The notes under the pieces were generated by a model. It did not search any database and was not told the origin of the DNA. It was given only the letters and a program-made list of their open reading frames with translations. DNA of 47,720 nt from Firmicutes bacterium HGW-Firmicutes-4. Its GTDB lineage: Bacteria > Bacillota > Clostridia > Eubacteriales > Eubacteriaceae. Where the stretch lies: positions 1 to 47,720 of the forward strand of contig PGZR01000047.1 of NCBI GenBank assembly GCA_002841405.1, written 5' to 3'. The position numbers were made by a program, and so were the translations under genes. Below are positions 1 to 47,720 of this stretch, one piece after another; the first letter of the stretch is position 1; the number at the start of each line of letters is the position of its first letter.

Positions 1-3
1 ATT

Positions 4-930
4 ATGTTAAAAGGAAGACATTTAATCGAGCCTGGAGACTTTCAACTAAACGAAATTGAATCGATTATGCAGCTGGCTGATAATATTATTGCAGACCCCA
101 AGGGTTATTCTTTGGTTTGTAAGGGAAAATTATTAGCCAGCCTTTTTTATGAGCCTTCCACCCGGACACGGTTCAGTTTTGAAGCGGCGATGCTGCGTTT
201 AGGTGGGGAAATCATCGGGTTTGATGATCCCAATAATTCGTCGGTATCCAAGGGCGAAAGTTTGGGCGATACCATCAGGACCATTGAGTGCTATTCGGAC
301 ATTGCGGTGATACGGCATCCACGGGAAGGAACGGCCCGGCTGGTTTCCAAATTTGCCAACGAAATGCCGATTATCAATGCCGGCGATGGCGGCCATGAAC
401 ATCCCACCCAGACCTTGACCGATCTGCTGACGATTCGAAAATTCAAGGGTGGCTGTGACAACCACGTGGTGGGGGTTTGCGGCGATTTACTTTTTGGTCG
501 AACCATCCATTCCCTGGTTAAAACCCTGAGCCGTTACCAGGGTATCCGGTTTGTTTTCATTTCCCCCACCGAACTGAAAATGCCAGCTCATATTCTCAAT
601 CAATTGGATCCTAAAAGCTATCAAGAAACGACCAGTCTTGATGAGGTCATCGGCTCATTGGACATCCTCTATATGTCCCGAGTTCAGCGGGAACGGTTTG
701 TCAGTGAGGAAGAATACCTGCGTTTGAAAAATTATTATATTCTGGATAAAAAGAAAATGAAGGCAGCCAAGCCGGACATGATTGTGATGCATCCCTTGCC
801 CCGGGTTAATGAAATTGCCACCGAGGTGGATGAGGATCCCCGGGCGGTCTATTTTGCCCAGGCTAAATATGGGATGTATGTAAGAATGGCACTGATTGCT
901 AAACTTCTGGGCGTGGAGGATAAAAAATGA
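4..930 (+). CDS. pyrB: Aspartate carbamoyltransferase, catalytic subunit
   Basis: Makes N-carbamoyl-L-aspartate from carbamoyl phosphate and aspartate, the committed step of pyrimidine synthesis, in the cytoplasm. The 308-residue product has normal length. Visible motifs are the carbamoyl-phosphate loop STRTR (52-56), the SKGES loop with its catalytic Lys (82-86), HPTQ (133-136) and MHPLPR near residue 260. The start codon lies three bases into the window, so its ribosome-binding site and any operon leader are barely visible or absent. It is the first visible gene of pyrBICFKDE. Its last codons carry the GGAGGA ribosome-binding site for the regulatory subunit. Family identification is secure. 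Confidence 0.97.
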
Positions 931-933
931 TCA

Positions 934-1287
934 ATGTATCGAAACGACATTGACGATGTGGTGGTACTGCTGAAGAACATTCCCAGCAAGAAAATGAAGC
1001 AAAAGGATTTAATCAAAATCGAAACCGACATGCAGATTGATATGACGGTTCTGGGTCTGATCGATCCCAATGTTACCATCAACTTTGTTAAGAATGGCGA
1101 ATTGTACAAAAAAATTAGTTTGACCTTGCCGAAGGTTGTCAATGGCATCATGACTTGCAAAAATCCCCGCTGTATTACCCAATACGAGGATGTGAAGGAA
1201 ATTAAATTCTTTCTGGTAAATGAAGAGAAAAAACAATACCGCTGTGAGTACTGCGACGCCTATACCACTTTTATTGACGAAGAATAA
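934..1287 (+). CDS. pyrI: Aspartate carbamoyltransferase regulatory subunit, N-terminally truncated by an internal deletion
   Basis: PyrI binds nucleotide effectors through its N-terminal domain and docks on PyrB through a C-terminal zinc domain. The zinc ligands are intact (CKNPRC near residue 75 and CEYC near 105), as is the KDLIKIE segment. The product is only 117 residues against about 140-153 for the family, and the first allosteric strand and helix (the usual GxVIDHI region) are missing. The ribosome-binding site GGAGGA (915-920) is spaced for the ATG at 927. That frame reads MINVSK, a typical PyrI N-terminus, and then stops after eight codons. The long frame starts at 934 with poor spacing. 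I read this as an ancestral gene starting at 927 that lost a block of about 25-30 codons plus a frame-changing remainder. The C-terminal zinc domain could still fold. Confidence 0.8.
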   Translation: MYRNDIDDVVVLLKNIPSKKMKQKDLIKIETDMQIDMTVLGLIDPNVTINFVKNGELYKKISLTLPKVVNGIMTCKNPRCITQYEDVKEIKFFLVNEEKKQYRCEYCDAYTTFIDEE

Positions 1288-1300
1288 TGAAGGAGGAAAG

Positions 1301-2464
1301 ATGAAAACCTTAATCAAGAACGTTGAAATGGTTGATGCCGACGGAAGACGGTTTGGCAAGGTATTGATTGAAGACGGAAAAATAAAAAAAGTGTATAAAG
1401 AGAAAGGAAACGTCAAGTCTCAATATGATCAGGAAATCGATGGCCGGGGTTATCTGCTGATGCCGGGATTTATTGATATGCACTGCCATTTGCGGGACCC
1501 GGGCTTTGAATACAAAGAAACCATGGAAACCGGGATGCAGGCGGCGCTGAAAGGTGGTTTTACGACACTGGTGGCGATGGCCAATACTAAACCCTTTATG
1601 GATGAGGCCGCTCTTGTTAATGCCAATCTGAACAAAGCCGAAGCGCTGCAGCTTTGTAACCTGATCCAGGTAGCGGCACTGACGACAGCGTTTAATGATT
1701 TAAATCTGGTCGATATTGAATCCTTGCGGCCCCTGACCAATGTCTTTTCCAACGACGGGGTTTCAATTATGAATCCGGACATGATGGTGGCGGGACTTAA
1801 GGCTTCAACTGAGCATGATTTTATTCTATTAACCCATTGCCAGCCGGAAACTGAACTGGTGCGACGGGATGTCAAGCTGTTGGAAGAAATCGGCGGTCAT
1901 CTGCATGTTTGCCATATCAGCAAAAAAGATACCCTGGAGCTGATTGAGGAAGCAAAGGTAAAGGGCCTCGATATCACCTGTGAAGTAACTCCTCATCACA
2001 TCTTTGCTTCGGCGATGGACTACAAGGTCAACCCGCCGTTTCGGACCTATCCCGACCGCCGGGCTTTAATCGAAGGGATTAAAGCCGGGGTCGTTGATAT
2101 GTGCGGCACAGATCATGCGCCCCATTCCGAAGCTGACAAACAAAAAGGGGCCCCGGGAATCAATAACTTCGAAATGGCCTTTGCCATGTATTACACGGTC
2201 TTTGAACAGAACGGCATCAGCCTGGAGAAGCTCAGCGAGATCGCCCCGGCTAAACGCCTGGGCCTTAAGGCCGGATTGATCAAAGAACGATATCCGGCGG
2301 ATCTGGTTCTGGTAGATCTGAACTGGGAAGGGAAAATCAATCCCAAAGAATTCGTCTCAAAAAGTAAAAATAATCCCTTTGGCGGCGAGACCCTAAAAGG
2401 AAAAGTAATGATGACCATGGTGAAGGGAGAAATTAAATATGATGATAATGGACCGGCTCTATAA
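1301..2464 (+). CDS. pyrC: Dihydroorotase (class I type)
   Basis: Zinc enzyme that cyclises carbamoyl-aspartate to dihydroorotate. The metal-binding signature DMHCHLRDPG lies near residue 55, and the late metal/catalytic Asp motif GTDHAPHS near residue 265. The 387-residue length suits the shorter members of the class. I chose the ATG at 1301 because AGGAGG sits five bases upstream (1291-1296); the frame is open further upstream, but that part overlaps pyrI. The end overlaps the start of pyrF by 26 bases, implying translational coupling in the pyr operon. The product is cytoplasmic. Confidence 0.95.
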   Translation: MKTLIKNVEMVDADGRRFGKVLIEDGKIKKVYKEKGNVKSQYDQEIDGRGYLLMPGFIDMHCHLRDPGFEYKETMETGMQAALKGGFTTLVAMANTKPFMDEAALVNANLNKAEALQLCNLIQVAALTTAFNDLNLVDIESLRPLTNVFSNDGVSIMNPDMMVAGLKASTEHDFILLTHCQPETELVRRDVKLLEEIGGHLHVCHISKKDTLELIEEAKVKGLDITCEVTPHHIFASAMDYKVNPPFRTYPDRRALIEGIKAGVVDMCGTDHAPHSEADKQKGAPGINNFEMAFAMYYTVFEQNGISLEKLSEIAPAKRLGLKAGLIKERYPADLVLVDLNWEGKINPKEFVSKSKNNPFGGETLKGKVMMTMVKGEIKYDDNGPAL

Positions 2465-3299
2465 TGAAGCTGTAAAAAAGGGACCGATTTGTGTGGGCCT
2501 GGATACAACCTTAAGATTTTTACCAAAATACCTGATTAGTAAGGACTGGTCCGATGGTGAGAAAATAACCGAATTTAATAAAAAAATTATCGATGCCACA
2601 GAGGATCTGGCGGCTTCCTATAAGGTTCAGATTGCTTGTTACGAGTCACTGGGACTGGATGGCATGAAGGCCTATAGCGAAACGGTTAAATATGCCCGAA
2701 GCAAAGGAATTGTCGTTATTGGCGATGTGAAACGGGGCGATATTTCGTCCACCGGCGATCAGTATGCCAAAGGTCATTTCACGGGTGATTTCGAAGTCGA
2801 TATCATGACTGTTAACGCTTATATGGGCGAAGATGCCGTATCACCCTACTATCAATATATTAAAGAAAACAACAAGGGCATTTTTGTCCTGCAACGAACA
2901 TCCAACCCGTCAGCGGTGGATCTCCAGAATCTGGAGGTAGGGGCTGACACCATCTACGAAATTATGGGGGATAAAATCGAAGCCTGGGGAAGTGTTTTCC
3001 GCGGCGAAAACGGCTTTTCGGCCATCGGCTCGGTGGTCGGACTGACCCGTCCAGATGAGTTCGAAGCGATTCGGGCCCGTTGTCCGCATACCTTCTTTTT
3101 AGTACCAGGCTACGGCGCCCAGGGTGGAACCGGGGAGGACATTGCCAATATTCTGAAAAAATCCCGGTGTGCGGTGGTTAACTCATCCCGGGGACTGATC
3201 ACTGGTCATCAAAAAGCGGGCTGCGAAGATGAGGGCTTTGCCGAGCATATCCGGAACGCCACCCTGGCAATGCAGGAGGATATTCTTAAATGGCTGTAA
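2439..3299 (+). CDS. pyrF: Orotidine 5'-phosphate decarboxylase (type 2)
   Basis: Decarboxylates OMP to UMP, the last step of the pathway. The roughly 286-residue length and the active-site motif DVKRGDI (96-102) mark the longer type 2 family. GGGAGA at 2425-2430 sets the start at 2439 or at the adjacent ATG at 2442. The gene begins inside the end of pyrC, and its stop overlaps the start of pyrK by ten bases, so three genes are tightly coupled. Confidence 0.95.
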   Translation: MMIMDRLYNEAVKKGPICVGLDTTLRFLPKYLISKDWSDGEKITEFNKKIIDATEDLAASYKVQIACYESLGLDGMKAYSETVKYARSKGIVVIGDVKRGDISSTGDQYAKGHFTGDFEVDIMTVNAYMGEDAVSPYYQYIKENNKGIFVLQRTSNPSAVDLQNLEVGADTIYEIMGDKIEAWGSVFRGENGFSAIGSVVGLTRPDEFEAIRARCPHTFFLVPGYGAQGGTGEDIANILKKSRCAVVNSSRGLITGHQKAGCEDEGFAEHIRNATLAMQEDILKWL

Positions 3300-3991
3300 T
3301 CCTAAGTAATACCCTTGTCGCACCGGGGATTTTTAAAATGACCGTGGCATTTACCGGAGTAGTAAAACCGGGTCAATTCTTTATGTTACGTGCCTGGGAC
3401 AAGGACCCGCTGCTATCCCGTCCGATCAGTGTTCATAATTACGAACCCGGTCAGCTCACCTTTTTATACCAGGTGGTAGGAAAAGGAACTGAAATCTTAG
3501 CGCGACTTCAGACCGATGATGAGGTGACTGTCCAGGGTCCCTACGGCAATGGTTTTCCGGAAATAACCGGCAACCTTTGTGTGGTTGGTGGCGGCATCGG
3601 GACAGCACCCCTGTATTATCTGGTGCGACACTATCAGGAACAAAACCCCACCGGCAAGTGCCGGGTCTATCTGGGCTTCCGGGATATTGCCTATGGGGTT
3701 GATGCCTTTGAAACGCAGGCAGATGAGATTATTCTCGATATCGGGGGGATTATCACCGACAAACTTGCCGTTTTACCCGGCGAAACCGTGGTAACCTGTG
3801 GGCCGGAAATTATGATGGCAGCGGTGGCTAGCGCCGTGCCGGCTGAGCATACCGTGTACGTTTCGCTGGAAGCCCATATGGCCTGCGGGATTGGTGCTTG
3901 TCTGGGTTGTACCTGCGAAACCCGTTCCGGCAATAAAAAAGTCTGCAAGGACGGCCCGGTGTTTGTCCGTGAGGAGGTCTTTAATGTCTAA
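3290..3991 (+). CDS. pyrK: Dihydroorotate dehydrogenase electron-transfer subunit
   Basis: FAD and [2Fe-2S] subunit that passes electrons between class 1B PyrD and NAD. The order is a flavin-binding barrel with RPIS (44-47), a nucleotide-binding fold with GGGIGTAP (100-107), and a C-terminal iron-sulphur cluster site with Cys at 199, 204, 207 and 219. The 233-residue length is slightly short for the family but complete. The gene overlaps the ends of pyrF (10 bases) and of pyrD (8 bases). The adjacent pyrD confirms the NAD-linked 1B enzyme rather than a fumarate-type one. Confidence 0.94.
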   Translation: MAVILSNTLVAPGIFKMTVAFTGVVKPGQFFMLRAWDKDPLLSRPISVHNYEPGQLTFLYQVVGKGTEILARLQTDDEVTVQGPYGNGFPEITGNLCVVGGGIGTAPLYYLVRHYQEQNPTGKCRVYLGFRDIAYGVDAFETQADEIILDIGGIITDKLAVLPGETVVTCGPEIMMAAVASAVPAEHTVYVSLEAHMACGIGACLGCTCETRSGNKKVCKDGPVFVREEVFNV

Positions 3992-4889
3992 ATATCTGGC
4001 AACAAAATTTAACGACATCCGCTTTAAAAATCCGGTCATTCCGGCTTCCGGAACCTTCGGTTTTGGTCGGGAGTATGAAGCCTTCTATGATCTGGCTAAA
4101 TTGGGTGGCCTCTGCTCCAAAGGGCTGACTTTAGAACCCAAATCAGGAAACACCGGGATGCGGCTCTGGGAAACCCCGGCCGGGCTGATGAACAGCATCG
4201 GTCTGGAAAATCCCGGAATTGATGCCTTTATCGAAAATGAATGGCCCCATCTTAAAGAAATTGATACCGTAACCATTGTTAACGTCGGCGGTAAGGATGA
4301 AGAATCTTATCTCACCGCCATTGAAAAACTCAACGCCATCGATGCCCAGCTGATTGAGCTGAACATTTCCTGTCCCAATGTCAAAGCTGGGGGAATGGCC
4401 TATGGGATCAAGGCCGAAACCGCAGGAGATATCACTAAAAAAGTGGTGGAACTCTCCCATCATCCGATTATGGTCAAATTGTCGCCCAACGGTGAAGCGG
4501 TGGCCGATATAGCCCGGGCCTGTGAAGCAGCCGGTGCCCAGGGTATTTCGCTGATCAATACGCTACAGGGAATGGCGATTGATTACAAGAAAAAAGCAGT
4601 TGTCTTTGACAACCTCTATGCCGGTCTTTCCGGCCCGGCGGTGAAACCCATTGCCCTGCGGATGACCCATCAGGTTTGTCAGGCAGTAAAAATTCCGGTG
4701 ATGGCCATGGGCGGTATCAGCGACTGGAAAGATGCGCTGGAATTTATTATGGCAGGGGCAACCTGTCTGCAAATCGGTACCATCAACTTCAACAACCCGA
4801 TGGCACCGATCGAGATCATTGCAGGTTTAGAAGCCTATTGCATTAACGAAGGACTAGCCAATATCAGCGAAGTCCGGGGAATTGTTTAA
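3984..4889 (+). CDS. pyrD: Dihydroorotate dehydrogenase, catalytic subunit (class 1B)
   Basis: FMN enzyme oxidising dihydroorotate to orotate, in complex with PyrK. The active-site Cys130 lies in NISCPNVK, the class 1 base, and the N-terminus has the usual NPVIPASGTFGFG pattern. The protein is 301 residues. The start at 3984 follows GAGGAGG (3971-3977); an earlier in-frame start would run far into pyrK. A 95-base gap follows before pyrE, the largest gap in the operon. Confidence 0.95.
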   Translation: MSKYLATKFNDIRFKNPVIPASGTFGFGREYEAFYDLAKLGGLCSKGLTLEPKSGNTGMRLWETPAGLMNSIGLENPGIDAFIENEWPHLKEIDTVTIVNVGGKDEESYLTAIEKLNAIDAQLIELNISCPNVKAGGMAYGIKAETAGDITKKVVELSHHPIMVKLSPNGEAVADIARACEAAGAQGISLINTLQGMAIDYKKKAVVFDNLYAGLSGPAVKPIALRMTHQVCQAVKIPVMAMGGISDWKDALEFIMAGATCLQIGTINFNNPMAPIEIIAGLEAYCINEGLANISEVRGIV

Positions 4890-4984
4890 TAAGCAATAGC
4901 TTGGGTAATATATAACGAGTAATCGATCATAACAAATGAACTAACCCACGCGATTTGAAATTACTAAAAGAAATGAGGAATAAT

Positions 4985-5560
4985 ATGAGTCAGGAAGTAT
5001 TAGAAATATTAAAAGAAACCGATGCCTTTTTGGAAGGACATTTTTTACTGTCATCAGGTAAACACAGTGACCAGTATGTTCAATGCGCCAAGGTGCTGCG
5101 TTTTCCGGATGCTGCCGCTAAGGTCCTGGCACCGGTTGTAGAGCAGCTAAAAGCGCTGGAGATAGATAAGGTAGTTGGCCCAGCCATGGGTGGGGTCATC
5201 GTATCCTACGAAATCGGCCGACAGTTGGGCAAAGAATCCATTTTTACCGAACGCAAAGATGGCTTAATGGAGCTGCGCCGCGGCTTTGAAATCAAACCGG
5301 GCGAACGGGTCATCATCACCGAAGATGTCGTCACCACCGGAAAATCCACCATCGAAACAAAAAAAGTGCTCGAAGAGCTGGGCGCCGTCGTCCTCGGCGT
5401 GGCCTGCATCGCCGACCGCCGGGCGGCCGGGGTTGAAATCAACATGCCCATCTACTCAGCCATCAAACTCGAAATTACCGCCTGGGATCCCGACAATTGT
5501 CCCGTCTGCAAAGCCGGTCAAGTTGCCCTGGTTAAGCCCGGTTCCAGAGGAAATGCCTAA
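4985..5560 (+). CDS. pyrE: Orotate phosphoribosyltransferase
   Basis: Joins orotate to PRPP to give OMP. The PRPP-binding motif EDVVTTGKS (113-121) and the flexible catalytic loop FTERKDG (87-93) are both present, and 191 residues is typical. The ATG at 4985 is preceded by GAGGAA; a TTG at 4955 is in frame but lacks a ribosome-binding site and adds a non-conserved leader. It completes the set needed to make UMP from carbamoyl phosphate; the carbamoyl-phosphate synthetase is not in the window. Confidence 0.94.
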
Positions 5561-5592
5561 AAAGTAAAATAAAAAAACAGGAGGAAAACAAG

Positions 5593-6114
5593 ATGAAAAA
5601 CAAAAAGATTATCGCGTTAATCAGTAATGATTTTGAAGATCTTGAATTATGGTACCCCGTGCTGCGACTACGGGAAGAAGGGGTTACCGTTCATGTTGTA
5701 GGGGAGGAAGCCGGCAAAAAGTACATCGGTAAATATGGTGTGCCCTGCGTATCTGACCTGGCCTATACTGACATCAATCCTGACGAGTACGACGGGATCC
5801 TGGTTCCCGGCGGTTGGGCGCCCGATGCGATCCGTCGTTTCCCGGTGGTGCTGGAGATGATCCGCAACCTCGACAAACGAAAACGGGTCATTGGTGAAAT
5901 CTGTCATGCCGGCTGGGTGTTGATTTCCGCTGGAATCCTCAAAGGAAAAAATGTCACCAGCACTCCTGGTATTAAAGATGATATGACCAACGCCGGCGCC
6001 ATCTGGCATGATACGCCTTCGATTATCGACGGCCATATCGTGTCAAGCCGTCGGCCCCCGGATCTGCCAGAATATATGATTGATTATATTAAAGTCCTGA
6101 AAGCTCAGGATTGA
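5593..6114 (+). CDS. DJ-1/PfpI family protein
   Basis: A 173-residue single-domain class I glutamine-amidotransferase-like protein. The nucleophile elbow is CHAGW with Cys104 and His105, and Glu15 in DFEDLE is placed as in PfpI/YhbO/Hsp31-like proteins. Members act as proteases, deglycases or stress proteins; the substrate cannot be read from sequence. GGAGG lies eight bases before the ATG. It follows pyrE by 32 bases and ends at a clear terminator, so it is probably the last gene of the pyr transcript, without an obvious link to pyrimidine synthesis. Confidence 0.88.
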   Translation: MKNKKIIALISNDFEDLELWYPVLRLREEGVTVHVVGEEAGKKYIGKYGVPCVSDLAYTDINPDEYDGILVPGGWAPDAIRRFPVVLEMIRNLDKRKRVIGEICHAGWVLISAGILKGKNVTSTPGIKDDMTNAGAIWHDTPSIIDGHIVSSRRPPDLPEYMIDYIKVLKAQD

Positions 6115-6134
6115 TCAGACCTGTTAAATAAATT

Positions 6135-6196
6135 ATACCGACATTGATCCTGCGATGGCATAGGTGCATCGAAGCAGACTGATGTCGGTATTTTTG
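6135..6196 (+). terminator. Rho-independent terminator of the pyr operon
   Basis: Ten-base arms ATACCGACAT (6135-6144) and ATGTCGGTAT (6182-6191) enclose a long loop and lead into a T-run. It lies 20 bases past the DJ-1 gene. Confidence 0.8.
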
Positions 6197-6203
6197 TGAT
6201 TAA

Positions 6204-6243
6204 AAAAGCTAATCACAACTATTATTAGCTGTGGTTAGCTTTT
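6204..6243 (-). terminator. Terminator of the PAS-REC-GGDEF gene
   Basis: Arms AAAAGCTAATCACA (6204-6217) and TGTGGTTAGCTTTT (6230-6243) pair with one G-T wobble. The flanking A-run is a T-run on the minus strand. It sits directly after the convergent minus-strand gene and could also stop plus-strand readthrough. Confidence 0.75.
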
Positions 6244-6244
6244 A

Positions 6245-7615
6245 TTAATATGGTTCAATTGCTTCAATTTCCTGATGCCAGAGGGCAATACGGTTTCGGC
6301 CGGTTTTCTTGGCCTGATAAAGGGCTTCATCGGCATGTCTTAAGAGGTTGTCAAAGGAGTTTTCATCCATTGGATTTGAAGAGACAACCCCAATTGAAAC
6401 GGTAACAACATTACTGACTGGAGAGGATTTGTGCGGAATACTTAAATTTTGTATCGCTTCTCGTAGCGATTCGGCAACGTTCTGGGCGCCATTAGTATTG
6501 GTATTGGGAAGCAGACAGGCGAACTCCTCACCGCCCCAACGGGCTGCCAGATCCTGGGGCCGTTTAAGGGTAGTCGACAGGGCAGTAGCCACTTTTTTAA
6601 GACAGGAATCGCCCTCCAGATGACCATAGGCATCATTATAAAATTTAAAATGGTCAATATCAAGCATCAGAATCGATAAAATGGTTCCGGATCGCTTCGC
6701 TTTTTTTACTTCCCTGATCATAGTATCGTCGAAACGCCTGCGGTTGGCGATCTGAGTCAGCTGGTCCACGTCGGTATTGATTTTTAACGTGTCCTGATAA
6801 TATTTTAAAGCCAGATGATTTTTGATCTTGGCCTTAATAATCGGGATGCTGAAGGGTTTAGTAATATAATCAATGGCCCCCAAGGTTAATCCAAACTCAA
6901 TATCTGTGGATTCGGTGAGAGAGGTGAGAAAGATTACTGGAATATCCTTCGTTTTTGTGCCCCGATTCAACCGTCGGCAAATTTCATAGCCGTCGATTTC
7001 AGGCATGACAATATCCAATAGGATAAGATCCGGAGGGTCATTGGAATTGCAAATAGCTAAGGCTTCGATGCCGTTGTGGGAAATCACAACTTCATAGTCT
7101 TCAATCAGAGCAGTTTCCATTATTTTAGTGTTGAGCGGAGAGTCATCAACCACCAGAATTTTCTGTCGGGTTGGGCAGAGATGTTCAAGATCGTTATGGA
7201 ACTGGTTTTTATCAAGGTGCTTTCGGACTTCGTTAAGGCCGACGGCAGAGAGCTTTGTGTGGGTGATGTCGGTTCCGGCCACATAGGCGTAATTGTCGTG
7301 GCGATTAAATTCCCAGTCGATGTATCGGTAGCTGCCGTCTTTTGAACGGAAACGGTTAGAAAAAGTAAGCCGGTGGCTGGTATGCAATAACTTCGCAAAC
7401 ACAAAGGCGGTGGCATCGCGGTCGTCGGGGTGAGTGTAATCGATGATATTTGTATCCAACAATTCCGCAGTGGTGTATCCGAATGTTTTTTCCCAGGAAA
7501 TATTTACCTTTTTAAACCATCCATCAATATCTAAAATACATAGAAGACCAAGATTAAGGGAAAAAATGCGGTTGAGAATTTGTTGTTGGTTGTTAGTGGC
7601 AAAAAATTCTTCCAT
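6245..7615 (-). CDS. PAS-REC-GGDEF response regulator, probable diguanylate cyclase
   Basis: Soluble 456-residue protein. Order: PAS sensor domain (about 10-125), receiver domain (152-270) with phospho-acceptor Asp201 in LLDIVMP and a KPF motif near 253, then GGDEF domain (about 285-450). The active-site motif is GGEEF (361-365), and the RPQD inhibitory site (352-355) is present, so activity and product inhibition by c-di-GMP are both expected. No transmembrane segment is seen. The partner kinase is not adjacent. A TATAAT-like -10 lies at 7652-7657 on the minus strand. It is closely similar in layout and wording to the C-terminal half of the hybrid protein at 26.9-29.0 kb, suggesting duplication. 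Confidence 0.9.
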   Translation of the reverse strand: MEEFFATNNQQQILNRIFSLNLGLLCILDIDGWFKKVNISWEKTFGYTTAELLDTNIIDYTHPDDRDATAFVFAKLLHTSHRLTFSNRFRSKDGSYRYIDWEFNRHDNYAYVAGTDITHTKLSAVGLNEVRKHLDKNQFHNDLEHLCPTRQKILVVDDSPLNTKIMETALIEDYEVVISHNGIEALAICNSNDPPDLILLDIVMPEIDGYEICRRLNRGTKTKDIPVIFLTSLTESTDIEFGLTLGAIDYITKPFSIPIIKAKIKNHLALKYYQDTLKINTDVDQLTQIANRRRFDDTMIREVKKAKRSGTILSILMLDIDHFKFYNDAYGHLEGDSCLKKVATALSTTLKRPQDLAARWGGEEFACLLPNTNTNGAQNVAESLREAIQNLSIPHKSSPVSNVVTVSIGVVSSNPMDENSFDNLLRHADEALYQAKKTGRNRIALWHQEIEAIEPY

Positions 7616-7687
7616 AAGCAGTCATTCCAATCGTTAATTAAATTTGTTTTAATTATACCATGCCTCACTAAAAGATGGCTAAAATAA

Positions 7688-10432
7688 TTAATATTTGTCC
7701 AGATCCAGATCATCCAGAACAATTGCCGGTTCCGGGGGATCAACCCTTTTGTTTGATGGTTCAGGGAGTGGAATCGAGTTGGCTTTAGATGTCGTGTTTT
7801 TTATTTTGAAGGTGCTCACCATTTCTTTGAGCATTTCGGCCTGGCTGGATAGTTCCTGACTGGCGGCAGCGCTTTCTTCAGAAGTGGCCGAGTTTGTCTG
7901 GACAACCTGGGAAATCTGATCCAGACCCGTGGTAATCTGAGCGATTTCTGACGCCTGATCATTGGAGGCCCGGGCAATGCTTGCGACCAGACTCGCTACC
8001 TTCTCAATTTGATTGAGAATTTCTATTATACTAGCTGCCGTTTCATCAGCAATCTGTGTTCCGGCTTCCACCTTGGTGATGGAACCTTCGATGAGTACTG
8101 TAGTTTCTTTGACGGCTTCGGCGCTTCTTGCGGCCAGGGTCCGAACCTCTTCAGCTACCACGGCGAATCCTTTGCCGTGCTGACCGGCCCGGGCGGCTTC
8201 AACCGCCGCATTCAAAGCCAGAATATTAGTTTGGAAGGCAATGTCATCAATAACCTTGATCACTTTTGAAATATTATGAGAGGATTCGTTAATAGCTACC
8301 ATTGAGGTAACCATTTTTTTCATCTGCTCATTGCCGGATTGGGCATTGGTTTGGACCTCAATGGCGCGGTCGTTGGCTTCATTGGCATTGATAGCATTTC
8401 GTTTTGTTTCGGCCGCTACTTCTTCAATGGAAGCACTGAGCTCCTGAATAGAACTAGCCTGTTCAGTGGTTCCATGGGATAATTGCTGGCCGCCATCAGA
8501 AATCTGTCGGGAACCAGACTCCACTTGACCGGCAGCTTCGTTAATTTCACCCATGACAGTACTGAGACGGGTGGTAATATCATTAATGGCATATTTAATA
8601 GCGATGAAATCGCCAAGATAATGATTGGTAATCTCCAGACTGAGATCTCCTTGACCAATCCGTTCGAGAGCAGTAGTTATCTCGTCAACGTATTGTCTGA
8701 GGAAGGTGATGGTACGGTTCATGTCGTCTTTGATTTTTCCGTGTTGTCCTTTGAAATCGCCAGTCATTGTAACATTTAAATTACCCTGGGCTAATTGGTT
8801 TAGCGTCGCTGAAGCAGCCCGGACGGGGTCAATAACCGCATCCAGGGTATCATTGAAGCCTTCAATAACCCGGGCGTATTCACCGGGGAATTTTGAGGCG
8901 TTGCCGCGATGATCGAGATCTCCTTCCACAGCAATCCGGGTCATAGTTTGGGTCTCGACGACGAGCATCACAATATTCTGAATCATCCCCACCAGGCTGG
9001 GAATTAATTGATCGTTGTCACTACGTTTCCCGGTGGTGTTGAGATTTTCAAGATCCGACATATCTCCGTTGGCGATATTGTTGATGATATCCATAATATG
9101 AACCAGCTTGCTATTGACCCGGTTGATGGAATCGGATATTTCGGCAAAGATGCCGCAATAATTTCCGACGATGGTTTGGGAAAAATCGTTAACACTGATC
9201 CGCGCCAGGATCTGATTTCCTTCTTCCAGAGCCCCCAGACCGTCGATACAGGCATTGATGTTGTTCTTAATAGTATTAAAATCACCGTGATAAGTGTCGG
9301 ATATTTTTGGCGGAATTTCGCCATTGCCAATCCGTTGAATGTAGTCTGCAGCCACATGCAGGGGCGTAATGACGGCGTCTAATGTATCGTTGACACCCTG
9401 GACGATTTCCTTAAAACCACCCTGGAAATGATTGGCCGCTCCCCGGGTATTCAGTCGCCCATCGATCGCAGCGGCAGAAAGACGATTGGCCTCAGTGATC
9501 AGGTGACGAATGTTTTCGATGGTCTGCTTAAGTGCCGGTGTGATTTCATCCCGAGATCCTTGGGATGAAATTTCTGCGGAGAGATCGCCGGCGGCAATCT
9601 GGTTAAGAGTTCCAATCAGAATTAATTGAAGGTTATCAGCAAAACTGTCCAAAGCAACTGCCATTTCCCCAATTTCATTGGTCGGTTTCATATTTAATCG
9701 AATCCCTAAATAGCCCTTGTTCATTTCCTGAATCATCTGGTTAACCCCGGAGATCGGCTTGGTGATTGATTGCGATAGTTTATAAAGGATCAGCGTCAGG
9801 ACTAAAAACACCAGAAAGCCAATTCCGGCTATCAGTAGAATATTGTTGGTAACAGCTGTAAACACGTTTTTCATGGAGTAACCAATATTGATAGCACCAA
9901 CTAATTCTCCGTTAATGGTGACCGGGTAAATGACATCGTACACGGTTACATCCATGGCTTCATAGTAATATTGAGAGGCCAGTGCAGTGCCATCCTGGGC
10001 AGCCGCTAACATATCTGGATCGTCAGAATAGTCAATGCCGATGTCTTTTGAAACGCCATCGGCCACAGCCACAGCGTTGCTATCGATTAACGTGACATAA
10101 ACGATGTCATCCTGATCCGCAAGTTTTTTAATAAGCGTCTGGGCATCAAACTTTTCGGTAATTGATTTTATCTGATCAGGTGGGAGTTCAGTCTGACCGG
10201 CATTAATAGTTGCCAGCGTATTTGCATGCTCTTCCAGTAGTTCGACATAACGCTGGGAGGTTTCAAAGCCGTTGCTTTTCATTTCAGTAAAGAGACTTTC
10301 CTGTATTAAATATGAAGAAATAAGACCAATGGCAACAATGCCCAGAAAAACGCAAAACAGTGGGATAATTAGTAGTTTAAATTGAATCGAGTCAGTTTTT
10401 TTCATTTTAGTTGTTTGCCTATTCATTTTCAT
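7688..10432 (-). CDS. Methyl-accepting chemotaxis protein with Cache-like sensor and poly-HAMP array
   Basis: Membrane chemoreceptor of 914 residues. Order: TM1 (about 18-40), extracellular Cache-like region (41-195), TM2 (198-218), canonical HAMP (219-270), then about eight further HAMP-like units of roughly 45 residues (271-625), and a cytoplasmic signalling hairpin (about 630-880). The hairpin has the conserved tip around [19 protein letters not shown]. The tail ends [16 protein letters not shown] precedes the ATG at 10432, and a good promoter lies at 10510-10538. It would feed a CheA/CheW array encoded elsewhere. The ligand is unknown; single-Cache domains usually bind small organic acids or similar. 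The same architecture recurs in the receptors at 16.5 and 19.8 kb. Confidence 0.93.
8558..9778 (-). repeat. Poly-HAMP segment of the first chemoreceptor
   Basis: Residues 219-625 form one canonical HAMP followed by about eight units of the type 'helix, short G-D/N-L connector, helix'. Each has a recognisable GxL or GDL-like turn, for example [50 protein letters not shown] and QGDLSLEI. Unit boundaries were drawn by eye. Confidence 0.7.
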
Positions 10433-10509
10433 TTATTCATCCTTTTTTATAGAGTTTGAGTCTGGACAAAAAGCAGTTCATTAAAAGTCTGGTTTTGAGT
10501 ACTATTACA

Positions 10510-10538
10510 ATTATACCTGCCGGATTATTTTAAGTCAA
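10510..10538 (-). promoter_or_regulatory. Sigma-A-type promoter for the first chemoreceptor
   Basis: On the minus strand: -35 TTGACT (10533-10538), 17-base spacer, -10 TATAAT (10510-10515), about 78 bases before the start codon. There is no flagellar-sigma signature. Confidence 0.65.
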
Positions 10539-10572
10539 AATGATTAACATGTAAAAATAGTTCAATCAATAG

Positions 10573-10629
10573 AAAAAAGCAATTGTCTGAATTGCATTAT
10601 CAGGACGATAATACAAACAATTGCTTTTT
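10573..10629 (-). terminator. Terminator after the split nuclease-like gene
   Basis: Arms AAAAGCAATTGT (10575-10586) and ACAATTGCTTTT (10617-10628), with a T-run on the minus strand, 45 bases past the stop of the minus-strand gene at 10674. The arms are symmetrical, so it may act in both directions. Confidence 0.7.
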
Positions 10630-10673
10630 CATTATGTTCAGAGAGTGATTGTCATCTGACAATCGTTGGCTAG

Positions 10674-11351
10674 TTACTGTTCGACAAAATCAACAATAAT
10701 TTCGATGAGATCCATGGCTAATTTATTGTAATGATCCCCGGTGAGGTCATCGATACCAGAATAAATTAAAACAAAGGACTTGGCGTTGAGACCGACGCCA
10801 ATTTTTATTCGGGGTTTGTCGATGAAGGCCACTGGAATATTGTCGTTTCTCAGGGTAATATACATTTTTTCCTTGTCGGCAAAAAGCTTCACTAGGGTTC
10901 GTCCATCCTCCGCTTTAATGCTGTATGAACCATTAAAAGTAATAACCTTGCTGGTGGTGAGCCGATCTCCCAGAGAAACTAAAAATTCCTCCAGATTCAG
11001 TTTTAGATCCGGGTGCCATTGATCCAGAACAATAGTCCGGATAGTGGGATCATTATTGCTGGACCCAGTTTCCGCCGGTAGATGCAGAACATTTTCTTTA
11101 GACGTAGCGTAATATCCCGTATGCTGATCAACCAGGTTTTGTTCTTCAAGCATGGCAAAAGAAATTAATCCAAAGGATTGTTTTTCGGCCCGCCAGCCAC
11201 TAACGCCAATGGGGGGAAGGAAGTTAGCGTTTTTAAAAGGCTGGATATCAATGGGGTCGTTGGTCATGGCGACAAATAAAAAATCCGGATTGTATCCGAA
11301 TTTATCAATACAAAGTTTGATCATGACGGGTTTTTTAAGTACCTTGGGCAC
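10674..11351 (-). CDS. Uncharacterised protein, downstream part of a split gene
   Basis: A 225-residue frame opening with GTG and no convincing ribosome-binding site. It overlaps the preceding frame by 31 bases. I do not recognise the family; the content is mixed alpha/beta with no membrane segment. The first few residues continue sensibly from the upstream frame if translation shifts by -1 at A AAA AAC (minus-strand complement of 11330-11336). The two frames are therefore probably one gene of about 375 codons broken by a homopolymer indel, or joined by frameshifting. As an independent start this one is weak. Confidence 0.55.
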   Translation of the reverse strand: MPKVLKKPVMIKLCIDKFGYNPDFLFVAMTNDPIDIQPFKNANFLPPIGVSGWRAEKQSFGLISFAMLEEQNLVDQHTGYYATSKENVLHLPAETGSSNNDPTIRTIVLDQWHPDLKLNLEEFLVSLGDRLTTSKVITFNGSYSIKAEDGRTLVKLFADKEKMYITLRNDNIPVAFIDKPRIKIGVGLNAKSFVLIYSGIDDLTGDHYNKLAMDLIEIIVDFVEQ

Positions 11352-11779
11352 GTCGTGATAGCGTCCACATCTTCAATAAATCCGCCGTCTTTTTGATAGT
11401 GATAGGCCTTGGCCAAACGGTACATCAGTGCCAGACGGATGTTCAATTTATCCCCGACATCTTTGTATTTATTGGGAAAAAGTTTAATATTCAGTTTTTC
11501 CGATGCGTCATCATAAGCCGAAATCTTTGATTCAACAAAAATCACATGCCGCTGGAGGCTTTTTTCTTCGGCAATGATGACCAGATTAGGCTTGCCGAAC
11601 TGCCCCAGGGACGGTTCGATGATAAAAGTAATTTTGACAATATCTGGCAGCCATTCTGGCTTGAAGTCATCAGTGAATTTGATTGTGTTTAAAAATTTCA
11701 ATTGTTTTTCGAAATCGGTTTCCATATCAAGTACGATGCTGTTTACAACACCTTGGTTACCGTAGAAAGTGGTTGTCAT
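11321..11779 (-). CDS. PD-(D/E)XK nuclease-like protein, upstream part of a split gene
   Basis: A 152-residue product starting at the ATG at 11779, which GGAGGA precedes by a few bases; an earlier in-frame start is unsupported. The stretch GKPNLVIIAEEK followed by HVIFVESK resembles the PD-(D/E)XK nuclease core (PD...ExK). The first acidic residue would be Asn here and the second part is ESK, so a fold relationship is possible but catalysis is doubtful. The frame ends 10 bases after a run of six A, and the gene at 10674 takes over in the -1 frame. No restriction-modification or toxin partner is adjacent. Confidence 0.55.
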   Translation of the reverse strand: MTTTFYGNQGVVNSIVLDMETDFEKQLKFLNTIKFTDDFKPEWLPDIVKITFIIEPSLGQFGKPNLVIIAEEKSLQRHVIFVESKISAYDDASEKLNIKLFPNKYKDVGDKLNIRLALMYRLAKAYHYQKDGGFIEDVDAITTCPRYLKNPS

Positions 11780-11875
11780 AAAGAATCCTCCATTTGTAGT
11801 GATTCTAGTATACCACGTCAAGTCCAACTATAAAAGGATTTTGATGCATCCGGTCATGAAAATGAAGGGTAAAAA

Positions 11876-12907
11876 TCAGGAAAAACGTGAAATGAGGGTC
11901 TTCATGCTTTCAATGACCCAATCGATGTCGTCAGAACTGACACCGTGATTGGTAACATACCGGTATTCACCATCTTCAGGGCCACTGATCTTAATGTTTT
12001 TTTCTAATAAACCGGCAATCAGGGCGGATTCAGTAATCACCGATTCCGGCAGGGTAAAAAAGACCATGTTAATATCCAAACGATTCCGAAGAACCGAACA
12101 GGATTCGATCTCTTCGAGGCGATTGGCCAAGTAACGGGCATTCTGATGATCTTCTTCCAGACGGGACACCATCTCAGTCAGACTAATGATTCCCGCGGCG
12201 GCTAATATTCCCGCCTGACGGAGTCCTCCGCCCATCAACTTTCGGTTCTTTCGTGCCTTTTTAATAAAAGCTTCGGTTCCCAGCAGCAGCGATCCCACTG
12301 GTGCGCACAGTCCTTTGGAAAGACAGAGATTCACCGAGTCGCCTAGGGCGGCAATTTCTTTGGCTTCGACATCCAACGCCAGGGCGGCGTTAAATATCCG
12401 GGCACCGTCAATATGAACCGGGATATTTCGGGATTGTGCCAGTGAATAAACGGCTTCCATATTGGCAAGCGGAACCGTTTTTCCTGAAGACTGGGCATTT
12501 TCCATACAGATCAGGCCAGTATCCGGGAAGTGGATATCATCACCCCGGAGCATCAGCTCCAGTTTCTCCACATCAATGCCGCCGTCTATAACCGGGAATG
12601 TTCTGATCTGAACGCCAGAAAGAACCGCAGCAGCTCCGACCTCGTGCATCAGGATATGGCAGGCATCACCGACCAGGACTTCATTTCCTCTTAATGTATG
12701 AGTCATAATTGCCAGCTGATTGCCAAAAGTACCCGAGGGCACAAACAGCGCCGCTTCCTTGCCCAAAAGTTCAGCAGCCAGTTTTTCCAACTGGTTAACT
12801 GTGGGGTCATCCCCATAAACATCATCTCCCACGGTTGCATTGGCCATGGCAGCCCGCATGGTTTGGGTTGGTTGGGTTACAGTATCACTTCTTAAGTCGA
12901 TCCACAT
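11876..12907 (-). CDS. ltaE: Low-specificity L-threonine aldolase
   Basis: PLP enzyme of fold type I that splits threonine or allo-threonine to glycine and acetaldehyde, in the cytoplasm. The 343-residue product has the N-terminal [11 protein letters not shown] signature, HIDGAR (165-170) holding the PLP-binding Asp, and the Schiff-base Lys198 in LCLSKGL. AGGAG sits before the ATG at 12907; a longer in-frame extension upstream has no ribosome-binding site and no homology. It is a monocistronic minus-strand gene, divergent from the c-di-GMP gene at 13223. In an anaerobe it could supply glycine or acetaldehyde. Confidence 0.93.
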
Positions 12908-13222
12908 GATTAAAACTCCTTTGATTGTCTTAAATATTTGTTTTGCTATCTCTATTATAACGCGAAAATACTTGATCGACAAACAAGTTCTTGATAAGAG
13001 ACTCAATCTTAGGAATAAATGCTAGTCTTGTTAAGAAATGTTTTTTGATCGAAACTTTTACCGAAACATAAAAAATTTGTTTGAGAATGATACTAAGATG
13101 ATAGCGCTTTAATATTTGCATAAATATACAGTAAAATAATGATAAATTACAACAAAAAATAGTTGAAATAAATCTACGCCGTGTTATAATTTGCCCATAT
13201 GTGAAAGTATGGGGGAACAGTT
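12908..13222 (+). other. Divergent intergenic region
   Basis: AT-rich spacer between threonine aldolase (minus) and the GGDEF/HD-GYP gene (plus). Apart from the promoter at 13163-13190 I see no RNA gene or conserved motif. In particular, there is no recognisable c-di-GMP riboswitch. Confidence 0.6.
13163..13190 (+). promoter_or_regulatory. Sigma-A-type promoter for the GGDEF/HD-GYP gene
   Basis: TTGAAA (13163-13168), 16-base spacer, TATAAT (13185-13190). The expected start point leaves a leader of only about 25 bases before the TTG start codon at 13223. Confidence 0.7.
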
Positions 13223-14956
13223 TTGGAGAAAATTCAAATTACCATCAATAGTCAGATACGGTTGGTTCTAGTCAGTCTTTGTTTAATCTCGATTATCTTT
13301 GTAGCGATTTATTTTAATTACTACAGGGGTATTGATGTGGTCTATACGCACCTGTTTTATGTTGCAATTATCATGGTTGGTCTCTGGTTTAAACGATATG
13401 TTATTCATTTGGCGATGTTGTTGGGAGTTTTTCATATCATCCTTGATTATTTAAGCAATGGATATTTACTGCCAGCTCCCATATTGCGGGGGTGTATTTT
13501 TTTGTTTGTCGCGATTGTGATGTATCTTTTGACCACTCGCTTGGAGTGTACCCATGAAAATCTTGATCGTATTCTAAAAAGTGTGGGTGATGGCATTATC
13601 GTGGTTGATCTTGAAAAAAGGGTAACCATGCTTAATAAGGTCGCTGAGGACTTAACCGGGTGGACCAGTTCAGACGCGCGTGGCAAAGATTTTAACGAGG
13701 TGTTTGATCTGGCCCATGAAAATCCTGAATACTATGTACTGAATCCCGTGGAGGAAGTAATCAGAACTGATCATTCCTATGAATTAACAAACCATGCCGT
13801 TATTACCCGTCGTAATGGTACTCAGGTTTATATCGAAGATAGTGCCACACCGGTAAAAGACAGTGAGGGGAACACAACGGGGGTAGTATTGATTTTCAGA
13901 GATGTATCCGAGCGTAAGGCTCAAAACGCGAAAATAGAATACTTGAGCTTTCATGATCAGTTAACAGGCTTGCATAATCGCCGTTATTATGAGGAAGCCC
14001 GGGAAAGATTTGATGATGGCTCTCAGTATCCACTTTCCATTATTATGGGGGATGTAAATGGTTTAAAGATGACCAATGATGCATTTGGACATCTGGCCGG
14101 AGATTCATTATTAATAGCAGCCAGTAAGGTTTTGAAACACTGTTGTCGTTCCACCGATGTGGTGGTGCGATGGGGCGGCGATGAATTTGTTATTTTACTC
14201 CCAAATACCGACGAAGAAATCGTTAAGAAACGGATGAGCCAAATGATAGATGCAGTGGAGTCGTGTGTGGTTGACCAGGGGATTCTTTCCATCTCGTTTG
14301 GATGGGCAACAAAACATTCGAAGAAGGAACCATTCACTGAGCTATTCAAAAAAGCAGAAAGCATGATGTATAAAAATAAACTATTAACGAAATCTGAAGT
14401 TCGACAAAATACGATCCAATCAATTATGTGTACTCTATATGAAAAAAGCGGAGTAGAAAAAATTCACGCGGAGCGGGTTTGTTATTATTGTATGCGCATC
14501 GCTGAAGAAATGAATATGGAAGAAAAAGAATTAGAACTGCTCAGGTGGACAAGTCTGCTTCATGACATTGGAAAAGTAACAATTAAGAAAGAAATTCTTG
14601 AAAAAAAGGGAGAATTAACCCCGGAAGAATGGAAAGTAATAAAAAAACATCCAGAAACAGGCTATCATATAATCAATACTGCCCCGGAAATGGTTGGAAT
14701 TGCAACCGCAATTTTGAGCCATCATGAAAGGTGGGATGGAAAAGGTTACCCAAAAGGCCTGGCTGGCGAAGAAATTCCGATATTATCACGGATTATGGCA
14801 GTTGGAGCTTCTTATGATACGATTTTATCCGAACGAACTTATAAAAAAGCGAAAACCAAAAGCGAAGCCCTGCAAGAAATTCAGAATTACGCCGGAACCC
14901 AGTTTGATCCCCAGATTGTATCGCTTTTCGTGAACCAGGTGGCAAATACCTTATAA
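13223..14956 (+). CDS. Membrane PAS-GGDEF-HD-GYP protein, bifunctional c-di-GMP enzyme
   Basis: A 577-residue protein with about four N-terminal membrane segments (roughly 12-32, 38-56, 60-78, 88-106). A PAS domain follows (115-235), then GGDEF (240-395) and HD-GYP (400-577). The cyclase motif RWGGDEF (316-322) is intact and the inhibitory site RSTD is at 309-312. The phosphodiesterase part has HDIGK (447-451) and HHERWDGKGYP (500-510). It could therefore both make and hydrolyse c-di-GMP, with the balance set by the membrane or PAS input. The start is TTG behind GGGGGA. The HD-GYP protein downstream may be a functional partner. Confidence 0.92.
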   Translation: MEKIQITINSQIRLVLVSLCLISIIFVAIYFNYYRGIDVVYTHLFYVAIIMVGLWFKRYVIHLAMLLGVFHIILDYLSNGYLLPAPILRGCIFLFVAIVMYLLTTRLECTHENLDRILKSVGDGIIVVDLEKRVTMLNKVAEDLTGWTSSDARGKDFNEVFDLAHENPEYYVLNPVEEVIRTDHSYELTNHAVITRRNGTQVYIEDSATPVKDSEGNTTGVVLIFRDVSERKAQNAKIEYLSFHDQLTGLHNRRYYEEARERFDDGSQYPLSIIMGDVNGLKMTNDAFGHLAGDSLLIAASKVLKHCCRSTDVVVRWGGDEFVILLPNTDEEIVKKRMSQMIDAVESCVVDQGILSISFGWATKHSKKEPFTELFKKAESMMYKNKLLTKSEVRQNTIQSIMCTLYEKSGVEKIHAERVCYYCMRIAEEMNMEEKELELLRWTSLLHDIGKVTIKKEILEKKGELTPEEWKVIKKHPETGYHIINTAPEMVGIATAILSHHERWDGKGYPKGLAGEEIPILSRIMAVGASYDTILSERTYKKAKTKSEALQEIQNYAGTQFDPQIVSLFVNQVANTL

Positions 14957-14963
14957 AAAAATC

Positions 14964-15002
14964 GATCATCAGCAAAAGTGAAATTTTGGGATGATCTTTT
15001 TT
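14964..15002 (+). terminator. Rho-independent terminator
   Basis: GATCATC (14964-14970) pairs with GATGATC (14990-14996), followed by six T. It lies eight bases past the stop of the GGDEF/HD-GYP gene, so the next gene has its own promoter. Confidence 0.8.
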
Positions 15003-15058
15003 ATTTAATCATAAATTTGAAAAGCTGATCTTCAGTAGAAACTAGCTAGGAGATTGTG

Positions 15059-15087
15059 TTACAATGCTAACAAAAGTATGGTATCAT
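15059..15087 (+). promoter_or_regulatory. Possible promoter for the tandem HD/HD-GYP gene
   Basis: TTACAA (15059-15064), 17-base spacer, TATCAT (15082-15087). Both hexamers match the sigma-A consensus at four or five positions. The placement fits a start codon at 15136. Confidence 0.45.
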
Positions 15088-15135
15088 AACAAAATAATTA
15101 TGCACAACTAATGTCTTATGTGGAAAGGAAAAAAA

Positions 15136-16386
15136 ATGGTCTCTTTATTAGAGTTAACCCTTCAATTATCGAGAGCTTCTGACATGGTAAGTCCGGAACT
15201 GAATCATCACCAACGTCTTGTTGCTTATATAACATTTAACCTCGGAGAAGAGTTGAACTTTGATGAGAAGAAACTGAATGAAGTATCCGTTGCAGCAATT
15301 CTCCATGATATTGGAGGATTAAGTATGCAGGAACGGATTAATGTATTGAAATTTGAAGCCATAAATCCCCATCAGCATGCTCGGATCGGATGGCTGCTAC
15401 TAAAGGATTATCGGGAGTTTGCTGAAATTGCCAGGATCATTAAATTCCACCATGTGGATTGGAATAAGGGAGAGGGGCTTAGGTTTTGCGGGGAAACGGT
15501 AATGCTGGAGAGTCATCTTATTCACCTGGCAGATCGGATTGCCACTCTTATATCCCGGGGCGAAAAGATCATTAATCAGAAAGATCAAGTTTTCGAGAAA
15601 ATAGTCAGTGCATCTGGACAAAAATTTAATCCCGACTTTGTCAAAGCTTTTGAACAGCTAAAAGAAAAGGAATATTTCTGGTATGATCTGGAATCCATCT
15701 CCAATGGACGCCGATATTATAAAAAAATCAATTTTAAGGATCAATGTCTGGATATGGACGAATTAATAGGTATTGCTAAGCTCTATGCTCGAGTTATTGA
15801 TTTTAGAAGCAATTTTACAGCGGTTCATAGTGAAGGGGTATCGGCAGTGGCCAAACGACTGGCCCAGCATTTGAGCTGCGACGGACTAACCTGTAAAAAG
15901 ATACAAGCTGCTGGTTATATTCACGATATTGGCAAGCTTTCGGTACCTTCAGAGATTCTGGAAAAGCCAACATCACTTACCCATGAAGAATTTGCTTTGA
16001 TGAAACAGCATACCTACCATACTTTTGTTCTATTGCATCAGGTCCAAGGATTGGAAGAAATCAATGAATATGCTTCCATGCATCACGAGCGCTTGGATGG
16101 AACTGGATATCCGTTTAAACTGACAGGAAAAGAACTTTCACTTGGCGCCCGGATTATGGCAGTAGCTGATATATTTACCGCTGTGACAGAAAATAGACCC
16201 TACCGAAAGGGAATGCAGAAGGATGAGGTAATCATGGTTTTAAAAAATATGGCACTAGATGGAAAAATTGACACAAGAATTGTCGAAACATTGATTACTT
16301 TCTATCAGGATATCAATAAGGCCAGGATAAAAGCTCAGAAAAAGGCTAGAACCCGATATGATGATTTTGCAAAATTACTGGTGTAG
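15136..16386 (+). CDS. Tandem HD / HD-GYP phosphohydrolase
   Basis: A soluble 416-residue protein with two HD modules. The N-terminal module has an HD site (ILHDIGG, near residue 55) and a later HHVDW, but no GYP motif. The C-terminal module has YIHDIGK and HHERLDGTGYP, the complete HD-GYP signature of c-di-GMP phosphodiesterases. I chose the ATG at 15136, after GGAAAGGA, over the in-frame ATG 18 bases upstream. With no sensor or receiver domain, the first module may be regulatory. It follows the membrane GGDEF/HD-GYP gene on the same strand but behind a terminator. Confidence 0.88.
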   Translation: MVSLLELTLQLSRASDMVSPELNHHQRLVAYITFNLGEELNFDEKKLNEVSVAAILHDIGGLSMQERINVLKFEAINPHQHARIGWLLLKDYREFAEIARIIKFHHVDWNKGEGLRFCGETVMLESHLIHLADRIATLISRGEKIINQKDQVFEKIVSASGQKFNPDFVKAFEQLKEKEYFWYDLESISNGRRYYKKINFKDQCLDMDELIGIAKLYARVIDFRSNFTAVHSEGVSAVAKRLAQHLSCDGLTCKKIQAAGYIHDIGKLSVPSEILEKPTSLTHEEFALMKQHTYHTFVLLHQVQGLEEINEYASMHHERLDGTGYPFKLTGKELSLGARIMAVADIFTAVTENRPYRKGMQKDEVIMVLKNMALDGKIDTRIVETLITFYQDINKARIKAQKKARTRYDDFAKLLV

Positions 16387-16405
16387 AGAGATGTCAAAAT
16401 AATTC

Positions 16406-16448
16406 AAAAAAGCCGGTCTGAATCTGTGGATTCAAACTGGCTTTTTTT
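16406..16448 (+). terminator. Bidirectional terminator
   Basis: AAAAAAGCCGGTCTGAATC pairs with GATTCAAACTGGCTTTTTT across a four-base loop, with one mismatch. It separates the convergent HD-GYP gene and second chemoreceptor, and has A- and T-runs on both sides. Confidence 0.88.
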
Positions 16449-16479
16449 GAGTTTTTTATTTTTATTGCAGTGATTATTT

Positions 16480-19218
16480 TTAATATTTATCAAATTCTTG
16501 ATCATCGAGAATGATCTCTGACTTATCATAACTCACTTGCTTAACAGCAGTTACATTTTTGTCAACCGCTGTTGCCATGGATGAACTGGGTGTTTTGACA
16601 TTTCTTAGTTTAAAAGCGTCCACCATTTGTTTAAGCATTTCAGCCTGTCCTGATAGTTCTTCACTTGCTGCAGCACTTTGTTCAGCAGTGGCAGAATTAG
16701 TCTGAACCACCTGTGAAACGGCTTCGATTCCCTGGTTGATCTGAGCAATTTCAGAGGCCTGGTCATTTGAAGCGCGGGCAATACTGCCAACCAGATCGGT
16801 GACTTTTTCAATTTGTTTAAGAATCTCGGCCAGACTTACTGCCGTTTCATCGGCAATCCGGGTGCCGATTTCGACCTTGTTGATGGAACCTTCAATGAGA
16901 CCGGTGGTTTCTTTGGCAGCTTCAGCACTCCGGGCCGCCAGGGTTCGGACTTCTTCGGCAACCACAGCAAAGCCTTTGCCGTGTTGTCCAGCCCGGGCAG
17001 CTTCAACGGCTGCATTAAGAGCCAGGATATTAGTCTGGAAAGCGATATCATCAATGACCTTGATGATTTTAGAGATATTGTTTGATGAGGCATTGATTTC
17101 GCTCATGGCGGACACCATTTTGACCATCTGGGTATTGCCAACCTCAGCATTGGAACGAACGTTGATGGCTAGTTCGTTAGCTGCGTTGGCATTCTTGGCG
17201 TTACGTTTGGTTTCCGAAGCGACCTCTTCAATTGACGCCGTCAGTTCCTGAATCGAGCTGGCCTGTTCAGTAGTACCTTGCGACAAGGCCTGACCGCCGT
17301 CTGATATCTGCTGGGCGCCGATTTCCACCTGACTGGCCGCAACATTGATATCTGATAGTGTTACGCTCAAACTAGATGCAATTAGGTTCAAGGCTTTTTT
17401 TATCGCCAGAAAATCGCCGCAATAAAGATTAGTAATTTCCACGTCGAAATTCCCGTGACTCATTTCTTCAAGGGTTTGGGTTATTTCTTCCACATAAGCT
17501 CTCAGGAATTCAATGGTCTGGTTCATATCATGCTTGATTTTTCCGTGTTGACCTTGAAAGTCGCCTTCCATGGAAGTATTGAGATTTCCTTCAGCTAGTT
17601 CATTCAGTGTGGCTGAAGCGGCTTGAATCGGATTGATAACAGCATCCAGGGTCTGGTTGAAACCTTCAATAACGGTTGCATATTCGCCCTGGAATTTGGT
17701 GATGTCACCACGGTTGTTTAAATCACCGGCGATGGCTATCTGGGCCATGGTTCTGGTTTCTTCAACCAGCATCATAATAGTTTCAGTCATACCGAGAAGA
17801 GCAGGTACCAAATGGTCATTTTCGCTGCGTTTGCCGATACTGCGGAGGAAGTCCAGGTCGCTTAAATCACCATTGCGGATATTGGTGGATACATCAACTA
17901 TGCGACCAAGCTGGGCGTGAACGCCGTTGATGGATAATGCTATTTCGCCAAAAATACCTTCATAATGCCCCTCGATCGTTTGGGTTAAATCATTTTTGTT
18001 CATGAGTTTAAGGATATGATCGGCATCGGACAAAGCGCTTAATCCATCCAGACAGGCGTTAAGATTGTTTTTAATTTCCCGGAAGTCGCCATAATATTCA
18101 TCGGTAATTTGGGGTGGAATTTCTCCCTTTCCGATACGTTCAATATATTCGGCTGCCACATTAAGAGGACCGACAACCGCATCCAGGGTGTTGTTGACGC
18201 CGGCGACGATCTCCCGAAAGCCGCCGTTGAAGGCATCAGCATGTCCCCGTGTATCCAGACGGCCTTCTACAGCTGCCTGAGAAAGAGTATTAGCCTCGGT
18301 GACCAGGGCGCGAATCGTTTCGATGGTTTTTTTCAAAGCTGGTGCGATTTCATCCTCGGAATCAGTGGTGTCCACGTTCATGGAGACATCACCGTCAGAT
18401 ATGCGGTTCATCGTGCCGATGACAAGGAACTGGAGAGCGTCGGCCATGTGATCCATGGCGGTTGCCATTTCGCCGACTTCGTCCTTAGCATCCATATTGA
18501 GTCGCTTGCTTAAATGTCCTTTGCTCATCTCCTGAATCATAAGGCTAGCCTTGCGAAGTGGTCCGCAGATCAGCGAAGTGAGTAATAATCCGAGTGCAAC
18601 GGCTAGAATCATGCTGATCACCATAATGATTGTCATCGTGGTGGTTGCGCTGGCTGCTTGGGCGATATTATCTTCAGATTTGGCCTGGCCGTCGGCAAGT
18701 TTCAGAGAAGACAGATTATCGATAGCAGACTGCATGGCGGCAGTAGCTTTACCGGCGGCCCCATCAGGGCTCATCACGTTAAAAGCTTCTGTGTCCTGGT
18801 TTTGAGTTGCCAAGTTCATAACTGATTCAAGATGTTTATTGTATTCAGTTCGGGCAGATTCAAAAGTTTCAAAAGCCTGTTGCATTTCGTCAGACTGAAT
18901 CGTTTTCTCATATTCTCCGGCCAATTCGTCGATTATCAGCTGGTCTTCAGCTATGTTCTTCTTAATTGACTGAATACGGTCAGAATCGTTTGCAAGGATC
19001 AGATCTCGCAGATTCACGCGCATCATCTGAAAAGTGGTTGATATTTGACCTACTTGAGAAATGGGGACGGTCATTTTTTCGTAAAGTTCCTGGTCCGACT
19101 GCTGAAGTGACCAGGTGTTAACGATGCCGATGAAACCTACAACACCGACTAAAAGAGCAATTATAATGAAAGATGTTAATAGTTTTGTTTTAATGTTAAA
19201 ATTTTTTAACCAATTCAA
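16480..19218 (-). CDS. Methyl-accepting chemotaxis protein with four-helix-bundle sensor and poly-HAMP array
   Basis: A 912-residue receptor. Order: TM1 (about 13-33), a mainly helical extracellular region of about 160 residues that looks like a 4HB_MCP sensor, TM2 (about 197-220), canonical HAMP, about eight HAMP-like units, and a signalling hairpin with the conserved [19 protein letters not shown] tip. The tail ends ILDDQEFDKY. From the HAMP onward it aligns unit for unit with the receptors at 7.7 and 19.8 kb, while the sensor is unrelated. I chose the TTG start at 19218 because GGAGG lies eight bases upstream; a longer GTG start would translate through that site. A weak TATAAT-like -10 lies at 19451-19456 (minus strand). 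Confidence 0.92.
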   Translation of the reverse strand: MNWLKNFNIKTKLLTSFIIIALLVGVVGFIGIVNTWSLQQSDQELYEKMTVPISQVGQISTTFQMMRVNLRDLILANDSDRIQSIKKNIAEDQLIIDELAGEYEKTIQSDEMQQAFETFESARTEYNKHLESVMNLATQNQDTEAFNVMSPDGAAGKATAAMQSAIDNLSSLKLADGQAKSEDNIAQAASATTTMTIIMVISMILAVALGLLLTSLICGPLRKASLMIQEMSKGHLSKRLNMDAKDEVGEMATAMDHMADALQFLVIGTMNRISDGDVSMNVDTTDSEDEIAPALKKTIETIRALVTEANTLSQAAVEGRLDTRGHADAFNGGFREIVAGVNNTLDAVVGPLNVAAEYIERIGKGEIPPQITDEYYGDFREIKNNLNACLDGLSALSDADHILKLMNKNDLTQTIEGHYEGIFGEIALSINGVHAQLGRIVDVSTNIRNGDLSDLDFLRSIGKRSENDHLVPALLGMTETIMMLVEETRTMAQIAIAGDLNNRGDITKFQGEYATVIEGFNQTLDAVINPIQAASATLNELAEGNLNTSMEGDFQGQHGKIKHDMNQTIEFLRAYVEEITQTLEEMSHGNFDVEITNLYCGDFLAIKKALNLIASSLSVTLSDINVAASQVEIGAQQISDGGQALSQGTTEQASSIQELTASIEEVASETKRNAKNANAANELAINVRSNAEVGNTQMVKMVSAMSEINASSNNISKIIKVIDDIAFQTNILALNAAVEAARAGQHGKGFAVVAEEVRTLAARSAEAAKETTGLIEGSINKVEIGTRIADETAVSLAEILKQIEKVTDLVGSIARASNDQASEIAQINQGIEAVSQVVQTNSATAEQSAAASEELSGQAEMLKQMVDAFKLRNVKTPSSSMATAVDKNVTAVKQVSYDKSEIILDDQEFDKY

Positions 19219-19691
19219 GTTATCTTCCTCCGGTTTAAATCTGGGGTACACAAATAGCGGACGGAGTCCTTACTTACAGGTATGATGATAAAAAAAAAGC
19301 AAAATACTTTGAAATGTTCTTCACACAAATAATTTGAACAGACCTGGGTTAGGACTATTTTTTGTTTTTATTTATTTCGCGGAACACCACCTAACAGATT
19401 GAATATTTAATCATATTTATTGATAAATCTATTTGTTCAAATCCATAGTTATTATAAGGGATAATACTGTAAAATGAAACAAGTAATTTTGAAAAAGCGA
19501 TGATATTCTTACAAAATGCAAAAAAAACATACAATATTCATACAAATTTATTATCAAATGTCAATATACTAAAAAACAGATCGAAGTAATAAAGATGGTT
19601 GATATAAGTATTAGGGTGAAATAGGAATACTGGTTAAAATACTTTTGAGTAACCTGCGATTACGGAACAAATGTATAACTATATATTAAAT
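19219..19691 (-). other. Intergenic region upstream of the second chemoreceptor
   Basis: About 470 bases of AT-rich sequence with no credible coding frame. It holds the ribosome-binding site at 19227-19231 and a possible -10 (TATAAT on the minus strand, 19451-19456). I see no other structure until the terminator at 19692. Confidence 0.6.
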
Positions 19692-19731
19692 AAAAAAATC
19701 CTGAAGACAATGAATATTCATTGTCTTCAGG
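19692..19731 (-). terminator. Terminator with a perfect 32-base palindrome
   Basis: A perfect inverted repeat runs from 19700 to 19731 (arms CCTGAAGACAATGAAT and ATTCATTGTCTTCAGG). It is followed on the minus strand by seven T (complement of 19692-19698), 49 bases past the stop of the third chemoreceptor. Confidence 0.88.
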
Positions 19732-19779
19732 AAGGTTGGTTAAAATCTTGTTGCAAACAAGTCAGTTTTGTTTAGTAAT

Positions 19780-22700
19780 TTAGTATTTATCATTATCTGA
19801 ATCATCTAATGAGATCCACGGTTCGGGTTGCGTAGGGGCTGCTATCACTGGTGCAGCCGTAGCAATTTTTTCAATTCGGGCTGTTTTTTCAAAATGGCTG
19901 CTACTGTTTTGACCTTTGAGTTTGAAGGTGCTCATCATATGCTTAAGAACTTCGGCCTGACCGGACAGCTCCTGGCTGGAAGCAGCACTCTCTTCGGCAG
20001 TAGCTGAGTTGGTTTGAACAACGTTCGACACCTGCTCAATTCCTTTGGTAATTTGAGCGATTTCTGAAGCCTGATCATTGGAAGCCCGGGCAATATTGCC
20101 AACCAGACCGGTTACTTTCTCAATTTCATTGAGGATTTCTACCAGACTTGCAGCAGTTTCATCGGCAATCTTGGTACCAACCTCTACCTTGTCGATAGAG
20201 CCTTCAATCAGGCCAGTGGTTTCCTTAGCCGCTTCAGCGCTTCTTGCCGCCAGAGTTCGTACTTCTTCAGCAACAACGGCAAAACCTTTGCCATGCTGTC
20301 CCGCCCGAGCCGCTTCGACAGCGGCATTAAGAGCCAAAATATTGGTCTGGAAGGCGATATCGTCAATCACCTTGATTATCTTGGAAATATTATTGGAAGA
20401 CTCGTTAATTTCAACCATAGCAGTTACCATTTTTGACATTTGCGAATTGCCTACTTCTGCGTTGGTTCGAACCTCAATAGCTCGTTCGTTGGCTTCGTTG
20501 GCATTTTTGGCATTACGTTTGGTTTCAGCGGCCACTTCTTCAATCGAGGCGGTAAGTTCTTGAATGGCACTGGCCTGTTCAGTTGTCCCTTGGGATAATG
20601 CCTGGCCTCCGTCGGAGATTTGGATGGCGCCTGCTTCTACTTGTCCGGCAGCATCATCAATTTCCTTCATAACCTCGCTTAAATGGGTGGTTATATCATT
20701 AATTGCAAGCTTGATGGCTACAAAGTCGCCATGATAATAGGTTTTAATTTCTTGACTGAGATCACCTTTACCAATACGTTGGAGTATGGCCGTGATTTCC
20801 GTAACATAGTTTTTGAGGAAATCAATGGTACGGTTCATATCTTCTTTAATCTTACCATGTTGTCCTTTGAAATCACCATCCATGGTGATATTCAGATTAC
20901 CTTTGGCCAGTTCATCAAGTGTTGTAGAGGCGGCCTGAATCGGCTCGATCACAGCATCTAAAGTCTGGTTAAAACCAGAAATAACCTTGGCATATTCGCC
21001 CCTGAATTTAGAAGGGTCGCCGCGATGATCTAAATCGCCTTCGACGGCCAGTTGAGCCATTTCATCGGCTTCGCTGACCAGAGAGTGAATGTTATCAATC
21101 ATTTGAATCAGACTTGGAATAAACTCATCCTCTTCGCTTCGTTTTCCGATGTTCACCAGTTCGTCATAATCATTCATATTACCGTTAGATACATTATTAA
21201 CGATGGAATGAATATAGTTAAGCTTCCAATGAATTTCGTTGACTGAGGTTGCCAGATCACCAAAGACACCCAAATAGTTGCCTTCCATTTTAGCAGAGAA
21301 GTCATTGACATAGAGTCGGTGGAGTACTTCACCAGTCTCTGTTAAAGCGCCCAGACCGTCGATGCAGGCGTTGATGTTATTTTTCAGATCATTGAAATCA
21401 CCCTTGTATTCAGTGGTGATTTTTGGTGGAATCAGACCGTTACCGATGCGTTCAATCGCTTTGTTAGCAACCTTGAGTGGTTTAACAAAGGTATTGATAA
21501 CATTATTTAGAGAAATAATCATGTCTTTGTAGGCACCAGTATATTCGTTGGTATTTCCACGGTAGTTGAGTTGACCTTCTGATGCGGCAGTACCGAATTT
21601 TACAATGGCATCGTGGACTCTGTTCATTTCTGACAAAACAGCAACCATTGAATAGGAGATTACATCATCCTCAGAACGGGGTATAATTTCAACTTCAAAA
21701 TCACCCTGAGACATCCGTTGAGCAGCCGTTGCCATTCCTTTATTGTTCTGGATCATGGTTTCAAAGGAAAGCATTAAATCACCAATTTCATCATAGGTGG
21801 TGACTTCAATTTCCACATCCACTTTTCCCACCGCTACCTGATCAGCCACTTCTTTGAGTCTGATGATGGGTTTGGCAAGCTTTTGTGCCATGACATAGGC
21901 AGCGATGCCTCCAATTAAGAGAATCATCAATGAAATTAGCAAAATCAAATTTCTCAGATTAGTGATCGGAGCTAAAACGTCGTCTTCGTATTGAGCAACA
22001 ATCAGGGTCCAGTTCGTTCCGGGAATAGGCGCAGTTGAGCCAATCTTTGTTTCACCATTAACGGAATAATTCAGCATCCCGGTTGTTTGGGTTCCCACCT
22101 CTTTAAGGGCCAAACCAAAACTTTTCCAGGTGCCATCTTTTTCTATATCATCATATACATTCACCTGATCGAGGATCATTTGATCATCTGGGTGAGCCAT
22201 CATCGCTCCGTTTTCATTAACTACAAAGCCGTATTGTCGCTCGCCATCACCCATGGCATTGGTGGTATCTTTTAAGAAGGTGGGGTCTCGTCGACCAACC
22301 AGCAAGCCAACGACCTGACCATTGTTTTTGATAGGAGCCACGTCAAATACAACCGGTTCTTTGGTGACCTTACTGATAGCCACATCAGAAATTGCCAGTT
22401 CCCCTTTGAATCCGTCTTCGTACCAGAATTCGCCCCAGGAATCAAACTCGCCGCCACCTTTAATGTACTTAGCATGACCATCAAGGTTCATCACGGCAAT
22501 ATCCTGGTAACCCAATCGTTCCACGTCTCCGGCAACAGCATCAAGCTGAGTTTGCCAGTCCATAGTAGTAACCCGTGCTCGGGAAGCCACTTCACTTAGG
22601 GTGGACAGGTTTCCAGTTATAATTGCACCAACGTGTGAAGCTCCTTCGGTAGTGTATTTTTGTGCATCGTTATTGGCCTGGTCGGTTAACGCTGAAGCGC

Positions 22701-22902
22701 CCAAATTGACTGCAATAATACCCAGAGACAGGACCGCCACAGCAATCAGAGAAACAGTGAACAGCAGCAGTTTTGTGGATATTCGGGATTTGCGGTGAGC
22801 TTTAGCCTGAATATGTCCAGCAGGATACGCAGTAATCTCTTGTACTGTATCTGTAACATGATTTGTTTCCGGATCCAACAACGGTTCTTGATTTTCGTTC
22901 AT
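19780..22902 (-). CDS. Methyl-accepting chemotaxis protein with double-Cache sensor and poly-HAMP array
   Basis: A 1040-residue receptor, the largest of the three. A roughly 40-residue cytoplasmic N-terminus precedes TM1 (about 43-66). An extracellular dCache-like region of about 250 residues follows, with typical strands such as [14 protein letters not shown] and [17 protein letters not shown]. Then come TM2, HAMP, about eight HAMP-like units and the signalling hairpin. The tail ends [10 protein letters not shown]. dCache domains commonly bind amino acids, amines or carboxylates; the ligand here is not known. The ATG at 22902 follows GGAAGGGG; the longer in-frame start at 22971 has no ribosome-binding site. 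A TATAAT-like -10 lies at 23032-23037 (minus strand). Confidence 0.93.
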
Positions 22903-23335
22903 AAATAACCCCTTCCAAATATAATCTTTTGGTTTACCGTGACAAAAAATTTCAATACAGTTTGTTATCACGGATATGACTTAGTAAAGTATAAATGCTT
23001 ACACACACCATAAGTAGATGCATACCGTATTATTATAGCGTTTTTTACTGCAAATATCTACTGTTTAATAACTAAAATTTACCATATTGTGCCTAATTTG
23101 ACACATTACTAAAGTGAAAAACCATGGATACTAATATTTTGTTGCTTATTTAAATTTGAAGGTGAAAACACTGGTTAAACGAACATGATCTTGATACAAT
23201 ATAGATTACACCGAATATGGTACCGGTATTATATATTTGTGGTTAGAGTGAAAGACATTTCAATTGATGACAATCGGAGAGGCTGAGAAAGAAGAGTGCG
23301 ACTTGATATAAATCCAGTCGAAGGGGGATGGTTTA
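22903..23335. other. Divergent intergenic region
   Basis: About 430 bases between the third chemoreceptor (minus) and the FIST-GGDEF gene (plus). It contains a minus-strand -10 candidate at 23032-23037 and AT-rich promoter-like sequence near 23190-23240. No small gene or RNA structure was identified. Confidence 0.5.
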
Positions 23336-25098
23336 GTGATCAGCAAAATAATTACAATTTATTCAGAAGAAATGTTAAAGAAATACTTGCAGACCGATGA
23401 GTTTAAGCGTCATATAAAATCATCCATTTCAGTATTTGTACAAATATTTTCTTCAGACCGGGATCCCTCTTGGATCATGAGTATTGACGCCGCGCTTCGG
23501 ATGACGATACCCGTGGCAGTGGTTGTCGGCGTTACGACCATGGGAGAAATCGCAGAAGGCCGGCTGTTTATTAATACTACGGTGATTTCTTTGGCATTTT
23601 TCGAGAAAACACGAGTACAGGGGTTCTTAATCACGTGTGATAATGACAACGAAAAAGATCTGGGAAATAAATTTTCTGGAGAAATAGAAAAGACCTGCTC
23701 GGAAATCGCAGGGGTTATGCTTCTGGCAACGCCTTTTACGATGAATGTTTCTGATTTCTTAATGGGTTATTCGTCAGGGAGAAGCGGAAAATACCCCGTA
23801 TTTGGAGGCGGTGCTGGCGATTACAAGGCTGTACAGGAGCCGCTGATTACCTTAAATGGAAATTATACATCAAAGGGGGTACTGGCTGTCGTTTTTATGG
23901 GAAATGACATCCAGATTGATATGCATACCTATCTTGGTTGGCAACCATTAAGTAAAGAAATGATCATTACCGAAACCGATGGCCACTGGGTGAAGAAGAT
24001 TGATAATATACCGGCGTTTGATGTCTTTCATCGCTATTTGGATATTCAGAATGACAAGGATTTTTTTCTAAACGTTTTGGAGTTTCCATTGTTACTTAAA
24101 CGTAATGGCATACAGTATGCTAAGGCTCCTATGGAGGTTAATTCGGAAAATGCCATCAAATTTATTACCGATCTGAAAGAAGGGGACCGTTTGTATCGGT
24201 TACGGTAATCCCTCGGTCATGATCGAAAAAGCTAATGATATCCAAAACCGTATTCAGACTTTTAATCCTGAGGTGATCTTTCTTTACTCCTGTATTTGCC
24301 GGCGTTTTCTACTGCAAAGCGAGGTAGATCTGGAAACCAGCCCATTCGAATCCATTGCTCCCACATCAGGGTTTTATACCTATGGGGAAATTTATTCGCA
24401 GGGTAAATATGTCATGCTCCTCAATGCCACTATGGTGGCAGTCAGTATGAAAGAATGGGATGGGAAAAAACTTGCGGAAGGAGTAGATAACCAGATTGAA
24501 AAACCAAAATCATTGGATCCGTTCACCAGTCAGCATACCCGGATTATTTCCCGCCTGGTTAATTTTATCGGAGTGGTCACTGACGAGCTGGAGGAAGCTA
24601 ACACAGAAGCTAGACGTTTGGCTGAACGTGATTATCTGACTCAAGCCTATAATCGAATGAAGGCCCATGAATTCATGAAAGATGAAATAAAAAGAAGCGA
24701 ACGTTACGGTCTTCAGTTTTCTATTATCATGCTGGATATGGATTACTTCAAAAAGGTGAATGACACGTACGGACATAATCTGGGTGATGAAATACTCGTT
24801 CAGCTGGTCAGATTAATTTCTCTTGAAATTAGAACGATTGATATGCTGAGTCGATGGGGTGGTGAGGAATTTCTGATCATCATGCCGATGACTGACCGAG
24901 ATGGGGCTAAGATAACGGCTGAACGGATCCGTACCATTGTGGAACAGACCCAGTTTACAAAAGGGCTAAGTCAAACCTGTAGCTTTGGAGTTGCTGCTTA
25001 TAAAAAAGGGAGAAACCATGGAGGCATTAATCGATCGGGTTGATAAAGCCCTTTATGAAGCCAAAATCAGGGGGCGAAACTGCGTGATAGCCAAGTAA
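23336..25098 (+). pseudogene. FIST-domain diguanylate cyclase, interrupted by two frameshifts
   Basis: Three frames together encode one protein of about 585 residues: FIST N and C sensory domains (FIST proteins are thought to bind small ligands such as amino acids) and a C-terminal GGDEF domain with RWGGEEF. The first frame (GTG 23336, after AAGGGGG) stops at 24208 inside FIST_C. The protein continues as YGNPSVMIEKAND in the +1 frame (24201 onward). That frame derails near 25000 at a run of six A and three G and stops at 25043. The true GGDEF C-terminus (GETMEALIDRVDKALYEAK) lies in the next frame, ending at 25098. Removing one base at the second site restores a perfect domain. It may be a pseudogene or sequencing error; the piece from 24219 could still make a GGDEF fragment. 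Confidence 0.8.
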
Positions 25099-25120
25099 AA
25101 TTCACGCTGGAAGCCGGTTC

Positions 25121-25693
25121 TCAACTGACACTTATAAAGATTCTATTTCGGCCCATTTCATTGGCCATTGACAAAGCCTGTTCGGCTTTTTTCAAAAGCG
25201 TGTCATAGGAAGTCTCGTCAGTGAGAATGGACGTCACTGTGCCAATCGAAACGGTAACGATTTCAGCTACCGCAGATGCGGTGTTGGGAATGGCTAACTC
25301 CAAAACCTTTGTTCTTACTTCTTCGGCTATTTTTGCAGCACCAACAGCGTCAGTGTCTGAGAGGATACAGGCGAATTTTTCATCGTTCCATCGGGCAGCC
25401 AAATCTCCCGATCTTTTCAAAGTGTCTCTCAGTAAAGATGCAACTTGGCGCAGGCAGTTATCACTAGACAATTGGCCGTAGGTGTCATTGAGGTTCTTAA
25501 AATAATCGATGTCAATCATCAGGATCGACAAATAACACACCGTTATTTTGGATTTGTTGATGGCCTCGGTGAACATTGCATCAAATTTTCGGCGGTTAGC
25601 AATCTGGGTTAGGGTGTCCCGGTCGTTACTATTTATTTCTGAAACGTCCTTTTTCATGTCATCTTCGCTGTATGGATCGCAAAATTTATTCAT
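25121..25693 (-). CDS. Degenerate GGDEF-domain protein, probable non-catalytic c-di-GMP binder
   Basis: A 190-residue stand-alone GGDEF domain with a short N-terminal leader and no sensor. The fold markers DTLTQIANRRKFD and MIDIDYFKNLNDTYG are present. The active-site motif is RWNDEKF instead of RWGGDEF, losing both glycines that hold the substrate GTP. The RSGD inhibitory site just upstream is kept, so binding of c-di-GMP is more likely than its synthesis. The ATG at 25693 has an AAGGA about ten bases upstream; an in-frame ATG at 25732 is possible. It is convergent with the broken FIST-GGDEF gene, 22 bases away. Confidence 0.82.
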   Translation of the reverse strand: MNKFCDPYSEDDMKKDVSEINSNDRDTLTQIANRRKFDAMFTEAINKSKITVCYLSILMIDIDYFKNLNDTYGQLSSDNCLRQVASLLRDTLKRSGDLAARWNDEKFACILSDTDAVGAAKIAEEVRTKVLELAIPNTASAVAEIVTVSIGTVTSILTDETSYDTLLKKAEQALSMANEMGRNRIFISVS

Positions 25694-25942
25694 GTTCGTG
25701 GGGTCCTTTCCGGTTCTTTGAAAGCATATCATCGTTCATAACATTTTATACTTGATAAGGGTTGGATGTAAAGCTTTTTAATCATAAACCAATTTATGAG
25801 AAGCAATGGAGTTTGTGTTTAAATTAAATAAAGAAGGGTAAATATTATCAAATTGAAGGCGAGTTGAAACACAAAGGTTTGCAATGAAAACAGCACAATA
25901 ATAACAACAGCTTAGGTAACCAAATAGATAGTGAGGAAAAAA

Positions 25943-26827
25943 ATGAATTTTAAGAGCGCAAATCTTGTATATTTTACTGGAACAGGTGGGACTGCGCGGG
26001 TCGCTGATGCATTTGAACGTTCATTTATGAAAAGATCAATAAGTGTACTTCGGACAGAGTTAAAAGGTGTAGCAGATCCAGTCGTTTTTGGCGATGTCCT
26101 AATTTTGCTATTTCCGGTGTATGCCTTTAATGCCCCCAAACCCATTGAGGAGTGGTTAAAAAAAATCCAATCAGTTGACGGACATCCGGCAGTGGTAGTT
26201 TCAGTGTCAGGTGGTGGCGAAATCTCACCCAACACGGCTTGTCGTTCGGCCACGATTCGTCATCTTGAAAAAAAAGGCTACGATGTGATTTACGAAAAAA
26301 TGTTGGTAATGCCCTCTAATTTTATGATTGGTTTCGATGAAAGCCTCTGTGCCATGGTGCTTCATGCCACCCCGGTGATTGTCGAAAAGGTAGTCGTAGA
26401 TATCATGAAAGGGGTGAGGAATCGGACAAAACCCTATGGGATTGATCGGATTGTTTCAAAGTTGGGCTATTTTGAAGCGTTCGGTGGAGGATTTTTTGGC
26501 CGGCATCTTAAAGTCAATGATAAATGTGTAGATTGCGGTTGGTGCGAGAAGTTGTGTCCTCGGGATAATATTAAAATCATTGACGGTGAACATGTTTTTG
26601 GAAATGACTGTGTCATTTGTTTGCGTTGTGTTTATGGTTGTCCACAGAAAGCTATTGAACCGGGCTTCGGGAAATTTATGGTTGTGCCAGAAGGATATAA
26701 TCTGAGCAAGGTCGAAAATCGTATGAGCCACTTGACTGTTTATCCTAAAATCAGCCAAGCGACAAGTCATTCTTTTCTTCGTGGTGTGAGGGATTATTTG
26801 ATTGAGAGTAACTGTTTTAAATTATAA
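25943..26827 (+). CDS. EFR1-type flavodoxin-like / 4Fe-4S ferredoxin protein
   Basis: A 294-residue redox protein. The N-terminal half is flavodoxin-like, with the FMN phosphate loop FTGTGGTARVA (near residues 11-21). The C-terminal part has two [4Fe-4S] motifs, CVDCGWCEKLC and CVICLRCVYGC, of the CxxCxxCxxxC type. Such proteins are common in strict anaerobes and are presumed electron carriers; the partner is unknown. GAGG before the ATG at 25943 decides the start. It has its own terminator and looks monocistronic within the signalling block. Confidence 0.88.
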   Translation: MNFKSANLVYFTGTGGTARVADAFERSFMKRSISVLRTELKGVADPVVFGDVLILLFPVYAFNAPKPIEEWLKKIQSVDGHPAVVVSVSGGGEISPNTACRSATIRHLEKKGYDVIYEKMLVMPSNFMIGFDESLCAMVLHATPVIVEKVVVDIMKGVRNRTKPYGIDRIVSKLGYFEAFGGGFFGRHLKVNDKCVDCGWCEKLCPRDNIKIIDGEHVFGNDCVICLRCVYGCPQKAIEPGFGKFMVVPEGYNLSKVENRMSHLTVYPKISQATSHSFLRGVRDYLIESNCFKL

Positions 26828-26874
26828 AAGTGAATCCCTGATCCAATTATATGGAGATAGGGGTTCACTTTTTT
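26826..26874 (+). terminator. Rho-independent terminator
   Basis: AAAAGTGAATCCC (26826-26838) pairs with GGGGTTCACTTTT (26860-26872) and runs into six T. It lies between the convergent EFR1 gene and the hybrid signalling gene. Confidence 0.85.
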
Positions 26875-26877
26875 AAA

Positions 26878-29016
26878 CTATTTTTTGTAAGCAAACACTT
26901 GGTTTCGACCTGCTTCTTTAGCTTTTATCAGGGCGGCCTGGGCCTGATCAAGGAGGGCTTCAAAGGAATCATTGCCAGAATTATCAAGTGAGCGGATCGC
27001 TGAGGTTACGCCCAGTGACATGGTGACAACTTTTTCTCCGGGGGACGACAAGTGTGGAATCCTCAGATTCAGCACTGCCTTTCTGATGTTTTCAGCTACA
27101 TGGATGGCTCCCTTCAAATTAGTATCAGGGAGCAGACAGGTGAATTCCTCACCCTGCCAACGGGCAACCAGGTCACCAGCACGTTTTAATGTTTTTTTAA
27201 GTGCATAAGCAACTTCCCGGAGACAATCATCACCTTCTAAATGTCCATAGGTGTCATTATATGACTTAAAATAGTCGATATCTAATCTAATCACCGACAG
27301 CGGAGAATTATTGCGCCTGGCTTTGCGAATTTCGATGGACAGCATTTCTTCGAATCGGCGACGGTTGGGAATTTGAGTTAAGGCATCAGTGTCGGCAGTT
27401 ATGCTGAGGATTTCCCGATAATGCTTGAGTGCCAGTTGATTTTTGATTTTTCTTTCCACACTGGCAATATCAAAGGGCTTGGAAATATAATCCACAGCAC
27501 CGGATCGTAAGCCGTAGGCTTCATTTTCTGTATCACTCAGGCTTGTCAGGAAAATAACCGGAATATCCATGGTGCTTTCTTCTAGTTGGATTTGTTTGCA
27601 GACCTCATAGCCGCTCATATCCGGCATGCTCAGATCAAGCAGAATGATGTCTGGAGTTGGAATCTGTTGAACAATAACTAAGCCTTCTTTACCACTGTTG
27701 GCTAATAAAACTTCATAGTTTTCGACCAAAGCTTGGGCAAGCAATTGGGTATTTTCAAGAGAGTCATCAACGACTAAAACCCTCGGTCTCTTTTTGGTAA
27801 GCGTTTGGTCATAAGATTTAGCCTGATCATATCTAATTTGCTCAATCGCCAGAAGTTCCTCAGCTTTAAGTCGGATGTTCTTATTATACATGGGCAATAC
27901 CCGCCCGGACATACTATGGTCGCTTTTCGAATTCTGGGTATCATCTCTGAGCAATAAAACGTGAAATGCAAATTCATAGCCGTTTTCGCTGTCCCGGGTT
28001 GCAGAAAACTTGCCATTCATGGTTTCAACCAGTGTCTTTACAAGCTCCAAACCAAAATTTAAGTTGTTTTCATTGATGTTGCCATTGGTATCATTGACCG
28101 AAAAAGGATCATCAGAAACACCTTTAAAGTGAGCAATACCCGAAGTTTTCAGATTAAAATATATTTTAAAAACAGTTTTGTCGGTATTCTCCGGGGTCGC
28201 TTCAATAGTGATTTTACCCCGCTCTAGGCATTTAATGGCATTGAGGATTAAATAGGAGATTATCTGTTTCAGCCGCTGTGGATCACCCATTACTGTCGGT
28301 GGAATTTTCGGATGGATAGCTAAATCGATGGTGATGTTATGACGTTTGGCGCTGACGATTAGCGGGATAATAGCATCTTCGACCGTGTCGAAAAAATTAA
28401 AAGCAATCACATCATGGCCAGTCTGATTGCTTTTTTCATTTGCCAGAATTCCGCTGATCAGGTTCTCCAGAAACTCAGAAGACAGTCGGATATTTTCCAG
28501 ACAGATATTCTGCTCCGAGATGGATGTAGTTTTTCCAATTAACTGCAAAAACAGGGACAAACTTTCCAGTGGTTCCTGAAGTTCATTGGATAAAAGAGAA
28601 ATCAGTTGATTCTTTGAAAACTCGGCGGATTCAGCTTCTTTTTTGGCATGATAGAGTTCGGTTAGATCTTTGGCACAACTGTAAATTAACCCATCAATCC
28701 ATTGAAACTGCCAGGTTACAAATCGATAGAAGCCATTGTTTGAACGCAACCGGCTGGTTAGTGTCAGACTCTCATTGCCTGTAGAGAGCTTTTTGAGAGC
28801 TAGAATCAAGCTTGCCACATCATTGGGATGGATAAAGTCAATGAGATTTTTACCGCTAAGCTCTGGAGTCAGGTAGCCCAACTTGGTTTCCCAAACCCGG
28901 TTTGATTTCATAATTCCCCCCCGCTCATCGATAATGCAGAGAAATTCCATGCTAATGGCAAAAATTCCGTCCAATTGCTGACGGCTTTGTTCATTGAGAG
29001 AAAAGAGATCGTTCAT
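26878..29016 (-). CDS. Hybrid PAS - histidine-kinase-like - REC - GGDEF protein with degenerate catalytic motifs
   Basis: A 712-residue soluble protein. Order: PAS (about 15-120), kinase dimerisation helices (130-190), ATPase-like domain (205-355), receiver (412-530, phospho-acceptor Asp461), GGDEF (540-710). The H-box reads LSNELQEPL, with Asn144 where the phosphorylated His should be, so autophosphorylation in the usual way is impossible. The cyclase motif is QGEEF (621-625) instead of GGEEF, while the inhibitory site RAGD (612-615) is intact. The PAS, REC and GGDEF parts resemble the protein at 6.2-7.6 kb, so this looks like a fusion with an inserted kinase core. It may act as a phosphorylation- and c-di-GMP-responsive scaffold; residual cyclase activity is possible. 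Confidence 0.88.
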   Translation of the reverse strand: MNDLFSLNEQSRQQLDGIFAISMEFLCIIDERGGIMKSNRVWETKLGYLTPELSGKNLIDFIHPNDVASLILALKKLSTGNESLTLTSRLRSNNGFYRFVTWQFQWIDGLIYSCAKDLTELYHAKKEAESAEFSKNQLISLLSNELQEPLESLSLFLQLIGKTTSISEQNICLENIRLSSEFLENLISGILANEKSNQTGHDVIAFNFFDTVEDAIIPLIVSAKRHNITIDLAIHPKIPPTVMGDPQRLKQIISYLILNAIKCLERGKITIEATPENTDKTVFKIYFNLKTSGIAHFKGVSDDPFSVNDTNGNINENNLNFGLELVKTLVETMNGKFSATRDSENGYEFAFHVLLLRDDTQNSKSDHSMSGRVLPMYNKNIRLKAEELLAIEQIRYDQAKSYDQTLTKKRPRVLVVDDSLENTQLLAQALVENYEVLLANSGKEGLVIVQQIPTPDIILLDLSMPDMSGYEVCKQIQLEESTMDIPVIFLTSLSDTENEAYGLRSGAVDYISKPFDIASVERKIKNQLALKHYREILSITADTDALTQIPNRRRFEEMLSIEIRKARRNNSPLSVIRLDIDYFKSYNDTYGHLEGDDCLREVAYALKKTLKRAGDLVARWQGEEFTCLLPDTNLKGAIHVAENIRKAVLNLRIPHLSSPGEKVVTMSLGVTSAIRSLDNSGNDSFEALLDQAQAALIKAKEAGRNQVFAYKK

Positions 29017-29055
29017 GGTTATACCCCTTTCAGTAGGTTGGATTGATCCTATTTC

Positions 29056-29754
29056 TCAGACCCCTGGTGACCAGGTGTTCTTGATCTTAACGTTCCGTTC
29101 TTTAAATTCAGGAACAATGGTTTTAGTATTTCCGACCTTGTCTTTAAACCGTTTGATGATTCCAAAGTCATCTTTGAAATGCATGGGAATCAGGACCTTG
29201 GGATGAAAGGTTTCAATAAAGTATTCGCCAGCCTTATAAAAAGAATCGCCCAGCCGGGGATCGACTGGAACAAAGGCAAATTCCATCGGTAAGTTTTTCA
29301 TCCTGTCCAGTTCAGCTTTAAAGGTCTTTTCTTCCTGGGCCGGATCGATGTTTGGTTTTTCGTTGGTGTCCCAGTCCCACCAATTCAAATCTCCGGCGTG
29401 AAAAATCCGGTGAGAATTGGTAGCGATGTAAAAGGAGATACCCTGATCGGTGGAACCGAAGGTCTTAATATCCATGCCACCCAGAGACATGTGCTGGTAC
29501 GGGCCGATAGCGTGGGTTTTGTGAGTGGACGCCTTGGGGATATCGTCGCTTAAGATATAGGTGGGATGGTAAACCCGGTCGGTTGAAAAAATATCAGCAG
29601 TGTAGTGATCGCCGTGACCATGCGACACAAAGAAAAAATGGGGGATACCTTTGCGGAGGAGACTGGTTGGGATATGCGTAAAGCAATCAAAAATTAAAGT
29701 CTTATCCTCCAACTGAATTAAAAAGCCGCTATGATGCAAATGGAAAATTTTCAT
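29056..29754 (-). CDS. MBL-fold metallo-hydrolase
   Basis: A 232-residue metallo-beta-lactamase-fold protein. The metal motif is SHGHGDH (His45, His47, Asp49, His50), with a further ligand His in IFHAGDLNWWDWD near 120 and a C-terminal HFK near 195. It resembles UlaG-like hydrolases of unknown substrate. An AGGAGG lies nine bases before the ATG. It follows the hybrid signalling gene on the same strand, 39 bases upstream of it in transcription order, so the two may be cotranscribed. Confidence 0.87.
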   Translation of the reverse strand: MKIFHLHHSGFLIQLEDKTLIFDCFTHIPTSLLRKGIPHFFFVSHGHGDHYTADIFSTDRVYHPTYILSDDIPKASTHKTHAIGPYQHMSLGGMDIKTFGSTDQGISFYIATNSHRIFHAGDLNWWDWDTNEKPNIDPAQEEKTFKAELDRMKNLPMEFAFVPVDPRLGDSFYKAGEYFIETFHPKVLIPMHFKDDFGIIKRFKDKVGNTKTIVPEFKERNVKIKNTWSPGV

Positions 29755-29906
29755 ATATTACCTCCTGGATCTTTTTTTATACTTAATTATCAGGATAAAA
29801 CTATATTACCCAAATACCATTCAAATATACTTTAAATTATACCATATTCGCGTGAAACTTAAAAATAAACTAACAAATCTAAGAAATTATTGGGAAAATA
29901 AAAAAA

Positions 29907-29958
29907 TAATCCGAACGTTTTAAATTCTATTGATATTATTGTTCGGAAATAGTAAAAT
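29907..29958 (+). promoter_or_regulatory. Purine operon promoter with inverted PurBoxes
   Basis: CCGAAC (29911-29916) and GTTCGG (29941-29946) form an inverted pair. The second box, read on the minus strand as ATTTCCGAACAAT, fits the Bacillus PurBox consensus exactly; the first is slightly weaker. The gap between 13-base boxes is 18 bases, close to the usual 16-17. The promoter TTGATA (29930-29935), 17 bases, TAAAAT (29953-29958) overlaps the second box, as expected for PurR repression lifted by PRPP. The leader is about 25 bases, so no purine riboswitch fits. Confidence 0.85.
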
Positions 29959-29988
29959 AAGTTTATCATTAAAAAAGGTGGAAAAATT

Positions 29989-32900
29989 GTGATAAAACGA
30001 ATTTTTGTAGAAAAAAAAGAGTTTGAAGTAGAAGCCAAATCGCTGACACATACCTTTCAACGAATTTTAAAGATTGAGAAGCTTGAATCCATGCGTATTC
30101 TGTACCGATACGATGTGGAAGGCGTGGCGGATGGTTTATTCGATCAGATTATAGGCACCATTTTATCTGAACCCAATGTCGATCAGGTATTTCAAGGAGC
30201 TCTTCAGATTATGGATGATCAGAAAATCTTCGGGATTTCCTATTTGCCCGGTCAATATGACCAGCACGGCGATTCTGCGATTCAGTGTATTCAGATCGTG
30301 TCCGGGGAACGGGCTTTGGTTAAGGTAGCAAAAATTGTTGTACTCACAGGAGCATTAACTCAAAATGAATTCGACAGCATCAAACACTATATGATCAATC
30401 CGGTGGATTCTCAGGAAGCCAGTCTGGAACCTTTTGTCACCCTGGTTGATGAGGTGCGGGAGCCGGAAGATATCAAGCCGCTGGATGGTTTTATTGCTCT
30501 GAATGCTGACCAATTGGAAGCTTTTCGGATGGACAATGGATTCGCCATGACCACTGAAGACATTCAGTTTGTCCAAAATTATTTTAATAAAGATGAAAAA
30601 CGAAATCCGACTATTACGGAATTAAAGGTAATTGATACTTACTGGTCGGATCATTGTCGTCATACGACTTTTTTGACCCAGATTAAGCAAGTGCGGTTCC
30701 AGGGGGATGATCCCATTTCACAAGCGATGAAACTTGCCTATGACGACTATTGTCAGACCAGAACGGAACTATACGGTGAAAATTCCGAACGACCAATGAG
30801 TCTGATGGATCTGGCCGTGATTGGCACCAAAGCCCTCAAAAAGCAGGGGCGCATACTGGATCTGGATGAATCGGAAGAAATCAACGCCTGCAGCATTAGC
30901 ATTGTCGTCGATCATGATGGTATCGACGAAGAATGGCTGCTGATGTTTAAGAATGAAACCCATAACCACCCCACCGAAATTGAGCCTTTCGGAGGTGCTG
31001 CCACCTGTTTGGGCGGGGCCATCCGGGACCCCCTTTCGGGACGAAGTTACGTTTATCAGGCGATGCGTGTTACCGGAGCCTGGGATCCCCGGGCAGCGAT
31101 TGAAGACACGCTCCCCGGCAAATTACCGCAACGTAAAATTTCGACGGAAGCTGCTCATGGTTACAGTTCTTATGGAAATCAGATCGGTTTAGCTACCGGT
31201 CAGGTAACCGAAGTTTATGATCCCGGTTTTTTGGCCAAACGAATGGAAGTCGGTGCTGTGATAGCAGCGGCTCCCAAAGAAAATGTCATCCGCGAACGTC
31301 CCACCCCCGGTGATGTGATACTACTGGTTGGCGGACGAACCGGACGGGATGGCTGTGGTGGTGCCACGGGCTCATCCAAGGCCCATACTGAAGAATCGAT
31401 TCTGGAAAGTGGTGCTGAGGTTCAAAAAGGGAATCCGGTGGAAGAACGAAAAATCCAACGGTTATTCAGAAGCAAAAAACTGGCGAATTTAATTAAACGC
31501 TGTAACGATTTTGGTGCCGGTGGGGTATCGGTGGCCATTGGCGAACTGGCAGACAGTCTGGAAATCGATTTGGATAAGGTGCCAAAGAAATATCGATCCC
31601 AAAGATGTGGCTACTTTTATTACCATGGGGCATGCTGAAAATCTTGAGATTACCCCAGTAGCTATCGTTACCGATTCTGGCCGGCTGATCATGAAATGGC
31701 GGGGCGCAGAAGTTCTGAATATCTCCCGGGCATTTCTGGAAACCAACGGCGCACCGCAATTTATTGATGTGGCAGTTGAGTCGCCAATAGAAATAAATAG
31801 CTCAATAAAAACAGCGGATCAAGGTCCCATAAATGATGAACAATTTGATTTTATTAATATGATGACCGAAACGCTCAAAGACTTGAATGTAGCTAGTCAG
31901 CGGGGCATGGTGGAAATGTTTGACTCAACGATTGGCGCCGGCACCGTGGCCATGCCCTACGGCGGCAAAAACGCGCTGTCGCCAATGGATGGTATGGTGG
32001 CCAAGATCCCAATGATTCATGGCGACACGACCACCTGCAGTATGATGTCTTTTGGCTATAATCCGGTCATTGCCAAAAACAGTCCCTTTTTAGGCGGGAT
32101 GATGGGAGTGCTTGAATCCCTGTCGAAATTGGTTGCCATGGGCGGCGATTATAAAAAAGCCCGACTCAGTTTCCAGGAATATTTTGAACGATTGGGCAAA
32201 GAACCGGTTAAATGGGGCCGACCTTTTGCAGCGCTCTTGGGCGCTCATCAGGTCCAAGCGGCGATGGGAACTCCAGCCATCGGCGGTAAGGACAGTATGT
32301 CGGGTACCTTTGGGGAACTGACTGTACCACCAACCCTGATTTCCTTTGCGGTAGCGACATCCCATGTGGATGCGGTGATCACCAGTGAGCTTAAGTCCAC
32401 TGAGTCACTGGTGCAATTATTCACCCTGCCTTTAGACAAAAATGGTATACCGGAATTAACGGTGGTTAAAGCCGTTTATGATATCATCATCAAAGCTAAT
32501 CAGGAAGGCAAAATCTTAAGTGCCAAAACCATTGGCTACGGCGGTCTGGCCGAAGCCGTGGCAAAAATGGCCTTCGGAAATGGTATCGGAGTTACTCTCA
32601 ATGATCGGATTGACCCCGCCTTTTTGTTTAAACCGTTATATGGCAGTATTTTAGTCGAAAGTTTTGAAATTATAGAGGGATCAACCCCGATCGGGAAAAC
32701 CAATGATACCGGCGAAATCGTTTATGGCAGTGATGCCATCACGATTGATGAATTGGTTGAAGTTTGGGAAGCGCCGTTGCGTTCAGTATATCCAGAAAAA
32801 GCGGAAACCACTGGTGCAGTTGAAACCCTAAGCTTTAAGGCAACACCGATTGTTTACAAAAAAGAAAAACAGGCAACACCTCAGGTATTCATCCCGGTAT

Positions 32901-33673
32901 TCCCGGGTACCAATTGCGAATACGACTCAGCCAAAGCCTTTGAAAATGCCGGCGCAAAATCGGTCACCACCATTTTTAGAAATCAGTCAGCTCATGATAT
33001 AAGCCACTCCATTGACGAAATGGCCGCGCATATCAGAGCATCCCAGATGATTATGATTCCCGGAGGCTTCAGTGCCGGGGATCAGCCCAACGGTTCTGGG
33101 AAATTTATTGCCTCGGTGTTCAGAAATCCCAAGATGATGGATGCTGTCATGGATTTACTTAATAACCGGGACGGTCTGGTGCTGGGAATCTGCAATGGCT
33201 TCCAGGCGCTGATCAAGCTGGGACTGGTGCCCAACGGCGAAATCTGTGCAATCACCGAGGAGATGCCGACTTTGACCTTTAACACCATTGGCCGGCATGT
33301 GTCCACCATCCCGATGACTCGGATCAGTTCGAAGCTGTCACCATGGTTAGCCAATACCAGCGTGGGCGACATCCACCGTATGCCCATGTCTCATGGGGAA
33401 GGTCGATTTGTAGCCAGTGATGAGGTGCTGAAAACCCTCATCGAAAACGGTCAAATCGCCACTCAATATGTAGATTTTAATGGCGAAGCCACCCTTGATG
33501 GCCGCTTCAACCCCAACGGATCGGTTTTTGCAGTGGAAGGCATTACCAGTGTGGACGGACGGGTACTTGGAAAAATGGGTCACTCCGAACGGATCGGGAA
33601 GAATCTCTATAAAAATATTCCCGGCAATATGGATCAGCAGATCTTCAAAGCCGGCGTCAATTATTTTAAATAA
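29989..33673 (+). pseudogene. purL: Phosphoribosylformylglycinamidine synthase (large single-chain form), frame broken by an internal deletion
   Basis: Fourth enzyme of IMP synthesis: FGAR plus glutamine and ATP to FGAM. The N-terminal part (GTG 29989, after AAGGTGG) has SDHCRHTTF, NETHNHPTEIEPFGG and GGRTGRDGCGGATGSS. It derails after VPKKY at 31593 and stops at 31638. The protein resumes one frame on with DPKDVATFI at 31595 and runs to 33673 with a complete C-terminal glutaminase (NCEYDSAKAF, catalytic GICNGFQ, final HGEG). About 20 conserved residues that normally join the two, including an SESQERM-type segment, are missing. No active enzyme is expected unless the gap is a sequence error. 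It is the first gene of the pur operon. Confidence 0.9.
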
Positions 33674-33756
33674 ATTGTATTTATTATTTTAAATTAATTA
33701 TAAATTACAAAAATATTATTAGAAAATTTAAGAAATAAACACCAAAGGAGATAAAA

Positions 33757-34251
33757 ATGAGTACACCAAAAGTTGCTGTAATTATGGGCAGTGATTCCGA
33801 TTTTGACATTGTCAAAAAATGTCTGATTGCGTTGGAGAAATTTGGTATTGAATATGATGTGCAGGTTATTTCAGCCCACCGGAATCCACACAAAATCTTT
33901 GAATACGCCACCACCGCTGAAGAACGGGGAATAGAAGTTTTCATCGCGGCCGCGGGAAAAGCGGCCCACTTGCCGGGAGTCATCGCCGGAATCACACCAC
34001 TTCCGGTTATCGGCATTCCTATTCAAACCTCTTTTCAGGGCGGACTGGATTCGCTTTTATCGATTGTCCAGATGCCATCCGGCGTACCGGTAGCCACGGT
34101 AGCAGTCAACGGCGCCGAAAATGCCGGGATTTTAGCAGCCCAGATGCTGTCAATCAAGTACCCGGAGATTCGCGATAAAATGAAAGCTTTCAAAATTCAG
34201 CTCAACGACGAAGTCGTTGCAAAAAATGAAAAGGTTCAGGAAATACTATAA
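33757..34251 (+). CDS. purE: N5-carboxyaminoimidazole ribonucleotide mutase
   Basis: Class I PurE, converting N5-CAIR to CAIR. The 164-residue product has the GSDSDF loop (9-14) and SAHRNPHK (about 43-50) that place the active-site residues. AAAGGAG precedes the ATG. No purK is visible in the window; it may be elsewhere or bypassed at high CO2. It lies 83 bases after purL in the same operon. Confidence 0.95.
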
Positions 34252-34285
34252 ATCACATCATCAATTAGAAATAAAGGAGATTAAG

Positions 34286-34993
34286 ATGGAAAAATTAGAA
34301 CAATTGTATGAAGGTAAAGCCAAGAAAGTTTTTAAAACCGACAATCCCAACGAATTTATCATTGAATATAAAGACGATGCCACCGCTTTCAACGGTGAGG
34401 TAAAAGGCAGCATTGGCGGTAAAGGCATCATCAATAATAAAATGACCGGCGTTGTTTTCACAATGCTGGAAGAAAAAGGAATCCCCACTCATTTTGTCAA
34501 AGTTCTCTCCGAAAATGAACAGCTGGTCAAAGCGGTTACTATTTTTCCACTGGAAGTCATTATCCGCAACACCGCGGCCGGTTCTATTTGTAAACGCCTG
34601 GGGCTGGAAGAAGGTCTGAAATTAAAGTCACCAATCTTTGAATTCTGCTATAAGAACGATGATTTTGGGGATCCTGTCATCAATGATTATCACGCCATTG
34701 CCATGGAACTGGCTACTGCCGCAGAAATTGAAGTAATCCGGGAAATGACTTTTAAAATTAACGATATCTTAAAAGCTTATTTCCTGGAAAAAGGCATCAA
34801 CCTGGTTGATTTTAAAATCGAGTTCGGTAAAACCAATGATGGGCAAATTGTTCTGGCCGATGAAATTTCACCAGATACCTGTCGTTTCTGGGATGTGGAA
34901 ACCAATGAAAAATTGGACAAAGACCGCTTCCGAAGAAATCTTGGCAATATCGAAGAAGCCTATGAAGAAATGCTAAAACGGGTTCAAGCATAA
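34286..34993 (+). CDS. purC: SAICAR synthetase
   Basis: Couples CAIR with aspartate using ATP. The 235-residue protein has [10 protein letters not shown] at the N-terminus, IIRNTAAGS near residue 95, and [14 protein letters not shown] near 190, all diagnostic. I use the ATG at 34286, after AAAGGAG; the longer in-frame opening would overlap purE and has no ribosome-binding site. Confidence 0.95.
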
Positions 34994-35068
34994 AACATAT
35001 CACTATTATTTAAGAGATTAAGGTAGTATGAAAATTAAAATTAAAATACCTGGAGGATGCACACACCA

Positions 35069-36407
35069 ATGATAAATGACAAGTTTCGCGATGAATGTGG
35101 AATTATGGGGGCTTATCTCAAATCCAAAGAGAATAACTGTTCTCGCCGGTATATCGGTTAACAAAGACGGAAAAATCTTAACTCACAAAGAGACGGGCCT
35201 GGTTAGTGATGCCTTCAAGGGCAATGTCCTAAAACAGCTCAAAGGAAACATCGGAATCGGTCACGTCCGTTACTCCACCTCAGGAGAAGATGGGGTCACC
35301 AATGCCCAGCCTTTAACAGTCAACCACAGTGTCGGCCAAATTGCGTTAGCCCACAACGGGAACCTCATTAATGACAGTGCTTTACGAAACATGCTGGAAG
35401 ACTCAGGGGTTGTTTTTCAGACCACCATTGATACTGAGGTTATGGTAAATATTCTGGCTAGAAGTTTACGTCATGGGATGATTGAAGCGATTCAGCGGAT
35501 GGTTGAAATTATTAAAGGTGCCTATGCTTTGGTAATCACAGTTGGGGATAAACTGGTAGGCGTCCGTGATCCCTATGGTTTACGTCCGCTATGCATCGGC
35601 AAGAAAGATGAAGATTATTTTCTGGCTTCGGAAAGCTGTGCCCTGGATGCTATTGGGGCGGAACTGGTTCGCGATGTTGAACCCGGCGAAATTGTAGTCA
35701 TCGACGAAAACGGCTTAACCAGTTATGGCCAAAACAACTGGGTTAAAAAGAAAGCCTGTATTTTTGAATTGATTTATTTTGCCCGTCCCGATTCCGTGAT
35801 GGACGAAACTTCGGTATATGCGGCTCGACATAAAGCTGGCGAAATTCTTGCCAAAGAGTCACCGGTTGATGCCGATGTTGTCATTGGGGTGCCGGATTCA
35901 GGAATTGGTGCTGCCATCGGTTATGCAGAAGCATCAGGAATTCCTTATGGGGTGGGTTTGATCAAAAACAAATACATTGGCCGGACCTTTATTCAGCCTA
36001 ATCAGAAGCTCAGAGAAGAAGGGGTGCGCATTAAACTCAACCCATTAAAAGAAACCATCAAAGACAAACGTGTCATTATCATTGACGACTCCATCGTTCG
36101 CGGAACCACCTCCAAACGACTGGTTGAAATTTTAAGACAGGCCGGTGCCAAAGAAGTTCATTTCCGGGTCACCAGTCCGCCGGTTGCTCATACCTGTCAT
36201 TTCGGGATTGATACCCCGCGTCGGAAATACCTGATCGGTGCCAAGAAAACGGTTGAAGAAATCCGCGAAATTCTAGGTGCCGATTCGCTGGCTTACATTT
36301 CTCTGGAAGGCTTAACCGAATCAGTCGGTGGAAAAACAACCTTCTGCCGAGCCTGTTTTGATGGGGAATATCCGATGGAAGTACCAATCTTAAATGCCAA
36401 TGACTAA
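35069..36407 (+). pseudogene. purF: Amidophosphoribosyltransferase, frame broken by an internal deletion
   Basis: First committed step of purine synthesis: glutamine plus PRPP to phosphoribosylamine. The natural start is the ATG at 35069 after TGGAGG. It gives a short propeptide and the nucleophile Cys10 in DECGIMG, then runs off frame at about 35146 and stops at 35161. The rest continues one frame on as AGISVNKDG (35145 onward), with the GHVRYST motif and the PRPP loop VIIIDDSIVRGTTS, to 36407. The segment normally between them, of the YYGLxxLQHRGQES type and about 16-17 residues long, is missing. The only long frame lacks the catalytic Cys. Either the gene is dead or the sequence is wrong here. 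Confidence 0.9.
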
Positions 36408-36457
36408 ATCTAAAGTGATATTTAATTAACATGAACTAAAAAATAGATGGAGGAAAC

Positions 36458-37504
36458 ATGTCAGAAAATCAGATAAAAACAGATGCATATCGACAGGCCG
36501 GAGTGGATGTGGAAGCGGGTTACGAATCGGTTAAATTGATGAAGGCCGATGTAAAGCGGACCTTTAACGATCGGGTTCTTTCGCACCTGGGCGGATTCGG
36601 CGGGCTGTTCGAACTGCCGGAAGGTTATCAGAAACCCGTCCTGGTTTCGGGAACCGATGGCGTTGGAACCAAACTACGGCTGGCTTTTATGATGGATCGC
36701 CATGATACTATCGGCGTGGACTGCGTGGCAATGTGCGTTAACGATATTTTATGTCAAGGCGCTCAACCGATGTTCTTTTTGGATTACATTGCCTGTGGTA
36801 AAAACTATCCGGAAAAAATTGCCACCATCGTCAAAGGGATTGCCGAAGGCTGCATTCAGGGAAATATGGCCTTAATTGGTGGTGAAACAGCTGAAATGCC
36901 CGATATGTATGGCCTGGATGAATATGACCTGGCTGGTTTTGCGGTTGGTATCGTCGAAAAAGATGATATTGTTACCGGCGCAAATATTGCTGAAGGTGAT
37001 GTGCTGGTGGGACTGCCATCCTCCGGAGTTCACAGCAACGGTTTTTCGCTGGTACGAAAGGTTTTATTTAAAGACCTGTCTCTGGATGTTAATACCTATG
37101 TGGAAGATCTGGGCATGACCTTGGGTGAAGCCCTGCTGACGCCGACCCGAATTTATGTGAAAGCCTTGACCGATCTGATTAAACCTTGCGGAGTCAAGGG
37201 CATGAGTCATATCACCGGTGGCGGTTTTTATGAGAATATTCCCCGGATGATTCCCGATGGACTTTGTGCCAAGGTCGATGCCAGTGTGATCGAAACCCTG
37301 CCAATTTTTAAATTTATTCAGGAAGCGGGAAAAATCCCCGCTGAAAGTATGTATGCCACCTTTAATATGGGGATCGGTCTGGTGGCAGTTCTGCCAGCTG
37401 ACCAGGTTGAAGACTTTGTATCCGGCTTAACAGCCAAGGGCGAAAAGCCTGTTATTCTTGGCTCCATTGTTAAAGGAGAGGAAAAAATAGATTTATGTCT
37501 GTAA
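36458..37504 (+). CDS. purM: Phosphoribosylformylglycinamidine cyclo-ligase (AIR synthetase)
   Basis: ATP-dependent cyclisation of FGAM to AIR. The 348-residue protein has [13 protein letters not shown] (about 64-76), the family signature, and [11 protein letters not shown] (about 141-151). GGAGG precedes the ATG at 36458. Its stop overlaps the purN start by ten bases. Confidence 0.96.
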
Positions 37505-38133
37505 AAGCTTTAAAAAAAATCGGCGTGCTGGTCTCCGGCGGCGGGACAAATTTTCAGTCTCTGATTGATACTATTCATCACAAATATGGCGAAATTGCGG
37601 TGGTGATTTCCAATAATCGCCATGCTTTTGGATTGGAACGGGGTGAAGCGGCTGGGATTCCGGCAGTGGCCATCAATCCCAAAGGTTATCCCAGCAATGA
37701 AGCCTTTGATGAAAAAATTGTCGAGATTTTAAGAGGCTACGATGTCGATCTGGTGGTTCTGGCCGGCTATATGAAAATCATTACCCCAGGCTTTGTAGCG
37801 GCTTACCCCAACGCCATTATCAACATTCATCCAGCCCTGATTCCATCTTTTTGCGGGGCCGGGTTTTACGGGATGCATGTTCATCAGGCCGTCATTGCTT
37901 ATGGTGTTAAGGTAACCGGGGCAACGGTTCACTTTGTTAATGAAGTGGCCGATGGCGGCCCGGTTATTATGCAGCAAACCGTTATGGTTGCAGATGACGA
38001 CACGCCGGAATCGATCCAGCAGAAAGTTCTTAAAATTGAACACGAGCTTTTACCGCAGGCGGTGAAGGCTTTTTGTCTTGACCAATTGTCAGTGGAAGGC
38101 CGAGTTGTTAAAAATGAAGCAGCATCAAATTAG
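37495..38133 (+). CDS. purN: Phosphoribosylglycinamide formyltransferase
   Basis: Transfers a formyl group from 10-formyl-THF to GAR. The 212-residue protein has [11 protein letters not shown] at the N-terminus and the catalytic triad region [10 protein letters not shown] (Asn, His) with the later Asp in DGGPVI. Expression is coupled to purM by overlap. A formyl-THF-dependent enzyme fits an acetogen-like organism, though that is not diagnostic. Confidence 0.95.
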
Positions 38134-38180
38134 ATAAAAACACAGGGAACTTGTTAGAGTTATAAATTTGGAGGAATAAA

Positions 38181-39710
38181 ATGAGAGCATTGTTAAGTGT
38201 ATCGGATAAACGTGGGATTGTCGAATTTGCATCAAAACTGGCAGCAATGGGATGGGAAATCCTGTCTACCGGGGGAACCGCCAAAGCCCTGAGAGAAGCG
38301 GGATTGACAATTACCGGCGTTTCTGAAGTGACTGGCTTTCCGGAATGTCTGGACGGACGGGTCAAAACCCTGCATCCTAAAATTCACGGTGGGATTCTGG
38401 GAATCCGCAACAATCCCGATCACCAGAAACAGATGGCGGAACTTGATATTACCCCCATCGATTTATTGGTCATCAACCTCTATCCATTTAAAAACACGAT
38501 TTTAAAAGAAGGGGTCGCCTTTGAAGATGCGGTTGAAAATATCGATATCGGCGGACCAACGATGCTGCGATCGGCAGCCAAGAATTTCAATGATGTAACT
38601 GTGGTGGTGGACCCGGAAGACTATGCTGTGGTTCTGGCTGAGCTGGAAGCAAACGGAAAAACAAACTATCAAACCCGCTATAACCTAGCCTTAAAAGTGT
38701 TTGAAACGACCTCCAACTATGACACGATGATCGCCGACTACTTAAGAAAACGGGTCACCGGGGAAGTCTTACAAGACACTATCACGATGACCTTTGAGAA
38801 GGTTCAGGATCTCCGCTATGGTGAAAATCCACACCAAAAAGCCGCTTTCTATGGCGAAGTGGTTCCGGTTAAAGGAGCGCTCACTGCAGCTAAACAACTC
38901 CAGGGGAAAGAGCTTTCCTATAATAATATCAACGATACCAACGGGGCCTTGGAAATCTTGAAGGAATATGGGGATGAACCCACCATTGTCGCGGTTAAAC
39001 ATGCCAATCCCTGTGGGATTGCCAGTGACGAAGAAATTGCGATGGCTTATAAAAAAGCCCACGACAGCGATCCGGTTTCCATTTTTGGCGGCATCATTGC
39101 TTCCAATCGTTTGATCGATGAGGCCGCCGCCAAAGAAATGGTGGAAACCTTCCTCGAAGTGATCGTTGCACCCGGATTTACCTCGGAAGCATTGGCGGTT
39201 CTGGCAGCTAAACCAAATCTGCGGTTATTGGAACTGGCCGACATTACACACAACGAACCCAGTTATGAAGTAAAAAAAGTGATGGGTGGTCTGCTGGTTC
39301 AGGAACGCGATACCAGGTTGTATGATGCGTTAAAAGTTGTCACCAAACGTCAGCCCAGTGAAGCCGAAATGGCCGAATTGCTGTTTGCCTGGAAAGCGGT
39401 TAAAAATACCAAGTCCAATGCCATCAGCCTGACTAAAAATAAATGTCTGATTGCCAATGGACCGGGTCAGGTCAATCGGGTTGGCGCCCTGGAAAACGCC
39501 ATCCGTCAGGCTGGCGAAAATGTCAAAGGAGCGGTCATGGCATCTGACGCCTTCTTCCCCTTTGACGATAGCGTCAAAGCCGCCGCCGCCGCCGGTATTA
39601 CCGCCATCATCCAACCCGGTGGGGCTGGAAAAGATGCGGATTCAATCAAGGCTTGTGATGAGGCGGGGATTGCGATGGTGTTTACTAACATGCGCCACTT
39701 CAAACACTAA
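38181..39710 (+). CDS. purH: Bifunctional AICAR formyltransferase / IMP cyclohydrolase
   Basis: Last two steps to IMP. The N-terminal cyclohydrolase domain (1 to about 195) has the STGGTAK motif. The C-terminal formyltransferase domain has YGENPHQ near residue 215 and KHANPCG near 275. At 509 residues it is full length and intact, unlike purL and purF. GGAGG lies before the ATG at 38181. The stop codon lies in the outer arm of the long palindrome that separates it from purD. Confidence 0.96.
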
Positions 39711-39837
39711 TTTTTTCCACATAATTGCTTAATCACTGCGTTGGAAATAGTTTTGTCTTTGGTCACGTATGTAAGATACGCTCCCTTCGGACAAAACTAT
39801 TTCCGCCTTGTGCTAAAGCAATTCTGAAGAAAAAATT
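39709..39837. repeat. Long imperfect palindrome between purH and purD
   Basis: A nested inverted repeat of about 129 bases. Outer arms AATTTTTTC (39709-39717) and GAAAAAATT (39829-39837); next AATTGCTT and AAAGCAATT (39815-39823); central GGAAATAGTTTTGTC (39743-39757) and GACAAAACTATTTCC (39790-39804); innermost CGTAT and ATACG around 39766-39780. No T-run follows on the plus strand, so it is not a classic terminator. It looks like an intergenic palindromic repeat or an mRNA-processing hairpin. Confidence 0.8.
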
Positions 39838-39927
39838 GGGTCAGCATGAATTATTTTAAATTGAACAATTTTCTTAGTAAAACGGGGTTAGAGATTTGAA
39901 AAACAAAAGCAAAACAAGGAGAGACAG

Positions 39928-41184
39928 ATGAAAATATTAATGATAGGATCCGGTGGCCGGGAGCATGTGTTAACATGGAAGCTTGCCCAAAGTCCCCGGG
40001 TTGAAAAAATATATGCCGCCCCGGGTAACGGTGGCATGGCAGAATTGGCCGAATGTGTGGATTTGGCGGTTGAAGATATTCCCGGCTGTTTGGCCTTTGC
40101 CAAAGAACATCAGATTGACCTCACTGTTGTCGGTCCCGAAGTTCCTCTGGTGATGGGGATGGTCGATGCTTTTGAAGCGGCTGGTTTAAAAGTTTTTGGT
40201 CCCAATAAACATTGTGCTCAGTTTGAGGGCAGCAAAGCCTTTACCAAGGAATTTTTATTCCGTCACAATATTCCCACCGCCGCCTATAAAGAATATACCG
40301 ATTTTGATGAAATTATCAAAGATCTGGGTGTTTATGGCTATCCGATGGTGATTAAGGCTGATGGTCTGGCCGCCGGAAAAGGTGTGCTGATTCCTGAAAA
40401 CGAAGCCGATGCCCGAGCAGGCATGGAAATGATCATGAAAAAACGGGAATTCGGAGAAGCAGGCGATAAGGTTGTTATCGAAGAATTCTTAACCGGACAG
40501 GAAGCCTCGATGCTTTGTTTTGTTGATGGCAAAACGATTGTCCCGATGGAAAGTGCCCAGGATTACAAACGAGCCTATGACAATGATGAGGGTTTGAACA
40601 CCGGCGGGATGGGAACCTATTCGCCCAATGTGCTGTTTGCTGATGAAGCCCTGAACAAGCGCATCAAAGCCGAGATCCTGGATCCAATTATAGAGGGTTT
40701 TATTACCGATGGCATGGATTTTAAGGGAATCCTGTTTATTGGCCTGATGATCGAGAACGGCGTGCCGAAGGTTCTGGAATTTAACGTTCGTTTCGGCGAT
40801 CCTGAAGCCCAGAGTGTACTGATGCGGATGGAATCTGATCTGGTCGACATCATGGAAGCCGTCATCGAGGGTAAGCTGGCTGACTGCGAGATCAAATGGA
40901 GTAATAAAGAAGCCGTTTGCGTGGTCATTGCCTCCGGCGGTTACCCCGGTCCTTACGAAAAAGGCAAGGTCATCACCGGTATTGAAGATGTAAAAGACTG
41001 TGTCGTCTTCCACGCCGGAACCAAGCTGGTCAACGGCGAACTGCAAACCAACGGCGGCCGGGTCCTCTGTGTCACCGCGCTGGGCGAAACCCGTGAAGCC
41101 GCCAGAAATACCGTCTACGCCAACATCGGCAAAATCCACTTCGAAGGCGCTCTATACCGAACCGATATTGCCAGGTTTAACTAA
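39928..41184 (+). CDS. purD: Phosphoribosylamine-glycine ligase (GAR synthetase)
   Basis: ATP-grasp enzyme joining phosphoribosylamine and glycine. The 418-residue protein has IGSGGREHVL at the N-terminus, KADGLAAGKGV (about 141-151) and EFNVRFGDPEAQ (about 284-295), all family signatures. AAGGAGAG precedes the ATG. It is the last purine enzyme of the operon and is only 33 bases from rarD. Confidence 0.96.
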   Translation: MKILMIGSGGREHVLTWKLAQSPRVEKIYAAPGNGGMAELAECVDLAVEDIPGCLAFAKEHQIDLTVVGPEVPLVMGMVDAFEAAGLKVFGPNKHCAQFEGSKAFTKEFLFRHNIPTAAYKEYTDFDEIIKDLGVYGYPMVIKADGLAAGKGVLIPENEADARAGMEMIMKKREFGEAGDKVVIEEFLTGQEASMLCFVDGKTIVPMESAQDYKRAYDNDEGLNTGGMGTYSPNVLFADEALNKRIKAEILDPIIEGFITDGMDFKGILFIGLMIENGVPKVLEFNVRFGDPEAQSVLMRMESDLVDIMEAVIEGKLADCEIKWSNKEAVCVVIASGGYPGPYEKGKVITGIEDVKDCVVFHAGTKLVNGELQTNGGRVLCVTALGETREAARNTVYANIGKIHFEGALYRTDIARFN

Positions 41185-41217
41185 AATTTAATCGCAGAAA
41201 ATTTATGGAGGGCTACC

Positions 41218-42105
41218 ATGCAGAAGAGTATTATCAGCGCCATGATGGCATATGTTTTATGGGGAATCCTCCCGATTTATTGGAAGGCACTGAAAGAAGT
41301 GTCGCCGCTTTACATCCTGGCTTCGCGAATTTTCTGGTCCTTCATCTTTTGTGTGATTTTTGTCACCATCATCAAAAAATGGCCGGAAATAAAAACCATT
41401 CTGTTAGACCAGAAAAGATTTATTTATTGCATTCTCAGTGGGATTATGGTGTCACTCAACTGGTACACCTATATCTGGGCTGTCAATGCTAATTTTATTA
41501 TTGATGCCAGTCTGGGATATTATATCAACCCACTGGTGGTGGTATTGTTCAGCGCCCTATTCTTTGGGGAGCGATTTAATAAATGGGAAAGCTTGTCAGT
41601 CTTGCTGGCTCTGGTCGGGGTCGTTTTTATTACTTTAAAAATCGGTAAATTTCCCGTGGTGGCGATTATTTTGGCACTTACCTTTGCCTTATATGGCGTC
41701 TTTAAGAAGAAACTCAATGCCAGTCCAATTGTTTCGCTGATTCTGGAAACCGCTGTGGTGGCACCATTTGCCTTTGTGGCGATTCTTTATATTGAAAGCC
41801 AGGGACAGGGAGTCATTGCATTGGGCAATCCGATGGTTGCGTCATTGGCAGTTTTAGCCGGCGTGGTCACCGCCATTCCGTTACTGTTGTATGCTAAAGG
41901 GGTCCAGGAAATATCCTTTTCACTGCTGGGCTTCTTTCAGTACATTACCCCGACGATCATGCTGTTCCTTGGCGTCTTTGTTTACGGCGAAGTCTTCTCA
42001 ACGGTGGATCTGATTGGTTTCGGATTTATCTGGGTGGCATTGATCATCTTCACCATTTCGAAGATCCGTACTGGTGGCAAAGAAATTCTTGAACCGGATT
42101 TATAA
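41218..42105 (+). CDS. rarD: RarD-type EamA-family transporter
   Basis: A 295-residue integral membrane protein with about ten hydrophobic segments in two EamA halves. The opening AYVLWGILPIYWKAL and the NWYTYIWAVN stretch are typical of RarD. Substrates of the family are largely unproven; drug or metabolite export is assumed. GGAGGG lies seven bases before the ATG. No terminator separates it from purD, so it is probably cotranscribed with the pur operon and ends at its terminator. Confidence 0.88.
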   Translation: MQKSIISAMMAYVLWGILPIYWKALKEVSPLYILASRIFWSFIFCVIFVTIIKKWPEIKTILLDQKRFIYCILSGIMVSLNWYTYIWAVNANFIIDASLGYYINPLVVVLFSALFFGERFNKWESLSVLLALVGVVFITLKIGKFPVVAIILALTFALYGVFKKKLNASPIVSLILETAVVAPFAFVAILYIESQGQGVIALGNPMVASLAVLAGVVTAIPLLLYAKGVQEISFSLLGFFQYITPTIMLFLGVFVYGEVFSTVDLIGFGFIWVALIIFTISKIRTGGKEILEPDL

Positions 42106-42130
42106 AAACAGACAAGCGAAAATTATCTGA

Positions 42131-42165
42131 TCAACCCATTAATTTAAGAATTAGTGGGTTTTTCC
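42131..42165 (+). terminator. Terminator of the pur-rarD transcript
   Basis: AACCCATTAAT pairs with ATTAGTGGGTT across a short loop, with one G-T pair, followed by five T. It lies 28 bases past rarD. Confidence 0.82.
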
Positions 42166-42174
42166 ATTTTAGGT

Positions 42175-42203
42175 TTGCACTGGGTTGAATTAAAGTCTAA
42201 AAT
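42175..42203 (+). promoter_or_regulatory. Sigma-A-type promoter for proC
   Basis: TTGCAC (42175-42180), 17-base spacer, TAAAAT (42198-42203). It points at proC, whose expected ribosome-binding site and first codons are missing just downstream. Confidence 0.6.
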
Positions 42204-42232
42204 AGAGGGTATAAAGATTAAAGAATCGAAAC

Positions 42233-43012
42233 ATGGCAAAGGCCATGATTGGTGGTTTGGTGAAGGGTGAATTATTCCTTCCGGAAAATATTTTATGCTT
42301 TGATCCCTCGGACACAGCCAGGGCTCAGGTTGGGGCAGAATATGGGGTTAATATTCAGGATTCCAATGTAGACGTGGCGACCCAGGCTGACTATCTGGTT
42401 TTGGCGGTGAAACCTTTTTTATATGGCAAGGTGCTGGAGGAAATTGCCGGGAGTATTAAGCCATCAGTGATTATTGTCTCGATTGCAGTGGGTGTTGGTT
42501 TTGAAGACATTAAGGAATATTTGGGCAGAGATGTTAAAGTAATCAGAACCCAGCCCAGTACTCCGGCATTTGTCGGAGAATCCGATTCGACCCTGTGCCC
42601 GGATGGACATATGACTCCAGAAGATATCCAGGATGTTATCACGATTTTTGAAAGCTTTGGAAAAGCTGAAATCATCAGTGAAAAGCTGATGGAAGTGGTG
42701 CCCGGAATCGCCAGCTCAGCACCGGCATATACGATGCTGTTGATTGAGGCTATGGCCGATGGTGGAGTGCTCCATGGATTTCCCCGGGATCAGGCCTATC
42801 GCTTGTCAGCCCAGGCGGTTTATGGTGCCGCCAAACTGGTCCTCGAATCCGGCGAACATCCCGGAAAACTGAAAGATCAGATCTGTACCCCCGGGGGAAC
42901 CACCATCGAAGCCGTCCGGGTTCTGGAAGCCAAAGGCTTCAGAGACGCTGTCATTTCAGCAGTTGATGCCTGCGCCAGAAAATCATTGGCAATGAGCAAG
43001 AAACAAGATTAA
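42233..43012 (+). CDS. proC: Pyrroline-5-carboxylate reductase, N-terminus missing
   Basis: Last step of proline synthesis, NAD(P)H-dependent. The 259-residue frame has the family C-terminal region (SSAPAYTMLLIEAMADGG and CTPGGTTIEAV) intact. It opens at MAKAMIGGL, a motif normally at about residues 11-19, preceded by a strand and the GFIGCGN dinucleotide loop. The base triplet before the ATG still encodes Asn, as in GN-MAKA, but upstream the homology stops at once. There is no ribosome-binding site before 42233, although a good promoter lies 30 bases upstream. A small deletion seems to have removed the start, the ribosome-binding site and about ten codons. The product would lack the cofactor loop. 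Confidence 0.85.
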   Translation: MAKAMIGGLVKGELFLPENILCFDPSDTARAQVGAEYGVNIQDSNVDVATQADYLVLAVKPFLYGKVLEEIAGSIKPSVIIVSIAVGVGFEDIKEYLGRDVKVIRTQPSTPAFVGESDSTLCPDGHMTPEDIQDVITIFESFGKAEIISEKLMEVVPGIASSAPAYTMLLIEAMADGGVLHGFPRDQAYRLSAQAVYGAAKLVLESGEHPGKLKDQICTPGGTTIEAVRVLEAKGFRDAVISAVDACARKSLAMSKKQD

Positions 43013-43356
43013 TGTACAAATAGCATAAAAACATAAACCTTTAATTGAGTTAAAGGTGGTTTGAGGTGTCGATAAACTACCGTACCGACCAATTGTTAAT
43101 CCGTTTTACGCTGCACCATGGGAAATCCGCTTTGCTCCTTTCGCATTGGTCGCGGGCAGTTGCCAACTATAAGCCAGCTTATGATTGCCTCGTTGCCTGC
43201 GCACAGAATCGGATAGGCGATGCTATGTCCGCTCCGATGCGTACAACATGATATAACAATTGTCGGCACTGGGTTATCTTTTTTGACAGTCTGAAACTTA
43301 AATAAAGTAAGGGTTATTGCTGTAGTTTGGTTAATCCATTAAGGAGATGATTTATC
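43013..43356. other. proC-GH3 intergenic region
   Basis: No credible gene. It holds a stem at 43036-43063 (AAACCTTTAA with TTAAAGG plus TTT) that may end proC transcription, the inverted-repeat element at 43080-43269, a TTGACA at 43284-43289 without a convincing -10, and AAGGAG before the GH3 start. Confidence 0.6.
43080..43269. repeat. Inverted-repeat-bounded element of about 190 bases (MITE-like candidate)
   Basis: The left end, CCGACCAATTGTTAAT and beyond, matches the complement of the right end, CCGACAATTGTTATAT. The similarity extends imperfectly for about 35 bases inward (TTTTACGC against TTGTACGC). The interior is more GC-rich than the flanks and has no plausible protein. No second copy was seen in the window. 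Confidence 0.55.
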
Positions 43357-45960
43357 ATGGATGAAGGATTAATTAAAAAAATACGAAGAAATATGAGTCT
43401 GGAAGAAATGGTATCCCTTTGTTCGGGCCGAACCGATTGGGAAACCGTGGGCTATTCTAAATATGGCATCGAACCGGTATATATGGCTGATGGCCCCCAT
43501 GGTATGCGGGTGGTTGATAATGATGGTTCGCTGGGGATTCCCCAGGGAAAACCAGCCACCTGCTTTCCACCGGCGGTGCTCTCGGCCTGTTCCTGGGATG
43601 AAGGTCTGCTTGAATTTATGGGGCGAACCATTGCGTTGGAAGCCAGGGCGATGGGGGTTGATTTAATCTTAGGTCCCGGCATCAATATCAAGCGATCGCC
43701 GCTGTGCGGACGTAATTTTGAATATTTTTCAGAAGATCCGCTGCTTTCGGGCCGTTTGGGAAAAAGTTTTATTCTTGGCGCGAAAGATCATGGCGTGGGA
43801 ACGACACTCAAACACTATCTAGCGAACAATCAGGAAACCCGGCGCATGACCGTGGACGAAAAGATTGATATCCGGGCGCTGCGGGAAATTTATTTAAAAC
43901 CCTTTGAGATCGCCATCAAAGAAGGAAAACCGATGGCGGTGATGTGTTCCTATAACAGCATCAATGGCAAGTTTGTCTCCCAGAGCAATTATTTTCTGAC
44001 CCAACTCCTCAGAAACGAGTGGGGATTTGAGGGGATTGTGATGTCCGATTGGGGTGCTATTTATGACCGGGTCCGAGGGGTATTTGCCGGAATGGATCTG
44101 GAAATGCCTGGCAATGGTGGTGTCAATAATCAGAAAATATTTGACCGGATCAAAGAAGGGAAGCTGAAAGTCACCATTCTGAATGAAATGGTGGAACGGC
44201 TGATTCGATTTGCCTATCAGGCCAAGGAAAACCGCCGAAACTATGCCACGGAACTAGAAATTGAACCGAAGGGGCATCATAAAATCGCCCAATTGGCAGC
44301 GGTTGAAAGTATGGTTCTGCTTAAAAATGAAGATAATATCCTGCCCATTGATCGAAATAAAATCAAGAAACTGGCGATTATCGGAAGCATGGCTTTTGAT
44401 CCCCGTTATCAGGGCAGCGGCAGTTCAAAAATAAATCCCTACCATATTGATTCACCCTATGAACGGATTAGAAAACTGGTGGGCGACGAAATTCAGTTAT
44501 TCCCTCATCAGGGCTATATCCATGATGAGGTGGTGGAGCAGATTCATCTGGCTGAGCAGGCGGTGGAGGACGCGAAAAACTCCGAAATGGCCTTGCTATT
44601 TGTGGGTTTGCCGGATCACGATGAGTCGGAAGGCTATGACCGGACCCATTTGCATCTGCCCCAAAAACAGATTGCTCTGATCCGCAAAATCTGCAAGGTC
44701 CAACCTAAGACAGTGGTGATTGTTCAGAATGGTGGCGTCGTGGATATGAGTTGGGAACACCAGCCCAAGGCCATCGTTGAGATGTTTTTGGGCGGTCAGG
44801 CTGGTGGCGATGCCATTGCCAAGCTCTTATTTGGCGAAAATAATTTCTGTGGCAAACTGGCGGAAACAATTCCAATGCGGCTGGAAGACACCCCGGCTTA
44901 CATTAATTTTCCGGGAATCCATGATGAGGTGGTTTACGGCGAAAGTATTTTTGTCGGCTACCGCTATTATGACTTTACTAAAAAAAAGGTCCGCTTTCCC
45001 TTTGGATTTGGGCTTAGCTATACCCATTTTAGCTATGAACCCATTGAAGAACCCACGTTAACAATCGATGCCGAAAAAACAGTTATCGTTAAATGTCGTG
45101 TTACCAATACAGGCGTAATGAATGGGAAAGAAATCGTGCAGCTATACACCGGTAAGTCAGATACCGCCATCCTGCGGCCGTTGCGGGAACTCAGGGGATT
45201 TAAAAAAGTCTTTATCCCCGGGGGGCGATCGGCCGAGGTCAGATTTGAGCTGGAACTCAGTGATTTCAGCTATTACAATCCCACCACCAAATCCTGGGAG
45301 CATGAGTCAGGCAGTCACCAGATTTATATCGGATCATCCAGCCAGGATTTGCCGATTGTTTATCCGGTTCAAATTACCAAAGATCTGATCCATCCCATCA
45401 ACCCTTTATCCTATCTCAGCGATTTTGAAAAAACAGAGCGGGGACAGACGATTTTAAAACTGCTGCTCTCGGGGTTTGAAGAGATCATGGGGGATGACCA
45501 GACCAGAGAAGACGACTTTTTTATGACGATGCTGGCCAACACCCCACTGCGCAAACTGGTTGAATTTTCCAATGGCATCTTCACCGAAGAATGTATTGAG
45601 AAGATTATCGAACTGGTCAATTCAGAACAGTCCCTGGAGGGGATTACCTTCGAGAAACTGGTTAATTGTACCGAGAAGAAAAAGGGTTTTTTTAAGAGCC
45701 TTTTCGGTGGCAATGACGAAGAGTATCTCTGTATCCATTCCAAAGTTCGGGAGCTGGTCGAGGATGAGGATGTCATGAAGATTCTCCGAAATTATTTTGG
45801 CGATGAAACCTTTGAAAGTGACTATCTGCAGATGGCCATCAAAATGGGGATCTGCTTTGATAAGGCGCAGAAATTACTTCCCGATGACTTTTTCTCCGAC
45901 GAAAAGCTTAAAGATATTGATCGGGATCTCAAAGCATTGGCAAAGTTAAGAAAGAAGTAA
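43357..45960 (+). CDS. Glycoside hydrolase family 3 protein, probable beta-glucosidase
   Basis: A cytoplasmic (no signal peptide) 867-residue enzyme. It has the GH3 N-terminal barrel with the nucleophile Asp231 in GIVMSDWGA, KHYLANNQE (152-160), a C-terminal sandwich domain (about 315-560), and an FnIII-like domain (about 575-675) after FPFGFGLSYTHF. An extra helical tail of about 180 residues follows, with an odd KKKGFFKSLFGGND linker; I do not recognise a function for it. The substrate is probably a beta-glucoside or related oligosaccharide. AAGGAG lies before the ATG. It appears monocistronic and ends at a strong terminator. Confidence 0.92.
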   Translation: MDEGLIKKIRRNMSLEEMVSLCSGRTDWETVGYSKYGIEPVYMADGPHGMRVVDNDGSLGIPQGKPATCFPPAVLSACSWDEGLLEFMGRTIALEARAMGVDLILGPGINIKRSPLCGRNFEYFSEDPLLSGRLGKSFILGAKDHGVGTTLKHYLANNQETRRMTVDEKIDIRALREIYLKPFEIAIKEGKPMAVMCSYNSINGKFVSQSNYFLTQLLRNEWGFEGIVMSDWGAIYDRVRGVFAGMDLEMPGNGGVNNQKIFDRIKEGKLKVTILNEMVERLIRFAYQAKENRRNYATELEIEPKGHHKIAQLAAVESMVLLKNEDNILPIDRNKIKKLAIIGSMAFDPRYQGSGSSKINPYHIDSPYERIRKLVGDEIQLFPHQGYIHDEVVEQIHLAEQAVEDAKNSEMALLFVGLPDHDESEGYDRTHLHLPQKQIALIRKICKVQPKTVVIVQNGGVVDMSWEHQPKAIVEMFLGGQAGGDAIAKLLFGENNFCGKLAETIPMRLEDTPAYINFPGIHDEVVYGESIFVGYRYYDFTKKKVRFPFGFGLSYTHFSYEPIEEPTLTIDAEKTVIVKCRVTNTGVMNGKEIVQLYTGKSDTAILRPLRELRGFKKVFIPGGRSAEVRFELELSDFSYYNPTTKSWEHESGSHQIYIGSSSQDLPIVYPVQITKDLIHPINPLSYLSDFEKTERGQTILKLLLSGFEEIMGDDQTREDDFFMTMLANTPLRKLVEFSNGIFTEECIEKIIELVNSEQSLEGITFEKLVNCTEKKKGFFKSLFGGNDEEYLCIHSKVRELVEDEDVMKILRNYFGDETFESDYLQMAIKMGICFDKAQKLLPDDFFSDEKLKDIDRDLKALAKLRKK

Positions 45961-45971
45961 GGCGATTAACA

Positions 45972-46018
45972 AGAAGCGTACCGATTAGTTTGCAATCAAT
46001 AATCGGTACCTTCTCTTT
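45972..46018 (+). terminator. Rho-independent terminator after the GH3 gene
   Basis: AGAAG and GTACCGATTA pair with TAATCGGTAC and CTTCT, with one unpaired base per arm, followed by a pyrimidine/T-rich run. Confidence 0.78.
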
Positions 46019-46092
46019 GTAAAGCTGACGAATTATTTTCAAATAACTAAGTTAAATATTTTAATACAATAAGCAAGAAGGAAAGATAAAAG

Positions 46093-46779
46093 ATGAATAC
46101 ACTCACCATTGATACATCCACCATTGTGGCATCAGTTGCCATATTAAATGAAGAAAAATTAGTCGGCGAAATGATTATCAATCATCAAAAAAAACACTCC
46201 GAAAAACTGATGATTGCCATCGATCATTTGCTTAGCGATGGGGGTCTTTCGATTCAGGATATTGATGTTTTCGGCATTGTTTCCGGTCCCGGTTCGTTTA
46301 CCGGGCTGAGGATTGGCATGGCGACTGTTAAGGGATTCGCACAGGCTCTCAATAAACCGGTGGTGGGGGTATCCACCCTGGAAAGCCTGGCCATGAATAT
46401 TCCCTTTGCGGAGGGCCTGATCTGCCCTGTTCTGGATGCTCAGCGTAACCAGACCTATACTGGCGTTTTTCATTTTAAAGACGGACAATTGGTTCGGGAT
46501 ATGGCCGATGCAGTGATGGAAATGGATGATCTCATTACTTTTTTACAAGGGCGAAATGAGACCATCTATTTTTTAGGCGATGGCTTGCCACGCTTTTCAC
46601 AAATCCTCCAGGAAGCGATCCCCACCGCCCGGATCGTCCCCAACTATCTCAACATGAATCGGGCTTCGTCAGCGGGTAACCTGGTTCTGGAACGGGCCTT
46701 AAAAGGGGAGACCAGCCATTATCGGGAAGTGGAACCCTTTTATATCCGGCCTTCTTATGCTGAAGAGCATAAAAAATGA
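46093..46779 (+). CDS. tsaB: tRNA threonylcarbamoyladenosine biosynthesis protein TsaB
   Basis: Scaffold partner of TsaD and TsaE in making t6A at position 37 of ANN-decoding tRNAs. The 228-residue protein starts LTIDTST and has VSGPGSFTGLRIG (about 63-75), the family hallmark of the ASKHA fold. GAAGGAAAG precedes the ATG. tsaE, which commonly precedes tsaB in Firmicutes, is not here; a GH3 gene lies upstream instead. The stop overlaps the rimI start in ATGA. Confidence 0.94.
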   Translation: MNTLTIDTSTIVASVAILNEEKLVGEMIINHQKKHSEKLMIAIDHLLSDGGLSIQDIDVFGIVSGPGSFTGLRIGMATVKGFAQALNKPVVGVSTLESLAMNIPFAEGLICPVLDAQRNQTYTGVFHFKDGQLVRDMADAVMEMDDLITFLQGRNETIYFLGDGLPRFSQILQEAIPTARIVPNYLNMNRASSAGNLVLERALKGETSHYREVEPFYIRPSYAEEHKK

Positions 46780-47219
46780 TGATCAATTATCATTTAATGC
46801 AACCCCGGGATGTGTCAGGGGTTTTTAAGGTGGATCAGGCCTGCTTTTTACATAATTGGACCCAGGATTCTTACGAGGCGGAAACAAAAAACATCCTCTC
46901 CAATTATATTGTCGCCGAAGCGGATGGCGAAATAATTGGGTTTGGCGGTTTCTGGCAGGTGATTGATGAAGCTCATATTACCAATATCGCGGTAGTGGAA
47001 GCCTATCGCCAGACCGGGGTGGGGCAAAATATTATGAATGCGATGCTGGCCCTGGCACTGGAAAAAGGTTGTGTCGCGATGACCCTGGAGGTACGAGGGG
47101 ATAATCAGCCGGCCATTAATTTTTATCTAAAAAACAAGTTTACCCGGGAAGGCCGACGCAAAGATTACTATGGCACGGGAATGGATGCAATCATCATGTG
47201 GAGGTATGGACTTGAATAA
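46776..47219 (+). CDS. rimI: RimI-like ribosomal-protein-S18-alanine N-acetyltransferase
   Basis: A 147-residue GNAT-family acetyltransferase. The acetyl-CoA loop is RQTGVG (about 87-92) and the NQPAINFYLKNKF stretch (about 112-124) is typical. In E. coli it acetylates the N-terminus of S18; the target here is inferred. Coupling to tsaB by a four-base overlap matches the usual tsaB-rimI order in Firmicutes. Confidence 0.92.
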   Translation: MMINYHLMQPRDVSGVFKVDQACFLHNWTQDSYEAETKNILSNYIVAEADGEIIGFGGFWQVIDEAHITNIAVVEAYRQTGVGQNIMNAMLALALEKGCVAMTLEVRGDNQPAINFYLKNKFTREGRRKDYYGTGMDAIIMWRYGLE

Positions 47220-47720
47220 AACCATCAAAATAGTTGCAGTACTGCTGGGAATGCTATTTCCGGTTGTTATGTTTATCAGCGGCATTGAAGCGGCGGTGTT
47301 TGACAAAGCTTTCTACATGGATCAAATGTGGAGAAATCAGGTTACTGAAAACACTGGTATTTATCCCCCGGATATGGAACTGGTAGTGGATGAAATTATC
47401 AGCTATCTCAAGGACGACCGGCAGGATTTTGACATCAAAGCTCGTTTAGCTTCGGAAAATGCCAAAAACGTTGTCGACAGCGTTTCGATTTTCAATGATA
47501 AAGAAATTACCCATATGGATGATGTCAGAGACCTGCTGTTATTCTATCTCGGCCTCCGGGACGCCGCTCTGATTCTGGCGCTGATCACCTTTCTGATGCT
47601 GTTAAAATACGATCGTCAGGCCATCATCAAGGCCTTGTTCTATGGATCAGCCACTTTTATGGTGGTATTGCTGATTGTTGGTGCGAGTTTTATTTTTAAT
47701 TTCAATAACACCTTCATTCT
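47212..47720 (+). CDS. TIGR01906/DUF1461-like integral membrane protein, partial
   Basis: Open to the end of the window, 169 residues visible. A membrane segment near residues 5-25 is followed by an external stretch of about 90 residues (IYPPDMELVVDEIISYL). Two more hydrophobic segments follow, at about 105-122 and 135-158. The pattern fits the DUF1461 family of unknown function. The start is most likely the TTG at 47212, seven bases past GGAGG (47200-47204); an ATG at 47206 sits too close to it. It overlaps rimI by eight bases. Confidence 0.75.
   Translation, partial: MNKTIKIVAVLLGMLFPVVMFISGIEAAVFDKAFYMDQMWRNQVTENTGIYPPDMELVVDEIISYLKDDRQDFDIKARLASENAKNVVDSVSIFNDKEITHMDDVRDLLLFYLGLRDAALILALITFLMLLKYDRQAIIKALFYGSATFMVVLLIVGASFIFNFNNTFI

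Follow-up and report, generated by a model that had tools for sequence, protein, structure and literature searches.

A receiver-GGDEF protein of Acetobacterium with a predicted pseudo-histidine kinase core and an altered GGDEF motif

The window analysed here, a stretch of 47,720 nucleotides, is contig C28 of a 3.73-Mb genome in 225 contigs that is 86% complete. Its features of interest (Table 1) lie in a locus in which a hydrolase-like gene is followed by the gene of a 712-residue protein, a gene that by eye is flavodoxin/ferredoxin-like, a degenerate GGDEF gene, a FIST/GGDEF gene, chemoreceptor genes, more genes, another chemoreceptor gene and the PAS-REC-GGDEF gene at 6245-7615 (the neighbour, below), the whole being flanked by purine and pyrimidine genes. 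Three chemoreceptors (7688-10432, 16480-19251 and 19780-22971, minus strand) cluster with the c-di-GMP genes, and each contains HAMP and three HAMP_2 stretches. The genome as a whole has 80 GGDEF matches in 3.7 Mb, which makes for a large c-di-GMP repertoire. The window gave no Rfam match to known RNA families at the gathering score.

Table 1 Features of the 712-residue protein, its gene and related genes of the window
Feature	Position	Strand	Basis
712-aa protein, PAS - pseudo-HisKA/HATPase - receiver - degenerate GGDEF	26878..29016	-	ORF with ATG start and Pfam
PAS domain, residues 24-107	28696..28947	-	Pfam match spans 24-96
HisKA-like dimerisation helices, residues 134-192	28441..28617	-	21.8 bits, below the Pfam cut-off of 26.9
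Asn144 (AAT) at the phosphoacceptor His position	28585..28587	-	alignment
Glu148 at H+4; Thr/Asn there in HisKA enzymes, needed for phosphatase activity	28573..28575	-	
HATPase_c-like domain, residues 244-353	27958..28287	-	Pfam 33.9 bits, above the cut-off of 26.4
Receiver domain (Response_reg), residues 413-524	27445..27780	-	Pfam
Asp461, intact predicted phosphorylation site of the receiver	27634..27636	-	
GGDEF domain, residues 541-706	26899..27396	-	Pfam
I-site RAGD, residues 612-615	27172..27183	-	five residues ahead of the A-site motif
QGEEF instead of GGEEF, residues 621-625	27142..27156	-	
Related PAS-REC-GGDEF protein, RWGGEEF, predicted active cyclase	6245..7615	-	
Second degenerate GGDEF, stand-alone, RWNDEKF, RSGD kept, same GGDEF subfamily	25121..25732	-	
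Metallo-hydrolase-like gene directly upstream of the 712-aa gene	29056..29754	-	weak NCBIfam metal-dependent hydrolase match, under cut-off

The first-pass annotation had described a hybrid protein with Asn for the kinase His and QGEEF for GGEEF, its receiver Asp and c-di-GMP inhibitory site intact, and all of this was borne out. The H-box reads SNELQEPL, with N144 at the position of the His in the active kinases of the same genome (SHEIRTPL or a near variant), the A-site reads RWQGEEF, with Gln621 replacing the first Gly, and both D461 and R612-A-G-D615 are present. The damage to the kinase is wider than had been reported: the G1-box Asp is Thr, the G2 glycines are lost (GGTGLGL to NNLNFGL) and the H+4 residue is Glu; the N-box Asn is retained. 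Of the 20 HisKA proteins with His in this genome the alignment comprised 17, together with four from relatives and nine of 11 orthologs, and the losses are read from it directly. In CrdS and its relatives a Thr or Asn at H+4 is reported to be required for phosphatase activity (PMC3510030).

As 20 of the 22 HisKA matches in the genome retain the His, a chance loss is unlikely. The other exception is a second pseudo-histidine kinase of different architecture (C58:8382-9518, minus strand, at L105:1045-2184). It has 379 residues, SNEIHAPL, lost G1 and G2 boxes and, by eye, membrane segments and a nearby gene resembling an efflux adaptor; relatives of it occur in all 19 Acetobacterium genomes, and in one G008 copy the sequence is still SHDIRTPL.

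When residues 1-393 were searched against 61 genomes, orthologs of the 712-residue protein turned up in 11 of the 19 from Acetobacterium, an acetate-making genus, and in none of the 42 genomes outside it, two of which (G040 and G048) matched in the PAS part only. A search of 391 genomes of the class, scoring at most four candidates per genome, found orthologs only in G000, G001 and G009, all Acetobacterium; all 15 listed matches that are not orthologs (E 1e-30 or better) have SHEIRTP and intact G1 and G2 patterns. A contig search gave 10 loci, nine of them orthologs or pieces (two from one MAG) and one a distant match (26%); this search was not exhaustive, G009 and G010 not being among its matches. 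Nine copies are complete open frames, a contig end truncates the G015 copy inside the receiver, and the G003 copy is interrupted by TAA at residue 148 and lies in pieces on two MAG contigs. The eight Acetobacterium genomes without the gene include some that are incomplete, as well as G011, where the flanking genes are in place.

At the His position the 11 copies have N (seven), T (two), A (one) and H (one), the sole His being that of G003, with its stop four codons downstream. The G1 Asp is replaced by T in 10 copies and L in one, GxGLGL occurs in none, and H+4 is E in nine, A in one and a stop in one. Since the N-box Asn is retained in 10 of the 11, some nucleotide binding is possible. Where the GGDEF domain is reached, in 10 copies, the first GGEEF position is E in seven and Q, S or D in one each, and GG is found in none; the motif is further altered to EGEAF in G010 and G018 and to SGQQF in G009, with loss of acidic residues. 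The receiver Asp and the RAGD I-site are each present in 10 of the 10 copies reaching them.

Whole-gene dN/dS was 0.12-0.19 in eight ortholog pairs (Nei-Gojobori; the pair with G009 was saturated), and hence selection maintains the protein on the whole. Values for the parts were 0.07-0.45 (HisKA and HATPase), up to 0.44 (linker) and, for the GGDEF part of the closest pair, G010/G018, 0.93 on very few changes. A decaying remnant, in which a fused cyclase-kinase drifts once its function is lost, would account for the varied residues at the lost positions (N/T/A and Q/E/S/D), for the broken G003 copy and for the missing genes, but it fits poorly with these dN/dS values, the nine complete open frames, the conserved neighbours and the invariant receiver Asp and I-site, and we consider it very improbable.

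Sequencing error was a legitimate worry, given apparent indels elsewhere in the window. The purL frame (29989-33673, plus strand) changes near 31590 and is short of about 20 codons present in relatives, the purL of G001 and of G010 being one frame of 1249 residues. The FIST-GGDEF gene is split into 23336-24208 and 24219-25043 (plus strand) with its C-terminus off frame, by an assembly error or because the gene is broken; in six relatives it is an open frame of 590-600 residues. As the source of N144 and Q621, sequencing error was rejected because both losses recur in the orthologs. Orthologs in 11 of 19 genomes, in a conserved neighbourhood, thus argue against both sequencing error and plain decay.

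The fold of the kinase region appears to be kept. An AF2 model of residues 105-372 (30 rows; pLDDT 79.9, pTM 0.73) has a two-helix hairpin and a CA-type fold, its lid (about 194-213 of the model) being of low confidence; a full-length model was poor (pLDDT 43.4) and was left unused. Solved structures matching the kinase-region model include the ETR1 catalytic domain (Z 18.7, rmsd 1.9, 141 aligned), GacS (Z 18.5, rmsd 4.9, 221 aligned), RetS (Z 18.0, rmsd 5.6, 193 aligned), DivL (Z 16.1, rmsd 7.7, 210 aligned) and many ordinary kinases. Compared with HisKA enzymes, then, the protein lacks the His, G1 (DxGxG) and G2 (GxGLGL) and has the predicted DHp and CA fold. The absence of the catalytic residues in the orthologs, the predicted fold and the purifying selection together make the reading as a pseudokinase, put forward in the first-pass annotation, well supported at the level of sequence: the His, the G1 Asp, G2 and the phosphatase residue are gone in 10 of 10 unbroken copies.

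The presence of GacS, RetS and DivL among the structural matches, together with 20 other His-bearing HisKA matches in the genome as possible partners, would suit a RetS- or DivL-like kinase regulator, with the DHp domain contacting another protein in trans, a kinase or a response regulator, and c-di-GMP acting only to tune this. However, the matches of the modelled region speak for fold, not function, no partner kinase gene was recognised within the window, and the phosphatase residue is gone from every unbroken copy. We regard this reading as improbable.

Loss of key residues had been claimed for both catalytic modules and is seen in both; for the GGDEF domain loss of cyclase activity is likely, though short of certain, as variants at the first position can be active. 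The protein has the phosphorylatable receiver Asp and RxxD I-site of PleD-type proteins and lacks the GG(D/E)EF A-site, although its own copy retains the second Gly, Glu623, Glu624, the I-site and the domain motifs DxD, ND and GD. Of 72 aligned GGDEF domains of the genome (the eight weakest or most partial of the 80 matches were left out) 20 depart from [GAS]G[DE]EF, and about 24% of GGDEF sites are reported to be degenerate in general (PMC3974145). Non-canonical motifs being this common in the genome, the GGDEF change alone is unremarkable, and loss of the kinase His (20 of 22 kept) is the rarer event. What is noteworthy is that the GGDEF motif change recurs in the orthologs jointly with loss of the His.

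The main rival reading is that the protein is still a diguanylate cyclase, controlled through receiver dimerisation and tolerant of QGEEF or EGEEF, with the kinase module alone being dead. The intact residues of its own copy fit this, as does selection on the GGDEF part, which is mostly strong. VCA0965, with AGDEF, is an active cyclase; the authors also cite activity for ECA3270, an SGDEF enzyme, and warn that the rules vary between enzymes (PMC3974145). On the other hand, all 19 substitutions were made at the first position of VCA0965 and most abolished motility inhibition; activity is reported for A, G, H and M, with Q and E not among the active residues (PMC3974145). Moreover, the two EGEAF orthologs and the SGQQF ortholog have lost acidic motif residues and GG is found in no copy. 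We therefore judge retained cyclase activity unlikely, while taking it more seriously than any other rival.

The ends of the protein had been noted to resemble the neighbour encoded at 6245-7615, and they do: identity is 37% in the PAS domain, 49% in the receiver and 53% over REC-GGDEF. Within the genome, the PAS domain and the receiver each have their closest counterpart in that protein (the next PAS match having an E value of 4.8e-4); for the kinase module the best matches are ordinary hybrid kinases, with 26-29% identity among the matches listed. In a GGDEF tree the 712-residue protein, the 6245-7615 type and the 25121-25732 type form one group (98/98) away from seven of the eight other GGDEF proteins of the genome in the tree; the eighth, C60, joins inside the group on a long branch that the program flagged as unsure. 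The group contains two degenerate lines, that of the 712-residue protein (94/84) and that of the 25121 type (100/100). The latter, a protein of 203 residues (minus strand), is faster evolving (43-75% identity), and the canonical motif is absent from all eight copies read, a count outside which the G001 and G011 copies lie. The neighbour and its relatives share the PAS and REC-GGDEF source of the 712-residue protein and also have an I-site (RPxD), but they have no kinase module and read RWGGEEF (12 of 12 PAS-REC-GGDEF proteins of this type). These sequence relations fit a gain of the kinase module by a PAS-REC-GGDEF ancestor; the alternative, its loss on the line of the 6245-7615 type, is also compatible with them. 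In this tree the duplication seems to be older than the divergence between G009 and the remaining carriers, though support at the fork (94/84) is just under the level starred in the tree.

It had also been proposed that the neighbour is the competitor or target of the 712-residue protein. Obligate pairing is unsupported, since G009, a single-contig genome, carries the 712-aa gene alone and three genomes carry the neighbour type alone. In G009 no neighbour match was found at E 1e-50 besides the 712-aa gene itself, and the site of the neighbour is occupied by an open frame of 390 residues that by eye is aminotransferase-like. Over the 19 genomes nine have both genes, two the 712-aa gene only (G009 and G018, the latter an 81% complete MAG), three the neighbour type only and five neither (Fisher p 0.074, without tree correction). 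Among the carriers with regions read, the gene neighbourhood is shared apart from individual absences: G007 and G012 have no FIST/GGDEF gene in the locus, and G009 has neither the chemoreceptors nor the neighbour. The hydrolase-like gene is present in 19 of 19 Acetobacterium genomes and stands beside the 712-aa gene in 11 of 11 carriers. In G011, where the 712-aa gene is gone, the hydrolase and flavodoxin-like genes are directly adjacent. Also missing from that genome are the neighbour, the 7688-type and 16480-type chemoreceptors and the HD-GYP gene; the HD-GYP gene is missing from G001 too. The G011 gaps (L125) lie at 3931-3991 for the 712-aa gene and, 11 kb away, at 14911-15184 for the 6245-7615 type and its chemoreceptor.

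These distributions bear on another rival, in which the protein forms mixed dimers with the GGEEF neighbour or similar cyclases through receiver or GGDEF contacts, as a dominant-negative or tuning partner. Membership in one GGDEF subfamily (98/98), the 49% identity of the receivers and the absence of both genes from G011 are in line with this, and degenerate GGDEF domains of E. coli are reported to make heteromeric contacts (PMC5635695). However, the double loss in G011 is unspecific and lends weak support to a link, since chemoreceptor genes of the locus are missing there too. The co-occurrence has a p value of 0.074 before correction for the tree, G009 and the incomplete G018 have no neighbour match, and three genomes have the neighbour type alone. 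Such mixed dimers seem quite unlikely to us.

Degenerate GGDEF receptors are already known, and so are pseudo-histidine kinases; the sequence of the 712-residue protein combines features of SgmT and DivL. Like SgmT of Myxococcus xanthus, it has a sensor, kinase core, receiver and C-terminal GGDEF domain with a degenerate A-site and an intact RxxD; in SgmT the intact I-site is reported to bind c-di-GMP, which localises the protein (PMC3509222). In SgmT, however, the sensor is a GAF domain, the kinase is active (H336) and the motif is GGGVF (PMC3509222), whereas the 712-residue protein and its orthologs have PAS, a kinase core that by its residues has lost His, G1 and G2, and Q, E, S or D for the first Gly. 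It thus matches the SgmT type in having, behind a kinase-receiver core, an A-site that is degenerate and an I-site that is intact, and departs from that type in its kinase. With DivL of Caulobacter crescentus it shares a pseudo-histidine kinase of DHp-CA fold, a replaced His and PAS input, and DivL is reported to bind DivK~P and prolong its lifetime without kinase activity (PMC4211667). In DivL the residue is Tyr, and the response regulator acted on, DivK, is a separate protein (PMC4211667); our protein and its orthologs have Asn, Thr or Ala at this site, have lost G1 and G2, and carry receiver and GGDEF in the same chain. The best NCBIfam match is the PleD equivalog PRK09581, a family of REC-GGDEF cyclases that likewise have a receiver and a GGDEF domain with an I-site, but the score of 243.2 bits is below the curated cut-off of 474, the A-site is altered and a kinase-like module precedes the receiver. 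PopA, also of C. crescentus, is not known to have a kinase-like module. It is described as a response regulator with a degenerate GGDEF domain and an intact I-site that serves as a c-di-GMP receptor (PMC3509222). A pseudo-histidine kinase, an intact receiver and a degenerate GGDEF domain in one chain were not found together in the titles and abstract starts searched, which covered few subscription papers; in literature mentioning both Acetobacterium and c-di-GMP neither word was found in titles or abstracts.

The explanation we favour, at a probability of about 0.5, is a c-di-GMP receptor that is gated by its receiver and has a pseudokinase as scaffold; the role of the protein is probably that of a receptor or scaffold rather than an enzyme. 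It would be a PleD-like response regulator (PAS-REC-GGDEF) in which a histidine-kinase core lies between PAS and receiver; that core would have turned into a non-catalytic scaffold, and the GGDEF domain would have become, or be becoming, a receptor for c-di-GMP. A separate histidine kinase would phosphorylate Asp461. The DHp helices may hold the dimer and, by analogy with DivL and DivK, the DHp/CA surface may dock its own or a foreign receiver, no phosphate being moved. The RAGD I-site, as its conserved residues suggest and as in SgmT and PopA, would bind c-di-GMP. Conformation, location or partners could then be set jointly by the PAS signal, the state of the receiver and c-di-GMP, in a locus with many chemoreceptor and c-di-GMP genes. 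The integration of phosphorylation and c-di-GMP suggested by the first-pass annotation is supported to the extent that the receiver Asp and RAGD are kept in every ortholog reaching them. Against the receptor-scaffold explanation stand the cyclase activity that first-position variants can have, the largely kept GGEEF residues of the protein itself, the kept N-box Asn, the His of the broken G003 copy, the dN/dS of 0.93, on very few changes, in the GGDEF part of G010/G018 and the absence of the gene from eight of 19 genomes. Nor did the analysis turn up a cognate kinase or a partner.

A more specific and rather doubtful proposal, again by analogy, is that the dead DHp-CA core holds the phosphorylated receiver of its own chain in a clamp, making it more stable much as DivL prolongs the life of DivK~P, and links this state to c-di-GMP bound at the I-site. 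If so, the protein would be a coincidence detector or short-term memory in a single chain, without enzyme activity. More generally, if the receptor-scaffold explanation is true, Acetobacterium has a two-component and c-di-GMP protein that is apparently devoid of enzyme activity and yet retained by selection, and with it one could test directly if the core of a histidine kinase is able to sense a phospho-receiver within its own chain.
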